A stretch of 64,000 bases of DNA, taken from NCBI RefSeq assembly GCF_900111995.1, contig NZ_FOKF01000004.1, positions 1 to 64,000 of the forward strand, read 5' to 3'. The notes beneath the pieces were generated by a model, which saw only the letters and a list, made by a program, of their open reading frames with translations, was not told the origin of the DNA and made no database searches. The stretch's first letter is position 1. Each line of letters starts with the position of its first letter. This DNA comes from Collimonas sp. OK607 (lineage in GTDB: Bacteria > Pseudomonadota > Gammaproteobacteria > Burkholderiales > Burkholderiaceae_D). Shown one piece after another: positions 1 to 64,000 of the stretch. A program made the position numbers and the translations under genes.

Positions 1-203
1 TCCGGTTTCATCGCCTGAGCCATAAACATCGACAGCGTCTCCGTTGGCGCGAAGAGCCGTTCACGGTGAACCGGCAACGACGCCTCCAGTGTGTCAAATA
101 GTTCCGGCGAAGTAAGTAGATCGAAAAAACGAAATGCGTCGTTGGTGGCAGCGTGATGTCGAACCCGACGTTGCCGAGATAACACAGAACGATTACTATG
201 CAT
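1..203 (-). CDS. IS4-family transposase, N-terminal fragment (runs off left edge)
   Basis: Reading the complementary strand from an ATG at 203 gives 67 uninterrupted residues that run off the window edge. The phrases FRFFDLLTSPELFD and HRERLFAPTETLSMF are typical of the N-terminal domain (Nterm_IS4) of IS4-family transposases, so this is a cut-and-paste transposase for its own element. The DDE catalytic core would lie outside the window, so intactness cannot be judged. It points away from the steroid genes and shares no operon with them. It marks the left boundary of the catabolic island. Confidence 0.8.
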   Translation of the reverse strand, partial: MHSNRSVLSRQRRVRHHAATNDAFRFFDLLTSPELFDTLEASLPVHRERLFAPTETLSMFMAQAMKP

Positions 204-325
204 GAGGGCTGGCTCTTGGATGGTGGCGATGGTTTGGCGACTTAAGCTTATCATCTTGCCAGCCTGTTTTTCCTCACTAATTCAGGCACTTAGCGCTTAA
301 GTAAGTGCCATTCGACTCTGACCCC
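1..325 (-). mobile_element. Partial IS4-type insertion sequence, approximate right end
   Basis: The element includes the transposase start (1-203) and its upstream terminal region. A stem-loop with arms GGCACTTA (285-292) and TAAGTGCC (302-309) lies just inside, and the sequence GGGGTCAGAGTCGAATGG (minus strand, about 310-326) is a plausible terminus. The exact inverted repeat and target duplication cannot be fixed because the other end is outside the window. Confidence 0.45.
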
Positions 326-664
326 AATTGTTTTTGGGGCTGGCTACGCGGATGCCGTAGCCAGGCCGTTCTTCAGTTCGACGGGTGCGCAAGCGCTCAC
401 CAAAATCGTTAGTCTTGTCGGACGATGATTTCATCCCTTCCCGGAAAACATAATCAGTCACGGTTCAACGGCCTGCTTAGTGCGGCTGCTTGAAGTCGCG
501 GTGATTTTTTTTCGCGTCCGATTTTAATCAACGTATCAAAAAACAGTAGCTGATCGTGACTTCGGATCAGTGGGATGAGGTCGCGTGCGTCGTGATCGGA
601 TGTGGCGTAGTGAAAGTCGGCGCAGGGCCGAATTTTGCCAATTTGTGAGGCTGGGGGTTTTACC
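204..664. other. Gene-free stretch between the IS4 fragment and tetR
   Basis: No supported gene. It holds the IS terminal region (to about 325), a perfect 9-bp stem-loop (CTGGCTACG 340-348 with CGTAGCCAG 356-364) without a following T-run, a copy of the island-wide 20-bp dyad (408-427) with a CATAAT hexamer at 449-454, and about 200 bp of apparent leader before the regulator start at 665. A minus-strand open frame across 454-975 is mostly a shadow of tetR. Its last 60 residues lie in this gap and could be a relic, but I do not recognise them. Confidence 0.6.
408..427 (+). promoter_or_regulatory. Island dyad, site 1 (tetR promoter)
   Basis: GTTAGTCT-tgtc-GGACGATG, one of 13 copies of a 20-bp dyad in this window. 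A CATAAT hexamer starts at 449, 21 bp after the dyad. It faces the TetR gene at 665, leaving a leader of about 200 nt. The neighbouring IS end suggests the DNA upstream may have been rearranged. Confidence 0.65.
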
Positions 665-1396
665 ATGGACACGAGCACAAAGATAACGGCGAATGCATCG
701 CGGTCTGGGCTATCGGGCGTGGCATCGCTACGAAAAAGCGAAATGACGCGCATGGCAATCGTTGAGCGGGCGCTCGACATGGCTGTGCGCGATGGCCTGG
801 AAGCGTTGACGCTGGGCGGCGTCGCCGAGCAAATGAAAATGAGCAAGACCGGGGTGTTCGCGCGCTTTGGATCGATACAGGCGCTGCAACTGGACGTGCT
901 GAAACAATATCGTGTCCGCTTCCTGGAAAACGTCTGGCTGCCGGGCATGGAAGCGCCGGAAGGTCTGCCGCGCATGCGCGCCTTGTTTGGGCATTGGGGC
1001 TGGCATGTCGCCGCCGAACAGGGCAGCGGCTGCTTCTACATCAGCTGTGCCTCTGAGTACGACGACCGTCCCGGGCCGATAAGAGATGCCTTGCTTAACG
1101 ACGTCCTGGCCTGGCGTGCGCATCTGGAGCTGTGCGTGCAACAGGCGATTGATGCCGGACATCTGGAGCACAGCCAGGACGTGCAGCAGGTGGTGTACGA
1201 AATGGTGGGGTTGATATTGGTGCTGCATCACGATACCCGCCTGATGCGCAACCCGCGCAGCATCGAGCGTACCGAAACGGCATTCGCACGCCTGCTTGCG
1301 GCCTGGCAGAAGGTGTCGGCGCCGGCCGCCAACGTCGACCCGGAGCCGATTGGTGCGGCGCGCCATTTCGACCGAAGAATTATCCGTCGCGAGTGA
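665..1396 (+). CDS. TetR/AcrR-family transcriptional regulator
   Basis: A 243-residue protein with a TetR-type helix-turn-helix at about residues 30-75 (LTLGGVAEQMKMSKTGVF) and an all-helical ligand domain containing GSGCFYISCASEYDDRPG, a phrase seen in one large class of TetR C-terminal domains. TetR proteins usually repress and are released by a small ligand, often an acyl-CoA in lipid catabolism. By position at the head of the ring C/D operon it could play the role KstR2 plays in actinobacteria, but no sequence evidence links it to KstR2. ATG 665 is chosen over an in-frame TTG at 635, which has no Shine-Dalgarno. A dyad site lies 240 bp upstream, so the gene may itself be controlled by the LuxR-type regulator. 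The ligand is unknown. Confidence 0.85.
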   Translation: MDTSTKITANASRSGLSGVASLRKSEMTRMAIVERALDMAVRDGLEALTLGGVAEQMKMSKTGVFARFGSIQALQLDVLKQYRVRFLENVWLPGMEAPEGLPRMRALFGHWGWHVAAEQGSGCFYISCASEYDDRPGPIRDALLNDVLAWRAHLELCVQQAIDAGHLEHSQDVQQVVYEMVGLILVLHHDTRLMRNPRSIERTETAFARLLAAWQKVSAPAANVDPEPIGAARHFDRRIIRRE

Positions 1397-1459
1397 TGCC
1401 GAAACGATCTCCGTACGCCGGAAAGCCGCATGGGGACGCGATTCCAGCCCATTTTTACA

Positions 1460-1479
1460 GTTAGTCTCAACGGACGATG
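1460..1479 (+). promoter_or_regulatory. Island dyad, site 2 (hsaC/ipd operon promoter)
   Basis: GTTAGTCT-caac-GGACGATG, followed after 20 bp by AATAAT (1500-1505). The predicted start of transcription is near 1512 and the dioxygenase ATG is at 1545. This promoter probably drives the long ring C/D operon. Confidence 0.75.
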
Positions 1480-1544
1480 ATTCTGCCGGGTATCAGCCCA
1501 ATAATCGTAGCTATGTTCTCAGTAATGGAAGGAGCACCCGAATC

Positions 1545-2438
1545 ATGATTGATATCCGTGGCCTGTCGTACATCGTGGCCGAATCGACCGATCTCCCCAA
1601 GTGGAAAAATTATGCCGAGAATGTACTTGGCATGATGACATCCGCTGCGCCCGATGGCGGCCTGTACGTCAAGATGGATGAGCGTTGCTTCCGCATTGCG
1701 GTACAGCCTGGAACGCGCGATGCCTATGTCGCCACGGGCTGGGAAGTGCAGGGGGAGGCAGAGTTCAACGACGCGGTCGCCACATTACGGAAATCCGAGA
1801 TTGAAATCCAGGTGGGCGATGCCGCGCAATGCAAGCAGCGTTGCGTGCAGCAGCTCATCGGCTTCAACGATCCGTCCGGTAATCGTCACGAAATCGTATG
1901 GGGATTCAAATCGGACTTCGCGCGCTTTGCGTCTCCGGTGGGCGTTTCCCGATTTATTACGGGCAATATCGGTATGGGCCACGCTGTGCTGCCGGCGGTC
2001 AAGTTCGAAGAAACATTGCGTTTTTTCCGCGATGTGCTCGGCTTCGGCCTGTCCGACATGTTCAATTTCCAGCCAGGCGGAGATGGGCCGAGCTTGCCGA
2101 TTTACTTCCTCCACTGCAACAACGACCGCCATCACAGCCTGGCGCTGGCCGCATTCCCGGTAGAAAGCGGCTGTGTGCATGTGATGGTGGAAGTTGAGTC
2201 GATGCCTGAGGTCGGGCGGGCCATGGACCGGATGAAAGCGCACGACGTGTTGCAAACCTCGACCCTCGGCCAGCACACCAATGACCGGATGATTTCGTTT
2301 TACATGAAATCGCCGTCCGGTTTCGATATCGAATTCGGCTACGGCGGCGCGGTAGTCGACTGGAAAGAACATATCGCACACGAATTCACCCACGTCAGTC
2401 TGTGGGGACATGATTTTTCGGTAGGGAATACAAAGTGA
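1545..2438 (+). CDS. hsaC: Extradiol (meta-cleavage) dioxygenase, 3,4-DHSA type
   Basis: Iron(II) extradiol dioxygenase of the BphC/HsaC/TesB family, 297 residues, the usual length. It should cleave ring A of the catechol 3,4-DHSA to the meta-cleavage product used by HsaD. All residues of the BphC active site can be placed: metal ligands H146, H212 and E263, plus H197, H244 and Y253. The N-terminal half is the non-catalytic repeat of the two-domain vicinal-oxygen-chelate fold. ATG 1545 follows a strong GGAAGGAG at 1527-1534; the open frame extends further upstream but overlaps tetR. The stop overlaps the ipdA start (TGATG), so translation is coupled. Linking the ring-A enzyme to ring C/D genes, apart from hsaD-G, differs from mycobacteria, where hsaC sits with hsaAD. 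Corresponds to tesB of Comamonas. Confidence 0.95.
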   Translation: MIDIRGLSYIVAESTDLPKWKNYAENVLGMMTSAAPDGGLYVKMDERCFRIAVQPGTRDAYVATGWEVQGEAEFNDAVATLRKSEIEIQVGDAAQCKQRCVQQLIGFNDPSGNRHEIVWGFKSDFARFASPVGVSRFITGNIGMGHAVLPAVKFEETLRFFRDVLGFGLSDMFNFQPGGDGPSLPIYFLHCNNDRHHSLALAAFPVESGCVHVMVEVESMPEVGRAMDRMKAHDVLQTSTLGQHTNDRMISFYMKSPSGFDIEFGYGGAVVDWKEHIAHEFTHVSLWGHDFSVGNTK

Positions 2439-3316
2439 TGACAAACAAGAACATGACGGCGGCGGATGCAGTCGCACAATTGCGCGATGGGATGACTATC
2501 GGCATCGGCGGCTGGGGACCGCGCCGCAAGCCGATGGCGCTGGTGCGCGAAATCTTGCGCTCGCCGCTGAAGGACCTGACCGTGGTCGCCTACGGCGGCG
2601 CTGATGTCGGCATGCTGTGCGCGGCAGGCAAAGTGAAAAAACTCATTTTTGCATTCGTATCGCTGGATTTCATTCCGCTCGAGCCATACTTCCGCAAGGC
2701 CCGCCAGGCTGCGGCAATCGACGTCATGGAGATCGACGAAGGCATGTTCATGCTGGGTCTGAAAGCCGCGGCGATGGGCGTTCCCTATATCCCCACCCGC
2801 ATCGGTCTCGGCACTGACGTGATCCGGCACAATCCCGACATCAAGGTCATAGCTTCGCCTTACGACGACAAGGACTGGGTAGCCATGCCGGCCCTGCATC
2901 TGGATGCGGCACTGCTGCACGTGGATCGCGCCAGCGCACGCGGGGTTTGCCAGGTCAAGGGACCCGACATCTACATGGATGACCTGTTTGCGCGGGCTGC
3001 CAAAGCTACTTACGTGTCCTGCGATGAATTGGTCGACGACGCATTCTTCGCCGACGGCGACGAAGCGCGCTACGTCTTTTGGGAACGCTCGATGACGACC
3101 GGTGTGGTGCATCTGCCGGGCGGCGCGCATCCCACTTCGTGCGCCCCGCTGCATGGTTTCGATGCCCGCCATTTCAAGGAATATGCAGCTAGCGCCAAGG
3201 AAGACGGCGGTTGGGAACAATACGTCGAGCGCTACGTCGCATGCGGCGAAGATGAGTACATCAAACGCGTAGGTGGAATCGATGCGATTCGCAAACTCGC
3301 GCTACCGGTATATTGA
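2438..3316 (+). CDS. ipdA: COCHEA-CoA hydrolase subunit alpha (CoA-transferase family I)
   Basis: A 292-residue CoA-transferase family I alpha subunit that closely resembles IpdA. With IpdB it hydrolytically opens the last carbocycle (ring C) of the HIP intermediate COCHEA-CoA; in the characterised family this is a retro-Claisen ring cleavage and not a CoA transfer. The N-terminal GIGGWGPRRKPMALVREI matches the glycine-rich loop of the alpha subunits, and VRYVFWE-like and GGAHPTSCAP segments near the C-terminus fit the family. ATG 2438 overlaps the hsaC stop by one base; a GTG three bases upstream is an alternative. The gene for the partner subunit follows after 12 bp. Confidence 0.93.
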   Translation: MTNKNMTAADAVAQLRDGMTIGIGGWGPRRKPMALVREILRSPLKDLTVVAYGGADVGMLCAAGKVKKLIFAFVSLDFIPLEPYFRKARQAAAIDVMEIDEGMFMLGLKAAAMGVPYIPTRIGLGTDVIRHNPDIKVIASPYDDKDWVAMPALHLDAALLHVDRASARGVCQVKGPDIYMDDLFARAAKATYVSCDELVDDAFFADGDEARYVFWERSMTTGVVHLPGGAHPTSCAPLHGFDARHFKEYAASAKEDGGWEQYVERYVACGEDEYIKRVGGIDAIRKLALPVY

Positions 3317-3328
3317 GAGGACTAGCCT

Positions 3329-4096
3329 GTGACTGAATTTTCCATGATCGACCGCATCGTCTGCGCCGCCGCACGCGCCTGGAACGATGACGGTGAAGTG
3401 CTGGCCACCGGCATCGGCGTCGTGCCGCGCCTGGCTGCATCCCTATGCATGTCGTCAGAGAATGCCGATCTGATGATGACCGATTCCGAAGCCTGGCTGG
3501 TGCGTGAACCGGTGCCGCTGGGTCCGCGCGGCGACTATGTCTTGCAGCGCGAAACCTGGATGGGCTTTGCGCGCATATTCGACAACGTCTGGAGCGGTAG
3601 GCGCCACGCCATGGTCGGCCCGACCCAGATCGACCGCTTCGGGCAAGCCAATATTTCCATGGTGGGCGGCGATTATCGCCGGCCTAAATCGCAAATGCTG
3701 GGAGTGCGCGGATTTCCCGGCAATTCGATCAGCCACGCCAATTCCTTCTTTGTTCCCAATCACAGCACCAAGGTGTTCGTGGCGGGCGAAGTCGATATGG
3801 TGGCGTCGATCGGCTACAACCCGGAACGTCTGCCGCGCGGTTACAGTTTTGACGATATCGCCATCCGCCTGATCGTCACCAATCTTTGCGTGATGGATTT
3901 CGGCGGACCAAACCGGCAGGTGCGGATCGTATCGTTGCATCCGGGTGTCCAGGCCGCGCAGGTGCAGGAAGCGACCGGCTTCCCCTTGCACATTCCGGAC
4001 GCAATTCCGGAAACACCTGCACCGACCGCTGCCCAGCTTGCTTTGCTGGACAAGCTGGATCCGCATAATTTGCGTGGCTCCGTACTCGGCGCTTGA
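3329..4096 (+). CDS. ipdB: COCHEA-CoA hydrolase subunit beta
   Basis: A 255-residue beta subunit of the CoA-transferase family, the expected partner of IpdA. It starts at GTG 3329 behind GAGAGGA (3315-3321), an 8-base spacing; the next ATG (3344) would remove five residues. The fold signatures GIGVVPRLAAS and FPGNSISHANSF and the typical C-terminal extension agree with IpdB. Hydrolase activity needs both subunits. The adjacent ipdC and echA20 genes supply the preceding steps of HIP degradation. In Comamonas the counterparts are scdL1/scdL2-type genes; that name equivalence is from memory. Confidence 0.93.
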   Translation: MTEFSMIDRIVCAAARAWNDDGEVLATGIGVVPRLAASLCMSSENADLMMTDSEAWLVREPVPLGPRGDYVLQRETWMGFARIFDNVWSGRRHAMVGPTQIDRFGQANISMVGGDYRRPKSQMLGVRGFPGNSISHANSFFVPNHSTKVFVAGEVDMVASIGYNPERLPRGYSFDDIAIRLIVTNLCVMDFGGPNRQVRIVSLHPGVQAAQVQEATGFPLHIPDAIPETPAPTAAQLALLDKLDPHNLRGSVLGA

Positions 4097-4153
4097 AAAG
4101 CAGACTCTTAAAACAGATACCAGACCAGTCCTCACCCAGTTTACGAGAACACC

Positions 4154-5074
4154 ATGACACCCGAACAGCCCGGCAGCGAATTTATGAAACGGGAGGATGC
4201 GTCCTCCTACGAAACCGAAACTCCGGTGCTGTATGAGGCAAGGGATGGCATTGCCAGCATCACCATGAACCGGCCGCAGTTCAACAACGCCCAGAATTCG
4301 CAAATGACGTACGCGCTGGATGACGCATTCCGGCACGCGGTGGATGACGATGCGGTGCGCGTCATCGTATTGCGCGGCAACGGCAAGCATTTCAGCGCCG
4401 GCCATGACATCGGCACGCCGGGACGCGACGTCAACAAATCGTTTGATCGCGCACACCTGTGGTGGGACCATGCCAACAAGCCGGGTGCTGAATTCAACTA
4501 CGCTCGCGAACAGGAAGTCTATGTCGGCATGTGCCGCCGCTGGCATGATATTCCAAAACCGACCATTGCCATGGTTCAGGGTGCATGCGTTGCCGGCGGC
4601 TTGATGCTGGCCTGGATCTGCGACCTGATCATCGCTTCCGAGGACGCATTTTTCCAGGATCCGGTAGTACGCATGGGCATTCCCGGCGTCGAGTATTTCG
4701 CTCACGCGCAAGAACTCAATCCCCGCATCGCCAAAGAATTCCTGTTCCTGGGAGAACGCATGAAAGCCGATCGCGCCTACATGATGGGGATGCTCAACCG
4801 TGTAGTTCCTGCCGGCGAACTGGAGCAGCAGACCTATGAAATCGCGGCGCGCATCGCCCAGCAACCGCGCTTGGGGCTGGCGCTCACCAAGCAGGTACTC
4901 AACCGGGCCGAGGATTTGCAGGGGTTGCGCGCCACCATCGACATGGCCTACGGCTACCATCAGCTTGCACACGCACACGGACAAGTGCTGGGCAACGGAC
5001 ATCTGGGCGGCCACGATGCGCGCTCCATGGTCTCTGCCAACAAACAAGCGGCAACTCCGGGAGTAAAGCAATGA
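4154..5074 (+). CDS. Crotonase-family protein lacking both catalytic glutamates
   Basis: A 306-residue crotonase (enoyl-CoA hydratase superfamily), longer than the usual 260 because of an N-terminal extension, an insert around residues 95-120 containing LWWDHANKPG, and a C-terminal tail. The oxyanion-hole segments (HFSAGHDIG; GACVAGGLMLAW) are present. The two glutamates of true hydratases are replaced: the GGGCELA-like position reads AGGLMLA, and the second is in DPVVRMGIPG. It is therefore unlikely to be a simple hydratase and may do ring hydrolysis, isomerisation or another enolate reaction in C/D-ring degradation. It lies between ipdB and ipdC; its stop overlaps the ipdC start (ATGA). The exact substrate is not known to me. 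Confidence 0.85.
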   Translation: MTPEQPGSEFMKREDASSYETETPVLYEARDGIASITMNRPQFNNAQNSQMTYALDDAFRHAVDDDAVRVIVLRGNGKHFSAGHDIGTPGRDVNKSFDRAHLWWDHANKPGAEFNYAREQEVYVGMCRRWHDIPKPTIAMVQGACVAGGLMLAWICDLIIASEDAFFQDPVVRMGIPGVEYFAHAQELNPRIAKEFLFLGERMKADRAYMMGMLNRVVPAGELEQQTYEIAARIAQQPRLGLALTKQVLNRAEDLQGLRATIDMAYGYHQLAHAHGQVLGNGHLGGHDARSMVSANKQAATPGVKQ

Positions 5075-6192
5075 GCGCAGCGATGACGCCAGCACCTGCA
5101 GTCGGGGCAACGCAAAAATCAACGCTGCATACGCCGCTCTGCGATTTGCTCGGGTGCCGCTATCCCATCGTGCAAACCGCGATGGGCTGGGTTGCCGGCG
5201 CCGAACTTGTGGCGGCGACTTGTAACGCCGGCGCCTTCGGTTTCCTGGCCGGCGCGACGATTGCAGCCGACAAGATCGAGGCAGAAATACTGCGCGTGAA
5301 GCAATTGACCGGCGACAAGCCGTTCGGCATCAACTTCCACATGTTCCAGCCGAATGCACAGCAATTGCTGGATCTTGCCGTCAAATACCGGGTGCGGGCA
5401 GTCAGTTACGGCCGCGGTCCTGACAAGAAAACCATCGCACGCCTGCGGCAAGCCGATATTGTGTGCATGCCCACGGTCGGTGCGTTGAAGCATGCGCAAA
5501 AGGCCATCGAAATGGGCGCCAATGCGATCACGATCCAGGGCGGCGAAGGTGGTGGCCACACTGGATCGGTGCCAACCACGGTCTTGCTGCCGCAAGTGGT
5601 CGATGCGGTCGATGTTCCAGTAATTGCCGCCGGCGGATTCTATGACGGCCGCGGCTTGCTGGCCGCACTGGCCTTCGGTGCGCAGGGCGTCGCCATGGGA
5701 ACCCGTTTTCTCATGACGACAGACAGCGGCGTTCCGGAAAATACCTTGCAGCGTTATCTGAAGGTCAAGGACGCGGACAAAATACGCATCTCGCATCTGG
5801 TCGACGGCATGCCGCAACGGATGATCGCCAACGAATACCTGGACGCGCTGGAAAAATCCTCGCCATTGCGGCGCGTCTGGATCGCGCTGCAATGCGCGCG
5901 CCAATGGAAAAGCCAGACCGGCATGACGACCGGCCATGCCTTGAAAATATTGATGCAGGCGTTGCGGGAGGATGCTTCATCCGTGGCACAGACGGTGATG
6001 GCCGCCAATGCGCCGATGCTGTTGCAAAAATCGATGGTGGACGGCAAACCGGAACAAGGCGTGATGTCGTCGGGACAGGTGGCGGCGCTGATCGACCAGC
6101 TGCAATCTTGCCAGCAAGTGGTGGAGGGCATCGTTGCAGAAGCTAACTATCGTCGCGCTGTGATCAATGGTTATGGCGATATCCATATTTAA
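5071..6192 (+). CDS. ipdC: IpdC-type flavin enzyme (nitronate monooxygenase-like)
   Basis: A 373-residue TIM-barrel FMN protein of the nitronate monooxygenase/2-nitropropane dioxygenase family that matches IpdC, which in HIP catabolism oxidises the 5-hydroxy-HIC-CoA intermediate. Visible family marks are PIVQTAMGWVAG at the N-terminus, GGEGGGHTG around residue 155 and VIAAGGFYDGRGLLAALAFGA for phosphate binding of FMN. The start overlaps the preceding stop (ATGA at 5071-5074), so the operon is translationally coupled. Context between ipdAB and echA20 favours IpdC over a detoxifying nitronate oxidase. Confidence 0.92.
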   Translation: MSAAMTPAPAVGATQKSTLHTPLCDLLGCRYPIVQTAMGWVAGAELVAATCNAGAFGFLAGATIAADKIEAEILRVKQLTGDKPFGINFHMFQPNAQQLLDLAVKYRVRAVSYGRGPDKKTIARLRQADIVCMPTVGALKHAQKAIEMGANAITIQGGEGGGHTGSVPTTVLLPQVVDAVDVPVIAAGGFYDGRGLLAALAFGAQGVAMGTRFLMTTDSGVPENTLQRYLKVKDADKIRISHLVDGMPQRMIANEYLDALEKSSPLRRVWIALQCARQWKSQTGMTTGHALKILMQALREDASSVAQTVMAANAPMLLQKSMVDGKPEQGVMSSGQVAALIDQLQSCQQVVEGIVAEANYRRAVINGYGDIHI

Positions 6193-6202
6193 GGGAATGA
6201 AA

Positions 6203-6958
6203 ATGATAAAGCAATACGCATCGACGATTCATGATAACGGCGTGGCCGAACTGGTGCTCGACCGGCCACCGGTGAATGCGCTCAACGATGCCGGCTGGCG
6301 CGGCCTGGCAGTGGAAATCAAGACACTGGGAGAAAATCCGGAGGTGCGCGTGATCGTCATCCGCGCCGAGGGCCGTGGTTTCTGCGCCGGCGTCGATATC
6401 AAGGAATTGAATACCGATCCGGGCCTGATCGTTTCTGTCAATGCCGGCAACTACGCGACATTCGAAGCTGTGCATAGAAATCGCGTGCCGGTCATCGCCG
6501 CGGTGCATGGTTTTGTGCTGGGCGGCGGTATCGGCATTTGCGGCGCGGCGGATATTGTCATCGCAGCCGACGATGCATCGTTCGGCTTGCCGGAAGTTGA
6601 TCGCGGCGCAATGGGCGGAGCAGCGCATCTGCAACGCCTGTTTGGCGTGCAAAAGACCCGTCATGCGTTCTTTACCGGCGAAATGATTCCGGCGGAAGAG
6701 GCTTACAGGCTGGGGGCAGTGGAACGGGTTGTGCCACGCGCGGAGTTGCGTGCGGCTGCGCTCGATATTGCAGCAAAGATCGCGGCCAAGAGTCCCGCCA
6801 TGATCCGTATCGCGAAGGAAGCATTGAATGGCATCGAAGATGGCAATCTGGAAGACAAGTATCGCTGGGAGCAGGGTTTTACCCTGCAAGCCTACATGAG
6901 TCCGGATTCCGCGGAGACCCGGAAGGCATTCGTCGACAAGCGTGACGCTAAGTTTTAA
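6203..6958 (+). CDS. echA20: EchA20-type crotonase (ring D hydrolase)
   Basis: A 251-residue crotonase that strongly resembles mycobacterial EchA20: the phrases RAEGRGFCAGVDIKE, ASFGLPEVDRGAMG and YRWEQGFT are shared. EchA20 hydrolyses ring D of the HIP-derived CoA ester to give the IpdAB substrate. Only the second family glutamate (in GLPEVDRG) is kept; the first position is GGGIGICG, as in EchA20. ATG 6203 is chosen because AAGGGA (6191-6196) ends 6 bases upstream; ATG 6197 is possible and would add two residues. Confidence 0.93.
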   Translation: MIKQYASTIHDNGVAELVLDRPPVNALNDAGWRGLAVEIKTLGENPEVRVIVIRAEGRGFCAGVDIKELNTDPGLIVSVNAGNYATFEAVHRNRVPVIAAVHGFVLGGGIGICGAADIVIAADDASFGLPEVDRGAMGGAAHLQRLFGVQKTRHAFFTGEMIPAEEAYRLGAVERVVPRAELRAAALDIAAKIAAKSPAMIRIAKEALNGIEDGNLEDKYRWEQGFTLQAYMSPDSAETRKAFVDKRDAKF

Positions 6959-6972
6959 TTGCGAGGACTGAC

Positions 6973-8133
6973 ATGAATCTGAACTACACACCCGCACAGC
7001 AAGCCTTCCGCAAAGAAGTGCGGCAATGGCTGCAGGAGAACCAGCCAGCCACGCCGTTCGCGAGCTACGAAACCCAGGAAGGGTTCGAACAGCACCGCAA
7101 GTGGGAAGCGATCATGGCCGACGGCGGATGGAGCAGCGTGACCTGGCCGAAAGAATTGGGCGGACGCGGCTGTGATCTGATCGAATGGCTGATTTTCGAA
7201 GAAGAGTATTGGGCTGCCGATGCGCCGATGCGGGTGAATCAAAATGGCATTCTGCTGCTTGGGCCGACGCTGATGGAATTCGGCACGCCGGAGCAAAAGA
7301 AACGCTTCCTGCCGCGCATGGCGCGTTGTGACGACATGTGGGCGCAGGGCTGGTCCGAGCCGAATGCCGGGTCGGACATGGCGGCGATCAGCAGCCGCGC
7401 GGTGCGCGACGGCGACCACTATGTGCTGAACGGACAAAAGACCTGGTCGACCCGTGCGCTGTTTGCAAACTGGCTGTTTGGACTGTTTCGCAGCGACCCG
7501 CAGTCGCAACGCCATCACGGCCTGAGCTATCTGCTGGTGCCGCTGGATTCCCCCGGCATCACGGTGCGTCCGATCAAGGCGCTGAATGGCAAGCAGGCAT
7601 TCGCCGAGGTTTTCTTCGATGACGTGCGGGTGCCGGTAGAGAACCGCCTCGGCGATGAAGGTTTGGGTTGGCAGGTGGCGATGGCGACCGCTGGGTTTGA
7701 GCGTGGTTTGTTATTGCGCTCACCGGCGCGCTTCCAGCGTACCGCCCAGAAGCTGATGCAACTGTACCTGGCCAACCGCGCGTCGGCCGACCGCGATCCG
7801 TCGATACGCGAAGCCGTGGTGCGTGCCTGGATGGGCGCTGAGGCCTACAGCCTGTCGTCCTACCACACGGTCAGCCGCCTGCAGCGTGGCGCCGTGATTG
7901 GCGCTGAATCCAGCACCAACAAGATTTTCTGGTCGGAACTGGATCTGGATATGCATGAAACGGCGATGCGGATTCTTGCCGCCGGTGCAGAACTGAGCGG
8001 CGACGGTGCTCCCGACGGCGGTGAATGGCTGGAAGGCTTCCTGTTTGCGCAAGCCGGGCCGATCTACGCCGGCACCAATGAAATTCAACGCAACATCATC
8101 GCCGAACGCATGCTCGGCCTTCCTAAGAGTTAA
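6973..8133 (+). CDS. ipdE1: Acyl-CoA dehydrogenase large subunit, IpdE1/FadE30 type
   Basis: A 386-residue acyl-CoA dehydrogenase with the full fold: N-terminal helices, beta domain with GWSEPNAGSDM (FAD/substrate contact), and C-terminal helices with AGPIYAGTNEIQRNIIAERMLG. In HIP degradation IpdE1 pairs with IpdE2 to dehydrogenate the ring-opened CoA ester after IpdAB. The gene for a shorter, divergent partner follows directly (8159-9229), which is the hallmark of these alpha2beta2 steroid dehydrogenases. GAGGA at 6962-6966 sits 6 bases before the ATG. Confidence 0.92.
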   Translation: MNLNYTPAQQAFRKEVRQWLQENQPATPFASYETQEGFEQHRKWEAIMADGGWSSVTWPKELGGRGCDLIEWLIFEEEYWAADAPMRVNQNGILLLGPTLMEFGTPEQKKRFLPRMARCDDMWAQGWSEPNAGSDMAAISSRAVRDGDHYVLNGQKTWSTRALFANWLFGLFRSDPQSQRHHGLSYLLVPLDSPGITVRPIKALNGKQAFAEVFFDDVRVPVENRLGDEGLGWQVAMATAGFERGLLLRSPARFQRTAQKLMQLYLANRASADRDPSIREAVVRAWMGAEAYSLSSYHTVSRLQRGAVIGAESSTNKIFWSELDLDMHETAMRILAAGAELSGDGAPDGGEWLEGFLFAQAGPIYAGTNEIQRNIIAERMLGLPKS

Positions 8134-8158
8134 TAAGAGATAAGCGGGAGAAAACAGA

Positions 8159-9229
8159 ATGGACTTCACTTTCACTGAAGAGCAGATCGCATTTCGCGAT
8201 TCCATCAGCCGTTTTCTCATGAGAGAAGCGGCGCCGGAATTATTGCGCGAGGTATGGGAAACCGATCAAGGGCGCTCGCCTGATCTGCGCGCAAAAATTG
8301 TCGAACAAGGTTTGTTCAGCTTGTCTGTCCCGGAAGCCGAAGGCGGCATGGGACTGGGCGACATCGATTGGGCGTTGCTGACCCAGGAACTCGGATACTA
8401 CGCGATTCCCGATTCCACCGCCGATACCGGCTACCTGGCTGCCGCCATGCTGGCGGCGCTGCCAGAAGGGCATCCAATGCGGGCGGAGTGGTTGCCGCGC
8501 GTTGCAGATGGCAGTTGCCGCATCGCCATCGGCCATCCGGTCAATCCCTGGGTCGCCGACGCCAAGCTTGCCGATCTGCTGTTGCTGCCAAACGTGGTTG
8601 AGGGCGGCATTGAATTGCACGCCGTACCGCGCAAGGATGTCGACATCACCTCCGTGGAAAGCATCGACGCTTCGCGCCGCCTGGCAAGTGTGTCATGGAA
8701 GCCGGCGGCAGCAACACTCGCCGCGGATGCCGCCGCCGGTGCGCTGATTTGGGCCGAAACGCTGGACCGCGGCGCATTGAATGTTAGCGGTCAATTGATC
8801 GGACTGGCGCAACGAATGCTCGACCTGGCCGTCGATTATGCCGCGCAGCGCAAGCAGTTCGGCAAGCCGATCGGTGCCTTCCAGGCGGTCAAGCACCATC
8901 TGGCGGACGTCGTGACCAAGATCGAATTCGCCAAGCCGGTGCTGTACCGCGCAGTAGTTGCCCTGGCCAACAATGAGCCGCATCGCGGCCTGCTGACATC
9001 CCACGCCAAGCTGGTCTGCGCCGATGCTGCCTGGACCGCCGCTCGCAAGTCGATCCAGGTGCACGGAGCGATGGGTTATACCTGGGAAGTAGATCTGCAA
9101 ATGTTCATGAAACGGGCGTGGGTAATGGATGCCGCCTGGGGCGATCGTGGCTATCACAAGGCGCGTATGGCGGATGCATTGTTGTCGGGGCAGGTACCGA
9201 CCGGCCCCGCCGCCAGTTTTTTTAATTGA
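8159..9229 (+). CDS. ipdE2: Acyl-CoA dehydrogenase small subunit, IpdE2/FadE33 type
   Basis: A 356-residue acyl-CoA dehydrogenase homologue with a degenerate middle beta domain and a conserved C-terminal helical domain (AAQRKQFGKPIGAFQAVKHHLAD; QVHGAMGYTWEVDLQMFMKR). Such short paralogues complete the FAD site of a heteromeric partner, here the product of 6973-8133. Spacing after that gene is 25 bp with GGGAG upstream. It would act in beta-oxidation of the opened HIP chain. The assignment as IpdE2 rests on pairing, size and operon. Confidence 0.9.
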   Translation: MDFTFTEEQIAFRDSISRFLMREAAPELLREVWETDQGRSPDLRAKIVEQGLFSLSVPEAEGGMGLGDIDWALLTQELGYYAIPDSTADTGYLAAAMLAALPEGHPMRAEWLPRVADGSCRIAIGHPVNPWVADAKLADLLLLPNVVEGGIELHAVPRKDVDITSVESIDASRRLASVSWKPAAATLAADAAAGALIWAETLDRGALNVSGQLIGLAQRMLDLAVDYAAQRKQFGKPIGAFQAVKHHLADVVTKIEFAKPVLYRAVVALANNEPHRGLLTSHAKLVCADAAWTAARKSIQVHGAMGYTWEVDLQMFMKRAWVMDAAWGDRGYHKARMADALLSGQVPTGPAASFFN

Positions 9230-9244
9230 AACGGATGACAGAAA

Positions 9245-10399
9245 ATGGCTGAAGCCTATATTGTTGATGCCCTGCGCTCGCCCACCGGCAAACGCAACGG
9301 CGCATTGGCCGAAGTGCATGGCGCCGATCTGGGCGCGCACGCGATACGAGCGATTGTGGAGCGCAATCCGATCCCTGCGGAGGATTACGACGATGTGATT
9401 TTCGGCTGCGTCGATACTATCGGCGCGCTGGCAGGCAACATTGCGCGTACCTCTTGGCTGGCAGCCGGGCTACCGTTCGGTGTGCCAGGCACGACGGTTG
9501 ACCGTCAATGCGGCTCGTCGCAGCAGGCGGTGCATTTCGCCGCACAAGCGGTCATGAGCGGTACGCAAGACGTGATTCTTGCCGGCGGCGTCCAGACCAT
9601 GTCGCGGATCCCTATTTCATCGGCGATGCTAGCCGGCCGTCCACTGGGATACTCCACCCCGTTTGCCGAAAGCAAGGGATGGCGCGAGCGCTTCGGCGAT
9701 GCGCCTGTCAACCAGTTCTATGCTGCGCAGCGGATTGCCGACCATTGGAATATTTCGCGCGAAGACATGGAAGTCTTTGCACAGGAAAGCCACCTGCGTG
9801 CGCTGCGTGCCATGAAGGAAGGTTATTTCGATCGCGAAGTGGTGGCGTTTCCCGGGCTGCTGGCGATGGACGAAACCGCCCGCCAGCCTTCGCTGGAAAA
9901 GATGGCGACGCTGCTACCGGTAGATCCTGAGTTCCCGAAAATCACCGCTGCCGTATCCAGCTCCACCTGCGACGCCTCCGGCGCGGTGCTGGTGGTCTCC
10001 GAGGCTGCCCTCAAACGCTACGGCTTGACGCCGCGTGCGCGCATCCATCATTTGAGCGTGCTGGGCGACGATCCTATCTGGCATCTGACGGCGCCGATCG
10101 CGGCTACCCGCCACGCGCTGAAGCGGGCCGGCATGAAGCTGGAAGATATTGACCTGGTAGAAATCAATGAAGCTTTTGCTTCAGTCGTGATGGCATGGCT
10201 CAAGGAAACCGGTTATCCGCATGAAAAAACCAATGTGAACGGCGGCGCCATAGCGCTTGGCCATCCGCTTGGTGCTTCCGGCGTGAAGCTGATGACGACG
10301 CTGCTGCACGAGCTGGAACGCCGCGACGGCAAGTATGGTTTGCAGACGATGTGCGAAGGCGGCGGTCTTGCCAACGTCACCATCATCGAACGTCTGTAA
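9245..10399 (+). CDS. fadA6: Thiolase, FadA6 type
   Basis: A 384-residue thiolase II with the complete catalytic set: nucleophile C89 in DRQCGSSQQ, H340 in ALGHPLGASG and C370 in TMCEGGGLAN. It should release acetyl-CoA from a 3-ketoacyl-CoA at the end of HIP ring C/D breakdown, as FadA6 does. It directly follows the IpdE1/E2-type pair. The protein lies within an operon with a second, clearly different thiolase (12712-13914), suggesting two separate thiolytic steps. Confidence 0.9.
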   Translation: MAEAYIVDALRSPTGKRNGALAEVHGADLGAHAIRAIVERNPIPAEDYDDVIFGCVDTIGALAGNIARTSWLAAGLPFGVPGTTVDRQCGSSQQAVHFAAQAVMSGTQDVILAGGVQTMSRIPISSAMLAGRPLGYSTPFAESKGWRERFGDAPVNQFYAAQRIADHWNISREDMEVFAQESHLRALRAMKEGYFDREVVAFPGLLAMDETARQPSLEKMATLLPVDPEFPKITAAVSSSTCDASGAVLVVSEAALKRYGLTPRARIHHLSVLGDDPIWHLTAPIAATRHALKRAGMKLEDIDLVEINEAFASVVMAWLKETGYPHEKTNVNGGAIALGHPLGASGVKLMTTLLHELERRDGKYGLQTMCEGGGLANVTIIERL

Positions 10400-10453
10400 A
10401 GCTGGCGCCGTATTCGAATATTCCAAAAATCATTACATAGAATCGAGACAAAC

Positions 10454-11329
10454 ATGGGCATTTGCGATCAGAGAGTCGTCATTATCACGGGAGCGGGCGG
10501 TGGCCTTGGCCGCGCCTACGCGTTGAGTTTTGCGGCAGAGGGCGCCAGCGTGGTCGTCAATGACGTGCGTCGCGAGGCCGCGCAAGCGGTGGTGGACGAA
10601 ATCCTTGCGGCAGGCGGCAGCGCGATCGCCGACGGCGGCGACATCACCAGCATGCAAGGTGCGCAAGGGATTGTCGATGCCGCACTGGCTGCCTTTGGCG
10701 AGGTGCATGTGCTGGTCAACAACGCCGGCGTGCTGCGCGACCGCATGTTCATTTCCCTGACCGAAGAAGATTGGGATCAAGTCATGCAAGTGCATCTGAA
10801 AGGACACTTTTGCCTGGCCAATATACTCGGCCGGCGCTGGCGCGATGCTGCGAAGAGCGGGCGCAAGCCGCAGGCCGCGATCATCAACACCAGTTCGGGT
10901 GCGGGCCTGCAAGGCTCGATCGGGCAATCCAATTACGCCGCGGCCAAGGCCGGTATCGCGACGCTGACGCTGGTGCAGGCGGCCGAACTGGGGCGCTACG
11001 ACATCACCGTCAATTGCCTGGCGCCGGCAGCCCGCACCTCGATGACAGAAAGTGCGATGCCCGACATGGTTAAAAAGCCGGAATCCGGTTTCGACGCCTG
11101 GGATCCGATGAATGTGGCGCCGCTGGTAGTCTGGCTTGGCAGTTCGCTGGCGCGAGGCGTCACCGGCCGCTGCTTTGAAATCAAGGGCGGCGAGATTTCG
11201 CTGGCCGACGGCTGGCGCACTGGACAAATCCGCGACAAGGGCGCCCGTTGGGACGCTGCGGAACTTGGCGAAGTCATCGAGGGCCTGATCGCCGCAGTCA
11301 GCCCGCCTCAAAAGGTCTACGGCACCTGA
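10454..11329 (+). CDS. SDR dehydrogenase, MFE-2-like 3-hydroxyacyl-CoA type
   Basis: A 291-residue short-chain dehydrogenase with TGAGGGLGRAYA for NAD(P) binding, the NNAG motif, and a Ser...Tyr-x3-Lys site (NTSSGAGLQG; SNYAAAKAG). The long C-terminal tail after residue 250 and the motif SLTEEDWDQVMQVHLKGHF resemble the dehydrogenase domain of peroxisomal multifunctional enzyme 2 and the SDRs of the mycobacterial HIP cluster (Rv3548c-like). A role as 3-hydroxyacyl-CoA dehydrogenase, acting with the MaoC hydratase at 12211, is inferred. The leader (10400-10453) has no clear Shine-Dalgarno. Confidence 0.87.
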   Translation: MGICDQRVVIITGAGGGLGRAYALSFAAEGASVVVNDVRREAAQAVVDEILAAGGSAIADGGDITSMQGAQGIVDAALAAFGEVHVLVNNAGVLRDRMFISLTEEDWDQVMQVHLKGHFCLANILGRRWRDAAKSGRKPQAAIINTSSGAGLQGSIGQSNYAAAKAGIATLTLVQAAELGRYDITVNCLAPAARTSMTESAMPDMVKKPESGFDAWDPMNVAPLVVWLGSSLARGVTGRCFEIKGGEISLADGWRTGQIRDKGARWDAAELGEVIEGLIAAVSPPQKVYGT

Positions 11330-11340
11330 TGGCTAGCGAC

Positions 11341-11360
11341 CATCGTCCATCAAGACGATG
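11341..11360 (+). promoter_or_regulatory. Island dyad, site 3 (internal promoter before ipdF)
   Basis: CATCGTCC-atca-AGACGATG, the most symmetric copy (7 of 8 arm positions pair). CATAAT (11381-11386) begins exactly 20 bp after it, predicting transcription from about 11393. It gives the downstream genes ipdF to the second thiolase their own promoter inside the long operon. Confidence 0.75.
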
Positions 11361-11417
11361 TCGCGCCGCCGCTGCCTGACCATAATCGAATCTCCAATAT
11401 TCCCGGTTGAAACTTCT

Positions 11418-12203
11418 ATGAAACCCGCTCCGTCTTATGTTCCTCCGCATGGCCTGTTGAAGGGTAAATCCGTTCTGGTTACTGCAGCTGCCGGCGCTGG
11501 TATCGGCTTTGCCGCAGCCCGCCGTTGTGCCGAAGAAGGGTGCCGTGCACTGTATCTTTCAGATGTGCACGAGCGCCGGCTGCAGGAAGCTGTCGAAACC
11601 ATTAAAAAAGAGACCGGCCTGGAGCAGGTCTACGGCAAGCTTTGCGACGTCAGCAAGGAAGAACAAGTGCAGGCGTTGCTGAACGACGCCGACGCCAGGC
11701 TGGACGGTATCGATGTCCTGGTCAACAATGCCGGCCTGGGCACCAGTAGCCGGGTGGCCGACATGAGCGACGAAGACTGGCACAAGGTCATCGATATCAC
11801 GTTGACCGGCACCTTCCGCATGACGCGTGGCGCGCTACGGCTGATGCAGCCGCGCGGCAAGGGCGTCATCATCAATAATGCATCGGTGCTGGGCTGGCGC
11901 GCCCAGGTCGAGCAGGCGCATTATGCAGCTGCCAAGGCTGGCGTGATGGCGTTGACCCGGTGCAGTGCGCTGGAAGCCGCCAAATACGGCATCCGCATCA
12001 ATGCGGTAGCGCCATCGATCGCGATTCACGCCTTCCTGAAGAAATCGGCATCGGAAGAACTGCTGGACCAATTGGCCAGCCGTGAAGCCTTTGGCCGCGG
12101 CGCAGAGCCATGGGAGATCGCTAACGTCATGGTATTCCTGGCCAGCGACTATTCCTCTTACATGACCGGCGAAGTGGTTTCGGTCAGTTCCCAGCACGCA
12201 TGA
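11418..12203 (+). CDS. ipdF: IpdF-type SDR (HIP-CoA pathway reductase/dehydrogenase)
   Basis: A 261-residue SDR that matches IpdF: the segments VNNASVLGWRAQ-like (here INNASVLGWRAQVEQAHYAAAKAG), TRCSALEAAKYGIRINAVAPSIA and SSYMTGEVVSVSSQ are characteristic. IpdF acts on the 5-hydroxyl/keto group of the HIP-derived CoA ester. The NAD(P) loop reads TAAAGAGIGFA. ATG 11418 gives the family length; an in-frame ATG at 11358 would start inside the dyad site and upstream of the predicted transcription start, so it is rejected. The stop at 12203 lies within a 15-bp tandem duplication that sets up the next start. Confidence 0.92.
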   Translation: MKPAPSYVPPHGLLKGKSVLVTAAAGAGIGFAAARRCAEEGCRALYLSDVHERRLQEAVETIKKETGLEQVYGKLCDVSKEEQVQALLNDADARLDGIDVLVNNAGLGTSSRVADMSDEDWHKVIDITLTGTFRMTRGALRLMQPRGKGVIINNASVLGWRAQVEQAHYAAAKAGVMALTRCSALEAAKYGIRINAVAPSIAIHAFLKKSASEELLDQLASREAFGRGAEPWEIANVMVFLASDYSSYMTGEVVSVSSQHA

Positions 12204-12229
12204 GGCCGTCATGAATGAGGCTGTCATGA
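12200..12229 (+). repeat. 15-bp tandem duplication carrying two start sites
   Basis: ATGAGGCCGTCATGA (12200-12214) is followed at once by ATGAGGCTGTCATGA (12215-12229), one mismatch. Each copy supplies GAGG and an ATG five bases later, so the MaoC gene has two in-frame starts (12211 and 12226), each with its own Shine-Dalgarno. Confidence 0.85.
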
Positions 12230-12684
12230 GCAAGCGCTTCGATTCGGTCGATTCGGTACTGGCTGCAGCGGGGCTGGATCTCGGCGCAACCGGCTGGATG
12301 ACGCTGACGCAAGAGCGTATCAATCAGTTTGCCGATGCTACCGGCGATCATCAATGGATCCATGTCGATCCGGCGCGTGCCAAAGACGGGCCGTTTGGCG
12401 TATGTATTGCGCATGGCTACCTGACGCTCTCGCTTGCCAATTGTTTTTTGCCGCAGCTGGTGCAGTACGACCGGCTGAAAATGGGCGTCAACTACGGTTG
12501 CGACAAAGTGCGCTTTCCGGCGCCGGCCAAGGTCGGCGCAAATTTGCGCGGGCACGGAGAAATCTTGCAGGCTGAACCGGCCGGCGCCGGTGTGCAGGTC
12601 ACCATCCGCGTGACGGTCGAGATCGAAGGCTCGGACCGTCCTGCCTGTGTGGTGGATACCGTCAGCCGCCTGTTTTTCGAATAG
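12211..12684 (+). CDS. MaoC-like hot-dog enoyl-CoA hydratase
   Basis: A 157-residue single hot-dog hydratase with the hydratase-2 signature: ATGDHQWIHVDPARA (catalytic Asp and His) followed by FGVCIAHGYLTLSL. It should add water to a 2-enoyl-CoA with R stereochemistry, feeding the MFE-2-like SDR at 10454-11329. Start 12211 or 12226 (142 or 157-residue order of size; see the duplicated start). The product starts MNEAV, as does the next gene's product, which is coincidence or a duplicated start region. Belongs to the ring C/D operon; the exact CoA ester is unknown. Confidence 0.88.
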   Translation: MNEAVMSKRFDSVDSVLAAAGLDLGATGWMTLTQERINQFADATGDHQWIHVDPARAKDGPFGVCIAHGYLTLSLANCFLPQLVQYDRLKMGVNYGCDKVRFPAPAKVGANLRGHGEILQAEPAGAGVQVTIRVTVEIEGSDRPACVVDTVSRLFFE

Positions 12685-12711
12685 CACCAATTTTTCACAA
12701 AGGATTTCGCC

Positions 12712-13914
12712 ATGAATGAAGCCGTCATCGTTTCCACCGCCCGCACCCCGATAGGCAAAGCATTTCGCGGGGCGTTCAACGATACCGAAGCGCCTGTGCT
12801 GGGTGGGCATGTGATCCGCGCTGCGCTGGATAAGGCCGGCGTTGCCAATGAAGAAGTCGATGATCTCATCCTCGGGATTGCTGCGCAGCAAGGAACGCAA
12901 GGCTATAACCTGGGCCGCTTGTGCAGCTACACCGCCGGCTTGCCGGAATCGGTGGGGGGGATGGCGATCGACCGGATGTGCGCATCCGGCCTGGTCAGCA
13001 TCGCTACCGGCGCCAAGGGCATCATGACCGGAGAATACGGGATCGTGGTCGGTGGCGGCCTGGAATCCATTTCCCTGGTTCAAAACAAGTACAAGAACAC
13101 GTATCGCGCCCAGTCCAAGGCAGTGCTGGAAGCCGCCCCGACGGCTTATATCCAGATGATAGAAACGGCAGAAATCGTCTCCGAGCGTTATGGCATTTCC
13201 CGTGCGGAGCAGGATGAGTATTCCTTGCAAAGCCAGCAGCGGACTGCAGCCGCGCAGCAAGCCGGATTGTTCGCCGATGAAATCGTGCCACTGAGCACAG
13301 TTCGTAATCTATTTGACAAGGAAGGCAACGTCACCGGCACGGAAAATGTGACGCTGCAGCAGGATGAAGGAAACCGCGCCGATACGTCGATCGAGAGCCT
13401 GTCCAAGCTTAAGCCGGTCTGGAAGGATGGGAAGTGGGTAGCCGAAGGGCGTTTTGTCACGGCAGGGAATTCATCCCAGCTTTCCGATGGCGCGTCTGCG
13501 GCGGTGCTGATGAGCAGAACCGAGGCTCAGCGCCGTGGTTTGCAGCCGTTGGGGGCGTATCGCGGCCTTGCCGTTGCCGGCTGCCGCGCCGACGAGATGG
13601 GGATCGGTCCGGTTGTAGCGATTCCGAAACTGTTGAAGCGCCACGGCCTGACCGTCGACGATATTGGCCTGTGGGAAATCAATGAAGCGTTCGCCTGTCA
13701 GGTGGTATATAGTAAAAATGTGCTTTCCATCCCGAACGAACGCCTCAATGTCAACGGCGGCGCGATTTCTATCGGACATCCGTTTGGTATGACAGGCGCG
13801 CGCCTGGTGGGACATGCGCTGCTGGAAGGGCGCCGTCGCGGGGTGCGCTACGTGGTGGTCAGCATGTGCATCGGCGGTGGCATGGGAGCGGCTGCATTAT
13901 TCGAAGTTTGCTGA
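12712..13914 (+). CDS. Acetyl-CoA acyltransferase (thiolase), second copy
   Basis: A 400-residue thiolase with C90 (DRMCASGLV), H356 (SIGHPFGMTG) and C386 (SMCIGGGMG), all catalytic residues intact. It is a different subfamily from the FadA6-type enzyme at 9245, closer in size and motif to FadA5/AtoB-type degradative thiolases. It may serve a later chain-shortening step of the HIP remnant or the side chain. ATG 12712 follows AAGGA at 12699-12703. It is the last catabolic gene before the regulator. Confidence 0.9.
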   Translation: MNEAVIVSTARTPIGKAFRGAFNDTEAPVLGGHVIRAALDKAGVANEEVDDLILGIAAQQGTQGYNLGRLCSYTAGLPESVGGMAIDRMCASGLVSIATGAKGIMTGEYGIVVGGGLESISLVQNKYKNTYRAQSKAVLEAAPTAYIQMIETAEIVSERYGISRAEQDEYSLQSQQRTAAAQQAGLFADEIVPLSTVRNLFDKEGNVTGTENVTLQQDEGNRADTSIESLSKLKPVWKDGKWVAEGRFVTAGNSSQLSDGASAAVLMSRTEAQRRGLQPLGAYRGLAVAGCRADEMGIGPVVAIPKLLKRHGLTVDDIGLWEINEAFACQVVYSKNVLSIPNERLNVNGGAISIGHPFGMTGARLVGHALLEGRRRGVRYVVVSMCIGGGMGAAALFEVC

Positions 13915-13983
13915 TCGAAGTTGGCCGCGATTTTTTCAGATTTCCGGCGTGTTTTCGGACTGCTCCAACCGTGGATCCGATGC

Positions 13984-13989
13984 TATACT
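13984..13989 (+). promoter_or_regulatory. Possible -10 box of the LuxR-type regulator gene
   Basis: TATACT lies in the 85-bp gap after the thiolase. Transcription would start near 13996. No convincing -35 and no copy of the island dyad is present here, so the regulator seems not to be controlled like its presumed targets. Confidence 0.35.
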
Positions 13990-14020
13990 CGGCAGCAATA
14001 TGATAACAAATGACGAGACA

Positions 14021-15196
14021 ATGTCTGCATCATCCGAACCGCCAGGAAGCGACCGGCCCGCGCCGCTAGCGCCGATTACGATTGACCGTTTCAGTCAATT
14101 GATGGGCGCCATTTACGATACCGCAAAGGATACCGAAAACTGGTCTGCCTGCCTGGACCAGATCCGCTGTGAATTCGCTGCAAATTACACCTCCCTGATT
14201 GTGCGTCGCGCTTCGGCGCATGATCTCGGCTATATCATTTCGGCATCGGGCATCCGGCGCGAAGTGAGGGTCGACAATCCCTACATCACGATGAGCCCGT
14301 TTTCCTGCCTGCGGCCGGAAAAGATCGTCACCACCAACGACATCCTGTCGCCCGAGGAATGGCGGGCGTCGCAGTACTATCAGGACTGGTGCAAGCCGCA
14401 CAACGTGTTTCATGTAATGGCAGTCGACATCGATATCCCTGATGTCGGCAGTTACGGCCTGCGCATGACGCGTCCGCCGGAAGATCCACCGTTTTCAGCC
14501 GCCGACCGGCTACTGTGCGAAAAGCTGGTGCCGCATCTCAAGCGCGCGCTCGGACTGCATGCATCGGTCAATCATGATCGCCAGGTTTTCTCGCTGTACC
14601 GGCATGCCATGGGGCAACTTATGGTGGGCGTGTTCGTGCTCGACGAGCATGGGCTGATCCTGGAAAGCAATGCAATGGCGACCGCCATCGCCCAGCTCGG
14701 CGACGGTATTTCGATATCGTCGAAAAAATTGGGTGCGACTTATCCTGCTGACAACCGCAAGCTGCAGCAATTGGTGCAAAAGGTATTGGACCAGCGCGAA
14801 CCGGCAAACGTGGTCATGGCGGAGGCAATGTCGGTCAGCCGTCCTTCCGGCCGGGCCGCATGGGGACTCGTGGCGCAGGCGATCAATTCCACCGAGTGGA
14901 CCGAAGGCCGGCATCGTCCTTGCGTGGCTGTGTTCGTACGCGATGCCGAAGGAAAATCGGAACCGCCGATGCGCCTGGCGCAGCAATTGTTCCAGCTGAC
15001 GCCGGCAGAAACTTCACTGGCAATTCAACTCGCCAACGGCTTGTCCCTGGATGAGGCTTCGGAATTGCTGAATATCCGCCGCAATACCGCCCGTGCGCAT
15101 CTGCGCTCGATTTTTTCCAAAACCGGCGTACGGCGCCAGACCGAGCTGGTCCGGATTTTCCTGAACAGCGTGGCGTTGTTAGGTAACAAGGAATAG
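14021..15196 (+). CDS. LuxR-family transcriptional activator, TeiR/TesR-like
   Basis: A LuxR-type regulator whose C-terminal helix-turn-helix spans about residues 326-383 (LTPAETSLAIQLANGLSLDEASELLNIRRNTARAHLRSIF) in a protein of 391 residues. The N-terminal 300 residues form a large sensory region unlike autoinducer domains. The architecture matches TeiR/TesR, the activator of steroid catabolism in Comamonas testosteroni, and it sits in the same kind of context. ATG 14000 (398 residues) is also open, but 14021 leaves a sensible leader after TATACT (13984-13989) and gives the family length. It is the best candidate to bind the 13 dyad sites. A strong terminator follows. Confidence 0.9.
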   Translation: MSASSEPPGSDRPAPLAPITIDRFSQLMGAIYDTAKDTENWSACLDQIRCEFAANYTSLIVRRASAHDLGYIISASGIRREVRVDNPYITMSPFSCLRPEKIVTTNDILSPEEWRASQYYQDWCKPHNVFHVMAVDIDIPDVGSYGLRMTRPPEDPPFSAADRLLCEKLVPHLKRALGLHASVNHDRQVFSLYRHAMGQLMVGVFVLDEHGLILESNAMATAIAQLGDGISISSKKLGATYPADNRKLQQLVQKVLDQREPANVVMAEAMSVSRPSGRAAWGLVAQAINSTEWTEGRHRPCVAVFVRDAEGKSEPPMRLAQQLFQLTPAETSLAIQLANGLSLDEASELLNIRRNTARAHLRSIFSKTGVRRQTELVRIFLNSVALLGNKE

Positions 15197-15206
15197 CAAG
15201 GAATAG
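15187..15206 (+). repeat. 10-bp tandem duplication at the regulator stop
   Basis: CAAGGAATAG occurs twice in a row (15187-15196, 15197-15206). The first copy contains the stop codon of the LuxR-type gene, so the duplication only repeats the stop. Confidence 0.8.
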
Positions 15207-15238
15207 ACGAGTACGCAGGAAAACCTGCGGATCAACCG

Positions 15239-15272
15239 AAAGCCGTCCCGGATCGATCCGGGACGGCTTTTG
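15239..15272. terminator. Bidirectional intrinsic terminator
   Basis: A perfect palindrome, AAAGCCGTCCCGGATC paired with GATCCGGGACGGCTTT (15239-15270), flanked by A and T runs on both sides. It separates the convergent LuxR-type gene and hsdA. Confidence 0.9.
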
Positions 15273-15284
15273 TCATATGTTCTG

Positions 15285-16058
15285 TCAGAACTGTGTCGGC
15301 CGCATCATGGCGTCGATGCCGCCATCGACATAAAATTGCGCGCCGTGGATAAAGCCGGCTTGCGGACCCATCAGGTAAGCAATCATCGAAGCAATTTCTT
15401 CCGGACGGGCGTGGCGCGCGATTGGCGCCACAAAATCCTTGATGGCCTTGGCATAGCGCGCATCGTTCAGTCCGGCGTCGAGCAGCGGTGTGGATACGGC
15501 GCCTGGTGCTACCGTGTTGAGACGGACATCGACCCCGCCCCATTCAACCACCCGGCGGCGCACCGCGACCGTAACGGCATTCTTGGAACCGGCATAAGCC
15601 AGGCTGCCGCCTTTTTCTCCTGCATTGTCGACGATGATGCCGGCGCCGGTTTCGTCCCCTTTTTCCAGCGTTGCCGCAAGTGGATTTTTATCCCATGACA
15701 GTTGCGACGACGCGACCGACGATACCACCACCGCTGCCGGATTTTGTCCTTTTTGCAAGGCCGGGAGCAAGCCATCAAGGAGATCGACCACGCCGAAGTA
15801 ATTAACCGATACCGCTAGTGAGGGCGGGCTGACATGCGATCCCAGTCCGGCGCAAAGAATCAGGCCGTCAAGCGTCCCACCGCATTTTTCCAGTACGCCC
15901 CGGACCGCCGCAGCGCGACCGGCTGCCGTAGACAAGTCCGCTTCAACCTCGGCATTGCGCAAGTCGACGCCGATAACGCGGTGGCCGGCAGCCAGCATTG
16001 CTTCGCGCGTGGCTGCGCCGATACCAGAGGCTGAGCCGCTGATGACAGTAGTGGGCAT
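15285..16058 (-). CDS. hsdA: 3-alpha-hydroxysteroid dehydrogenase/carbonyl reductase
   Basis: A 257-residue SDR that is recognisably the 3-alpha-HSD of Comamonas testosteroni: same length, same C-terminus (GGID.xMRPTQF), the NLAYAGSKNA-like stretch (here SLAYAGSKNA), and the catalytic residues at the same numbers, S114, Y155 and K159. The NAD loop is SGSASGIG. It oxidises the 3-alpha-hydroxyl of bile acids and androsterone-type steroids to the 3-ketone, the entry step of the pathway. The start is ATG 16058, 30 bases inside the open frame, because AAGGAAAC lies just upstream on the minus strand. Likely driven from the divergent region with dyad site 4. Confidence 0.96.
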   Translation of the reverse strand: MPTTVISGSASGIGAATREAMLAAGHRVIGVDLRNAEVEADLSTAAGRAAAVRGVLEKCGGTLDGLILCAGLGSHVSPPSLAVSVNYFGVVDLLDGLLPALQKGQNPAAVVVSSVASSQLSWDKNPLAATLEKGDETGAGIIVDNAGEKGGSLAYAGSKNAVTVAVRRRVVEWGGVDVRLNTVAPGAVSTPLLDAGLNDARYAKAIKDFVAPIARHARPEEIASMIAYLMGPQAGFIHGAQFYVDGGIDAMMRPTQF

Positions 16059-16170
16059 GTAGTTTCCTTTTCGTTGTTGGGCAAACATGATTCGGCTTAT
16101 TATCGTTGCTTATCGATTACTTATGGCTTGCACATTGTTCCCCAACTATCCTAGGTTTACAACTTGCCTG

Positions 16171-16190
16171 CGTCATGCAAACGGACGATG
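16171..16190. promoter_or_regulatory. Island dyad, site 4 (hsdA side)
   Basis: CGTCATGC-aaac-GGACGATG. The right arm is perfect and the left arm poor. Hexamers occur 20 bp away on both sides: TACGAT (16211) toward the reductase and GATAGT (16150 downward, minus strand) toward hsdA. Confidence 0.5.
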
Positions 16191-16242
16191 TTGTGTGGAA
16201 GTATCGTCAATACGATTGGGAATGATTTTTCAGCGCCGGGAA

Positions 16243-16262
16243 ATGCGTCTGAACGGACGATT
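16243..16262 (+). promoter_or_regulatory. Island dyad, site 5 (reductase side)
   Basis: ATGCGTCT-gaac-GGACGATT, followed after 20 bp by AATAAT (16283-16288). The start of transcription would be near 16295 and the coding start is at 16373. Confidence 0.65.
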
Positions 16263-16372
16263 TGCCCGCGCCGGCTATAAAGAATAATAGACTGACATCC
16301 ATAAGTTGCCGCTACCGGCGATTTATGTAGCAGATACTGAAATCGCAGGCACTCAGGTGGAGTAGCAAAGGC

Positions 16373-18496
16373 ATGGTCAATCCATATCAGGCATTACTGG
16401 AACCGGGCCGCATCGGCTCGATGGTGTTACGCAATCGCATCGTCATGGCGCCGATGGGCTCCAATTTTGCGGAAGCCGACGGCAGCTGCGGCGAGCGCAT
16501 ACAAGCCTATTACGAAGAGCGCGCCAAAGGCGGCGCCGGTTTGCTGATTATGGGCGTGTGTTCGGTGGCGTTTCCGCACGGGACGGCAGAACCGTTCCAG
16601 GTCGGCGTGTCGCGCGATGACTTCATTCCAGGGCTCGCGGGTATCGCGGAGCGCGTACATAAACACGGCGCGAAAATTGCGATGCAATTGCAGCATGCCG
16701 GCAAGACAGCCACGCGCGATCTCGCTGCCGGCCGGGAAATGTGGGTGCCGTCGCTGCCGCCGGCCACAAAAACCAGCATGATGCAAGCGTTGACCCAGGA
16801 AGAACTGGCCAATTTCGTCGGCGGCCTGGGAAACCAGAAGCCGCGCATACGCGTCATGGACAAGGCTGACATAGCGCAGATGGTGGAGTATTTCGCCGCC
16901 GCTGCCGCTCGCGCCAAACAAGCGGGATTCGATGGCGTCGAATTGCATGCCGCGCATACCTACATACTGGCTGGCTTTCTCTCACCTTATTACAACCGGC
17001 GCGAAGATGAATACGGTGGCCCGCTGGAAAATCGCGCACGCCTGCTGATCGAGGTACTGCAAGCCGTAAAGGCCCGCACCGGAGGCGATTTTCCGGTGTG
17101 GCTGCGGCTCGATGGCGAGGAGTTGCGCACGCAGGGAGGCATCACGCTGGAAGATGCCGTGGCGACAGCGCGCATGGCGGTCGATGCCGGCGCCGATGCT
17201 GTCAGCATGTCGGCCTATGCAACGATTACCACCGGCACCGCGTTCACCGAAGCGCCTCTGCCACAGGCGGAAAATGCCTTTGTCGAATATGCCAAAACGG
17301 TGCGCAAGGCAGTCAAGGTTCCGGTAATAGCGGTGGGGCGGATCGAACCGGAATACGCAGCCAGGCAGATTGCCGCCGGTGACTTCGATTTTGTGGCGAT
17401 GGCGCGCAAGATGCTTGCCGATCCGGAAATCCCGATCAAGCTTGCGCAAAACCGGCCGCAGGATATTCGTCCGTGCATTTATTGCTATGCCTGCGTCAGC
17501 CAGATTTTCATCAATGAGCGCGTGAAGTGCGCTGTCAACGCCCTGACCGGCCACGAGTACGAAGCGGCTGTCACGGCGGCGCCGGTACAGCGCCACGTGA
17601 TGGTGATCGGCGGCGGCCCCGGCGGCATGGAAGCGGCACGTGTGGCGGCCCAGCGAGGCCATCGGGTGACGTTGATCGAACGCGGCGGCAGACTGGGCGG
17701 AACGCTGTTCTTTGCCGGCCTTGCTTACCCGGAAAACGGCCGCCTGCTCGATTACCTGGTAGCGCAGATGAAACATGCCGCCATCGAGGTGCGGCTTTCT
17801 ACCGCGGCGACACCGGCATTGGTTGCGCAGTTGCGGCCGGATGTGGTGGTGGTCGCCACCGGTGCGCGCCGCGCGATGCCGCCGATATCGGGGGCGCTGC
17901 AAAAGCACGTCTGGAGCGGCGACGAACTGCGTCGCTTGATGACTAACGATGATGCGGACGAAATCGCCAAGGCGAAACTCAGCCTCGCCGAGCGCGCGAT
18001 GTTCAAGGCGGGCGGCATGATGGGTGTGACCGATAGCGCCCGCGCCTTGCAAGGCTTGTCGAAACTGTGGATGCCGCTCGGTAAAAAGGTGGTCGTCATA
18101 GGTGGCGGGCTGGTCGGCCTGGAACTGGCGGAATTCCTGCTGGCGCGCGGGCGGCAAGTGACTGTGCTGGAAGAAAGCGACAAGGCCGGGCGCGAGTTGT
18201 CTATCGTCCGTCGTTGGCGCGTGATTGAAGCGGTGGAACAGCATGGCGTTTTGCAGCGCAAGGCGAAAGTGCAGGAAATTACTGCGCGCGACGTCGTATG
18301 GCTGGATGGCGACGGCGTGGTACAGCGTACCGCGGCCGACTCCGTCGTGCTGGCGACCGGAGCCGAGGCAGATGACAGCGTGATGAATTTGCTGCGCGAT
18401 TGCGGCGTGCCCCTGCATGCCGTCGGCGATTGCAATGGCATCGGCTACATCGAGCAGGCGATGCATGAGGGAAACCGGATCGGACGCCTGGTGTAG
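16373..18496 (+). CDS. FMN/FAD/iron-sulfur enoate reductase, BaiCD/BaiH/FadH-like
   Basis: A 707-residue flavoprotein with three parts: an Old Yellow Enzyme TIM barrel (about 1-370, HAAHTYILAGFLSP, SMSAYA), an iron-sulfur segment C-x2-C-x2-C-x11-C in PCIYCYACVSQIF...VKCAVN (about 365-385), and an FAD/NAD(P) region with VIGGGPGGMEAARVA (about 410) and VIGGGLVGLELAEF (about 580). This is the architecture of 2,4-dienoyl-CoA reductase and of the bile-acid oxidoreductases BaiCD and BaiH. In this island a role on a steroid enone or dienone (delta-4 or delta-4,6) is more likely than fatty-acid metabolism. The cysteine spacing has one residue fewer between the second and third Cys than E. coli FadH. 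The 7-alpha-HSD-like gene follows. Confidence 0.88.
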   Translation: MVNPYQALLEPGRIGSMVLRNRIVMAPMGSNFAEADGSCGERIQAYYEERAKGGAGLLIMGVCSVAFPHGTAEPFQVGVSRDDFIPGLAGIAERVHKHGAKIAMQLQHAGKTATRDLAAGREMWVPSLPPATKTSMMQALTQEELANFVGGLGNQKPRIRVMDKADIAQMVEYFAAAAARAKQAGFDGVELHAAHTYILAGFLSPYYNRREDEYGGPLENRARLLIEVLQAVKARTGGDFPVWLRLDGEELRTQGGITLEDAVATARMAVDAGADAVSMSAYATITTGTAFTEAPLPQAENAFVEYAKTVRKAVKVPVIAVGRIEPEYAARQIAAGDFDFVAMARKMLADPEIPIKLAQNRPQDIRPCIYCYACVSQIFINERVKCAVNALTGHEYEAAVTAAPVQRHVMVIGGGPGGMEAARVAAQRGHRVTLIERGGRLGGTLFFAGLAYPENGRLLDYLVAQMKHAAIEVRLSTAATPALVAQLRPDVVVVATGARRAMPPISGALQKHVWSGDELRRLMTNDDADEIAKAKLSLAERAMFKAGGMMGVTDSARALQGLSKLWMPLGKKVVVIGGGLVGLELAEFLLARGRQVTVLEESDKAGRELSIVRRWRVIEAVEQHGVLQRKAKVQEITARDVVWLDGDGVVQRTAADSVVLATGAEADDSVMNLLRDCGVPLHAVGDCNGIGYIEQAMHEGNRIGRLV

Positions 18497-18553
18497 CAGG
18501 CAAGAACATGTACTTTCACGGGTCGCTGAAAAAATAAAAAAAGGAGACGTTTT

Positions 18554-19327
18554 ATGCAGCACGTACCATCGATGTTTTCAATGGAAGGGCAGGTTGCCAT
18601 CGTCACCGGCGCAGGCAAGGGCATTGGCCGTGCTTGCGCCCTGGGGCTGGCGCAGGCTGGCGCCGATGTGGCGCTGGCGGCGCGTACCCAGGCGGATCTG
18701 GAAAGCGTGGCGGCGGAAATTCACGCGCTGGGCCGGAAGGCGATCGTCGTACCCTGCGATGTCAATAACGAGCAGGCACTGGAATTGCTGGTGCAACGAA
18801 CGCTGGCGGAGTTGGGCAAGATCACGGTACTGGTGAATAACGCGGGCGGCGCCGGTCCCAACGATCCACGCAAGATGAGTGCGGATGATTTTTCCAAAGT
18901 GTTGACCTGGAACGTGGCACCGGCTTACTTGCTGATTCAAAAAGTGGTCGGTCCGATGCGCGATGCCGGCGGCGGTGCGGTGATCAATATTTCATCCATG
19001 GCGGCGCGGCTGGCGCAGAAACATTTCAGTGCTTATGGTGCGGCAAAGGCAGCTCTCAATCAAATGACTCGCAATCTGGCACAGGATTTCGCGCCGCATG
19101 TCCGCATCAACGCGATCGAGCCGGGCGCCATCAAGACCGATGCGCTGGCACGTTATCTGACACCGGAACGCGAGGAGGTCATGCTGCGCGTGACACCGAT
19201 GGGTTCGCTCGGCCAGCCTGAGGATATTGCCGCCGCGGTTGTATTCCTGGCATCGCCGGCATCACGCTGGATTACCGGGAAAGTCCTCGGCGTGGATGGC
19301 GGTTCCGAAGTGCCTGCCACCTTCTGA
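18554..19327 (+). CDS. SDR resembling 7-alpha-hydroxysteroid dehydrogenase
   Basis: A 257-residue SDR with TGAGKGIGRA, NNAGGAGP, ISSMAA...YGAAKAAL and the C-terminal half PGAIKTDAL...TPEREEVMLRVTPMGSLGQPEDIA, which follows E. coli HdhA (7-alpha-HSD) closely. It would oxidise the 7-alpha-hydroxyl of cholate or chenodeoxycholate. AAAAAAAGGAG precedes the ATG by about 10 bases; ATG 18572 is an alternative. It lies 57 bp after the reductase gene and probably shares its transcript. Another hydroxyl position cannot be excluded from sequence alone. Confidence 0.88.
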   Translation: MQHVPSMFSMEGQVAIVTGAGKGIGRACALGLAQAGADVALAARTQADLESVAAEIHALGRKAIVVPCDVNNEQALELLVQRTLAELGKITVLVNNAGGAGPNDPRKMSADDFSKVLTWNVAPAYLLIQKVVGPMRDAGGGAVINISSMAARLAQKHFSAYGAAKAALNQMTRNLAQDFAPHVRINAIEPGAIKTDALARYLTPEREEVMLRVTPMGSLGQPEDIAAAVVFLASPASRWITGKVLGVDGGSEVPATF

Positions 19328-19345
19328 GACGTCAGGCCGCTGACA

Positions 19346-20206
19346 TCAAGCCGACGTCACGCCGAATTGCTGCACGATATCTTTCAAATCCAGCATGTTC
19401 GGCGAGCGCGCCAATTCTTTGGCGCGTGCATCGGTACACATGAACAGCAGCGCCGCAGCGATGGTTTCCGGCGTCAATGCACCCAGCCGCTTTTGCAGAG
19501 CGCCATTGTTGCCGAGCGTTGCGGTGACGGCCTCTGTGGTGACCACCCCTGGATTGACGCTGTACGCGGTGATGCCTTGCGCGCCGTGTTCCAGGTTGAT
19601 GCAGCCGGACATGCGCGCCATGGCAGCCTTGGAGGCGCCGTAAGCGAAGCCCCAACCGCCTTTGTCGGCCGGGAACGGCGGATCGTTCTTGCCGGCGCCC
19701 GAACAGACATTGACGATTTGACCGCTGCCTTGTTCGACCATGCGCGGCAGCAGGCGGCGCATCAAATGAAACGGCGCCACCACATTGCCGAACAGCGTGC
19801 GTTCCAGCGCGGCGTCGTCTAACGCCAGCAGGGTGGAATTCATTTCACGGTCTTGATAAACGGCGTTGTTGATCAAGACGTCGACCCGGCCATAGGCGTC
19901 CAGCACGGCGTCGGCTGCCGCATCCAGCGATTGCCGGTCGAGCAGGTCCATGGGATGGGCGAATACCTCGGCGCCGATTTCCTTGAGTGCTGCGGTTGTG
20001 GTGGCTAGGCTGCCGGCCAGCATCGCACCGTCGGGGCGACGCAATTGATGCGCCAGTTGCTGGCCTTCAGATTGAGTGCGGGCAGTGATGGCGACCCGCC
20101 AGCCGGCACGGCCGAAGGCCAGCGCAGTTGCAGCGCCGATACCCCGGCTGGCGCCGGTGACCAGAACCACCGGCTTCGCTTGAGCCGGTGAAGAAGTCAT
20201 ACTCAT
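19346..20206 (-). CDS. SDR dehydrogenase of unknown steroid substrate
   Basis: A 286-residue SDR with TGASRGIGAATA, a variant NNAV in place of NNAG, and a Ser...Tyr-x3-Lys site (VCSGAG; AYGASKAAM). The C-terminus carries an extra 30 residues (ARSPNMLDLKDIVQQFG) found in a subset of uncharacterised SDRs. It is translated after AAGGAATCAAC and directly follows the MFS gene on the minus strand (21 bp gap), so both are probably one operon read from the site-6 region. A hydroxysteroid or acyl-CoA role is inferred from location only. It converges with the gene at 18554-19327 with 18 bp between stops. Confidence 0.85.
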   Translation of the reverse strand: MSMTSSPAQAKPVVLVTGASRGIGAATALAFGRAGWRVAITARTQSEGQQLAHQLRRPDGAMLAGSLATTTAALKEIGAEVFAHPMDLLDRQSLDAAADAVLDAYGRVDVLINNAVYQDREMNSTLLALDDAALERTLFGNVVAPFHLMRRLLPRMVEQGSGQIVNVCSGAGKNDPPFPADKGGWGFAYGASKAAMARMSGCINLEHGAQGITAYSVNPGVVTTEAVTATLGNNGALQKRLGALTPETIAAALLFMCTDARAKELARSPNMLDLKDIVQQFGVTSA

Positions 20207-20227
20207 GTTGATTCCTTTTTCTTGTAA

Positions 20228-21559
20228 TCAGGCCGCGGCTTTTGCAGCATCGTCAATGGCAGCCAGGCGTGACCGATAAGGCTTGAGCGCGAGGGCATAC
20301 AAGACGACCGCAAATGCGGACAGCGACATCATGATCATCAAAGAGTGACGCAAGGCTTCCGCACCGTAGAGCGGTGTCAACAGGTCGCTGACAAAGCCGG
20401 TTGCCAGCGGGCCGAGGCCGACGCCGAACAGCGTGATGAACAGATTCAGCGTTGCCGCAGCCATGCTGCGTTCATTGGCCTTCACCATATGGCTGCTGGC
20501 AGCATAAGACAGCGCCGGCCACCAGCTGGCGAAGAAGCTGAACAAGACAGCGAACGCGATAGGATAGGGAATACTGATACTGCCGAGCGTCCAATGGCCG
20601 CCGGCCGGCCACATCAGCAAGATCAATGCCATCGGGATGCTGATCAGCACGCCCAGCATCGGCAATCGCAATTGCCAGCGGGTATCGCGCTGTACCAGGC
20701 GGTCGCACAAGAAACCGCTGAACATTGCGCCGCCGACAGCGCTGACGCCGCTGGCGACACCGAAGATGATGCCGGCGTGTGCCAGCGACATATGGTGCGT
20801 CCGTACCAGGAAGGTCGGGATCCAGATACCGTAGCTATATCCCGTCAATCCGCATATGCCGCAGGCCAGTGCCAGGTTGCGGAATGCGGGTGTCGCCAGC
20901 AGATTGAGCAGGCGCGGCTTCTCAGCTGCATCCACGGTTGCTGCGGAAATATCGGAGACAACAGGCTGCTCGCGGCGCGGTTCCCGCACCAGCAGAAAAA
21001 CCAGCAAGCCCAGCAGGATGCCGGGTGCGCCGAACCAGATGAACATGGTCCGCCAGCCATAGGTTTGCGCAACCCAGCCGCCCAGTGCCAGGCCGACCAG
21101 AACGCCGATGTTCGGCCCCATCATGAAAAGGCTGATCACCAGCGAGCGGCGTTCTTTTGGATAAAGATCCGACACCAGGGAAATCGACGGCGCCATGCCG
21201 CCTGCCTCTCCCACCGCGACCCCCATACGCGCCAGAAGCAGCAGTCCGAATTGACTGGCCATGCCGCAGCCCATGGTGGCGAAGCTCCACAAGGTGCAGC
21301 ACACGGCGATGATATTGCGGCGATTGCCGCGATCCGCCATCTTGCCGATCGGTACACCCAGGCCGGCATAAAACAGGCCGAACGCCAGTCCGGTAAGCAG
21401 CCCCATCACCGTGTCGGAAACACCGAATTCCAGCTTGATCGGTTCGATCACGATGGCGATCGCCTGGCGGTCGATATAGGAGAAAATATAGACCAGCGCC
21501 AGGATGATGAGGCTAAGATGGCTGCGCCAGCTGGTGGAACTGTTGGTAGTGGTGGGCAT
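20228..21559 (-). CDS. MFS transporter (12 TM), steroid or aromatic-acid type
   Basis: A major facilitator superfamily permease with about 12 hydrophobic segments, beginning IILALVYIFSYIDRQAIAIVIEPI and containing GVPIGKMADRGNRRNI, the loop 2-3 signature. This SPNS/ACS-like subgroup often accompanies catabolic clusters and may import a bile acid or export an intermediate. The open frame reaches ATG 21619, but that codon is the left arm of dyad site 6; ATG 21559 (443 residues) is preferred and fits a promoter reading leftward. The upstream ATG remains possible. Confidence 0.87.
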   Translation of the reverse strand: MPTTTNSSTSWRSHLSLIILALVYIFSYIDRQAIAIVIEPIKLEFGVSDTVMGLLTGLAFGLFYAGLGVPIGKMADRGNRRNIIAVCCTLWSFATMGCGMASQFGLLLLARMGVAVGEAGGMAPSISLVSDLYPKERRSLVISLFMMGPNIGVLVGLALGGWVAQTYGWRTMFIWFGAPGILLGLLVFLLVREPRREQPVVSDISAATVDAAEKPRLLNLLATPAFRNLALACGICGLTGYSYGIWIPTFLVRTHHMSLAHAGIIFGVASGVSAVGGAMFSGFLCDRLVQRDTRWQLRLPMLGVLISIPMALILLMWPAGGHWTLGSISIPYPIAFAVLFSFFASWWPALSYAASSHMVKANERSMAAATLNLFITLFGVGLGPLATGFVSDLLTPLYGAEALRHSLMIMMSLSAFAVVLYALALKPYRSRLAAIDDAAKAAA

Positions 21560-21616
21560 GATGATTGGCGGAGTGGCAGTAGGAATGCTTATCGTGGCCG
21601 CACTGATCGGTGACGG

Positions 21617-21636
21617 CATCGTCTCTTTGGACGACG
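21617..21636. promoter_or_regulatory. Island dyad, site 6 (MFS/aldehyde dehydrogenase divergent promoter)
   Basis: CATCGTCT-cttt-GGACGACG, a nearly perfect dyad. It lies between the minus-strand MFS gene and the plus-strand aldehyde dehydrogenase. At 20 bp on the plus side the hexamer is poor (TAGTCT 21657); leftward CACGAT (21596 downward) is weak. Confidence 0.6.
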
Positions 21637-21700
21637 AGCGCAGGGTCGCGTCGCATTAGTCTTGGTAGCATCATAAAACAAATAAATCTGGAGACCTGAA

Positions 21701-23143
21701 ATGTTGTCAAATGAGCATAGCGTCACTGCGGCAAACGTAACGATTCGCGCACTACTGGATGCCCAGCGCCAGGCTTTCGTCGCCGCCGGCGCCGTCAGTG
21801 CCGACGAGCGCAAGGCGCGTTTGCAAAGCGCCATCGATATGCTGGTGAAGTACAACGATTTGCTGTGCGCTGCGATGGACAAGGATTTTGGCGGGCGTTC
21901 CGCCGTCTTTTCAATGATGAACGACATCCTGGGCGCGTTGGCGTCGCTCAAGCATGCGCGCGAGCACTTGGCGGATTGGATGCCGCAGCAAGCGCGTCCC
22001 AGCGTCGCCCCATTCGATAATTTCGGCGCCACCGCCTGGGTCCGCTATCAGCCGAAGGGCGTCGTCGGCATCATCGGTACCTGGAATGCGCCGGTATTCA
22101 CCTTGCTGTCGCCGCTGGCCAGCGTATTTGCGGCGGGTAACCGGGCAATTTTAAAACCGTCCGAAATCGCCCCGGCGACGGCCGAAGTCATGGCGACGGC
22201 GGTAGCAGAGTTTTTTGCGCCGGAGGTGCTGACGGTGGTCAACGGCGATAGCCAGATTGCCGCCGCCTTTAGCGAACAAGCCTGGAATCACCTGGTATTT
22301 ACCGGATCAACCGGCGTCGGCAAGGCGGTCATGCAAGCGGCGTCGGCCAATCTGGTGCCGGTGACGCTGGAGCTGGGCGGCAAATCTCCGGTATTGATCG
22401 GACGTAGTGCCGACATCCGCAATGCCGCCGAGCGGATTACCGTAGGCAAGGGTGCAAATTCCGGGCAGCTTTGCGTTTCCCCCGATGTGGTGTGGGTGGC
22501 GCAGGATCAGCTGGAACCGTTTATCGCTGCCGTGCGCGAGTTTTATGAAGGTTTGTTCCCCCGGATCGGCGCCAACCCCGATGTCGTGGCCATTGTCAAC
22601 GAGCGCCATTTCAAGCGGGTCGCCGGCTATATCGACGATGCCCGTTCACGGGGTGCCCGGGTAGAGACTGCCGGCAGCGGGGAGCCGCATTCGACAGAGC
22701 GCCGCATGCCTCTGCAGCTGGTCGTCAATCCGCCCGCCGACAGCCTGATTGCCACCCATGAGATATTCGGTCCGGCGCTGGTGATCAATACCTACGCGAA
22801 AATCGACGATGCGATCGCTGCCGTCAATGCGGGTGAGCGCCCGCTGGCCCTGTATTACTTCGGCGATGATGCGGCCGAGGAGCAGCGTGTTCTGGATCAA
22901 ACATTGTCGGGCGGCGTCTCCATCAACGACGTCACGATGCACCCGGCGTTGCACGATGCACCGTTTGGCGGCGTCGGCGCTTCGGGCATCGGTCATTATC
23001 ACGGTCATGAAGGTTTTCTGGAGTTCAGCCATGCGCGTAGCGTGTACAAAGCAGGCCAGCAAGATCCGCGCCGCGAATGGGGCATGTTGCCGCCGTATAG
23101 CGAGCAATTCGAACAAATGCTGCGTGCCGGCGTGAACCCGTAA
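21701..23143 (+). CDS. Aldehyde dehydrogenase, possibly for the steroid side-chain aldehyde
   Basis: A 480-residue NAD(P)-aldehyde dehydrogenase of the coniferyl-aldehyde/class 3 type. Catalytic C258 (GQLCVSPD), general base E224 (ELGGKSP), N129 (GTWNAPV) and K152 are all present. In bile-acid degraders, retro-aldol cleavage of the C5 side chain yields a C22 aldehyde that an aldehyde dehydrogenase (Sad in Pseudomonas) oxidises; this is the best candidate here, by context. The stop is 13 bp before the second MFS gene, so the two are probably cotranscribed. Confidence 0.9.
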   Translation: MLSNEHSVTAANVTIRALLDAQRQAFVAAGAVSADERKARLQSAIDMLVKYNDLLCAAMDKDFGGRSAVFSMMNDILGALASLKHAREHLADWMPQQARPSVAPFDNFGATAWVRYQPKGVVGIIGTWNAPVFTLLSPLASVFAAGNRAILKPSEIAPATAEVMATAVAEFFAPEVLTVVNGDSQIAAAFSEQAWNHLVFTGSTGVGKAVMQAASANLVPVTLELGGKSPVLIGRSADIRNAAERITVGKGANSGQLCVSPDVVWVAQDQLEPFIAAVREFYEGLFPRIGANPDVVAIVNERHFKRVAGYIDDARSRGARVETAGSGEPHSTERRMPLQLVVNPPADSLIATHEIFGPALVINTYAKIDDAIAAVNAGERPLALYYFGDDAAEEQRVLDQTLSGGVSINDVTMHPALHDAPFGGVGASGIGHYHGHEGFLEFSHARSVYKAGQQDPRREWGMLPPYSEQFEQMLRAGVNP

Positions 23144-23156
23144 AGCGATTGCGTCC

Positions 23157-24467
23157 ATGCCCGATCTTCAGAGTGCCGTGCCGCAGGATATTGCCTACGT
23201 TCAGGAAAGCAACGGAACCAATCCCCATTACATCCTGTGGATGCTGACTGTGATGTCAGCGGTTTCCTTCATGGACCGGCAAGTCTTTGCGGTGCTTAGT
23301 CCGCAAGTCAAGCTGGAATTCAATTTGTCGGATTTGCAAGTCGGGATCGTCACCGGCCTGGGCTTTGCACTCACTTTCAGCATCCTTGGCATTCCACTTG
23401 GGCGTGTGGCAGACAGCCATAGCCGCCGCAACCTGATTGCGGTGTGCCGCACACTCGGCGCGGCGATCACGATGCTCGGCGCCGGCGCCGCCGGCTTCTG
23501 GCAGCTGGCTTTCACCCGCACCGGCGGCGCTTTGAGCGAGGCCGGCGGCGCGCCTGCATCGATGTCATTGATTACCGATCTCTACGCGCCGCGCCACCGT
23601 TCGCGCGCTATCAGCGTATTCGGACTCGGGGCTAATGTCGGTGCTTTGCTGGCATTGGTGGGCGGTGGCTGGCTGGCGCAGAAATTCGGGTGGCGCGTGA
23701 CGCTGGCCGGCATCTGTTGCGCTTCGATGGCATTGGCGCTGTTGTTCCGGATTTCCGTGCGTGAGCCCGGGCGCGGCATGGTTGCCATGGCGCCGGCCAG
23801 GGAGGCGGTCGGACAAGATGCCGTACGGCAGATCTGGCGTATCCCGGTCGCTCGCGCCTTGATTGTAGCCGCGGCTTTCGTCTTGATTTCCGCGTACGCC
23901 TTTGGCGCCTGGAATTTCACGTATCTGGTGCGCTATCACCACTTGTCGCTATCACAGGCGGGGCTGGTCTCGGGCGTGGCAGCGATCGGTTCGGTATTGG
24001 GCGGCCTGACGGCAGGAGCGTTGGCCGATCATTTGGCGCGCCGCGATGCGCGCTGGCAGATCGGGGTTCCGCTGGCAGGTATCTCGTGCGCACTGCCGCT
24101 GGGTTTGCTGTATTTTCTGGTGCCATCAGGCGGGATCGCCTGGGTAACGGCGCTGGTCGCAGCGTTTGCCTTTTTTGTGTCGTGGTGGGTAGCGCCTACC
24201 TATGCCGCGCTCAGCTTTGTCGTTGCCTCGAACCGTCGCGCTACCGCGAATGCGATGCTGCTGCTTGCCGGGTCGGTGCTGGGCAGCGGCGTCAGCCCTG
24301 CATTGACGGGATGGGTGAGCGATTTGCTGGCGCCGATGGCCGGAGCCGATTCGTTGCGGTACGCGATGGCAATGGCGATGAGTTTGCTGAGTGCTGCTTT
24401 GCTGGCGTTTTATTTCGCGCTGAAAGCTTATCCTGCGGCCAAGGCAAGCGCCGAACGGTATAAATAA
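23157..24467 (+). CDS. MFS transporter, second copy
   Basis: A 436-residue MFS permease with about 12 transmembrane segments, related to the one at 20228-21559 (shared pattern SFMDRQVFAVLSPQVKLEFNLSD and GIPLGRVADSHSRRN). It lies 13 bp after the aldehyde dehydrogenase. Two related carriers either side of one promoter region suggest import of two steroid classes or import plus export. A hairpin with T-run potential follows. Substrate unknown. Confidence 0.88.
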   Translation: MPDLQSAVPQDIAYVQESNGTNPHYILWMLTVMSAVSFMDRQVFAVLSPQVKLEFNLSDLQVGIVTGLGFALTFSILGIPLGRVADSHSRRNLIAVCRTLGAAITMLGAGAAGFWQLAFTRTGGALSEAGGAPASMSLITDLYAPRHRSRAISVFGLGANVGALLALVGGGWLAQKFGWRVTLAGICCASMALALLFRISVREPGRGMVAMAPAREAVGQDAVRQIWRIPVARALIVAAAFVLISAYAFGAWNFTYLVRYHHLSLSQAGLVSGVAAIGSVLGGLTAGALADHLARRDARWQIGVPLAGISCALPLGLLYFLVPSGGIAWVTALVAAFAFFVSWWVAPTYAALSFVVASNRRATANAMLLLAGSVLGSGVSPALTGWVSDLLAPMAGADSLRYAMAMAMSLLSAALLAFYFALKAYPAAKASAERYK

Positions 24468-24474
24468 AAAGGAC

Positions 24475-24503
24475 GTAGGGTGGGCATGATGTGCGCACCC
24501 TAC
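24475..24503. terminator. Hairpin terminator, possibly a dispersed repeat
   Basis: Stem GTAGGGTG-g-GCA (24475-24486) with TGC-g-CACCCTAC (24492-24503), one mismatch. On the minus strand it is followed by CCTTTTTATT, fitting termination of kshA. Very similar GTAGGGTG...CACCCTAC hairpins are common between genes in proteobacterial genomes. Confidence 0.7.
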
Positions 24504-24510
24504 AACTGCC

Positions 24511-25608
24511 TTACGCCGCTTGCGTATAAGGCTGCGCGCCGCGGGGAATGTAGACGCCTTCGCATTGCTCCAGATACTCCTGTTTCTTCGCGCGCGGATT
24601 GAAGAACTGCTTGTACCAGATGCGTGCTTTCATGAACGGGCCGTCGGATGGCAGGAACAAGCCGTTCAGGCAAGGTCCCTTGTTGGTCCACACTTCAAAA
24701 TCCTGCATGAACGCCAGCCGGCTGGATTCCTGGAATTGCCGTGCTGCAATCGTATCCGCCGTTGTCACTTGTGCATTGCCGCTCGCCGGCTTCACCATCA
24801 ATGCATGCCAGACCTTGACCGAACCGTCGTCGACCGGGGTATGGGTGATCAGCAGGATCGATTCGAACATGCCGGTGAGATAAGAGATCAGGACGCCAGG
24901 GCCGTGGTAAGTGGTATCCGTATGCAAGATCGGGCTGGCGCCGTCAGCCGCAACCAGCGTCCGATGCGGGCCGCATTGCCGCTGCGTGGCGGTATGCGCG
25001 CGGAATTCGTTTTCATAGCGTTCCACGGTGGAGCCGTGAATCGGCGTCAGATGGCCATAGTCGCAAATGTTGTCGATGATTTCCTGGGGATGCTGCTGCA
25101 GCATGCCGAGATGGTCGAATTTCCAGCGTACCCAGGAGGTATCATTCCACTGCGGCAACGAAGGATGTTCCCATTCCGGATCGCCGCCTTCCGGATCGTG
25201 CCAGACCCAGACCGCACCCATGCTTTCAGTCACTTGCCATGATTTGACGCAGGCAGTGGCCGGGATCGGTCCCTGGTGGTAAGGAATGTCATCGCATTTG
25301 CCGTCCGGACCGAAGCGCCACGCGTGGTAAGGGCAGCGGATGCCGTCGCCTTCGACATTGCTGCCGCCACCGTCGAGCACCACATAGGAAGTCGTGTTGG
25401 GCGCCGCCAGGTGGGTCTTCATGTGTGGGCAGTAAGCATCGAGCAGCACGACCTTGCCGGTAGCGCGCCCGCGATACAGGGCAAAGTCTTTGCCGAAGAA
25501 ACGGACCGCGAGCGGTTTGTGGGTATTCAACTCTTCGCTGTCGGCGATCATGAACCAGCCACGAGGGAAAGTGAAATCCCCCAGCCGGTAGTCTTTCGAT
25601 GTAGCCAT
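24511..25608 (-). CDS. kshA: 3-ketosteroid 9-alpha-hydroxylase, Rieske oxygenase component
   Basis: A 365-residue Rieske non-haem iron oxygenase of the KshA type. The [2Fe-2S] ligands are C60-P-H62 and C92-x2-H95 (CPHMKTH; CPYHAWRF). The mononuclear iron site is in DNICDYGHLTPIHG (D183, H186, H191). With KstD it produces the 9-hydroxy-1,4-diene that opens ring B spontaneously. The 30-residue separation of the two Rieske pairs is longer than the average family member. The reductase KshB is encoded 24 kb away at 50036. A dyad site (25704-25723) lies 96 bp upstream. Confidence 0.93.
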   Translation of the reverse strand: MATSKDYRLGDFTFPRGWFMIADSEELNTHKPLAVRFFGKDFALYRGRATGKVVLLDAYCPHMKTHLAAPNTTSYVVLDGGGSNVEGDGIRCPYHAWRFGPDGKCDDIPYHQGPIPATACVKSWQVTESMGAVWVWHDPEGGDPEWEHPSLPQWNDTSWVRWKFDHLGMLQQHPQEIIDNICDYGHLTPIHGSTVERYENEFRAHTATQRQCGPHRTLVAADGASPILHTDTTYHGPGVLISYLTGMFESILLITHTPVDDGSVKVWHALMVKPASGNAQVTTADTIAARQFQESSRLAFMQDFEVWTNKGPCLNGLFLPSDGPFMKARIWYKQFFNPRAKKQEYLEQCEGVYIPRGAQPYTQAA

Positions 25609-25703
25609 GGATTCTCCTGGGTATTCTTGGTTCTGGGACCTGGATTCAGTAATCTGGAATCAGACAGGTTTTATGCCATTGTTGTCCACATGCGGCCCTG
25701 CCG

Positions 25704-25723
25704 CATACTCTGTTTGAACGATG
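25704..25723 (-). promoter_or_regulatory. Island dyad, site 7 (kshA promoter)
   Basis: Plus strand: CATACTCT-gttt-GAACGATG. Reading toward kshA, AACAAT (25683 down to 25678) starts 20 bp away. It is one of the weaker copies (GAACGATG in place of GGACGATG) and is in reversed polarity. Confidence 0.55.
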
Positions 25724-25747
25724 TCGTCGGTGGCGCTTGTCTCCCGC

Positions 25748-26533
25748 TTATCGCCCTTCGTATCTGGGTTTGCGCTTTTCGATGAAGGCTTGCATGCCTT
25801 CCTTCTGATCCCGGCTGGCAAACAACAGCTGGTTGGCTTTGCGTTCCAGCATCAGTGCGACATCCAGTGGCGCATCCATGCCGGCGAGAACCACTTCCTT
25901 GATCTGCATTGCCGCCAGCGGTGGCATGGCGGCAATCGTGCGCGCCATTGCTAATGCTTCGGGTAAAACCTGGTCGTCGGCAACGACATTGCTGACCAGG
26001 CCCATGACTTGTGCTTCCCGCGCGGTGACCGGCTTGCCGGTCAATAAGATGCGCATGGCGTTGAATTTGCCGACTGCGCGCACCAGGCGCTGCGTGCCAC
26101 CGATGCCGGGCATGATGCCGATGCGGATTTCCGGCTGGGCGAAGCTGGCGCTTTCGCCGGCGATGACAATGTCACAATGCATCGCCAATTCGTTGCCGCC
26201 GCCAAATGCATACCCGCATACCGCCGCGATGACCGGTTTGGGGCAACGCTCGATGGGCGCCCACACCCGTTCCGTATGGCGCTGCAAGATATCTATGGCG
26301 CCGGCATCCGCCATGCTCTTGATATCGCCGCCTGCGGCGAACACTTTCTCACCCCCGGTGAGGACGATAACCCGCACCGACGCATCGGCCGACAGTTCGG
26401 TAAAGGCTTCCGAGAGCCGCGCCTGCAAACTCAGGCTGAGGGCGTTCGTGGCATCGGGCCGGTTCAGCAAGACCACCGCCACACCTGCTTCGGGGCGTTC
26501 GACAATCAATTCAGATGCGCCTGGATCGGACAC
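25748..26533 (-). CDS. Enoyl-CoA hydratase, canonical crotonase
   Basis: A 261-residue crotonase with both catalytic glutamates, in GGGNELAMHCD and AQPEIRIGIMPG, and the oxyanion loops FAAGGDIK and CGYAFGGG. Unlike the two other crotonases in the window it should be a true 2-enoyl-CoA hydratase. Possible roles are C5 side-chain beta-oxidation (EchA19-like) or degradation of the HIP chain. It is divergent from the SDR/side-chain operon at 26698 and shares the site-8 regulatory region. kshA follows 139 bp downstream with its own dyad site. Confidence 0.9.
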   Translation of the reverse strand: MSDPGASELIVERPEAGVAVVLLNRPDATNALSLSLQARLSEAFTELSADASVRVIVLTGGEKVFAAGGDIKSMADAGAIDILQRHTERVWAPIERCPKPVIAAVCGYAFGGGNELAMHCDIVIAGESASFAQPEIRIGIMPGIGGTQRLVRAVGKFNAMRILLTGKPVTAREAQVMGLVSNVVADDQVLPEALAMARTIAAMPPLAAMQIKEVVLAGMDAPLDVALMLERKANQLLFASRDQKEGMQAFIEKRKPRYEGR

Positions 26534-26609
26534 GTATTTCTCCCATAACGATATTCAATTGCAGCTTTGTGCACTACAGGCAAATCATCGTATTCAGGGA
26601 GTTCCGGAA

Positions 26610-26629
26610 CATCGTCCTTTCGGACGTAT
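26610..26629. promoter_or_regulatory. Island dyad, site 8 (bidirectional)
   Basis: CATCGTCC-tttc-GGACGTAT. It is flanked at exactly 20 bp on both sides: TATAGT (26650-26655) toward the side-chain operon and GATGAT (26589 down to 26584) toward the crotonase. One dyad could therefore serve two promoters. Confidence 0.75.
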
Positions 26630-26697
26630 TAAGGGTTGCTTCGTTCTCCTATAGTAGCCATACACGATACAACCCACGATACAACCGCGAAACGAAT

Positions 26698-27474
26698 ATG
26701 GCTGACACCGATAAATACAAACAGCGCCTGGTACTGATCACCGGCGGCACAAAAGGCATTGGCCGCGGCATCGCAGAAGCGTTCCTGGCCATGCATGACA
26801 ACGTGATCGTTTGTGCACGCACTAGTCCCGATACTTTGCCGGCCGCAGGTGGCCGCACAGCCAGCTTCATCGCCTGCGACGTCAAAGATCCCGAAGCGGT
26901 CAAAGCCTTGATTACTACTATAGGTGAACGCTACGGCCGACTCGACGTGCTAATCAATAACGCCGGCGGCAGTCCATCGGCCGACGCCGCCACGGCATCG
27001 CCGCGCTTTCATGAAAGCGTGATCAAGCTGAACCTGCTGGCGCCGCTGAACCTGGCCCAAGCGGCGAATGCGCTGATGCAGCAACAGCCGGACGGCGGCG
27101 TGATCGTCTTCGTCGGCAGCATCAGCGGCTTAAGGCCATCGCCTGGCACGGCAGCCTATGGCGCCGCCAAGGCCGGCGTACTCAGCCTGGTGACCTCGTT
27201 GGCGGTTGAATGGGCGCCCAAGGTGCGCGTGGTGGCGGTCAGCCCGGGGCTGGTCCAGACCGAACAATCGCATCTGCACTACGGCAACGAAGCCGGAATT
27301 GCCGCCGTCGGCGCCACCATCCCGGCCGGCCGCATGGCGGTGCCGGCCGATATTGCCAATGCCTGTCTGTTTGTCGCCTCACCGCAGGCGGCTTATATGA
27401 GCGGTGCCAATCTGTTGTTGCACGGCGGCGGCGAAAAGCCTGCCTTCCTTGTTGCGGCAAACGCCGGCGCCTGA
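26698..27474 (+). CDS. SDR dehydrogenase at head of the side-chain operon
   Basis: A 258-residue SDR with TGGTKGIGRGIA, NNAGGSP and a Ser...Tyr-x3-Lys site (VGSISGLRPS; AAYGAAKAG). It starts at ATG 26698, after the site-8 promoter (predicted start about 26662); the longer open frame begins upstream of that promoter and is rejected. As first gene of the operon for the C3 side chain (chsH2, chsE1, chsH1, ltp2, chsE2) it could be a 3-hydroxyacyl-CoA dehydrogenase or a 17-hydroxysteroid dehydrogenase acting on the retro-aldol product. The sequence does not decide. Confidence 0.87.
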   Translation: MADTDKYKQRLVLITGGTKGIGRGIAEAFLAMHDNVIVCARTSPDTLPAAGGRTASFIACDVKDPEAVKALITTIGERYGRLDVLINNAGGSPSADAATASPRFHESVIKLNLLAPLNLAQAANALMQQQPDGGVIVFVGSISGLRPSPGTAAYGAAKAGVLSLVTSLAVEWAPKVRVVAVSPGLVQTEQSHLHYGNEAGIAAVGATIPAGRMAVPADIANACLFVASPQAAYMSGANLLLHGGGEKPAFLVAANAGA

Positions 27475-27502
27475 TAACCCCGTCATCTAAAGGAGCAAAG
27501 CT

Positions 27503-28486
27503 GTGGCTGAACATGAGTGGATGAAAGAGATCCGCAACCTGGTGGGCAAGGAATACGGCCGCGTGTACGGCTGGGATCCGGTCAATGCGCCGATGGCGCG
27601 CCAGTGGTGCGAAGTAATGGGAATTAGCAATCCTGTGTATGCCGATGCAACTCTGGCAACTACTATCCACGGCAAGACCGTGGTGCCGCCGGCCATGCTG
27701 CAGGTATGGTGCATGGAGGGCTTGCACATGAATAACTACCCTCCCGGTTCAACGACTGAAAATCCGTATGAAGCGTTGAAACTGATCGAAGCGCATGGCT
27801 ATCCGGCCGTGGTCGCGGTGAACTCCGAACTTGAGTTCGACCGCTATCTGACGGCCGGTGAAAAAGTGTATTACACCACCCGGCTCGATGCGATCGGTGA
27901 GGAAAAGGCAACGGGACTCGGAACCGGCTATTTCGTCACGCTGATCATGACCTTCTTTGCCGAAGGCACCAAGTCGCGGGCGGAGGCCGATGAAAAGGTC
28001 GGGCAGCTTTTATTCCGTGTCTTTAAATTCCGTCCGGCCGCTGCCGTTGCTGCTCCAGCTCCAGCTGAAGTCCCGCAAAAAGCCAAGCCGAAGCGTCCGG
28101 TGCCAGGTGTCAGCGACGATACCCGCTTTTTCTGGGAAGGCACCAGGCAGGGCAAGTTGCTGATACAGCGTTGCACTGCCTGCAAGACCTTGCGTCATCC
28201 GCCCGGTCCGGTATGCCCGAGCTGCCATTCCTTCGAATGGGATGCGCAACAGGCATCCGGCCGCGGCAAGCTGTATTCCTTTGTTGTCATGCATTACCCC
28301 GAAGTGGCGCCATTCGATCATCCCAATCCGATTGGATTGATCGAGCTGGAAGAGGGCACCCGGCTGGTGGCGCAACTGGTTGGCGTCAAGTCAGAAGAGC
28401 TGGAAATCGGCCAGTCTTTGCAGGTCGAGTTCCACAATTTCGACGATGACATGACGCTGCCGCTGTTCCGGCCGGTGCCACGGTAA
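27503..28486 (+). CDS. chsH2: ChsH2-type MaoC plus DUF35 protein
   Basis: A 327-residue two-domain protein: a degenerate MaoC hot-dog domain (about 1-175), a Pro/Ala linker (about 176-200), and a DUF35 domain with the zinc ribbon C-x2-C...C-x2-C (RCTACKTL; VCPSCHS) and an OB fold. This is exactly ChsH2, which joins ChsH1 to hydrate the delta-17(20) enoyl-CoA and whose DUF35 domain binds the Ltp2 aldolase. GTG 27503 follows AAAGGAG (27489-27495). Confidence 0.94.
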   Translation: MAEHEWMKEIRNLVGKEYGRVYGWDPVNAPMARQWCEVMGISNPVYADATLATTIHGKTVVPPAMLQVWCMEGLHMNNYPPGSTTENPYEALKLIEAHGYPAVVAVNSELEFDRYLTAGEKVYYTTRLDAIGEEKATGLGTGYFVTLIMTFFAEGTKSRAEADEKVGQLLFRVFKFRPAAAVAAPAPAEVPQKAKPKRPVPGVSDDTRFFWEGTRQGKLLIQRCTACKTLRHPPGPVCPSCHSFEWDAQQASGRGKLYSFVVMHYPEVAPFDHPNPIGLIELEEGTRLVAQLVGVKSEELEIGQSLQVEFHNFDDDMTLPLFRPVPR

Positions 28487-28495
28487 GGGGCCGTC

Positions 28496-29632
28496 ATGGA
28501 TTTTCAATTAACAGAAGATCAACGTGCCTACGCGGCAACGGCACACGATGTATTTGCCGATTATTGCAGCGACGAGCAAATGCAGCGTTTCGATAAATCG
28601 GGATTGCCGTTCCAGCAGGATTTATGGCAACAGTGCATCGCCACCGGCTTGCACACCATGATCGTGCCGGAAGTCGAAGACGGTCTTGGCCTGGGCATGG
28701 CGGAACTGATCAACGTGCTGGAAGAGCAAGGCCAGGCATTGGCGCTGGTGCCGCTGTGGGAGCATCAGCTTGCTGCCGCTGCCCTGGCGGATTTCGGCAC
28801 ACCCGGCTTGCGTCGGGATGTATTGGCAGCGGCGGTCGCCGGCACCGCGCTACTGACGGTGGCATTGGCATCCGTCGCTTCGCCTCAAGGTCACACGTTG
28901 CGGGCTGAAACAAACGACAGCGGCTGGGTCTTGAACGGGCACGCTACAGCCGTGCCGTTTGGCGGTTCTGCCACACATGCGCTGGTGGTAGCTGAAGTAG
29001 AAGGCGCCGCGCGTATTTTCCTGGCGGACTTAAGTGTCGCCGGGGTGCGTCGGATTACCGGCGTCAGCCAGCGTCATGAACAGATTGCCGACGTGTTTTT
29101 CGACAATGCACTGATCGGCACTGATGTGCTGCTGGCTGAGTCGGCCTTGCGCTGGCTGGAAAGCCGGGCGATTGCCTGCCTGGCCGCTTTGCAAGTGGGT
29201 GTCTCGGTGCAGCAATTGACGCGCACCGTGCAATACGTGAGCGAGCGCAAGCAGTTCGGCCGCCCGATCGGCACGTTCCAGCTGGTAGCCGGACAAATGG
29301 CGGACGGCCATATCGCCCTGGAAGCGTTGCGCACGTCGCTTTGGCAATTGACTTACCGGCTCGATGCCGGTGTCGGCGCCATGCCGCAAGCCTATGCCAC
29401 GCGCTACCTGGCGTGCGAGGCGGCGCATCGCATCGGACACATGGCGCAGCACGTGCACGGCGGTATCGGAGTCGATACCAGTTTTCCTATTCATCGCTTC
29501 CTGTTCTGGAGTCGCGCCTTGGGCGTCGCACTCGGCGGCACGGAGTGCAATCTTGCCAAGCTGGGCGACTGGCTTGCCGATCACGATTTATTGGGGTGGA
29601 AATATGACCTTGCAGAAGACAAAACATTTTGA
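28496..29632 (+). CDS. chsE1: Acyl-CoA dehydrogenase subunit, ChsE1/FadE28 type
   Basis: A 378-residue acyl-CoA dehydrogenase homologue with a reduced central domain and the C-terminal motif SERKQFGRPIGTFQLVAGQMAD. It probably forms the alpha2beta2 enzyme with the subunit encoded at 31263, which carries the canonical features. The complex dehydrogenates the 3-carbon side chain of steroid-22-oyl-CoA (ChsE1E2 in mycobacteria; Scd4AB in Pseudomonas). Its 3' end overlaps chsH1 by 29 bases. Confidence 0.9.
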   Translation: MDFQLTEDQRAYAATAHDVFADYCSDEQMQRFDKSGLPFQQDLWQQCIATGLHTMIVPEVEDGLGLGMAELINVLEEQGQALALVPLWEHQLAAAALADFGTPGLRRDVLAAAVAGTALLTVALASVASPQGHTLRAETNDSGWVLNGHATAVPFGGSATHALVVAEVEGAARIFLADLSVAGVRRITGVSQRHEQIADVFFDNALIGTDVLLAESALRWLESRAIACLAALQVGVSVQQLTRTVQYVSERKQFGRPIGTFQLVAGQMADGHIALEALRTSLWQLTYRLDAGVGAMPQAYATRYLACEAAHRIGHMAQHVHGGIGVDTSFPIHRFLFWSRALGVALGGTECNLAKLGDWLADHDLLGWKYDLAEDKTF

Positions 29633-30029
29633 AGAAATCGCGGTCGGCGACGAATTGCCGTCACTGTCGATCCCGATTACGGTACCGCTGATTGCCGGTG
29701 GCGCGATTGCCACGCGCGATTATTTTCCCGGACATCACGACCTGGAAGCCGCACGTGCACTGGGTTCGCCGCATATTTTCATGAATATCCTGACTACCAA
29801 CGGCCTGGTGCAGCGTTTCGTCGAGGATTGGGCAGGCAGCGCGGGCGTGCTGAAGTCGCTCAAGATAAAGCTGGGGGCACCCAATTATCCGGGTGACACC
29901 ATGACCTTCAGCGGACAAATCAGCAGCAAGGAAAGTGAAAGCCGCACCGTCGAAGTCAGCCTGAAGGGCAAAAATTCCATGGGAAATCACGTTACCGGCA
30001 CGGTCACCGTGCAGTTCCCTCACGTCTGA
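29604..30029 (+). CDS. chsH1: ChsH1-type MaoC hydratase subunit
   Basis: A 141-residue hot-dog protein starting at ATG 29604 inside the end of chsE1, behind GGGGTGGA. A much longer open frame exists upstream but runs through chsE1 in another register. Catalytic-type residues lie in RDYFPGHHDLEAARALGSPHIFMN. With ChsH2 it forms the heteromeric hydratase that hydrates C17-C20 before retro-aldol cleavage. Such a short gene nested in its neighbour is easily missed. Confidence 0.92.
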   Translation: MTLQKTKHFEEIAVGDELPSLSIPITVPLIAGGAIATRDYFPGHHDLEAARALGSPHIFMNILTTNGLVQRFVEDWAGSAGVLKSLKIKLGAPNYPGDTMTFSGQISSKESESRTVEVSLKGKNSMGNHVTGTVTVQFPHV

Positions 30030-30049
30030 CCAGGAAGGATTACCACCCC

Positions 30050-31246
30050 ATGTCTAATCAATCACATACTCAGTCCAATTCGATATCGGGGCGCGCTGCC
30101 ATTGTCGGCCTGGGCGCTACCGAGTTTTCCAAGAATTCCGGACGCACCGAACTGAAACTGGCGATGGAAGCCACGCTGCAAGCCTTGCGCGATGCCGGCA
30201 TCGATCCTAGCGAAGTGGACGGTTTTTGTTCCTATTCGGTCGACAAGGTGCCGGAATATGAAATCGCGCGTTTGCTGGGTGCGCCGGATATCAAGTTCTT
30301 TTCGCAGATTCCGCATGGCGGCGGCGCTGCCTGCGCGCCGGTCATGCATGCCGCGATGGCGGTTGCCACCGGGATTGCCAAGACGGTGGTGGTGTATCGG
30401 GCAATGAACGAGCGTTCCTGGTATCGCTTCGGCAGCGGCAGCTACGGTTTCGGCGCCACACCGTTTTTCGAAAACGTCAATTACGGCTGGTATATGCCGC
30501 ACGGCTTGCATACGCCGGCCGCCTGGGTCGGCATGTTTGCCCGCCGTTACATGCATGAGTATGGCGCCACCAGTGAAGACTTCGGCCGCGTCTCGGTTGC
30601 CGTGCGCGATTTTGCCGCCACCAATCCGAATGCGTTTTTCTATGGCAAACCGATCACGCTGGAAGAGCATCAAGCCTCGCGCTGGATTTGCGAACCGTTG
30701 CGCTTGCTCGATTGCTGCCAGGAATCCGACGGTGCGGTTGCCATGATCATCACCTCGGTCGAACGGGCCCGCGATCTCAAACAAAAGCCGGTAATCATCA
30801 AGGCCGCGGCCCAAGGCCTCGCCGACGGCCAGCAGATCATGACCTCCTTTTATCGCAACGATATCGCCGGCCTGCCTGAGATGGGGCTGGTAGCCCGTCA
30901 GTTATGGGAGCAAAGCAGATTGACGCCGAGCGATATCCAGACCGCTGTCATCTATGACCATTTCACGCCTTTCGTCTTGCCGCAACTGGAAGAGTTCGGC
31001 TTTGTGAAACGCGGAGAAGCGAAGGATTTCGTGCGCGCCGGCCATCACGCGCGTGGCGGCCTGTTGCCGATCAATACTCACGGCGGACAGTTGGGCGAAG
31101 CCTACATCCACGGCATGAACGGCATCGCAGAAGGCGTACGCCAGGTGCGCGGCAGCGCCGTCAACCAGGTGCCGGATGTGCATAACGTGCTGGTGACTGC
31201 AGGCACGGGCGTGCCCACCAGCGGTTTGATTCTTGGCAACGCGTGA
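30050..31246 (+). CDS. ltp2: Ltp2-type steroid aldolase (thiolase superfamily)
   Basis: A 398-residue thiolase-fold lipid-transfer protein without the thiolase cysteine site; the C-terminal NTHGGQLGEAYIHGMN and the YDHFTPFVLPQLEEFGF segment match Ltp2. Ltp2 with the DUF35 domain of ChsH2 cleaves 17-hydroxy-20-carboxyl-CoA by retro-aldol reaction, giving the 17-ketone and propionyl-CoA. Order here is chsH2-chsE1-chsH1-ltp2-chsE2, shuffled relative to mycobacteria. AGGAAGGA lies 7 bases before the ATG. Confidence 0.93.
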   Translation: MSNQSHTQSNSISGRAAIVGLGATEFSKNSGRTELKLAMEATLQALRDAGIDPSEVDGFCSYSVDKVPEYEIARLLGAPDIKFFSQIPHGGGAACAPVMHAAMAVATGIAKTVVVYRAMNERSWYRFGSGSYGFGATPFFENVNYGWYMPHGLHTPAAWVGMFARRYMHEYGATSEDFGRVSVAVRDFAATNPNAFFYGKPITLEEHQASRWICEPLRLLDCCQESDGAVAMIITSVERARDLKQKPVIIKAAAQGLADGQQIMTSFYRNDIAGLPEMGLVARQLWEQSRLTPSDIQTAVIYDHFTPFVLPQLEEFGFVKRGEAKDFVRAGHHARGGLLPINTHGGQLGEAYIHGMNGIAEGVRQVRGSAVNQVPDVHNVLVTAGTGVPTSGLILGNA

Positions 31247-31262
31247 GCAGGGGAGACTTCAC

Positions 31263-32432
31263 ATGTTTGTAGACCTCACGCCGGAACAGCACAAGTTGCG
31301 CATCAAGGTGCGCGACTATTTCAACACCATGATGACGCCCGAACTGCGGATGCAGTTGCGCGGCGCCGAAAGCGGCGATCTGTTTCGCGACCTGATCCGG
31401 CAGATGGGCCGCGACGGCTGGCTGGCGGTCGGCTGGCCCAAGGAACACGGCGGCCAGGGTTATGCGGCCACCGAGCAAATGATTTTTTTCCAGGAAGCCA
31501 ATATTGCCGGCGCGCCGTTACCTTTCGTGACGATCAGCACGGTAGGACCGGCCCTGATGCAGCACGGATCGGCGCAGCAGCAAAAGAAATTCTTGCCGGG
31601 CATGGCCGCCGGCGAGATCATTTTCGCGATCGGCTATTCCGAGCCGAATGCCGGATCCGACCTGGCAACGTTGAGCACCCAGGCACGCCTTGACGGCGAG
31701 CGTTTCATCGTCAACGGCAACAAGTTGTGGACTTCCGGCGTGGAAGCGGCCGACTACGTGTGGCTGGCCGCTCGCACCAGTACTGAACTGGCGCGGCACA
31801 AGGGCGTATCGCTGCTGATAGTCGATACCAAGGCAGCTGGTTTTTCGCATACGCCAATCGATACGGTGGGCAACTCTACTGCTGCCACTTATTACGACAA
31901 TGTCGAGGTGCCGCTGGATATGCTGGTCGGCGAACTGAACGGCGGCTGGCGTTTGATCACGGCGCAGCTCAATCATGAACGACTCGGGCTTGGCTCCTGG
32001 TCGGACAAGGTGGTGGCGCAGTTCCGGCGCGTGCTGATCTGGGCGCGGGTCCGCGACGAGCACGGCCAGCGCGCAGCGGATCAGCCATGGGTCAGGCGTG
32101 CGCTTGCCGAGTGTTATGCGCGGCTGGAAGCGATGCGTCTGATCAATTTCCGCATTGCCGCGGATCTGGAAGCCGGATCGATGGATGTCGCTCTGGCGTC
32201 AACCACCAAAGTCTACGGCTCCGAAAGCGCCATAGAAATCTTGCGCAAGCTGACCGAAGTGGTGGGTGGCGGCGGGCTGGTGCGCTCGGGTTCCGCAGCG
32301 GCCCTGCTGATGGGTGAACTGGAATACGAAACGCGGGCGGCAACGCTGTTGACATTCGGCGGCGGCACCAATGAACTCCAGCGCGAACTGATAGCGCAGT
32401 TCGGGTTGAACATGCCGCGTCCGGTACGTTGA
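31263..32432 (+). CDS. chsE2: Acyl-CoA dehydrogenase subunit, ChsE2/FadE29 type
   Basis: A 389-residue acyl-CoA dehydrogenase with complete signature regions: GYSEPNAGSDLATL, NGNKLWTSGVEAADYVW and GGGTNELQRELIAQFGL. Partner of the short subunit at 28496 for delta-17(20) desaturation of the C3 side chain. ATG 31263 with GGGGAGA (31250-31256) is preferred over the longer frame that overlaps ltp2. The ligase fusion starts 35 bp after its stop. Confidence 0.9.
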   Translation: MFVDLTPEQHKLRIKVRDYFNTMMTPELRMQLRGAESGDLFRDLIRQMGRDGWLAVGWPKEHGGQGYAATEQMIFFQEANIAGAPLPFVTISTVGPALMQHGSAQQQKKFLPGMAAGEIIFAIGYSEPNAGSDLATLSTQARLDGERFIVNGNKLWTSGVEAADYVWLAARTSTELARHKGVSLLIVDTKAAGFSHTPIDTVGNSTAATYYDNVEVPLDMLVGELNGGWRLITAQLNHERLGLGSWSDKVVAQFRRVLIWARVRDEHGQRAADQPWVRRALAECYARLEAMRLINFRIAADLEAGSMDVALASTTKVYGSESAIEILRKLTEVVGGGGLVRSGSAAALLMGELEYETRAATLLTFGGGTNELQRELIAQFGLNMPRPVR

Positions 32433-32467
32433 GGTTAATTATAAAAATGAAACCGGGAGAGCACTTC

Positions 32468-35374
32468 ATGACAACCATGGCGTCGCGTGTACGCGTGACC
32501 CGCGAAGAGACGCAGGCGAAACTCGATTTGCGCAACGCGCAGTCGGCGCGCCACAAGGGTTCGCAAATCTACTGCACTGCAGAGCGGGTGGAAGAGAGCG
32601 CGCAGCGCTTTGCGTTGCGACCGTGCCTGTATTACGGCGACCAGACTTATACCTACGCGCAAATGAACGAAGAAGCCAATCGCATCGCGCATGCCGCGCA
32701 TGCCAATGGCGTGCGGCGCGGCGACGTGGTCGGTCTTTGCCTGGAAAACCGGCCTGGCTTTATTTTTGTCTGGCTCGGCCTGGCGAAGGTGGGCGCGACG
32801 GTTGCTTTCCTCAATACCAATGTGACCGGTAAAACCCTGGCGCACGCGCTGGCGGCGGCCAACGCGGACAAGGTGGTGGTCGGTGAGGAATGCCTGCAGA
32901 ATTTCGATTGCGCGGAACTGCGCGGCAAGGCGTCGTACTGGCTGTGGGCCGATACAGAGCGTCCGGCCGACAAGAAATTGAAATCGATCTGCGACTTTGA
33001 TCTCAGCGAACGGGCGCGCGAATGCCCGGTTTCGAATCCACCCGCACACTGGCGTGACGGTTTGGTGGCTGAGAATCCTGCGGTCTACATTTTTACATCC
33101 GGCACAACGGGTTTGCCGAAGGCAGCGATTGTCAGCCACGCGCGCTGGCTGATTACCGCCGACGTCATGCAAGTCACGATGGGCGCGACGCCGGCCGATT
33201 GTTTCTATTGTTTCCTGCCGCTTTATCATGGCGCGGCGTCGTTGTCGGCGGTGGCCACGGCGTTTGCTGCCGGCGCTAGCCTGGCATTGCGGCGAAAGTT
33301 CAGCCGGCGGGAATTCTGGAACGACGTACGTCGCTATCAGGTCAGCATTTGCCAGTATGTCGGAGAAATCTGCCGCTTTCTGCTGATCGAACCGGAGCGC
33401 GTCGATGACCGCTCGCACAGCTTGCGGAAAATGGTGGGCGCGGGGCTGTCGGCGGAAGTATGGCAAAAATTCGTGCAGCGTTTCGGCGACCTTGACATCT
33501 ACGAAGGCTGGGGCGCGACGGAAGCCAACACCAATACCATCAACGTCGACAATGAACTGGGTTCATGCGGCCGGGTGCCGTTCTGGGAAAAGACGAATTT
33601 GCGGATTGTCCGCTACGACGTCGAAAACGAAACTTATCCACGCGATGCCAACGGTTTTTATCTGCCTTGCGATGCGGATGAAGTCGGCGAAGCGATCGGC
33701 ATGGTGGTCGATATGCCGGATATCGTGGCCGGGCGTTTCGAAGGCTATACCTCTGCCGAAGCGACCGACAAGAAAATCTTGCGCAATGTGTTTGCGCCAG
33801 GCGACGCCTGGTGGGCATCCGGCGATCTGTTGCGCTGCGACCCTGAAGGCTACTGTTATTTTATCGACCGTATCGGCGACACTTACCGTTGGAACAGCGA
33901 AAATGTATCAACGGTTGAAGTCACGGACAACCTCAGTGATTTCCCCGGCATGGATACGCTCACCATTTACGGTGTGCAGGTACCCGGCCACGAAGGACGC
34001 GCTGGCATGGCCGCCATCGTCATGGGCGCCGGCCAGAGTTTCGATCCGCAGGCATTTTATGCGCTCAGCGCGGAGCGCCTGCCTCGCTATGCCGCGCCGC
34101 TGTTCGTACGGGTGAACGCCAGCGCCGACATGACCACGACGTTCAAGCTGCGCAAGGTGGATTTGCAGCGCGAAGGGTATGACGCAACCGTGATCGGCGA
34201 TCCGCTGTATGTGCGGGATGACCACGCGAAAACCTATGTCCCGCTGACGCCGGATGCGGTGGCGCGCGCACTTGGCTCTGGAGTCCAGGCCAAGGCCGCG
34301 AACGATGAACAGGGTGCAGCAGCCATACCGGCCACCGGCCGGATCCGGGCAAAGCTTGAATTTCCGTTTTCGCCGCCACTGGCGGATGGCTCGGTGGTCG
34401 CGGTTGCGCCTGGAATCTTGTGGGCGCGCATGCCGATGCCGATGCGGCTCGACCACATCAATGTCTATCTGTTACGCGATGTCGATGGCTGGGTGCTGGT
34501 GGATACCGGCCTCAACAGCGATGCCGTGCGTGAGTTGTGGGAAGTGATTTTCAGCCGGCACCTGGATGGCCTGCCGGTGAAGATGGTGTTGTGTACACAT
34601 TTCCACCTGGACCATGCGGGCGTGGCGCATTGGTTGACCGAGCGCTGCAATGTGCCGTTGTGCATGAGCCTGGGCGAATTCATGATGCTGCAGTTTGCGG
34701 CATCGCCGATGCCGGATCCGTTGCCGCCGGTGCAACAAGAGTTCTATACTCGCTCCGGCATGCCAGCCGATGCGCAAGAGCAGATGCTCAAGGGAATTCG
34801 CAGCCACCCCATGCTGGCGCCGCCGGTCAAGGCATTCCGCCGGATCCGGGATGGCGACCAGCTTCGTATCGGCGCGCGCCGCTGGCGGGTTGTAGTGGGA
34901 GAAGGACATTCACCCGAACATGCCTGCTTGTATAGTGCGGAAGACAAGATTCTGATTTCAGGCGATCAATTGCTGCCAGGAATCAGTTCCAATGTGTCGG
35001 TATCTTGCATCGAACCTGAAGCGAATCCATTGAAACTGTGGCTGGCATCGCTCGACCGCCTGGCTGCACTGGCACCGGACACGCTGGTATTGCCATCTCA
35101 TCAACAGGTGTTTCGCGGCTTGCATCCGCGGGTGCGGGAGTTGCACGCGCATCACGAGCAGCAATTCGATATGTTGCGTGAGATGTTTGTAGGCGACAAT
35201 ACCTATACGGCGTTCGATGCCATGCAAAAGATGTTTCCAAAGTTGCGTCATGCCACGGATTATATTCTGGCGTTGGGCGAGGCTATTGCGCATTTGTCAT
35301 GGCTGTGCGAGAACGGAGAACTGCGCAGAGAGTTGGGTAAGGATGGCCTGTACCGGTTTCATAAAGCGACATAG
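32468..35374 (+). CDS. Fusion: FATP-type acyl-CoA ligase + metallo-beta-lactamase hydrolase
   Basis: A single 968-residue open frame with two complete enzymes. Residues 1 to about 600 are an adenylate-forming ligase of the very-long-chain/FATP (FadD17, bile-acid CoA ligase) type: P-loop YIFTSGTTGLPKAA (207-220), YEGWGATEAN (345-354), SGDLL (451) and RYRW-like motif TYRWNSENVSTVEV (472-485), catalytic Lys region TTTFKLRK (around 560). After a 45-residue linker, residues about 645-960 form a metallo-beta-lactamase fold with every metal ligand: H711, H713, D715, H716, H814, D833, H878. ATG 32468 follows GGGAGAG. The ligase should make a steroid-CoA; the hydrolase may be an acyl-CoA thioesterase or act on conjugates. 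I know of no described enzyme of this architecture. Confidence 0.9.
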   Translation: MTTMASRVRVTREETQAKLDLRNAQSARHKGSQIYCTAERVEESAQRFALRPCLYYGDQTYTYAQMNEEANRIAHAAHANGVRRGDVVGLCLENRPGFIFVWLGLAKVGATVAFLNTNVTGKTLAHALAAANADKVVVGEECLQNFDCAELRGKASYWLWADTERPADKKLKSICDFDLSERARECPVSNPPAHWRDGLVAENPAVYIFTSGTTGLPKAAIVSHARWLITADVMQVTMGATPADCFYCFLPLYHGAASLSAVATAFAAGASLALRRKFSRREFWNDVRRYQVSICQYVGEICRFLLIEPERVDDRSHSLRKMVGAGLSAEVWQKFVQRFGDLDIYEGWGATEANTNTINVDNELGSCGRVPFWEKTNLRIVRYDVENETYPRDANGFYLPCDADEVGEAIGMVVDMPDIVAGRFEGYTSAEATDKKILRNVFAPGDAWWASGDLLRCDPEGYCYFIDRIGDTYRWNSENVSTVEVTDNLSDFPGMDTLTIYGVQVPGHEGRAGMAAIVMGAGQSFDPQAFYALSAERLPRYAAPLFVRVNASADMTTTFKLRKVDLQREGYDATVIGDPLYVRDDHAKTYVPLTPDAVARALGSGVQAKAANDEQGAAAIPATGRIRAKLEFPFSPPLADGSVVAVAPGILWARMPMPMRLDHINVYLLRDVDGWVLVDTGLNSDAVRELWEVIFSRHLDGLPVKMVLCTHFHLDHAGVAHWLTERCNVPLCMSLGEFMMLQFAASPMPDPLPPVQQEFYTRSGMPADAQEQMLKGIRSHPMLAPPVKAFRRIRDGDQLRIGARRWRVVVGEGHSPEHACLYSAEDKILISGDQLLPGISSNVSVSCIEPEANPLKLWLASLDRLAALAPDTLVLPSHQQVFRGLHPRVRELHAHHEQQFDMLREMFVGDNTYTAFDAMQKMFPKLRHATDYILALGEAIAHLSWLCENGELRRELGKDGLYRFHKAT

Positions 35375-35413
35375 GCAACATTAGCAACGTACGCGACATA
35401 AGCAACATAGAAC
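35369..35413 (+). repeat. Degenerate 9-bp tandem repeat, five units
   Basis: Units ACATAGGCA, ACATTAGCA, ACGTACGCG, ACATAAGCA and ACATAGAAC follow one another without gaps. The first contains the stop of the ligase fusion, and the array fills the spacer before the next acyl-CoA dehydrogenase gene. Confidence 0.75.
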
Positions 35414-35436
35414 AAGAGCAGCAGGAGACAAGATAA

Positions 35437-36624
35437 ATGAATGAAATAGAGTCCTGGCGCGAGGAAGTGCGCGCGTGGCTGGAACAGAATTGTCCGGCGT
35501 CGATGCGGTTGCCGATCGTGCCAGATGACATGGTCTGGGGCGGCAGCCAGGTGGAGTTCGGCAGCGCCGACCAGCGCGTCTGGTTCGAGCGCATGCGCGA
35601 CCGCGGCTGGTTTGCCCCGGACTGGCCGACAGCCTACGGCGGCGGCGGTTTGTCGCCCAGGCATGCACGCGTGCTGGAGCAGGAAATGCTGCGTCTCGGC
35701 TGTCGTCAGCCGCAATACAATCTCGGCATCTGGATGCTGGGGCCGGTGCTCCTGGAATATGGCAGCGAAGAACAAAAACAAACGCATCTGAAGCCGATGA
35801 TGCGCGGTACGGCACGCTGGTGCCAGGGTTTCAGCGAGCCGAACGCCGGCTCCGACTTGGCCAGCCTGAGAACCTCGGCGCGCCGCGAAGGCGATGAACT
35901 GATCATCAACGGTTCCAAGATATGGACATCCTACGGTGAAAAATCCGACTGGATGTATGCCTTGGTACGCACCGATCCCGCTGCCGCAATCAAGCAACAG
36001 GGCATCAGTTTCGTGCTGATCGACATGCACGCGCCCGGCGTCACCGTCAAGCCGATTGAATTGATCAGCGGGAAATCCAGTTTTTGCGAAGTTTTTTTCG
36101 ACGATGTCCGGGTGCCGGCAGGGAATGTCGTGGGGCCATGGAACGGCGGCTGGAGTGTTGCGAAAAAATTGCTGCAGCACGAACGCGCCGCGATGTCGAA
36201 ATTCAGCGAGGGCAGCGCGCCTTCGCATGACATCCTGCAAGTCGCAAGCGGCTATCTGTTCGACGATCAGGGACGTTGCACCGAGCCGGTGCTGCGTGAT
36301 CGTATGGCCGGCGTGTTGATGGATAGCCATGCGTTTGCCCTGACCCATCAGCGGGTCAAGGAAGAGGCGCTGGCGCGCATGGATGTCAGCGGACCGGTAT
36401 CGATCATGAAGCTGGTGATGACGGAACAGGAAGCTGCCAAATATGAATTGCTGATGCAGATCATGGGGCACCGCGCGTTAGGTTGGGAAGAGCAAGGATT
36501 CACTGCGCTGGAACATGATATCTGCCGTACCTGGCTGCTCTCGAAAACTTACGCGATCGCGGGCGGTTCCAGCGAGGTCCAGCTCAATATCATCGCCAAG
36601 CGCGTCCTGGGTCTACCTGCATAA
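35437..36624 (+). CDS. Acyl-CoA dehydrogenase, large/canonical subunit
   Basis: A 395-residue acyl-CoA dehydrogenase with GFSEPNAGSDLAS, NGSKIWTSYGEKSDWMY and the C-terminal YAIAGGSSEVQLNIIAKRVLG. It pairs with the degenerate paralogue encoded 8 bp downstream, giving the third heteromeric pair in this window. The position next to two CoA ligases suggests it begins beta-oxidation of the longer (C5) bile-acid side chain, comparable to FadE26/27 or FadE34. Start ATG 35437 follows GCAGGAGAC. Confidence 0.9.
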   Translation: MNEIESWREEVRAWLEQNCPASMRLPIVPDDMVWGGSQVEFGSADQRVWFERMRDRGWFAPDWPTAYGGGGLSPRHARVLEQEMLRLGCRQPQYNLGIWMLGPVLLEYGSEEQKQTHLKPMMRGTARWCQGFSEPNAGSDLASLRTSARREGDELIINGSKIWTSYGEKSDWMYALVRTDPAAAIKQQGISFVLIDMHAPGVTVKPIELISGKSSFCEVFFDDVRVPAGNVVGPWNGGWSVAKKLLQHERAAMSKFSEGSAPSHDILQVASGYLFDDQGRCTEPVLRDRMAGVLMDSHAFALTHQRVKEEALARMDVSGPVSIMKLVMTEQEAAKYELLMQIMGHRALGWEEQGFTALEHDICRTWLLSKTYAIAGGSSEVQLNIIAKRVLGLPA

Positions 36625-36632
36625 GGAAAAAA

Positions 36633-37793
36633 ATGAGCATGTTATTAAACGATGAGCAGCGTCAGCTGCGCGACAGCGCGCGCGACTTTCTGTCGGAACA
36701 GGCGCCTGTGGGTGCCTTGCGTCATGTGCGCGATGCCGGTCCGGCCGGATTCCCTCGTGGTTATGACCCGGCGTTGTGGCTGCAGGTGGTGGAGATGGGC
36801 TGGCCGGCAATGATTTTCCCTGAGCAGTACGATGGACTGGACTTCGGTTACAAAGGCTTGGGGGCTGTATTTGAACAAGCGGGCCGCACCTTGGCAGCGT
36901 TGCCTTTGCTGCCGTCGGTAGTGTTATGCGGCGAAATTCTGATGCGTGCGGGTAATGAAGCGCAACGCCAGTCGTGGTTGCCGCGGATTGCGGCGGGCGA
37001 GGCTTTCATGGCGCTGGCGCTGGAGGAGGGCGGTCGTCACGATCCTGCTTCGGTGACCACCACGGCACGCCGCAATGACAGTGGCGACGGCTGGGTCATC
37101 GACGGCGCCAAGAGCTTTGTGCTGGACGGCCATATTGCCGACGCGCTGATCGTGGTGGCGCGTATAGCGGACCAACAGAACCAGCCAGAGCGGATGGGGC
37201 TGTTCCTGGTCGATCCGGAACTTCCCGGTGTGGAAGTGTTGCGCACCTATATGGTGGATAGCCGTAATGCGGCGCAGCTGCGCTTGAACCAGGTCAAGCT
37301 GGATTCACAAGCGCTGCTGGGTAGCGTGGATAACGCTTTCCCGGTGCTGGATGCAGCATTGGACCGCGCCCGAATCTGCCTGGCGGCGGAAGCGCTGGGC
37401 ATCATCGATGAAAGTTTTGAGCGCACGCTAGCGTACCTGAAAGAACGGGTTCAGTTCGATGTGGCGATCGGTTCATTCCAGGCGCTGCAACATCGGGCCG
37501 CGCGTCTGTATTCTGAAATAGAAATGCTGCGCAGCTGTGTTGCTGCGGCGCTGGACGCTATTGATAGCAATAGCGAAAGCAGCGATGTGGCTGTTCTGGC
37601 GAGCCTGGCTAAGGCGAAGTCAGCCGATCTGGGCGAGAAAATGCTGAATGAAGCGGTGCAGTTGCATGGCGGCATAGGCGTCACCGATGAACTTGATATA
37701 GGACTGTTTCTTAAGCGTGTCCGCACCATCCAGCAAACGCTGGGCGACGGTATATTTCACCGTGAGCGCTACGCGCGGCTCAAGGGTTTTTAG
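36633..37793 (+). CDS. Acyl-CoA dehydrogenase, small/degenerate subunit
   Basis: A 386-residue partner-type acyl-CoA dehydrogenase: the beta-domain motif is degraded (ALALEEGGRHDPAS), whereas the C-terminal YLKERVQFDVAIGSFQALQHRAARLYSE and QLHGGIGVTDELDIGLFLKR are kept. It starts 8 bp after the canonical subunit's stop, with AAGGA upstream. It should complete the shared FAD sites of a heterotetramer. Confidence 0.9.
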   Translation: MSMLLNDEQRQLRDSARDFLSEQAPVGALRHVRDAGPAGFPRGYDPALWLQVVEMGWPAMIFPEQYDGLDFGYKGLGAVFEQAGRTLAALPLLPSVVLCGEILMRAGNEAQRQSWLPRIAAGEAFMALALEEGGRHDPASVTTTARRNDSGDGWVIDGAKSFVLDGHIADALIVVARIADQQNQPERMGLFLVDPELPGVEVLRTYMVDSRNAAQLRLNQVKLDSQALLGSVDNAFPVLDAALDRARICLAAEALGIIDESFERTLAYLKERVQFDVAIGSFQALQHRAARLYSEIEMLRSCVAAALDAIDSNSESSDVAVLASLAKAKSADLGEKMLNEAVQLHGGIGVTDELDIGLFLKRVRTIQQTLGDGIFHRERYARLKGF

Positions 37794-37822
37794 GCGAAAA
37801 TCGTAGAGAGCAGGCATAACTT

Positions 37823-39532
37823 ATGGCAAACGATGTGGCAACCATGATCAGCATTTCCGAAAGAGTAGCATTGAACCAGGCGCAGCTGACCGCGCCCGGT
37901 GCGCCATTCGAACTGGCACAGGATGCCGGTGTTTCTTATTATCGCCATGCCCCCGATATTCTGGCGGACATGATCGCCGGCGCACGCAGCCACGGCAACA
38001 AGGAATTCATGGTGTATCGCGGCGATCGCTGGACGTTCGATCGTTTCTTCGCCGCCGCCGATGCACTCGCGACGCAAATGCAGCGGCGTCTGGGCGTCCG
38101 CGCCGGCGACACCGTGGCGATCGCCATGCGCAATCGTCCTGAATGGGGTGTAGCCTTCGTCGCCGCAACCATGCTCGGTGCTGTTCCTGCACCCCTGAAC
38201 AGCCTCGGTTTGCGCGACGAACTGCTGCAGGCGCTGACTTTGGTAACGCCGAAGGTTTTATTGTGCGACGCCGAGCGTTTCGCCCACGTGGGCCAGGATC
38301 TCGCGGCGTTGGGTTGCACTGCCGTGGTGGTGGCGGCGGATCCGGCCGTGCTCAATAGCGCGGTGCTGGCGTTCGACGACATGCTGGCCGCTGGCGGTGC
38401 GCCGCTTGCGTCACCCGGTGTGACGGCTGGCGATCCGGCCCTGATCCTGTTTACTTCTGGCGCCACCAGCCACGCCAAGGCGGTACTGTCGACGCAGCGT
38501 GCAGTGTGCCAGGCATTGCAAAACATTAATTACATCGGCATGCTGGCGGCGATGAGCTCGCCTGATACGGTGGCAAAGATCATGCAGCGCGGACATCCGC
38601 CGACTACGCTCACCGCAGTGCCTTTGTTCCACGTGAGCGGCTTGCATGCACAGTTCCTGAGTTCGCTGATCAATGGCCGGCGGCTGGTGTTTACGCATCG
38701 CTGGAATGTGTCGGAAGCGCTGGAAATGATCCGCGCGGAACGCATTACCCAGTTTAACGGTGCGCCGTCGATGGTGATGCAGCTGATGGCGGGGGTGATG
38801 GCCGGCGATGCGGACGCCTCCAGTAGCCTGGGCGGGATCGGCTTCGGCGGTGCCGGATTGCCGCAACGCCTGATCGACGATTTGCTGAAATACCGTACCA
38901 ACGTCATGGCAGGAATCGGTTTTGGCCTGACTGAAACCAACGGCGTCGGCGCCGCCTCTTCCGGCGAACTGTTTCATTACAAGCCACGCAGCGCCGGGCT
39001 GTTGTCGCCGATCGTCGAAGCCATGATCCTCGACGAAACAGACAATCCTGCGCCGGCCGGACAAACCGGCGAGATCTGCCTGCGCGGCGTGACCCTGATG
39101 CAAGGCTATTTGCACAATCCGCAAGCCACTGAAGACGCGATGCAAGACGGCTGGTTCCGTACCGGCGACGTCGGCTATCTGGATCAGGAAGGCTTTTTGT
39201 GCGTGGTCGACCGCATCAAGGATGTGATCAACCGCAACGGCGAAAAAATATCTTCCGCTGAAATTGAATCCTGCCTGCTATCGCATGCGCATGTCATGGA
39301 AGCGGCGGTGTTCGCAGCGCCCGACGACATGACAGGGGAAAAGGTGGTGGCGGTAGTGGTGGCGAAGCCCGGGGCGATGCTCACGACGGAGGATGTCCAG
39401 GCGCACGTGGCAGCGCGTTTGGCGGCTTACAAGGTGCCGGCACAGATCTACGTCAGAAGCGAAGTGTTGCCGCGTAATCCGGTGGGGAAATTATTGAAGC
39501 CGGTATTGAGGACGATGTACACGGGGAAGTAA
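37823..39532 (+). CDS. Steroid acyl-CoA synthetase (AMP-forming)
   Basis: A 569-residue adenylate-forming ligase of the fatty-acyl-CoA synthetase class: P-loop LFTSGATSHAK, GFGLTETNGVGA, TGDVGYLDQEGFLCVVDRIKD and the C-terminal PRNPVGKLLKPVLR with the catalytic Lys. The Lys in the P-loop is preceded by SHA, unlike the usual GxPK. In this operon it probably activates the carboxyl of a bile acid (C24) or of the C22 acid after the aldehyde step. It is the last gene before a strong terminator. The FadD3-like ligase at 51105 is a different subfamily. Confidence 0.9.
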   Translation: MANDVATMISISERVALNQAQLTAPGAPFELAQDAGVSYYRHAPDILADMIAGARSHGNKEFMVYRGDRWTFDRFFAAADALATQMQRRLGVRAGDTVAIAMRNRPEWGVAFVAATMLGAVPAPLNSLGLRDELLQALTLVTPKVLLCDAERFAHVGQDLAALGCTAVVVAADPAVLNSAVLAFDDMLAAGGAPLASPGVTAGDPALILFTSGATSHAKAVLSTQRAVCQALQNINYIGMLAAMSSPDTVAKIMQRGHPPTTLTAVPLFHVSGLHAQFLSSLINGRRLVFTHRWNVSEALEMIRAERITQFNGAPSMVMQLMAGVMAGDADASSSLGGIGFGGAGLPQRLIDDLLKYRTNVMAGIGFGLTETNGVGAASSGELFHYKPRSAGLLSPIVEAMILDETDNPAPAGQTGEICLRGVTLMQGYLHNPQATEDAMQDGWFRTGDVGYLDQEGFLCVVDRIKDVINRNGEKISSAEIESCLLSHAHVMEAAVFAAPDDMTGEKVVAVVVAKPGAMLTTEDVQAHVAARLAAYKVPAQIYVRSEVLPRNPVGKLLKPVLRTMYTGK

Positions 39533-39556
39533 GTTGAACAAATGACTAGAACAAGA

Positions 39557-39593
39557 AATGCCGTTCAGTATTGCACTGAACGGCATTTTTTTT
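39557..39593. terminator. Strong intrinsic terminator between convergent operons
   Basis: AATGCCGTTCAGT (39557-39569) pairs with ACTGAACGGCATT (39575-39587), loop attgc, followed by six more T residues. The A-run on the other side allows termination of the minus-strand hsaF operon too. Confidence 0.93.
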
Positions 39594-39607
39594 GCTACAC
39601 GGGTTTG

Positions 39608-40630
39608 TTATCCCCTGGCGCGAGCCATGGTGATGGCGGTATCTTCGATCATGTCTTCCTGGCCGCCAACCATGCCGCGTCTGCCGAGCTCAAGCAAGAT
39701 GTCGCGTGCAGGAACGCCGTACTTCTTTTCTGCGCGTTTGGCAAACAGCAGGAAGCTGGAATACACGCCGGCGTAGCCCAGCGTGAGCGAATCGCGGTCG
39801 ATCCGGATCGGATGATCCATCAGCGGCACCACGATATCTTCGGCGACGTCGGAAATGCGGAACACGTCGACGCCGGTCTCAATCCCCATCCGGTTGCATA
39901 CCGCAATAAACACTTCCATCGGCGTATTGCCTGCGCCAGCGCCGAGGCCGGCAGCTGCGGCGTCGATGCGGGTCGCGCCGGCTTCCACCGCAACGATGGA
40001 ATTGGCGATGCCCATGGCCAGGTTGTGATGGCCGTGGAAGCCCAGTTCGGTTGCCGGATCCAGCACTTCGCGCACCGCGCTCAAGCGCTCACGCACGTCG
40101 TCAGGCAGCATGTAGCCGGCCGAATCGGTGACATAAATGCAATTGGCGCCGTAGCTTTCCATCAGCTTGGCCTGTTTCGCCAGGCCTTGCGGCGATTGCA
40201 TGTGCGCCATCATCAGGAAACCGACCGTATCCAGGCCGAGCTTGCGCGCCAGGCCGATATGCTGTTCGGAGACGTCCGCTTCGGTGCAGTGCGTGGCGAC
40301 CCGTATCGTCGACACCCCCAGGTCCATCGCCATGCGCAGGTGATCTACCGTGCCGATGCCCGGAATCAGCAGCGCCGAGACCTTGGCCTGCTTCATCAGA
40401 GGCACCACTGCCGACAGATACTCTTCGTCGCTATGCGCCGGGAAGCCGTAATTTACCGAAGAACCGCCTAAACCGTCGCCGTGGGTCACTTCGATCAGCG
40501 GCACGCCTGCATTGTCCAGCCCGCACGCTACCGCCTTCATTTGCTCCAATGTCATTTGATGGCGTTTGGGATGCATGCCATCACGCAGCGTCATGTCGTG
40601 GACGGTGATTTTTTTACCAGTCAGATTCAT
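39608..40630 (-). CDS. hsaF: 4-hydroxy-2-oxovalerate/oxohexanoate aldolase
   Basis: A 340-residue metal-dependent class II aldolase of the DmpG/BphI/HsaF family, which splits 4-hydroxy-2-oxo acids to pyruvate and an aldehyde. The active site reads TLRDGMH with R16, D17 and H20, and the metal pair H199-x-H201 (FHGHHN) is in place. It channels the aldehyde to the dehydrogenase encoded just upstream on the same strand (12 bp). Equivalent to tesG of Comamonas. Last gene of the minus-strand hsaBDEGF operon. Confidence 0.96.
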
Positions 40631-40642
40631 ATTTTTCCTTGC

Positions 40643-41527
40643 TTAGTAGGCGAGCATGCGTTCGGCGAACAGTTCCGCCGTGCGGGCCGCGGAGGCGGTC
40701 ATGATGTCCAGGTTGCCGGCGTAGGTCGGCAGGTAATCGCCGAGGCCCGCGACTTCGAGATAAATCGACACACGTTTGCCATCGAATACCGGACCATTGA
40801 CCAGGCGATAGCCGGGAACATATTTTTGTACTTCAGCAATCATGGCGTGCACCGAGGCAGTGATCGCTGCTTCATCCGGCGTATCTTCGGTGAGGCAGTG
40901 GATTGTGTCGCGCATGATGAGCGGTGGCTCGGCCGGATTGATGACGATGATGGCCTTGCCCTTTTTGGCGCCGCCGACCCGTTCGACTGCGCCGGCAGTG
41001 GTGCGGGTGAATTCATCGATATTCTTGCGGGTGCCGGGGCCGACCGAACGGCTGGATACGGTGGCGACGATTTCTCCATACGCCACTGGCTGAACCCGCG
41101 AGACCGCGGCCACCATAGGAATCGTAGCCTGACCGCCACAGGTGACCATGTTGACGTTCAGCGCCTTGGTGTCGAGCAGCGATTGCAGGTTGACCGGGGG
41201 TACGCAGAACGGGCCGATGGCAGCGGGAGTGAGGTCGATCATCAAGACTCCCAGTGCATTCAGCTTGGCCGAATTTTCCGCATGCACGTAGGCGCTAGTG
41301 GCGTCGAACGCAATCCGGATACCGTCGGCGGCGACATGCGGCAGCAAGCCGTCGACGCCATCCGAGGTGGTTTTCAATCCCATTTGCGCGGCACGCTGCA
41401 AGCCTTCCGAGGTGGCGTCGATACCGACCATCCACACCGGTTCCAGCAACGGGCTACGCTTCAGTTTGTAAAGGAGATCGGTGCCGATATTGCCGGGGCC
41501 GATCAAGGCACATTTAATTTTATCCAT
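40643..41527 (-). CDS. hsaG: Acetaldehyde/propionaldehyde dehydrogenase (acylating)
   Basis: A 294-residue CoA-acylating aldehyde dehydrogenase of the DmpF/HsaG family: NAD loop GPGNIG (10-15) and catalytic C130 in VTCGGQA. It works as a channelled complex with the aldolase HsaF, giving propionyl-CoA or acetyl-CoA. The start is ATG 41527 (AGGAAAATCC before it); the open frame extends 72 bases upstream into hsaE but that stretch is not conserved-looking. Equivalent to tesF. Confidence 0.96.
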
Positions 41528-41558
41528 GGATTTTCCTGGGTTTCTGTTTTTGACAAAT

Positions 41559-42359
41559 TTAGTCGGCAAACTTGATGGCGCATCCGCCCAAGCCGCCAAT
41601 TTGCATCGTGAAATGATCGCCGGCCTTGACCGGAATCAGTGCCGCAAGCGAGCCGGAAAGTATCAGTTCGCCCTTGCGGAATGGAATGCCGAAACGGCCC
41701 AGCGTATTGGCCAGCCACGCCACTGCCTCGGCAGGATGGCCCTGTACGGCAGCGCCTTTTCCGCTGCATGCCAGTTTCTCGTTGCAATACAGGTCCATGT
41801 GCAATGCCGCCAGGTCCAGGCCGCGCGGGTCGGTGCGTTGCGCGCCAATCACGAATACGCCGCACGAAGCGTTGTCGGCCACGGTGTCCTGGATGCGGAT
41901 TTCCCAGTTGCGAATCCGCGAATCGACGATTTCAAAGCACGGGGCAAGCCAGTCGGTGGCATCAAGCACATCTTCACGGGTCAGATTGGTGCCGTGCAAA
42001 TCCTGTTTCAGCATGAAGGCGATTTCGCCTTCAGCGCGAGGCTGGATCAGGCCAACCTGCTGCATGCTGATGGTGGCGCCGTCAGGGAAATGCATGGCAT
42101 CGGTAAGGAAGCCGAAATCCGGCTGATGCACATTGAGCATTTCTTGCACCGGCTTGGAGGTAACCCCGATTTTCTTGCCGACCACGGTTTCTCCGGCTGC
42201 CTGGCGCAGTTGCAGCGTGTGCAGCGAAATCTGGTAGGCATCGTCGATCGTCATGTCGGCATAACGCGCCGTCAGCGGATCGCGCGTGCTGCGTTCGCGC
42301 ATTGCCTGGAACAATTCGTCGCCCAGCGCTTCGATAAGTTCGCGGTTCATCGCTATCAT
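41559..42359 (-). CDS. hsaE: 2-hydroxypenta/hexa-2,4-dienoate hydratase
   Basis: A 266-residue member of the MhpD/HsaE hydratase family, adding water to the 2-hydroxydienoate released by HsaD. Typical phrases are [32 protein letters not shown] with the metal-binding glutamates, and [14 protein letters not shown] 42359 overlaps the hsaD stop (ATGATAG), suggesting coupling; ATG 42350 is the alternative. Equivalent to tesE. Confidence 0.95.
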
Positions 42360-43192
42360 CCGTTCTTCAGGAAATCCAGGCACATGCGGTTGAACATGTT
42401 TTGATGTTCGACCTGCACCCAGTGCCCACAGCGATTGACCAGGATGCTTCTGACGTCGGGGCAGTTATCCATCAGCTTGGCGTTGCCGCTGACCGGATTG
42501 AATTGATCGTTCATGCCCCAGAATCCCAATACCGGGCAACGCAGTTCATGCAGGCGTTCGGTCATGTTGGGAACCTTCATTACCGAACGCGCTGCCGCTG
42601 TCTGGGTGGCGGCGATCGGTGCCCGTTCATTGAGGATGTCTTCTGTCAGCAGGGCCGGGTCGAACAGCTGCATGCGCATGACAGCGCGCATGGCGTCGAT
42701 GCCGGTCTGGCCCGACTTGTAGATATCGAACATGTTGACGATGCCCGGCATGGCGAGATAGGTATCCAGGTCTTCCACGCCGCCCGGCGCCATGAGAATC
42801 AGGCGGCTTACGTCTTCAGGATAGGCCAGCGCATAACCCAGGGCCACCGCGCCGCCGAGCGAATTGCCCAGCAGCGTTACGCGGCCAAGCTTCAGCTTGT
42901 CGACCAGGCCCTTGATGCCGGCGATGAAAAAATCGAGATCGTACTGAGGGACATCGGGCTTGCTGGACAAGCCGAAACCGAGCATGTCCGGAACGATGGC
43001 GCGGAAACCAGCTTCGCCGAATGCCGGAAAATTACCTTTGAAATTGCTGTAGCCGCTGGCGCCGCCTCCCGCGCCATGCAGAAAAATCACGGTGTCGCCG
43101 CTGCTGTCGCTGCCGCACTCGTGATAATGAATTTTCAGATCGTTGCCGATGTCGGCAAAATGACCGACTGGAATAGGAGACTTGGTTTCCAT
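42356..43192 (-). CDS. hsaD: 4,9-DSHA hydrolase (meta-cleavage product hydrolase)
   Basis: A 278-residue alpha/beta hydrolase with the C-C bond hydrolase triad S111 (GNSLGG), D229 (GMNDQF) and H257 (RCGHW). HsaD/TesD cleaves the ring-A meta-cleavage product into HIP (rings C/D) and a 2-hydroxydienoate. The substrate-lid helices around residues 140-200 are of normal length. It sits 68 bp after hsaB on the minus strand, with AGAAAGAAAAC upstream. Confidence 0.95.
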   Translation of the reverse strand: METKSPIPVGHFADIGNDLKIHYHECGSDSSGDTVIFLHGAGGGASGYSNFKGNFPAFGEAGFRAIVPDMLGFGLSSKPDVPQYDLDFFIAGIKGLVDKLKLGRVTLLGNSLGGAVALGYALAYPEDVSRLILMAPGGVEDLDTYLAMPGIVNMFDIYKSGQTGIDAMRAVMRMQLFDPALLTEDILNERAPIAATQTAAARSVMKVPNMTERLHELRCPVLGFWGMNDQFNPVSGNAKLMDNCPDVRSILVNRCGHWVQVEHQNMFNRMCLDFLKNG

Positions 43193-43260
43193 GTTTTCTT
43201 TCTGTAGAGTGAAATTGCGGTGCAGTCGCGTCTAGTGTTGGTGGCCTGTTTTGATGAGGC

Positions 43261-44262
43261 TTACGGTGCCGGCGCCGTCCATAGCTTCGGTAATCCGGGA
43301 TCGCTCGCGGTCAACATGGTCTTGAGCAGATTACGCAAAGCGATCGACTGCAGCTGCCCCATGTTGCCGATCAGGTCGGCTTCTACCGCTTTGGCGGCAG
43401 CGAGGATGTGGAGAATGGTTTCGGTGCCGGCTGGACTGAGCGAAAACATATCCTGACTTTCCCCGTGGGACACCAGCAAATCCCTGGCGCACGCTGCCTG
43501 CAATGCAGGCAGGTCGAACTCGCAACCGGTGTAAGCCATATGGCTGGCGACGTCCGCGGCCGACAACGGCTGGCGCACGCTCAATAACGACAGCAGGAAA
43601 AACTCGGCGTCGGAGATGTGCAGTCGCTTCAGCGCGGGACGGAAGCGTGCCATGAATTGGTAATGCGCTCTGCCGAGAAGGTAGCCGAGCATGTCTTCCG
43701 AATAGGGATCCGGTCCCGATGCGGCTTCCGGCCTGACGCCAGTTTCGGCTGGCGCAGTCGCTATCAACCCCGATTTGTGCGCCGCTACCGCATATTGGCC
43801 GGTGACGTACAACAGCGGCGGTGTGTCGGTACGGTCGTAACCGATGACTTCGCCGACAAAAATGATGTGATCGCCGCCTTCGTACTGAAATGCCGTCCGG
43901 CATTGGAAGCGTGCGCTGCAACCTCGGATCAGCGGCATGTTGCTGGGGCATTCGTCTAGTTCAAGACCGGCAAACTTGTCTTCGCCCGCCCGGGCAAAGC
44001 GGTTGGACAATGCATCTTGATCGTTTGACAGGATATGCACATTCCAGAACGGCGCATTGGCGAATACCGGCAAGCTGCGGGCATTTTTGGCAAGGCTCCA
44101 CAGCACCATGGGTGGTTGCAATGATACCGAATTGAAACTGTTAGCCGTCATGCCTACGGCAGCGCCATCCTCGGCACGGGTGGTGACGATCGTTACGCCG
44201 GTCGCAAACATGCTCAAGGCATTGCGAAAATCCTTGGGATCGAACTCGCTGGGATTGGCCAC
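43261..44262 (-). CDS. hsaB: Flavin reductase with C-terminal MarR-like domain (3-HSA hydroxylase reductase)
   Basis: A 333-residue protein where HsaB-type reductases have about 190. Residues about 5-165 are the flavin reductase domain (RNALSMFATGVTIVTT, GMTANSFNSVSLQPP). Residues about 185-325 form a MarR-like winged helix (LKRLHISDAEFFLLSLL, LSAADVASHM, LSPAGTETI, and the two final dimer helices). This is the layout of C1, the reductase of Acinetobacter p-hydroxyphenylacetate hydroxylase, where the MarR domain senses substrate and relieves autoinhibition. It would supply reduced flavin to HsaA. The start is GTG 44262, behind AAGGAG; the open frame reaches 44541 but crosses the promoter region. 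Confidence 0.9.
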   Translation of the reverse strand: MANPSEFDPKDFRNALSMFATGVTIVTTRAEDGAAVGMTANSFNSVSLQPPMVLWSLAKNARSLPVFANAPFWNVHILSNDQDALSNRFARAGEDKFAGLELDECPSNMPLIRGCSARFQCRTAFQYEGGDHIIFVGEVIGYDRTDTPPLLYVTGQYAVAAHKSGLIATAPAETGVRPEAASGPDPYSEDMLGYLLGRAHYQFMARFRPALKRLHISDAEFFLLSLLSVRQPLSAADVASHMAYTGCEFDLPALQAACARDLLVSHGESQDMFSLSPAGTETILHILAAAKAVEADLIGNMGQLQSIALRNLLKTMLTASDPGLPKLWTAPAP

Positions 44263-44380
44263 GATGACTCCTTGTCTGTTGATAACCGTAGCGTGCACGG
44301 CTTGGGTGGCGACGGAATCCTCCACTCGGACTATTCCGGGAAATTGATCCCGGAATGGCGTGGCGAGCCCATTTTCAGGC

Positions 44381-44400
44381 GTTAGTCCATATAGACGATG
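44381..44400 (+). promoter_or_regulatory. Island dyad, site 9 (hsaB/hsaA divergent promoter)
   Basis: GTTAGTCC-atat-AGACGATG in the 248-bp divergent region between hsaB (start 44262) and hsaA (start 44511). The GACGATG arm faces hsaA; the hexamer at the standard distance (GAGCAT, 44421) is weak. Confidence 0.6.
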
Positions 44401-44510
44401 AATGCGAAACGGGCCGGTGGGAGCATCTGTAGCGTCGCCCGGGCAATACGGCGCGGTATGAAAAATACGGATGCAAGACCAAAGCCACGGATAAAAAAGA
44501 GGAGTGCAGG

Positions 44511-45707
44511 ATGAGCAAGCAGAATGAAGACTATATGACACCTGATGCGATCAGGTTGATCGAAAGCGCACGTGCGCTCGTGCCTGTACTCGCGGCGCGG
44601 GCGGCAGATGCAGAGCGGGCCGGCATGGTGCCGGTCGAGACGATTGAGGATATTCACGCCGCCGGGCTGTTCCGCGTGCTGCAGCCGCGGCGCTGGGGTG
44701 GATTCGAGCAAGATCCACGCGTTTTCTACACCATCCAGATGACCTTGGCCGAGGGCTGCATGTCGACCGCCTGGATCTACGGCGTGATCGGGGTGCATAA
44801 CTGGCAATTGCCGTTGTTCCCGGAGCAGGCGCAGCGGGATGTCTGGGCGGAACAGTCGTCCACCTTGATTGCTTCGACCTATATGCCGACCGGCAAGGCT
44901 GAGAAAGTGGATGGCGGCTACCGGTTTTCCGGACGCTGGTCGTTTTCCAGCGGCGTAGAGCATTGCAAATGGATTTTCCTGGGCGGACTGCTGCCGAAAA
45001 GAGATGGCTCCGGTGGGCTGGAGCACACCACATTCCTGCTGCCGAAATCAGATTATCAAATTGTCCATAACTGGGATGTGCTGGGTTTGCGCGGTACCGG
45101 AAGCCACGACATCGTGGTTGAAAACGTTTTTGTTCCCGAGCATCGCACGCAACGCACCAATGATCACAGCGACGCCGGTTGCCCGGGCCGCGCACAGAAT
45201 GCGAGCTCGCTGTACCGGATCCCGTTTACACAGGTTTTCCAGCGCGCCGTATCCAGCGCTTGCATCGGCGCCTTGCAAGGTGCGATCGACGATTTCCGTA
45301 AGCGCGCCGCCGCACACGTAGGCAAGCACGGCGGCAAGACCGCAGAAGACGTCAATGCGCAGCAGGCGGTGTCGGAAGCGATGATGACCGTCGATACCCT
45401 CAAGTTGGTGCTTTACCGCAACTACGCTCGGGTGGTCGAGTGCGCCGTGAGCGGAGAAAGAATGCCGGTCGAAGAGCGCCTGTTGCAGCGCGCGCAGTCG
45501 GCGCAGGTTCCGAAGCAATGCGCGGATCGCGTCAACGACCTGATGCGGGCCAGTGCGGCATCGGGCACTTACAAGACCAATCCGGTGGAGCGGGTATTGC
45601 GCGACATCTATCAGGCGCGTGGACATATTGCCAACAATACCGACGCCTACGCGCGTTCGCACGGCGGGGTCATGCTGGGCTTGCCCAACACCGATCCGTT
45701 CGTGTAA
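44511..45707 (+). CDS. hsaA: 3-HSA 4-hydroxylase, oxygenase component
   Basis: A 398-residue flavin-dependent monooxygenase with an acyl-CoA dehydrogenase fold (HsaA/C2-type). Characteristic segments are AGLFRVLQPRRWGGFEQDP near the N-terminus, STAWIYGVIGVHNWQLPLFP, FSGRWSFSSGVEHC and GLRGTGSHDIVVENVFVPEHR. It hydroxylates 3-HSA at C4 using reduced flavin from HsaB, giving the HsaC catechol. First gene of the plus-strand arm that continues into kstD, 62 bp later. Equivalent to the oxygenase of TesA1A2. Confidence 0.94.
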   Translation: MSKQNEDYMTPDAIRLIESARALVPVLAARAADAERAGMVPVETIEDIHAAGLFRVLQPRRWGGFEQDPRVFYTIQMTLAEGCMSTAWIYGVIGVHNWQLPLFPEQAQRDVWAEQSSTLIASTYMPTGKAEKVDGGYRFSGRWSFSSGVEHCKWIFLGGLLPKRDGSGGLEHTTFLLPKSDYQIVHNWDVLGLRGTGSHDIVVENVFVPEHRTQRTNDHSDAGCPGRAQNASSLYRIPFTQVFQRAVSSACIGALQGAIDDFRKRAAAHVGKHGGKTAEDVNAQQAVSEAMMTVDTLKLVLYRNYARVVECAVSGERMPVEERLLQRAQSAQVPKQCADRVNDLMRASAASGTYKTNPVERVLRDIYQARGHIANNTDAYARSHGGVMLGLPNTDPFV

Positions 45708-45769
45708 GCACGCTTGCGCTTGCTGTTGCAATTGCCGCTGTATTGAAACGCCAATAACAAGAGGAAAAA

Positions 45770-47515
45770 ATGGAGACCAGGTTTGATGTCGTGGTAGTCG
45801 GCTCGGGCGCAGGCGCTCTGCTGAGCGCGGTAAAGGCCGCGGACGAGGGAATGACGGTGCTGGTGGTCGAAAAAGCGGATCTGGTCGGCGGTACATCTGC
45901 CACTTCCGGCGGAGGCATCTGGATTCCAGACAATCACGATATGCGACGACGCGGCATTCGCGACAGCGTCGGCGCCGCATTTACCTATGTGAAAGCCTGT
46001 GCCAAGGGGCAGGCCAGCGATGAGCGGATTCTGGCATATGTAGAAACCGCGCGCGAAATGGCCATGTACCTTGAGCAGATCGGCGTTTCTTATCGCTGCA
46101 TGGATAAATACGCCGACTATTATCCGGCCATGGAAGGCGCCATGCCGGGCGGCCGCACCATGGATCCGGTCAAGTTCAATGCGGCACGCCTCGGCATCGA
46201 AGGCCTGAACCTGATGCGCAACACCAATCCGGGCCAGCTCATGTTCGGCCGCATGACCATCGATGCGTTCGAGGCGCGTTCGATTCTGGCGCGCGAACGC
46301 AAAGGCAAATGGATCATTGCCCGGATCATGCTGCGCTACATGCTCGATTACCCTTGGCGTAACAAGACCCGGCGCGATCGCCGCATGACTGGCGGGCAGG
46401 CGCTGGTCGGCGGTTTGTTCGCCGCCTTGCGCAAGCGCGGAGGGCAGGTCTGGCTCAATACGCCGTTGCAGGAATTGCAAATGGAATATGGCCGCGTGAC
46501 GGGCATCGTGGTGCAGCGCGACGGCGTACCGGTCACGGTACTGGCGCGTAAAGGCGTGGTGCTGGCAGCCGGCGGCTTCGAACGGAACCAAGCCATGCGC
46601 GAGCAATACCTGCCACAACCTACCGACCAGGCATGGACCGCCACCCCTCCTGTTTGCAACAGCGGCGACGCGATCCGCGCCGGTGAACAGGTTGGTGCAG
46701 CGCTGCATCTGATGGCGCACACCTGGGGCGCGCCGACCTTGTCGGTGCCGAAGGAAGAAAAATTCCGCGCCTTATTCGTCGAACGTTCGCTGCCGGGTTG
46801 CCTGGTGGTTAACGCGCAGGGACGGCGCTTCGTCAACGAATCCGGTCCTTATCCGGAATTCCAGCAGGCGATGTATGCGGATCATGCGCGTACCGGAGGT
46901 GCGATTCCGGCCTGGATCATTTTCGATGCGGATTTCCGTCACAAGTATCCAATGGGCCCGCTCATGCCAGGTTCGGCCATGCCGGATCATCGCATGCGCA
47001 AAAGCTGGCTGGAGACAGTCTACTGGAAGGACGATACGCTGGAAGGCCTGGCTGCACGCATCGGCGTCGATGGCGCCGGACTGCAGGAAAGCGTGGCGCG
47101 CATGAATGCCTATGCGGCATCGGGTAAAGACCTCGAATTCGATCGCGGCGGCAATGTATTCGATCGCTATTACGGTGACGTCAGCGTCAAGCCGAACCCG
47201 AATCTTGCGCCGATCGCCAAGGGACCGTTCTACGCCATGAAGCTCTTTCCGGGCGATATAGGAACAAAAGGCGGATTGCTGACGGACCAGCATGCGCGCG
47301 TATTGACCGCTGCCGGCAAGCCGATCGAAGGTTTGTATTGCATCGGTAATTCTTCCGCCTCGGTGATGGGGCCGGCATATCCCGGCGCCGGATCGACGCT
47401 GGGACCGGCCATGACATTCGGCTTCAAGGCCGTGGCTCACATTGCCGGCAAGCCGATTGCGCTGCAACGTGTCGATTTGCTGCAGCGCCGTGAGGCCAGG
47501 GAAACGGTAGCATGA
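45770..47515 (+). CDS. kstD: 3-ketosteroid delta-1-dehydrogenase
   Basis: A 581-residue FAD enzyme of the KstD/TesH family, introducing the C1-C2 double bond in ring A. The N-terminal FAD loop VVVVGSGAGALLSAVKAADEG, the active-site segment YYPAMEGAMPGGR with its tyrosines and the C-terminal GNSSASVMGPAYPGAGSTLGPAMTFGF, which contains the Tyr and Gly of the substrate site, all fit. The stop overlaps the start of the next flavoprotein (4 bp). AAGAGGAAAAA precedes the ATG. Confidence 0.94.
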   Translation: METRFDVVVVGSGAGALLSAVKAADEGMTVLVVEKADLVGGTSATSGGGIWIPDNHDMRRRGIRDSVGAAFTYVKACAKGQASDERILAYVETAREMAMYLEQIGVSYRCMDKYADYYPAMEGAMPGGRTMDPVKFNAARLGIEGLNLMRNTNPGQLMFGRMTIDAFEARSILARERKGKWIIARIMLRYMLDYPWRNKTRRDRRMTGGQALVGGLFAALRKRGGQVWLNTPLQELQMEYGRVTGIVVQRDGVPVTVLARKGVVLAAGGFERNQAMREQYLPQPTDQAWTATPPVCNSGDAIRAGEQVGAALHLMAHTWGAPTLSVPKEEKFRALFVERSLPGCLVVNAQGRRFVNESGPYPEFQQAMYADHARTGGAIPAWIIFDADFRHKYPMGPLMPGSAMPDHRMRKSWLETVYWKDDTLEGLAARIGVDGAGLQESVARMNAYAASGKDLEFDRGGNVFDRYYGDVSVKPNPNLAPIAKGPFYAMKLFPGDIGTKGGLLTDQHARVLTAAGKPIEGLYCIGNSSASVMGPAYPGAGSTLGPAMTFGFKAVAHIAGKPIALQRVDLLQRREARETVA

Positions 47516-49251
47516 CGCAAGCCGCCGCCAACTCTGCCCAAGGTGTTCAGGCTCGCCCGGGCACGACTACCGAAATCGCGCCACCGCTGCTGCTGGACGA
47601 TGCGGCGCAACTCGACTGGAGCGACAGCGCTGACGTCGTGGTAGTGGGTTGGGGTGCGGCCGGCGCCTGTGCCGCCATCGAGGCCCGCGACGGTGGTGCT
47701 TCAGTGATTGTGATCGATCGCTTCGAAGGCGGCGGCGCCAGCGCACTGTCCGGCGGTGTCGTTTATGCCGGAGGCGGCACGCGACAGCAGCGGGAAGCTG
47801 GATTTGACGACACGCCGCAGGCCATGTTCGACTATTTGCGGCATGAAGTGGGCGATGCAGTGCGGGAAGACACCTTGATGCGGTTTTGCCGCAACAGCGT
47901 AAGCAATCTGGAATGGCTGGAAAGCCTGGGTCTGCGTTATGACGCGACCATGCCGGAAAAGAAGACTTCCTATCCGCCGCAACATGCATTTTTATATTAC
48001 TCCGGCAATGAAACCGTGCCAGCCATGCGCGGTACGCATGCGCCGGCGCCGCGCGGGCACCGCACGGTTGCGCGTGGCCAGGCCGGCGCAACGCTGTACG
48101 CAGGGCTGCGCAAAGCGACATTGGAATATGGCGCGCGCGCCGTGACACAGGCAACGGTGCGGCGGCTGGTGCAAGACCGGATTACCGGTCGCGTGCTGGG
48201 GGTCGAGGTATGGGAATTGCCGGCCGGTGATGCGCGTCAGGAGCGTCACGCGGCCTTGAACCGGCAAGCCAACAAGTGGCGTAATTACCGCAGCGCCAAG
48301 GCAGAGGCATGGCGCCGGGAAGCGGCGGCAATCGAGCGCGAATGCGCCCGCCCGCGATTTATACGGGCGCATGGCGGTGTGGTTTTGAGCGCCGGCGGTT
48401 TTGTCTTCAACCGCGAGATGATCAAGACGCACGCGCCACGCTACGCACGCGGCTGGAAAAACGGCCATGCAGGATGCGATGGCAGCGGCATACGCCTCGG
48501 CGCCAGCGTCGGCGGCGAGACTGATCGCCTGTCCTCGGTATCTGCGTGGCGATTTATAACGCCGCCGTATTCGTGGCCGGGGTCGATCGTCGTGAATAGC
48601 GACGGCGCGCGGTTTTGCAATGAGGAAGTGTATGGCGCCACGCTGGGCCACGCCATGGTGGAAGGGCAGGGTGGTAAAGCCTGGATGATCCTTGACAGCC
48701 GTCTGCGTCGGCAGTCCCTCAAGGAGTGCCTGTTCGGCAAGCTATGGGCGTTCCAGGCGTTGCCGGCAATCGGCGCGATGTTGTTTGGCGCGCACAAGGC
48801 AAGCACGGTGGCGGAGCTGGCAAAACGCATCAGCGCCGATGCCGATACGCTCCAGCACAACCTGGATGCCTACAATGCGGCCGCCCATGGCCGGGCGCCG
48901 GATCTGTTCGGGAAGTCTGCCGAGACCTGCCGTCCATTGGAAACCGCACCGTACTACGCGATCGATATCTCGATCGGCGCCGCCTTGTTTCCGCTGGCGA
49001 CTATCACGCTGGGCGGACTCAAGGTCAATGAAGACAATGGTCATGTACTTGCCTCAGATGGCGCCGATATCCCGGGCTTGTTTGCCGCCGGTCGTACCGC
49101 AATAGGGATTCCATCGTCAGCATACATAAGCGGCAGTTCGCTGGCCGATTGCGTCTTTTCGGGACGACGGGCGGGGGCGGCTGCAGCAGCGGAATCCACA
49201 GGCGCTGCAGTTGCGCGCACAGTACCAGATGAAAGCAGGGAGACGATATGA
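47512..49251 (+). CDS. KstD-like flavoprotein, candidate 3-keto-5-alpha-steroid delta-4-dehydrogenase
   Basis: A 579-residue FAD-binding protein of the same superfamily (VVVVGWGAAGACAAIEARDGG at residues 42-62) but only distantly like kstD. Notable segments: PEKKTSYPPQHAFLYYSGNE, GRTAIGIPSSAYISGSSLADCVFSGRRAG at the C-terminus. In Comamonas, tesH (delta-1) and tesI (delta-4(5-alpha)) lie side by side, so a TesI/Kst4D role is the best inference. A C-terminal tail of about 20 residues looks unconserved. Translationally coupled to kstD on one side and to the SDR on the other (ATGA at 49248-49251). Confidence 0.88.
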   Translation: MTQAAANSAQGVQARPGTTTEIAPPLLLDDAAQLDWSDSADVVVVGWGAAGACAAIEARDGGASVIVIDRFEGGGASALSGGVVYAGGGTRQQREAGFDDTPQAMFDYLRHEVGDAVREDTLMRFCRNSVSNLEWLESLGLRYDATMPEKKTSYPPQHAFLYYSGNETVPAMRGTHAPAPRGHRTVARGQAGATLYAGLRKATLEYGARAVTQATVRRLVQDRITGRVLGVEVWELPAGDARQERHAALNRQANKWRNYRSAKAEAWRREAAAIERECARPRFIRAHGGVVLSAGGFVFNREMIKTHAPRYARGWKNGHAGCDGSGIRLGASVGGETDRLSSVSAWRFITPPYSWPGSIVVNSDGARFCNEEVYGATLGHAMVEGQGGKAWMILDSRLRRQSLKECLFGKLWAFQALPAIGAMLFGAHKASTVAELAKRISADADTLQHNLDAYNAAAHGRAPDLFGKSAETCRPLETAPYYAIDISIGAALFPLATITLGGLKVNEDNGHVLASDGADIPGLFAAGRTAIGIPSSAYISGSSLADCVFSGRRAGAAAAAESTGAAVARTVPDESRETI

Positions 49252-50033
49252 AAGAGCGCGTGAATCGAGTCGAGGGCAAGCGAGTCGAGGGCAAGCTGGC
49301 AATGGTTACCGGCGGCGCCAGCGGACTCGGGCGCGAAACGGCCTTGCTGCTGGCGCGGGAAGGCGCGCGTGTAGTAGTGACTGATATTAACGAAGACGCA
49401 GGCCAGGCAGTGGCGAACGAGATTGGCGAAGGCGCCTTGTTTGTCAGGCACGATGTTGCGGACGAGTCCAGCTGGGCGACCGTGCTGGAGGCCACGCATC
49501 GCCATTTTGGCAGCCTGGATATCCTGGTCAACAACGCCGGAATCCTGATACCGGGTTCGATTGAAGATGCCTCGCTGGAGCAGTGGCGCAAGATCATGCA
49601 GATCAATGCAGATTCGTGCTTCCTCGGCTGTAAATACGGCGTTGGGGCGATGAAGGAAAGCGGCGGCGCGATCGTCAATGTCGCGTCGGTCAGTTCCTGG
49701 CTACCGATCAATAACTATCCCGCCTACAGCGCATCGAAGGCGGCTGTGGCGGCGCTGACGCGGTCGACCGCGCTGCATTGCCGCAAGAGCGGCTACCGCA
49801 TCCGGGTCAACTCGGTGCATCCCGATGGCGTCTACACGCCGATGATGCAGGCGTCCGCGCCCGGCGTCGATCCGAAGTATCTGCTGTTCAATAGCGACAG
49901 CAATCGGGGCGGCAGGGCTTGCAAGCCGGAGCAGGTGGCCAATGTGGTGCTGTTTTTGGCGTCGGATGACGCCAGTTATGTCAGCGGCGCCGAAATCAAG
50001 GTCGACAATGCTATTTTGGGAATGGGGCTTTAA
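49248..50033 (+). CDS. 3-beta/17-beta-hydroxysteroid dehydrogenase
   Basis: A 261-residue SDR closely similar to the 3-beta/17-beta-HSD of Comamonas testosteroni (254 residues): NMASVSSWLPI-like (here NVASVSSWLPINNYPAYSASKAAV), IRVNSVHPDGVYTPMMQAS and the C-terminus DNAILGMGL. NAD loop TGGASGLG; catalytic Ser, Tyr and Lys are all in the quoted segments. It interconverts hydroxyl and keto groups at C3-beta and C17-beta, funnelling testosterone-type steroids to androstenedione. The N-terminus is seven residues longer, mostly because of a 15-bp tandem duplication. Confidence 0.95.
   Translation: MKERVNRVEGKRVEGKLAMVTGGASGLGRETALLLAREGARVVVTDINEDAGQAVANEIGEGALFVRHDVADESSWATVLEATHRHFGSLDILVNNAGILIPGSIEDASLEQWRKIMQINADSCFLGCKYGVGAMKESGGAIVNVASVSSWLPINNYPAYSASKAAVAALTRSTALHCRKSGYRIRVNSVHPDGVYTPMMQASAPGVDPKYLLFNSDSNRGGRACKPEQVANVVLFLASDDASYVSGAEIKVDNAILGMGL
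49266..49295 (+). repeat. Perfect 15-bp tandem duplication within the 3-beta/17-beta-HSD gene
   Basis: CGAGTCGAGGGCAAG is repeated exactly (49266-49280, 49281-49295), encoding RVEGK twice at the N-terminus. The identity at third codon positions suggests a recent event. Confidence 0.9.
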
Positions 50034-50035
50034 TC

Positions 50036-51094
50036 ATGTCTGCCGACGCATATCATGCTCTCGCCGTACGTGCGGTAATCGATGAAACCCATGATGCAAA
50101 ATCACTGGTTTTCGACGTTCCCGAACAACTTGCGGCACAGTTTCACTACCGGCCAGGACAGTTCCTGACGCTGCGTATTCGTGGCGACGGCCGGCGTGCG
50201 CGCCGTTGCTATTCTATGTCCAGCACTCCCGGTTGCGACGATGCCTTGCGCGTGACCATCAAACGGGTTGCCGGCGGCCTCGGTTCGAACTGGCTATGCG
50301 ACAGCATCCGCGCCGGCGATACGGTGGAAGTGTTGCCGCCGTCAGGCGTTTTTACGCCGCATAGCCTGGATCAGGATTTCCTGCTGTTGGCGGGCGGTAG
50401 CGGGATCACACCGGTATTTTCGATTTTGCGTGCGGCACTGGCCCGCGGCAATGCCCGGGTGTGCCTGGTATATGCCAACCGCGATGAGCGCTCGATCATC
50501 TTCCGGGAGACGCTGAATGACCTGGCGCGCGCGCATCCGGAACGTTTGCAGATCATCCACTGGCTTGATTCGGTGCAAGGTGTGCCAACTCACGCCCAGT
50601 TGGCGCAGCTGGCCATGCCATGGCGCCATGCGCAAGCCTTCATTTGCGGCCCGGGCCCGTTCATGGATGCCGCGGTAGCGGCACTGGAGCAAGGCGGGCT
50701 GGAGCGCGAGCAGATTCATGTGGAGCGCTTCATGTCGTTACCGGATGAGGTCGATGGCACGCTCCCGGCAGAGCCCGGCTCAGCCAGCCCTGCGGACAGT
50801 GCTGCAGACCACACCGGCACGGTGGAACTCGAAGTGCTGCTGGACGGCGCCATGCACACGATTTCCTGCGGTAGTAATGAAACCATGCTCGACGCTGTCC
50901 TGCGCGCAGGCATCCAGGCGCCGCATTCCTGCCGTGCCGGGATGTGCGCGTCCTGCATGTGCCAGGTGGTGGAAGGTGCGGTCGATTTACGTCATAACGA
51001 TGTGCTGGATGAAAGGGACCTGGCCAAGGCCTGGACTCTTTCCTGCCAGGCGGTTCCGCTGGGTAAGCGCGTACGTATCAAATTTCCGGAGTGA
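50036..51094 (+). CDS. kshB: 3-ketosteroid 9-alpha-hydroxylase, ferredoxin reductase component
   Basis: A 352-residue phthalate/KshB-type reductase: FAD domain with [11 protein letters not shown] domain with [10 protein letters not shown] and a C-terminal plant-type [2Fe-2S] ferredoxin with C299-x4-C304-x2-C307-x29-C337. It passes electrons from NADH to the Rieske component KshA (24511-25608). An insert of about 25 Pro/Ala/Ser/Asp-rich residues (about 240-265) links the reductase and ferredoxin parts. It starts 2 bp after the SDR stop. Confidence 0.94.
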
Positions 51095-51104
51095 GAGAGT
51101 GAAT

Positions 51105-52772
51105 ATGAAGCAGAAGTATCTTGTCGAGCCTGACGCGTCCGTGTCGCCGAATTCACCAAACGCCTTGCCGATGACCTTGCCGCAACTGTTGCGAGACGCT
51201 GCTGGCAGGTATTCGACGCAGCCGGCGATTGTAGACGGCGCTGTCACCCTGAGCTACGGCGGCCTGATGCAGGCTGCGGAAGAGGCCGCACGGGCGCTGC
51301 TTGCACTGGGTGTAGGCGAAGGCGACCGAGTGGCGATCTGGGCGCCGAACATGCTCGAATGGATCGTGGCGGCCTGCGCCACGCATTGCGCCGGCGCGGT
51401 CATGGTGCCGATCAACACCCGGATGAAAGGCGATGAAGCTGCCGATATCCTGGAGCGCAGCGAGGCTAAGGTGCTGTTTTGCATCGGCGATTTTCTGGGG
51501 CAATATTATCCATCCCTGCTTGATGCTGTACGCCCGGCGACATTGCAGCATATCGTCGTCATAGGCACCGGCCAGGTTCGCGCAGAACGGAACGAAATAA
51601 GTTTGCGGGATTTTCAGGCGCTGGCGTCCCGGGTGCCAGTGGCACGCGTGCAGGAGCGTGAAGCCGCGTTGCATGAAAACAGTGTCGCCGACCTGATGTT
51701 TACCTCTGGCACGACCGGTCGTCCCAAAGGTGTGGTGGCAGCGCACGGCGCCATGATCCGCGCTTTCAGCGAATGGTCGAAAGTGACTGGACTGACCGCT
51801 GGCGACCGTTATCTGATCATTAATCCATTTTTCCATACATTCGGCTACAAAGCCGGCTGGGTTGCAGCATTTATTCAGGGTGCAACTGTTTACCCGCATC
51901 AGGTGTTCGATGCCGATGTCGTCCTGCAACGCATCGCCACGGATCGCATCAGCTTTTTACCCGGACCGCCGGCTTTGTTCCTCAGCATGCTGGCGCATCC
52001 CGAACTGAAGCAATTTGATCTCGCTTCGCTCAGAGTGGCTTGCACCGGTGCCGCCACGGTGCCGCCGATACTGATTACGCGCATGCGCGAAGAACTGGGT
52101 TTCGATGTCGTTACCACTGCGTACGGCCTGACCGAATGCGGTGGCTGCGCAACCTTGTGCGATCCGACGGATAGCGTGGAGACCATCGCCGGCACCTGCG
52201 GCAAGGCCTTGCCCGGGACCGAGGTGCGTTGCGCCGACGAGCAAGGCAAGACCGTGCCGACAGGCCAACCGGGCGAGGTTTTGTTGCGGGGATATCACGT
52301 GATGCAGGGCTATTTCAACGATGAAGAAGCCACCAGGGAAACCATAGACAGCGATGGCTGGCTGCACACCGGCGATATCGGCGTGATGGACGAGCGCGGG
52401 TATTTGCGCATTACCGACCGCCTGAAAGACATGTTTATCGTCGGCGGCTTCAATTGCTACCCGGCTGAAGTGGAACGCATCCTTGCTGCCCACCCGGCGA
52501 TTGCCCAGGTTGCCGTAGTGGGGGTGCCGGACGAGCGTATGGGCGAGGTTGGTTGCGCCTGCGTGATTCCAAGGTCGGGAATGACGGTTTCGGCCGACGA
52601 CCTGCGCGCATGGTCACGCGAACGCATGGCGAATTACAAGGTGCCGCGCTACGTACTGAGCGTTGACGTATTTCCTGTCAATGCTTCAAATAAAGTGTTG
52701 AAACGACAATTGGCGGAGACCGCTGCGCTGCGCGTTTCTGAAGCGCAGCAACCATCCGGCGCGCCTGGCTGA
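51105..52772 (+). CDS. fadD3: HIP-CoA synthetase, FadD3 type
   Basis: A 555-residue adenylate-forming ligase that resembles FadD3: the P-loop [13 protein letters not shown], the substrate-side [44 protein letters not shown], and the catalytic Lys near the C-terminus ([11 protein letters not shown]). FadD3 activates HIP, the C/D-ring acid released by HsaD, and so starts the ipd pathway. ATG 51105 follows GAGAGAG and lies 10 bp after kshB; the longer open frame overlaps kshB out of frame. It ends the plus-strand operon. Confidence 0.92.
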
Positions 52773-52798
52773 GGCCGGTTGGCGATATCCGTACCGTC

Positions 52799-52818
52799 GT
52801 TAGTCTTATCGGACGATG
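52799..52818 (+). promoter_or_regulatory. Island dyad, site 10 (SDR/dehydratase operon promoter)
   Basis: GTTAGTCT-tatc-GGACGATG, followed after 20 bp by TACTCT (52839-52844). It differs from site 1 by one base over 20 and probably drives the operon 52923-56180. Confidence 0.72.
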
Positions 52819-52922
52819 GTAAGCGCGCGGCACCTCGCTACTCTATGTCATCACCCTGGCGTTGCCATTGCGACGCCAGAAGATCAACATGAAATCGCAC
52901 CATGACATCGGGAAAGCCAATT

Positions 52923-53657
52923 ATGAAACTTGTCGGAAAAGTAGCTGTGGTCACTGGCGCAGGCCAGGGCATGGGGCGCGCCATCGCCCGCCTGTTTGCC
53001 CAGGAGGGCGCCATCGTGATCGGTGTCGACCTGAAGCGGGAAAGCGTGGAAGAGACGTTTTCGGGAATCGATGAAAAATGCCTGGCGCGCAGCCTAGATG
53101 TAACGAATAGCGAAGACGTGAAGTGCCTGTTCGACGAGGCGGTCCTGAAATACGGACGTGTCGATGTTGTCGTCAACAGCGCCGGTATCGGCTCGGTAGA
53201 CGCACTGGTGGACACGTCGGATGAGAGCTGGGCACGCGTGACCGGCGTCAACCTGACCGGCACGTTTTATTGTCTGCGGGAAGCGGTGCGCAGCATGAAG
53301 GCGACTACGACTCCCGGTTCTGTCATCAATATCTCCAGCACCGCGGCGCTGACCGGCGAAGGGCCGGCGCACTATTGTGCTTCCAAGGCGGCAGTGATGG
53401 GACTGACACGCAGCGCGGCGCGCGAGGTGGCTGCGCTCGGCATCCGTATCAACACGATTGTTCCAGGCCCGACAAATACTCCGATGATGAAAGGTATTCC
53501 CGATGAATGGACCGAAGCCATCATCAAGGGTGTGCCGATGGGGCGCATGGCGATGCCGGAAGAAATCGCCAGCGTCGCGCTGTTCCTGGCATGCGGCGAC
53601 AGTTCGTTCGTGACCGGCCAGAACATCGCCGTCAACGGCGGCATGGCATTCATTTAA
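52923..53657 (+). CDS. SDR dehydrogenase, first gene of the hydroxyl-processing operon
   Basis: A 244-residue classical SDR with TGAGQGMGRAIA, a variant NSAG in place of NNAG, ISSTAALTGEGPAHYCASKAAV for catalysis and SFVTGQNIAVNGG near the end. ATG 52923 is preferred over 52902, since the shorter form begins immediately before the first beta strand. It is followed 10 bp later by a second SDR, a SnoaL-type protein and an Old Yellow Enzyme, so a bile-acid hydroxyl (C7 or C12) is the likely target. The exact position oxidised is unknown. Confidence 0.88.
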   Translation: MKLVGKVAVVTGAGQGMGRAIARLFAQEGAIVIGVDLKRESVEETFSGIDEKCLARSLDVTNSEDVKCLFDEAVLKYGRVDVVVNSAGIGSVDALVDTSDESWARVTGVNLTGTFYCLREAVRSMKATTTPGSVINISSTAALTGEGPAHYCASKAAVMGLTRSAAREVAALGIRINTIVPGPTNTPMMKGIPDEWTEAIIKGVPMGRMAMPEEIASVALFLACGDSSFVTGQNIAVNGGMAFI

Positions 53658-53667
53658 GGAGGCGGCG

Positions 53668-54435
53668 ATGACTACGCGATTGAAGGGCAAGGTTGCATTC
53701 ATTTCCGGCGGCGGCACCGGTATCGGCGCGGCTACCGCACTGCGGTTTGCGGAAGAAGGCGCGATCGTGGTGTTGTGCGGACGCCGCAGCGAGCCGCTCG
53801 AACAAGTGGTGGCGCAGATTATCGGCAACGGCGGCCGCGCGGAGGCAGTCCAGGCGGATGTCAGCAACGAGGCGCAGTACAGCGGCGCGATTGAAGCTGC
53901 AGCGCAGCGCCATGGCAAGCTGGACATCCTGGTCAACAATGCGATGGCTTACACCTGGGGCGGCATCACCGAGACATCGACGGAACAATGGCATGCCAAT
54001 TTCGCGACATCGGTGGACGGCACTTTTTGGGGAACCCGCGCAGCGATGAAGTTGATGCAGAAAAATGGCGGTTCCATCATCAACCTGTCGTCGATTTGCG
54101 GCACGCTCGGCACGCCGGGAATGGCTGGCTATTCGGCAGCGAAGGCGGCGATCATCAATTTTTCACGCGCCGCCGCGGCAGAAGGCGCCGCGCACGGTAT
54201 TCGCGTCAATTCGGTGATTCCAGCCGTGGTTGAAACACCGGCAACGGCGGGCATGCTGTCCGACGATGCTACGCGTAAAGGTACCGAAAAATTAATCCCG
54301 ATGGGACGCGTGGGTCAGCCGGAAGAACTGGCCAACGCCATCCTGTTCCTGGCCAGCGATGAAGCGTCGTATATCACCGGTGCGGCGCTGCCTGTGGACG
54401 GCGGCCGTTCCGCTGTGCTGGTCACTGCGCTGTAG
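53668..54435 (+). CDS. SDR dehydrogenase, second gene of the hydroxyl-processing operon
   Basis: A 255-residue SDR: GGGTGIGAATAL, NNAMAY in place of NNAG, LSSICGTLGTPGMAGYSAAKAAI with the catalytic residues, and DGGRSAV at the C-terminus. AAGGAGG precedes the ATG closely. Two SDRs in tandem could oxidise and re-reduce one position with opposite stereochemistry, as SteA/SteB do at C12 in Comamonas; that is an inference. Confidence 0.88.
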   Translation: MTTRLKGKVAFISGGGTGIGAATALRFAEEGAIVVLCGRRSEPLEQVVAQIIGNGGRAEAVQADVSNEAQYSGAIEAAAQRHGKLDILVNNAMAYTWGGITETSTEQWHANFATSVDGTFWGTRAAMKLMQKNGGSIINLSSICGTLGTPGMAGYSAAKAAIINFSRAAAAEGAAHGIRVNSVIPAVVETPATAGMLSDDATRKGTEKLIPMGRVGQPEELANAILFLASDEASYITGAALPVDGGRSAVLVTAL

Positions 54436-54456
54436 CGGTAATGGAATGCAATGTAA

Positions 54457-55098
54457 ATGGACGTAAACATGAATCTTGAAACACTGGCAGCGCGCCTGGA
54501 TCGCCTGGAATCCATTGATGAAATCCGGCAGCTGGCAGCGAAATATTCCCTGTCGCTGGACATGCGCGACATGGATGCACACGTCAACCTGTTCGCGGCG
54601 GACGTACGCGTCGGCAAGGACAAGGTAGGGCGTGCGCATTTCAAGGCATGGCAGACCGATACGCTGCGCGAGCAATTCACCGGCACATCACATCACCTCG
54701 GGCAGCACATCATTGAGTTCAAGGATGCCGATCACGCCACCGGCGTCGTATATTCGAAGAACGAGCATGAGTGCGGCGGCGAGTGGGTAATCATGCAAAT
54801 GCTGTACTGGGACGATTACGAACGGATCGACGGTCGCTGGAATTTTCGCCGCCGCCTGCCTTGCTACTGGTACGCAACCGATCTTAACAAGCCGCCGATC
54901 GGCGACTTGAAAATGCGTTGGCCGGGGCGTGCGCCTTACCCCGGCACGTTCCAGGATTTATTTCCTTCCTGGAAGGAATTCTGGGCTGAGCGCCCGGACA
55001 AGGACAGTTTGCCGGAAGTCGCAGCGCCGGCCCCATTGGAAAAGTTTCTGGATACCATGCGGCGCGGCACGTCAGCGCCGAAGATCCGGGTGAGGTAA
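54457..55098 (+). CDS. SnoaL-like protein, candidate 7-alpha-hydroxysteroid dehydratase
   Basis: A 213-residue SnoaL_4/NTF2-like protein. The cone fold begins LESIDEIRQLAAKYSLSLDMRD, where Y30 and D35 have the spacing of the catalytic Tyr-Asp pair of BaiE, the bile-acid 7-alpha-dehydratase; histidines H79, H80 and H84 follow in SHHLGQHI. Related SnoaL proteins in aerobic bile-acid degraders (Hsh2) remove water at C7 to give delta-4,6 dienes. ATG 54469 would shorten it by four residues. It stands 2 bp before an ene-reductase gene, the expected next enzyme. Confidence 0.82.
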   Translation: MDVNMNLETLAARLDRLESIDEIRQLAAKYSLSLDMRDMDAHVNLFAADVRVGKDKVGRAHFKAWQTDTLREQFTGTSHHLGQHIIEFKDADHATGVVYSKNEHECGGEWVIMQMLYWDDYERIDGRWNFRRRLPCYWYATDLNKPPIGDLKMRWPGRAPYPGTFQDLFPSWKEFWAERPDKDSLPEVAAPAPLEKFLDTMRRGTSAPKIRVR

Positions 55099-55100
55099 GC

Positions 55101-56180
55101 ATGTCTGCATTGAAATCTCTGTTTGTACCGGCGCGCTTCGGCGAACTGAAACTGGCTAACCGTATCGTGATGGCGCCGATGACGCGCAACCGCGCGCTGC
55201 CTGACGGCACGCCGAGCGACATCATGGCACAGTACTATTCGGATCGCAGCGATGCCGGCCTGATCGTCGCCGAGGGTACCTGGACCAGTGCGGTCGGCCA
55301 GGCATATTGCCGTCAGCCGGGAATTGCCACGGTGGCGCATATCGCAGGCTGGCGCAAGGTGACGGATGCCGTGCATGCGCGCGGCGGCTTGATCGTATTG
55401 CAAATCATGCATGGCGGCCGCATCGGCAGCCGGCATATCAAGCCGGAAGGCGTCGATACCGTGGCGCCGTCGGCGATCCGCGCGGCGGGGGAGGTATTTA
55501 CCGACAACGCCGGCATGCAATGCTACGACGAGCCACGCGCATTGACCACCGAAGAAGTGCGTGCCGTAGTGCAGGAGCATGCGAAGGCAGCGCTCAATGC
55601 CCGCGCCGCCGGCTTCGATGGCGTCGAACTGCACTGCACCAGCGGCTACCTGCCGATGCAGTTCCTCAGTTCCGGCAGCAATCAGCGTACCGATGAGTAT
55701 GGCGGCGATGCCAGTTCCCGCGCGCGCTTTCCCCGTGAATGCCTGCAGGCGATGGCTGAGGTGATCGGGGTTGGCCGGGTCGGTTTGCGTGTCAATCCGG
55801 GCAATACCTATAACGATACCAGTGATGAAGATTCGGCCGCCACGCATGCTGAACTGATGCGCCAGGTATCGTCTCTGGGGTTAGCCTATCTGCACGTGAT
55901 GCGGGCGCCGCTTGCCGAGATTGATGCATTCAAGCTGGCGCGTGAGAATTTCGACGGCAACCTGATTATCAACGACGGCTTCGGCGACGTCAGCGCGGCG
56001 CAGGCCTTGCATGACCGTACCGGTGATGCGGTATCGTTCGCGCGCCATTTCATTGGCAATCCTGATCTGGTGCATAGAATGCGACGCGGCATTCCGCTCG
56101 CGCGCTTTGACCGCAAGACACTGTATACCGCCGGTGCAGCGGGCTACAGCGACTATCCTTTGAGTGCGCTGGCAAAATGA
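55101..56180 (+). CDS. Old Yellow Enzyme-family ene-reductase
   Basis: A 359-residue FMN alkene reductase (OYE/NemA type) with APMTRNRA at the N-terminus, LQIMHGGRIG, FDGVELHCTSGYLPMQFLS and DEYGGDASSRARF. The usual HGAHGYLxxQF reads HCTSGYLPMQF, so the substrate-contacting His/Asn pair may be altered. It would reduce a steroid C=C, for example delta-6 after 7-dehydration. It ends the operon at a bidirectional hairpin. A general xenobiotic reductase is the alternative. Confidence 0.88.
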   Translation: MSALKSLFVPARFGELKLANRIVMAPMTRNRALPDGTPSDIMAQYYSDRSDAGLIVAEGTWTSAVGQAYCRQPGIATVAHIAGWRKVTDAVHARGGLIVLQIMHGGRIGSRHIKPEGVDTVAPSAIRAAGEVFTDNAGMQCYDEPRALTTEEVRAVVQEHAKAALNARAAGFDGVELHCTSGYLPMQFLSSGSNQRTDEYGGDASSRARFPRECLQAMAEVIGVGRVGLRVNPGNTYNDTSDEDSAATHAELMRQVSSLGLAYLHVMRAPLAEIDAFKLARENFDGNLIINDGFGDVSAAQALHDRTGDAVSFARHFIGNPDLVHRMRRGIPLARFDRKTLYTAGAAGYSDYPLSALAK

Positions 56181-56196
56181 GATAGGCGAGACAGGC

Positions 56197-56226
56197 GCGT
56201 CGGCTACCCTGACGGGTAGCCGACGC
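56197..56226. terminator. Perfect 13-bp hairpin between convergent genes
   Basis: GCGTCGGCTACCC (56197-56209) and GGGTAGCCGACGC (56214-56226), loop tgac. It touches the stop codon of the minus-strand formylglycine enzyme gene. No long T-run follows, so termination may be partial. Confidence 0.8.
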
Positions 56227-57380
56227 TATTTGCTATTTCCGCCGTCTGCATCCGCCACAAGACGGAAGCCCAGGTGGGACATGCTCGTATAAGGATCGGT
56301 GCCGCGCCTGGCGCTTGGGCGATAGCTCAGGCAATAGTCTTCGTTGCACAAGAATGATCCGCCACGCGTTACGTGCTTGGGAGCGTTGGCCGGAGTACCC
56401 GGATCGGATGAGTCGAAACTGTCGGCCGGGCCGGGCGGGTCGGTCGGCTCTCCCGCTTTTGCTTCCATCGCAAAAGCATCCTCGCGATACCAGTCAGCCA
56501 CCCATTGCCAGGCGTTGCCGGTCATATCGGAAAGGCCGTAGCCGTTGGGCGGGAACGTGCCGACGGGGCTGGTGCCGAGTGCGCCACCCGCTTTCGGATT
56601 GACCACGGGAAAAGCTTGCTGTTGTTGGCCTTGCCATACATTGGCCATCTGCTTGCCATCCGGCGCAAAATCGTTGCCCCAGGCGTAAGTCGCTTGCTCA
56701 AGTCCGCCACGTGCTGCGAACTCCCATTCGGCTTCGGTCGGCAGCCGCTTGCCGGCCCATTTGGCATAAGCCTGCGCGTCTTCATAAGACACTTGCACCA
56801 CCGGGTGATCATCCTTGCCGTCGATACTGCTGCCCGGCCCGTTCGGATGGCGCCAGTCGGCGCCGGGCGTAAAGCGCCACCACCGGGCGTAGTCATCCAG
56901 GGATACCGGGCGGTCTGTGCCGGCGAACACCATGCCGCCGGCTACCAGCATGTCGGCGGACGGCCGTGGTGTGCCGGGCGGTAACTGCACTTTCAGGGTT
57001 TCCCAGTCAGGCTTCTTCTCGGCCGTCGTGACGTAGCCGGTGGCCTCCGCAAATTTGCGGAATTGCGCATTGGTGACGTGATGCTGATCCATCCAGAAGC
57101 CGTGGACCCGTATTTTGTGTGCGGGCCGTTCGTTGGGTTGCGCGAGCTTGCTGTCGCTGCCCATCAGGAATTCGCCGGCCGGCACCCACATCGTGCCCTT
57201 GGGGCCGATGACCCCATCACCGGCGACGATGCGAGGCGCCTCCGGCGCATACGTCTTTCCGGACTCGCGGGACGAACCAATACCGACACCGATAACCAAG
57301 GCGGTTGTGACGATTGCGGCTGCAATCGCGAATTTTCTCCTGCCAGAGAATCGGTCGACCGTACTTTTCATGTTGTCCAT
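56226..57380 (-). CDS. Formylglycine-generating enzyme (sulfatase-modifying factor), exported or membrane-anchored
   Basis: A 384-residue FGE/SUMF1-family protein that converts the active-site Cys of a sulfatase to formylglycine. The FGE fold is clear (GEFLMGSD, RLPTEAEWEFAARGG, TGNAWQWVADWY) and the catalytic cysteine pair is conserved as C-x4-C in GGSFLCNEDYC. Residues about 15-35 (FAIAAAIVTTALVIGVGIG) are a signal anchor, so the enzyme should face the periplasm. That is unusual, since most bacterial FGEs are cytosolic. It is divergent from the arylsulfatase gene it presumably serves, with two dyad sites between. ATG 57371 is an alternative start. Confidence 0.9.
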   Translation of the reverse strand: MDNMKSTVDRFSGRRKFAIAAAIVTTALVIGVGIGSSRESGKTYAPEAPRIVAGDGVIGPKGTMWVPAGEFLMGSDSKLAQPNERPAHKIRVHGFWMDQHHVTNAQFRKFAEATGYVTTAEKKPDWETLKVQLPPGTPRPSADMLVAGGMVFAGTDRPVSLDDYARWWRFTPGADWRHPNGPGSSIDGKDDHPVVQVSYEDAQAYAKWAGKRLPTEAEWEFAARGGLEQATYAWGNDFAPDGKQMANVWQGQQQQAFPVVNPKAGGALGTSPVGTFPPNGYGLSDMTGNAWQWVADWYREDAFAMEAKAGEPTDPPGPADSFDSSDPGTPANAPKHVTRGGSFLCNEDYCLSYRPSARRGTDPYTSMSHLGFRLVADADGGNSK

Positions 57381-57433
57381 ACCTGTCTGGAGGATTGTGA
57401 TCTCATGATTTTGGTATGTCCAGGATACCGTCG

Positions 57434-57453
57434 CATCGTCTTGGCGGACGATA
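57434..57453 (-). promoter_or_regulatory. Island dyad, site 11 (FGE promoter)
   Basis: Plus strand CATCGTCT-tggc-GGACGATA. Reading leftward, CAAAAT (57413 down to 57408) lies 20 bp away, toward the FGE gene. Confidence 0.68.
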
Positions 57454-57465
57454 GAGCAGGATCGG

Positions 57466-57485
57466 GATCACCCGTTTGGACGATG
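57466..57485 (+). promoter_or_regulatory. Island dyad, site 12 (arylsulfatase promoter)
   Basis: GATCACCC-gttt-GGACGATG, 32 bp (three helical turns) from site 11, with its perfect arm facing the sulfatase. The hexamer at the standard distance is weak (AATGCT, 57506-57511). Confidence 0.6.
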
Positions 57486-57567
57486 TCCTGTGTGCCTTGA
57501 AATGCAATGCTGAATAAAAAATCAGGTGGAAAACAGTGTGGTTTTTCGCCAATAAAGGAGACTGCGG

Positions 57568-59952
57568 ATGAAACGACGTTTGATGCTGACCACTTTGGCA
57601 GCGGGAATTCTGGAACTGGCCATACTTGCAGCGCCCGCGCACGCAGAGGGGCAGCAGAATCAGGGATTGCCGGAAACCGGTCTTGTCCTGCCCATGCCAG
57701 CACCAAAATCGACTGCAGTAATTGGCCGTACCTTTAAAGATTCGGTACCGCCCAAGATTCAAATCACGCGGCCCCCGGCAGGTGCTCCCAATGTGGTGGT
57801 GGTACTGCTTGATGACGTCGGTTTCGGCGCAGCGGGCACCTTTGGCGGATTGATTCCTACGCCGACACTCGACCAGCTGGCGCACCAGGGTCTTCGCTAC
57901 AATCGTTTCCATACCACCGCGATGTGCTCTCCTTCGCGGGCGTCACTGCTCACCGGGCGTAATCCGCATGCGGTCGGCTCGGGTGTGGTGGGTGAGCTCA
58001 GTACCAGCTACGACGGCTATGTCGGGATGATACCGAAGAGTGCCGCCACGCTCGCCGAGGTCTTGCGTCAACATGGATACAGCACCTCGGCATGGGGCAA
58101 GTGGCATAACACGCCGATATGGGAAACCTCGGCGACCGGGCCTTTCGACCATTGGCCGACCGGAGAGGGCTTCGAGAAATTCTACGGCTTTCTCGGTGGT
58201 GCGATGGATCAGTACGAACCCGATCTATACGACAACACTACACCGGTACGGCGTCCAGCCAAACCTGGCTACCATCTCACCGAAGATCTAGCGGACCATG
58301 CCATCGCCTGGATGCAGTTGCAAAAATCGGTATCTCCGGACAAGCCTTTCCTTGTGTATTTTGCGCCGGGAGGAACCCACTCGCCATTGCAGGTGCCCAA
58401 GCCCTGGATCGAACGTTTCAAAGGACAGTTCGATCAAGGCTGGGATGAAGTCCGCAAGCAAATCTTTGCACGCCAGAAGCAACTGGGCGTGATTCCTGCC
58501 GATGCAGTCCTGACGCCGCGTCCCAAGGAATTGCCGGCGTGGGATAGCCAGACTGCGGATCAAAAGAAAATCTCGGCGCGGCTGATGGAAACCTATGCCG
58601 GATTCCTTGCGCATACCGATGCCCAGGTCGGACGCCTGGTCGAGACATTGCAGCAGATGAGGCAATTCGATAACACCTTGTTCATTTATGTGGTGGGCGA
58701 TAACGGCGCAAGCGGCGAGGGCGGCTTGCACGGGCACTTCAACGAAACTGACGGCTTCAACGGCGTGCCGGAAGATCCTGCAGCGATCGTCAAGCGATTG
58801 GATGAAATCGGCGGCCCCGGCTCGTACTCTCACTATCCTGCAGGCTGGGCCTGGGCCATGGATACGCCGTTCCAGTGGATGAAGCAGGTGGCGTCGCATT
58901 TTGGCGGTACCCGCAACCCGATGGTCGTCACCTGGCCGAAGTACATACGCGAGCCAGGTGGATTGCGGTCGCAGTTTTCGAATATCAGCGACCTGATGCC
59001 GACGATTCTAGAGGCCGCCCATATACCGGCGCCAGCGATGGTGAACGGCGTCGTCCAGCAGCCGGTCGACGGCCACAGCTTGCTGTACAGCCTGAATGAC
59101 AGCAAGGCCGCCAGCCGGGACCGGGTCCAGTATTTCGAGATGCTCGGCAATCGCGGCATGTATCGCGATGGCTGGATGGCTTCGACCACGCCAAGCCGGA
59201 TGCCATGGAACATCCTGGGATGGGGCCCTAGCGCACTGGGCAAGGAGAAATGGGAGCTCTATCACGTAGATAAGGATTTCACCCAGGCGCATGATCTGGC
59301 AACGCAGAATCCCGAAAAACTGCAGGAACTGCAGAATCTGTTTTGGACCGAGGCTGAAAAAAATAAAGTCTTGCCGCTGGATGACCGTTTTATCGAACGC
59401 CTGTCGCTGACCAATGACGCCGGCCAGTCCGTGCGTCCGAGTCTGACTGCCGGCCGCAGCAGCTTTGCTTATTACCAGGGGGCGGTTTCGATTAATGAAG
59501 TTAATGCGCCGAACATAAAGAATCGTTCGTATGCCATTACCGTGAATGTCGACATTCCCAAGGCGGGCGCGGAAGGTGTGCTGGTAGCTGAAGGCAGTGC
59601 AACCACCGGGTGGTCGTTGTATGTGAATAAGGATGGCGCGCCGGCATACACCTACGTGTTCGACAATAAGCGCACCACCATTACCGGGCCTCAACGCCTG
59701 CAGGCGGGCAAAGGGGCGATTCGTTTCGAATTCAGTTACGACGGCGGAGGGCGCGGCAAGGGCGGCGCCGGCAAGCTTTTGGTTGACGGCCAGGCGGTTG
59801 GCGAGGCGCGGATCGACAGGACCGTTCCCAATACTTTTTCCTTTAATGAGACGTTCGACGTGGGTACCGATACCAAGTCACCCGTTGGCGACTATCCGCG
59901 GGACTATACGTTCAACGGGAAGATCGACAAAGTTGCTATCGACTTGAAATGA
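57568..59952 (+). CDS. Arylsulfatase, secreted, possibly steroid sulfatase
   Basis: A 794-residue type I sulfatase with a signal peptide ending near AHA-EG (residue 26). The formylglycine site is C120 in C-S-P-S-R-A, the metal-binding pair D82-D83 lies in LLDDVGFGAAG, and the DNGASGEGG segment supplies further ligands. After the catalytic domains (to about 560) comes a beta-rich extension of about 200 residues resembling a lectin-like jelly roll (GGGRGKGGAGKLLVDGQAVGEARI), giving a protein longer than many arylsulfatases. It would release sulfate from sulfated bile acids or steroid hormones in the envelope. AAAGGAGA lies upstream. Substrate inferred from context. Confidence 0.93.
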   Translation: MKRRLMLTTLAAGILELAILAAPAHAEGQQNQGLPETGLVLPMPAPKSTAVIGRTFKDSVPPKIQITRPPAGAPNVVVVLLDDVGFGAAGTFGGLIPTPTLDQLAHQGLRYNRFHTTAMCSPSRASLLTGRNPHAVGSGVVGELSTSYDGYVGMIPKSAATLAEVLRQHGYSTSAWGKWHNTPIWETSATGPFDHWPTGEGFEKFYGFLGGAMDQYEPDLYDNTTPVRRPAKPGYHLTEDLADHAIAWMQLQKSVSPDKPFLVYFAPGGTHSPLQVPKPWIERFKGQFDQGWDEVRKQIFARQKQLGVIPADAVLTPRPKELPAWDSQTADQKKISARLMETYAGFLAHTDAQVGRLVETLQQMRQFDNTLFIYVVGDNGASGEGGLHGHFNETDGFNGVPEDPAAIVKRLDEIGGPGSYSHYPAGWAWAMDTPFQWMKQVASHFGGTRNPMVVTWPKYIREPGGLRSQFSNISDLMPTILEAAHIPAPAMVNGVVQQPVDGHSLLYSLNDSKAASRDRVQYFEMLGNRGMYRDGWMASTTPSRMPWNILGWGPSALGKEKWELYHVDKDFTQAHDLATQNPEKLQELQNLFWTEAEKNKVLPLDDRFIERLSLTNDAGQSVRPSLTAGRSSFAYYQGAVSINEVNAPNIKNRSYAITVNVDIPKAGAEGVLVAEGSATTGWSLYVNKDGAPAYTYVFDNKRTTITGPQRLQAGKGAIRFEFSYDGGGRGKGGAGKLLVDGQAVGEARIDRTVPNTFSFNETFDVGTDTKSPVGDYPRDYTFNGKIDKVAIDLK

Positions 59953-60010
59953 AAGCACGCTCTGGTGCGCTGTTACAGCGTTCTTTCCAAACCATTATCG
60001 AGGAATAGAA

Positions 60011-61453
60011 ATGGGTTCTTGTATTTTGTTTCGATGGAGGCAGTTGAACCATGTCGTGATGATGGCGTTGGCGCGGTTGAAGACGATATCTTGCCACCGC
60101 GCCGCACCGGCCTTGCTCATGACTTGGTCCAGCCTGGCGGGTGCGCAGGCGGTGCCGGCCAGCAATGACGGCCTGGATGCAGAGATTCGTGCCGCATTTT
60201 TGTATTCCTATCCGTATCACGAGTTCATGAGGTTGCGATACATCGCAATGCATGACAGTACTGCGCCGACCTACACGACGTTGAATGCTTTCCGGCATGC
60301 ACGTCAGCTTGCAACTCCGGATGACCACTGGGCCAACGGTCCGATCACCGACACCCTGTATTCCACCGCGTGGCTCGATGTGCGCAGGTCGCCGGTGGTC
60401 CTGTCGTTACCCGATACGGCGGATCGCTATTACGTCATTGCGCTGATTGGCGCCGACCTGAATACTTTCGAGTATCTTGGCCGACGCAAGACCGGTACCA
60501 AGGCGCGCACGGTTGCCGTCGTCGCCCCCGACTGGCATGCTCAGATTCCGCCGGCAGACCAGGTGATTCGGGCGAACAGCCCCGACGTTTATCTGAATAT
60601 GCGGGTGCTGGTCGATGGTCCTGACGACCTTGCGCATGCGCATGCCGTACAAGATGGATTTCACATTCGTCCGGTGAACTCGGCGGTAGCAGTCGGTGAA
60701 ACGAAAATGGTCCCCACGGACGGCGACGCCGCAAGCTTTGTTGATGTCGTCAACGAGGCCTTGCAGCGCGACCCGCCGTCATCCGGGGATGCCAGGTTGA
60801 TCGAACGCTTCAAAGCGGTCGGCGTGTGCGGCGCGGACTGTTCCTGGGAGAAGCTGACGCCGCAGGTGCAGGCGCGCTGGCGTGAGTTGATGCCGGGCCT
60901 GGTCGCGCAGCTTAAGTCGGCGCTGAATGCCGATAAGCATACGATACCGCGCAGGAATGGTTGGATGAGCTTTCGCTTGCCCCACAGTTTCGGTGACGAC
61001 TACCGCATTCGTGCCTCATCTGCAGCGATGTCTGGAGGAGTCCTCGGTGTTGAAGCCGCCGAAGCAACTTATTTTGCCGCGAATGTCGATGGCGCCGGGA
61101 AGGCGCTGGGGAACGGGCAGCACTACCGGCTTCGCCTGCCGCAGGGCGGGCTGCCGGCAAAAGCTTTCTGGTCGATCAGCCTGTACGAATTTGTGCCAGG
61201 TGGTCAATATCTGGTGCGTAACCCGATTAATCGCTATTCGATCGGCGATCGCACTGGTGACCTCCGGCACAATAGCGACGGCAGCCTTGATATCTGGATA
61301 CAGCCGAACGATCCCGGCCCGGAAAAGCGTGCGAATTGGCTGCCGAGTCCGGAGAACAATAATTTTTACCTGATGGCGCGGGTCTACCAGCCGAAACCTG
61401 AAGTACTTGACCCAGGCTGGATACCTGAACCGGTCGAAGAAACCGGGCCTTGA
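60011..61453 (+). CDS. DUF1254/DUF1214 envelope protein
   Basis: A 480-residue exported protein. An N-terminal segment ends in ALLMTWSSLAGAQA (cleavage about residue 48); the true start may be the ATG at 60059, giving a more normal signal peptide. The mature part carries a DUF1254 domain (TPDDHWANGPITDTLYSTAWLDVRRSPVVLSLP) and a C-terminal DUF1214 domain (WSISLYEFVPGGQYLVRNPINRYSIGDRT). Biochemical function of these domains is not established. It follows the sulfatase by 58 bp and probably shares its transcript. Confidence 0.87.
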   Translation: MGSCILFRWRQLNHVVMMALARLKTISCHRAAPALLMTWSSLAGAQAVPASNDGLDAEIRAAFLYSYPYHEFMRLRYIAMHDSTAPTYTTLNAFRHARQLATPDDHWANGPITDTLYSTAWLDVRRSPVVLSLPDTADRYYVIALIGADLNTFEYLGRRKTGTKARTVAVVAPDWHAQIPPADQVIRANSPDVYLNMRVLVDGPDDLAHAHAVQDGFHIRPVNSAVAVGETKMVPTDGDAASFVDVVNEALQRDPPSSGDARLIERFKAVGVCGADCSWEKLTPQVQARWRELMPGLVAQLKSALNADKHTIPRRNGWMSFRLPHSFGDDYRIRASSAAMSGGVLGVEAAEATYFAANVDGAGKALGNGQHYRLRLPQGGLPAKAFWSISLYEFVPGGQYLVRNPINRYSIGDRTGDLRHNSDGSLDIWIQPNDPGPEKRANWLPSPENNNFYLMARVYQPKPEVLDPGWIPEPVEETGP

Positions 61454-61578
61454 AGCAGATGTTGCTTTACCACGACAGGAATCCGTTGTCCCGGCGTTCT
61501 TGCGTGCGTGCAATCTTGTATTGACGCAGCGTTAGGTACGGGGAAAATAAGATTAATATTTTTAAGCATTGTGTGTCG

Positions 61579-61598
61579 GATAGTTCAATCAGACGATG
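61579..61598 (+). promoter_or_regulatory. Island dyad, site 13 (DUF1329/DUF1302 promoter)
   Basis: GATAGTTC-aatc-AGACGATG, in the 274-bp gap before the DUF1329 gene. AAAAAT (61619-61624) lies 20 bp downstream. The leader would be about 100 nt. No gene is supported in this gap; a 69-codon open frame (61508-61717) crosses the site and is not credible. Confidence 0.6.
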
Positions 61599-61727
61599 AG
61601 AGAAGATCGATGTCAACCAAAAATAGAAGCGTCGATATTGGTTTTCGCTTACACGGTTTGTATGCGCTACGACGTTTGAACGGCTTCATGTTTTTACCGA
61701 CCCATTTTGTAGGTTAAGAAGGAGACA

Positions 61728-63113
61728 ATGATGAAAAAGATAATATCCTGGACCCCAGTAGCTGTCGCGGCTGTGACTTTGTTGTTTGCGGCAGAAGCAT
61801 CGGCCAAGGTAGCTACGGCCGACGCGGACAAGCTTGGCAAGGAACTGACTTGTATCGGCGCAGAGAAAGCCGGCAACAAGGACGGCACGATTCCAGAGTA
61901 CACGGGAAAATGGCTGGGCACGCCGCCGGGCGTCAGCTACAAACCGAACGTCGGCGAGCACCCTGTCGATCCGTATGCTAATGAAAAGCCCTTGTTCACC
62001 ATCACTGCCGAAAACATGGCGAAGTACGCCGCCAATTTGTCAGACGGTCAGAAGGCAATGTTTGCCAAGTATCCGAAAACCTATCGCATGCCTGTGTATC
62101 CGGGACACCGTGATTTCCGTTACGACGACCAGGTGTGCCAGATCGCAGAAAAGAATGCACGCGACGCCGAATTGACTGATAACGGCATGGGCATAAAGGC
62201 GCTGGCAGGCGCGATTCCATTCCCGATTCCAAAGAATGGCGATGAAGCATTGATGAATCTGACCTACCCGCATCGCGCATGGACCGAGGAAATCACCCGT
62301 GAAATCGGCAACGTAAAACCGGACGGCAGCATTTCATGGGGCCGCGCCAATAACCTCAGCCTGAACATGACCGGCGATCCCTCTCTGATGGGGAAACCGT
62401 ACGGACCCGTACAGGCCTACAACCGCAGTCTGACATTGTTCCCGGAACGCGACAAAGGATCGGTTAGCGTGACTGCAGAACCGGTCGATTTCGCCAAAGG
62501 AAAACGCCTGGCATGGAGTTACGATCCGGGCACACGGCGCGTGCGTCAATTGCCGGAATTCGGTTTCGATCAGCCGTTAGGCGGCACTAGCGGCAAAATG
62601 ACCATCGACCAGGATCGCCTGTTCAACGGCTCGCCGGAACGCTATACCTTCAAATTGCTGGGCAAGCGCGAACTCTATATTCCTGCCGACACATATCGTC
62701 TCAACGGCGGCCAGGTGAAGTATGCCGACCTGCTCAAGCCAGGTCATATCAATCCTGACTACGCCCGTTACGAGTTGCGTCGCGTGTGGATACTGGAAGC
62801 GACCTTGAAAGACGGTTATCGCCATGTCTACGGCAAACGCGTGCTGGCGCTTGACGAGGACAACTGGCAGGCAGTCATGTCCGATTACTACGACACCCGT
62901 GGAAAATTGTGGCAGTACGCAGAGATCCACCAATATTACGCGTTCGACATGAAAGCCTGGGAAGCCGGCTCAAGTTTCTATTACGACTTGAATTCAGGCG
63001 GTTACATTGCCTACAACATGACCCAGCAAATGAAGGACGGACCGATCCTGAACCGCGCAGGGATCACGCCGGCGATGTTTACTCCGGACGCCGCGCGCGC
63101 CATTGGCAACTAA
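61728..63113 (+). CDS. DUF1329 envelope protein
   Basis: A 461-residue protein with a signal peptide (KKIISWTPVAVAAVTLLFAAEASA, cleavage about residue 26) and a DUF1329 domain, which has a LolB-like lipoprotein-carrier fold. Typical phrases are AYNRSLTLFPERD and RRVWILEATLKDGYRHVYGKR. DUF1329 genes are regularly paired with DUF1302 genes next to catabolic clusters for hydrophobic compounds, and a role in moving substrate across the outer membrane has been proposed but not proven. AAGGAG lies 8 bases before ATG 61728. Confidence 0.92.
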   Translation: MMKKIISWTPVAVAAVTLLFAAEASAKVATADADKLGKELTCIGAEKAGNKDGTIPEYTGKWLGTPPGVSYKPNVGEHPVDPYANEKPLFTITAENMAKYAANLSDGQKAMFAKYPKTYRMPVYPGHRDFRYDDQVCQIAEKNARDAELTDNGMGIKALAGAIPFPIPKNGDEALMNLTYPHRAWTEEITREIGNVKPDGSISWGRANNLSLNMTGDPSLMGKPYGPVQAYNRSLTLFPERDKGSVSVTAEPVDFAKGKRLAWSYDPGTRRVRQLPEFGFDQPLGGTSGKMTIDQDRLFNGSPERYTFKLLGKRELYIPADTYRLNGGQVKYADLLKPGHINPDYARYELRRVWILEATLKDGYRHVYGKRVLALDEDNWQAVMSDYYDTRGKLWQYAEIHQYYAFDMKAWEAGSSFYYDLNSGGYIAYNMTQQMKDGPILNRAGITPAMFTPDAARAIGN

Positions 63114-63141
63114 TTACAACTAAAATCGGGGAGAACACTCT

Positions 63142-64000
63142 GTGAAAATGAATAAGAAACTTAGCCGGATGGCCATCGCTTTACTGGCCGTATCGGAAGC
63201 CGGAGCAGCGCATGCGGGGACAGCGATTCCGTTTGACAACGGGATGACACTGGATTGGGGCCTGGATACTTTCTACACGCTGGCTTCGCGTGTGCACAAT
63301 CCTAATTCATTGCTGGCCGGCCCTACCAACGCCGGCGGCAATGACGGTGACAATAATTTCAAAAAAGGTACGTTTACCGCCAATCGCATCGGGGCACTGT
63401 TTACCTCCAAGCTATCCAAGGGAGATTCGGGACTGGTCATGTCGGGCAGTACTTTTTACGACGCGGCGTATCACGGCCACAACGATAATCCCGGCCCGAT
63501 CAATAACCCGGGGCCGGTCAATCAGTTTCCAGATCAGACCCAGCGGTATCAAGGCGGTTATACGCGCTTGCTGGATGCCTACGGCTACACGTCATTTAAT
63601 TTCGGTGACAGCAGCCGCGCCACGGTGCGCCTTGGACGCCACGTAGTGTCCTGGGGCGAAGGGTTGTTCTTCCCAAGCATATCGCTCGCGCAAGGTCCGG
63701 CGGATGGCACGAAAATAGGTATTCCAGGCACCGTAACCAGGGATGTCCTGTTGCCGGAAGATCAGCTTTCCAGTGTGATCCAGGTCACGCCGAAATGGTC
63801 GTTGCTGACCCAGCTGCAATACAATTTCCACGAAACGCTGGCTCCTTCCTCCGGTTCGTATCTGAATACCTCTGACGGCGTCGGTCCTGGCGGCACTTGC
63901 CTGGGGCCTGACGTTACCATTCCAGCGGTTCCGGGTCTCTTCAAGGGTTTCAGCGGGTGTTCGTTCGGTGTGCGCGGCAACGACATCAAGCCGGGTAGAT
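63142..64000 (+). CDS. DUF1302 outer-membrane protein, partial (runs off right edge)
   Basis: The first 286 codons of a DUF1302 protein, open to the window end. GTG 63142 follows GGGGAGAA by 6 bases; ATG 63148 is the alternative. A signal peptide of about 26 residues ends near AAHAG. The body is rich in beta-barrel-like strands: GRHVVSWGEGLFFPS, SSVIQVTPKWSLLTQLQYNFHET. DUF1302 proteins are predicted outer-membrane barrels and this one is probably a channel for steroids, cotranscribed with the DUF1329 gene 28 bp upstream. The C-terminus is missing only because of the window limit. Confidence 0.9.
   Translation, partial: MKMNKKLSRMAIALLAVSEAGAAHAGTAIPFDNGMTLDWGLDTFYTLASRVHNPNSLLAGPTNAGGNDGDNNFKKGTFTANRIGALFTSKLSKGDSGLVMSGSTFYDAAYHGHNDNPGPINNPGPVNQFPDQTQRYQGGYTRLLDAYGYTSFNFGDSSRATVRLGRHVVSWGEGLFFPSISLAQGPADGTKIGIPGTVTRDVLLPEDQLSSVIQVTPKWSLLTQLQYNFHETLAPSSGSYLNTSDGVGPGGTCLGPDVTIPAVPGLFKGFSGCSFGVRGNDIKPGR

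Follow-up and report, generated by a model that had tools for sequence, protein, structure and literature searches.

Among described systems, the closest to the protein studied here are the CoA ligases of the StdA2/RS06820 type from beta- and gammaproteobacteria. StdA1-3 were reportedly studied in P. putida DOC21. Ligases of this type lie after Scd2A/ChsE2 and before Scd1A, Scd1B and StdA1, and belong to the same FATP-type family as the ligase described below, the likeness being drawn from position and family. In Comamonas testosteroni CNB-2 the representative is RS06820, the CoA ligase for the C3 side chain (PMC8399759). In the passages cited these ligases appear as single enzymes, whereas here a metallo-β-lactamase (MBL)-fold domain is attached. 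The actinobacterial steroid-22-oyl-CoA synthetase CasI has the same proposed reaction, but the present ligase half scores 206.6 bits against the CasI model NF052587, far under its cut-off of 900.

For the MBL domain, the nearest setting is that of SEDNCHOL_10303, a putative metallo-β-lactamase of Sterolibacterium denitrificans that is listed in a cluster for the steroid side chain, close to a putative C22 acyl-CoA synthetase (PMC6678751); compared by the description in that passage only, it differs in being encoded separately, and a phytoene dehydrogenase-like gene lies in between. Two stand-alone proteins show that the MBL fold can act on CoA thioesters, both on other substrates: PqsE (named 2-aminobenzoylacetyl-CoA thioesterase in the PDB) and human MBLAC2, an acyl-CoA hydrolase (PMC7949124), the latter likened by description in the part cited. 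Literature searches on MBL, fusion, StdA, MBLAC2 and thioesterases, judged from the result lists, turned up no ligase–MBL fusion and no function for this MBL, in keeping with the preliminary description, which knew of no characterised enzyme with this layout. By word search of the text sections used, ‘lactamase’ occurs in a single place in PMC6678751, the Sterolibacterium legend, and is absent from PMC8399759, PMC12502768 and PMC13101464; ‘thioesterase’ is absent from PMC8399759 and PMC13101464. An MBL-fold hydrolase accompanies CoA ligases for steroid side chains in both beta- and gammaproteobacteria; no function is given for it in the passages cited.

Domains and operon setting of the fused protein

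The window (the whole stretch of 64,000 nucleotides that was analysed) contains at 32468-35374, on the forward strand, a single open frame of 968 residues with one terminal stop. GGGAGAG lies six bases 5′ of the ATG at 32468. A FATP-type acyl-CoA ligase (residues ~1-603) is followed by a linker and an MBL-fold domain (~627-968). Pfam identifies AMP-binding [residues 42-395, 205.7 bits], Lactamase_B [PF00753, residues 662-878, 103.8 bits] and B_lactamase-like_C [residues 913-952, 27.7 bits, cut-off 27]. Translation and the Pfam and NCBIfam matches thus agree with the preliminary description of one uninterrupted frame holding a complete ligase and a complete MBL.

Table 1. Features of the side-chain operon and its surroundings in the window.
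Feature	Position	Strand	Basis
Aldehyde dehydrogenase, candidate for the Sad step making the C22 acid	21701..23143	+	PF00171 279.9 bits; Sad role inferred
SDR oxidoreductase, first gene of conserved operon	26515..27474	+	NF005893 388.7 bits, cut-off 255; conserved position
ChsH2-like protein (MaoC-like + DUF35/OB domain)	27503..28486	+	Domain matches
ChsE1-like acyl-CoA dehydrogenase	28496..29632	+	Pfam; position
ChsH1-like MaoC protein, start codon provisional	29688..30029	+	Domain match
Ltp2/Sal2-like steroid aldolase	30050..31246	+	NF005892 687.3 bits, cut-off 469
ChsE2-like acyl-CoA dehydrogenase	31233..32432	+	Pfam; position
FATP-type (StdA2-like) steroid C22 acyl-CoA ligase half, residues 1-603	32468..34276	+	In-frame homology to 603, where relatives' ligases end
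23-residue linker	34277..34345	+	Position of relatives' ligase gene end and MBL gene start
MBL-fold hydrolase half with its seven metal ligands (residues 627-968, then stop)	34346..35374	+	Pfam, alignment, model
Acyl-CoA dehydrogenase, Scd1A position	35437..36624	+	Pfam; gene order in the passage of PMC8399759 cited
Acyl-CoA dehydrogenase, Scd1B position	36633..37793	+	Pfam; gene order in the passage of PMC8399759 cited
CasG/StdA1-like C24 steroid-CoA ligase	37823..39532	+	Position; NF052580 338.4 bits, under cut-off 750

The order of the operon equals that tabulated for C. testosteroni CNB-2 in PMC8399759; RS06825, which falls at the place of the MBL in the CNB-2 order, is absent from the passage cited. 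By profile matches and gene order, ltp2 and chsE2 lie directly upstream of the fused gene, as had been noted from the sequence. Genes resembling sal and shy are found on the same contig, and an aldolytic route yielding free C22 acid is therefore likely.

The ligase half matches the NCBIfam model NF006134 (‘long-chain-acyl-CoA synthetase’) over residues 5-601 with 702.9 bits, above the cut-off of 625. No match to AMP-binding_C (PF13193) was obtained with Pfam at E ≤ 0.001, the C-terminal part being covered by the FATP-type full-length model instead. T210-SGTTG-215, E352, G452-D453, R468, K560 and K563, which we take to form the adenylation motif and the region of the catalytic lysine, are invariant in all 31 aligned ligase rows (two of them identical), so these motifs are intact. 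Ligases of <450 aa (L049, L051, L052) were left out of this alignment; within the ligase rows, L080 is a duplicate of L009. The Pseudomonas relatives that carry a ligase–MBL pair are 57-59% identical. As in the table of PMC8399759, the ligase stands beside scd2A/chsE2 and before scd1A-scd1B-stdA1, and it is better read as a putative C22 ligase (C3 side chain, StdA2-type) than as a cholate ligase.

In the MBL half, the seven metal ligands proposed earlier (H711, H713, D715, H716, H814, D833 and H878) occupy the positions given for them and are invariant in 57/57 aligned MBL rows, so a dead MBL half was rejected. The predicted structure of this half has a pLDDT of 91.7 and, with the PF00753 match and the seven-ligand site, places it in the MBL-fold metallo-hydrolase superfamily. 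A true β-lactamase was also rejected, since the scores against the class B models (B1, 36.5 bits; B3, 35.6 bits) are under the curated cut-offs of 200 and 240. An alignment of 67 rows (A1) was dropped as MAFFT smeared the MBL rows across the ligase part, and two others, A3 (17 rows) and A4 (41 rows), both selections of the available rows, were used instead, with the repeats L076 (of L038) and L081 (of L002) left out.

The MBLs of steroid loci form one clade with a support of 100/100. Y667, C820, S841, W858 and L865 are shared by every steroid-locus row and missing from all rows labelled ‘housekeeping’, a label that covers 18 loci and rests on surroundings looked at for the own-genome locus L081 only. 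Three Burkholderia structures deposited as ‘beta-lactamase domain protein’ (5u8o, 5i0p and 6ao1) have 44-48% identity to the MBL half and Z-scores of 43-44 over 329-344 residues, but they carry none of these five residues and, by sequence, look like the housekeeping type.

Ligase and MBL genes in related loci

Adjacent ligase and MBL genes are separate and in different frames in 22/22 related loci, and likewise in all 12 pairs of a second survey whose species are partly shared with the first; the split neighbours that the preliminary description suggested looking for are thus present. In 20 of the 22 loci the MBL could start at an ATG or GTG that has a 4- or 8-nt overlap with the ligase stop, the kind of overlap known from translationally coupled genes. 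No other fused ligase–MBL match was found in the genome samples searched, which overlap one another and are draws from larger groups; among plasmids, 11 records matched, none with one place spanning 80% of the query. In G1230 a ligase frame is open over 1045 codons but is no fusion, the dehydrogenase lying in another, overlapping frame. The separate pairs reject the fusion as a conserved architecture, and the in-frame joining looks like a rare, lineage-specific, local event.

Nor is the pair a fixed unit, since each partner occurs without the other. In L056 and L058 the MBL gene precedes those for two dehydrogenases and a StdA1-like ligase, and a FATP ligase is lacking; chsE2 is upstream of the MBL in L056, and L058 begins at the MBL. 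In all 12 Rhodocyclales and gammaproteobacterial loci of a further type (L053, L054, L055, L057, L059-L064, L066, L069) the MBL adjoins a StdA1-like (C24) ligase, and a KshA-like gene lies upstream of it on the opposite strand. Ligase and MBL are about 12 kb apart in G238. In P. fragi and P. bubulae the 21.8-kb locus contains the ligase and chsE2 but no homologue of the MBL (counted from 100 bits).

Possible reactions of the MBL half

Every MBL context examined has at least one neighbour that handles CoA esters (a StdA2-like ligase, a StdA1-like ligase, ChsE2 or Scd1-like dehydrogenases). The reading we favour, at a probability of roughly 0.55, is a lineage-specific fusion of a StdA2-type ligase with an MBL of the steroid clade, the MBL most likely being a thioesterase for side-chain CoA esters. 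Two neighbouring genes of a proteobacterial bile-acid side-chain operon would have been joined in frame. The N-terminal half would adenylate the C22 steroid acid left after shortening of the C5 side chain and convert it to the CoA thioester, as presumed for the StdA2 type, and ChsE1E2, ChsH1H2 and Ltp2 would then process this ester. The C-terminal half would hydrolyse side-chain CoA thioesters to free acids and might, in an overflow role, hand back CoA when downstream steps slow. The flexible tether probably only sets a 1:1 ratio and proximity, which coupled translation would already favour in relatives.

Evidence bearing on such an activity comes from the steroid-locus clade, from the profile and fold matches to PqsE, from the human acyl-CoA hydrolase of the MBL fold and from TA441, in which mutants blocked at the hydratase or aldolase pile up the free acids VII′ and XIII′, beyond the dehydrogenase, and in the passages of the same paper the true degradation intermediates are stated to be CoA esters (PMC12502768). 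Since free acids accumulate while the metabolites are CoA esters, a thioesterase probably acts there; in that paper, the measurements of the acids followed an acid extraction of the cultures, and another thioesterase could produce them. A steroid-CoA thioesterase would account for side-chain intermediates released as free acids, with a bearing on bacterial cross-feeding and on steroid acids for drug synthesis, and the fused protein is a convenient single-chain object for tests.

More tentatively, the MBL may be the missing dedicated steroid-CoA thioesterase in side-chain degradation by proteobacteria, paired with StdA2 or StdA1 in a controlled, ATP-driven cycle of activation and release of C22/C24 acids. 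This would explain the free acids in C3 side-chain mutants and make the fusion a natural sign of a joint unit. The preliminary description had proposed a bifunctional proofreading or release device. Action of the MBL on CoA esters stands as plausible; a conserved device is not supported, the partners being separate in both surveys and either one alone in some loci, and the full-chain model (pTM 0.56, pLDDT <50 at 605-631) gives the halves no defined placement.

A real fusion in which the MBL cleaves something other than a CoA thioester, e.g. a steroid lactone or ester from side-chain or ring breakdown, is less likely. The MBL fold also includes lactonases, nucleases and others, which counts against the thioesterase reading. 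PqsE matches the MBL half in profile (E about 2e-14) and fold (Z 23.9) at about 19-20% identity, but a Bacillus paraoxonase (Z 28.9) and human LACTB2 (Z 25.3) are nearer in fold, the ranking being that of solved structures outside the MBL's own subfamily and TTHA1429. That the MBL is retained where no FATP-type ligase adjoins it, in some loci close to a KshA-like ring oxygenase, points the same way; the CoA-ester enzymes found in each context argue against it.

The junction of the fused frame

The frame is probably genuine rather than an assembly slip. Homology to the ligases stops at residue 603 and that to the MBLs resumes at about residue 627, leaving a linker of ~23 residues. Two ordinary overlapping genes whose frames were joined by bases lost or added at the junction, that is, a sequencing or assembly artefact, are an unlikely source of this arrangement. 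In favour of an artefact are the separate pairs in all the relatives surveyed and the fact that the fusion was found in one genome only, judged from an assembly in 90 contigs. An ATGA tetramer in the linker (34305-34308) could be a masked stop–start, two lost bases being enough to hide an ordinary 4-nt overlap. Against it, none of 360 single-base edits across codons 604-627 yields a 4- or 8-nt overlap (the smallest is 14), so one indel cannot explain the fusion; it would take two, both in a stretch of about 70 nt. The linker is open through all 23 codons, and within the matched stretches of the same genome no internal stop occurs in any match to ABC transporters (128), acyl-CoA dehydrogenases (22) or P0001 (27).

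Synthesis of a separate MBL by internal restart is likewise unlikely. There is no in-frame ATG, GTG or TTG in residues 599-642; the nearest in-frame start is a GTG at residue 598, which has no obvious ribosome site and would carry along residues of the ligase.

The coupled deconjugation of bile acids raised in the preliminary description, with the MBL stripping glycine or taurine ahead of CoA activation, is highly improbable: only its location in a bile-acid-type side-chain cluster speaks for it, no amidase family matches the MBL half and nothing found ties it to amides, the fused ligase fits the C22 step, which in the passage of PMC8399759 cited comes after deconjugation and the first side-chain shortening, and the contig has an amidase gene of its own near the sal/shy-like genes (C67:65019-66650). 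This amidase matches PF01425 with 294.3 bits, and its Tat-signal match reaches 20.7 bits, under the cut-off of 22.7.

The fused ligase–MBL protein

The preliminary description of a single uninterrupted frame holds: the frame has a good start region and encodes 968 residues. The ligase half (residues 1–603) scores 702.9 bits against NF006134 (cut-off 625), matches PF00501 over residues 42–395 and has FATP2 as its best solved relative. The metallo-β-lactamase-fold (MBL) half (residues 627–968) matches PF00753 and PF21221; its closest solved relatives are the Burkholderia proteins 5u8o, 5i0p and 6ao1. The adenylation motifs and lysines of the ligase are invariant in 31 of 31 aligned rows and the seven MBL metal ligands in 57 of 57, in agreement with the complete motif sets first described. 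At positions with at least 95% agreement among relatives, the ligase half has no departures and the MBL half a single one (M782) from the 38 steroid-locus rows. Judged from these alignments both halves look intact, which argues against the catalytically dead MBL half that had been considered. The 23-residue linker has low confidence in the full-chain model, as expected for a flexible tether. No ATG, GTG or TTG stands in frame between residues 599 and 642, which leaves little scope for separate translation of the MBL half.

Separate genes in relatives and the origin of the fusion

Scanning the whole fusion protein against genome_contigs gave 42 loci, 22 of which carry both genes adjacent, in the order ligase then MBL, so the split neighbours asked about earlier do occur. 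The two genes are in different frames in all 22. An MBL-frame ATG or GTG overlaps the ligase stop in 20 of them; the overlap measures 4 nt in 10 loci and 8 nt in the other 10, and some of these also carry later MBL start codons. Loci L032 and L038 have TTG at the 4-nt overlap position instead, with ATG 8 nt past the ligase stop in L032 and 32 and 65 nt past it in L038. A second survey (399 genomes from another family of the same order, sharing species with the first: L087 matches L034, L095 matches L047) found a match in 14 genomes and both genes in 12, in different frames by coordinates in each. Stretches fetched from genomes G629 and G482 (the latter one of the 12) contain two separate frames. 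The two-domain architecture was not met again as a fused match in 60 relatives, 392 genomes of the family, 399 of the order and 369 of the class (samples that overlap one another), nor in the plasmid collection. Two loci binned as Singulisphaera (Planctomycetota; L030) and Rhodanobacter (L040) carry a typical betaproteobacterial cluster at 56–88% identity, and are possibly mis-binned contigs of the public record. On the Vibrio alfacsensis plasmid pYa108 (L086), a ligase of 53% identity precedes a thiolase-family gene and an OB-fold gene; the annotation of the displayed stretch includes no MBL.

The ligases of relatives terminate at ...RALGG or similar; the window reads ...RALG and continues. 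Because homology to ligases extends in frame as far as residue 603, and homology to MBLs begins at about 627 without a change of frame, any sequence error is confined between these points. All 360 single-base insertions and deletions in codons 604 to 627 were tried, together with a wider scan; none yields the 4- or 8-nt overlap of relatives, the smallest overlap being 14 nt. A masked ATGA at 34305–34308 in the linker could be that overlap, but only with two bases lost, and no internal stops occur in the matched stretches of 128 ABC-transporter, 22 acyl-CoA dehydrogenase and 27 fusion-protein matches in the same assembly. A missing stop or frameshift, raised at the outset, or any other sequencing or assembly artefact is therefore improbable. 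If the fusion is real, a small change would have eliminated the ligase stop and MBL start at once, leaving the linker.

Operon and pathway

The operon comprises, in order, SDR, ChsH2 (MaoC plus DUF35), ChsE1-like, ChsH1-like, Ltp2, ChsE2, the fusion, two acyl-CoA dehydrogenases and a CasG/StdA1-like (C24 steroid-CoA) ligase. Among the 22 pair loci, a ChsE2 homologue immediately precedes the ligase in 18 (L049 starts within the ligase) and the first dehydrogenase immediately follows the MBL in 19; in the three Pseudomonas loci both of these neighbours are missing from the flanks of the pair. The order tabulated for Comamonas testosteroni CNB-2 is the same: Shy2, Scd2B, hydratase, Sal2, Scd2A, RS06820 (C3-side-chain CoA ligase), a gap (RS06825), Scd1A, Scd1B and RS06840 (C5-side-chain ligase) (PMC8399759). 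According to PMC12502768, mutant analysis in strain TA441 identified five genes of this set as those for the dehydrogenase, hydratase and aldolase acting on the C3 side chain.

Features of the window and of the neighbouring amidase locus
Feature	Position	Strand	Profile match
Aldehyde dehydrogenase	21701-23143		
KshA-like Rieske oxygenase	24511-25608	(-)	PF19298
Side-chain operon	26515-39532		
Ligase–MBL fusion	32468-35374	(+)	
DmpG-type aldolase, acetaldehyde dehydrogenase, alpha/beta hydrolase, flavin reductase	39608-44541	(-)	
Amidase	L082 5020-6651 = G000 C67:65019-66650	(-)	PF01425, 294.3 bits

About 1–6 kb past the window end, the same contig encodes an amidase, a DUF35-MaoC protein (Shy type) and a thiolase-like aldolase (Sal type). 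Together with the operon and the aldehyde dehydrogenase, the Shy- and Sal-type genes make it very likely that an aldolytic side-chain route is in use, leaving a free C22 acid that needs reactivation. From its operon position, we infer that the ligase half is StdA2-type and performs this reactivation. A search for Ltp2 at E 1e-100 found nothing in the genus's 14 other genomes, of which one is only 86% complete; the side-chain cluster is therefore a patchy trait, probably acquired. The four genes following the operon resemble A-ring degradation genes and sit between it and a plus-strand HsaA-like monooxygenase and KstD-like dehydrogenase.

The ligase, the operon and even the occurrence of an MBL gene in clusters of this kind have already been published: a figure legend places the putative metallo-β-lactamase SEDNCHOL_10303 of Sterolibacterium near a putative C22 acyl-CoA synthetase, with no function given in the passages of PMC6678751 concerned. 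Targeted literature searches found no description of a ligase–MBL fusion. Within the reach of these searches, three things are new: the one fused case, the stop–start overlap seen in related loci, and the MBL clade linked to steroid clusters.

The MBL clade and its possible function

Steroid-locus MBLs, so labelled from the locus contents, are split by a branch supported at 100/100 from a paralogue that this genome also carries and that, at E 1e-60, occurs in 29 of the 35 other genomes sampled from the family; the surroundings of the paralogue were read in this genome only. The 39 steroid-locus rows (the window's and 38 more) share five residues that occur in none of the 18 remaining rows; 5u8o, 5i0p and 6ao1 have none of the five. 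The own-genome paralogue (G000 C81:27156-28208; L002, L081) is housekeeping-type and 42% identical to the MBL; its solved relatives are titled beta-lactamases. Among loci from Rhodocyclales or gammaproteobacteria, the MBL adjoins the StdA1-like ligase in 12 of 12, and in L056 it lies between chsE2 and the dehydrogenases without a FATP ligase. The MBL thus tracks side-chain CoA chemistry, not one particular ligase. The same 12 loci also carry a homologue of the KshA-like oxygenase close to the MBL gene but on the other strand.

The best reading, at about even odds, is that the MBL half is a steroid-CoA thioesterase, which would return CoA when the pathway stalls. The MBL profile reaches PqsE, a CoA thioesterase, at E about 2e-14 (model similarity Z 23.9), and PMC7949124 describes acyl-CoA hydrolysis by a human MBL protein. 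TA441 hydratase and aldolase mutants accumulate free acids from beyond the dehydrogenase, measured after acid extraction of the cultures, even though the pathway itself proceeds through CoA esters (PMC12502768); some thioesterase, not necessarily the steroid-locus MBL, therefore probably acts on them. The main alternative to a thioesterase is an enzyme that hydrolyses a lactone or an ester; a paraoxonase (Z 28.9) is structurally nearer to the model than PqsE, as is LACTB2 (Z 25.3). Deconjugation of bile salts, coupled to activation in the preliminary description, is unlikely, given that there is an amidase gene of its own and that the fused ligase corresponds to a later pathway step. This amidase, a candidate bile-salt amidase, has a weak Tat-signal match and lies near the Sal- and Shy-like genes.
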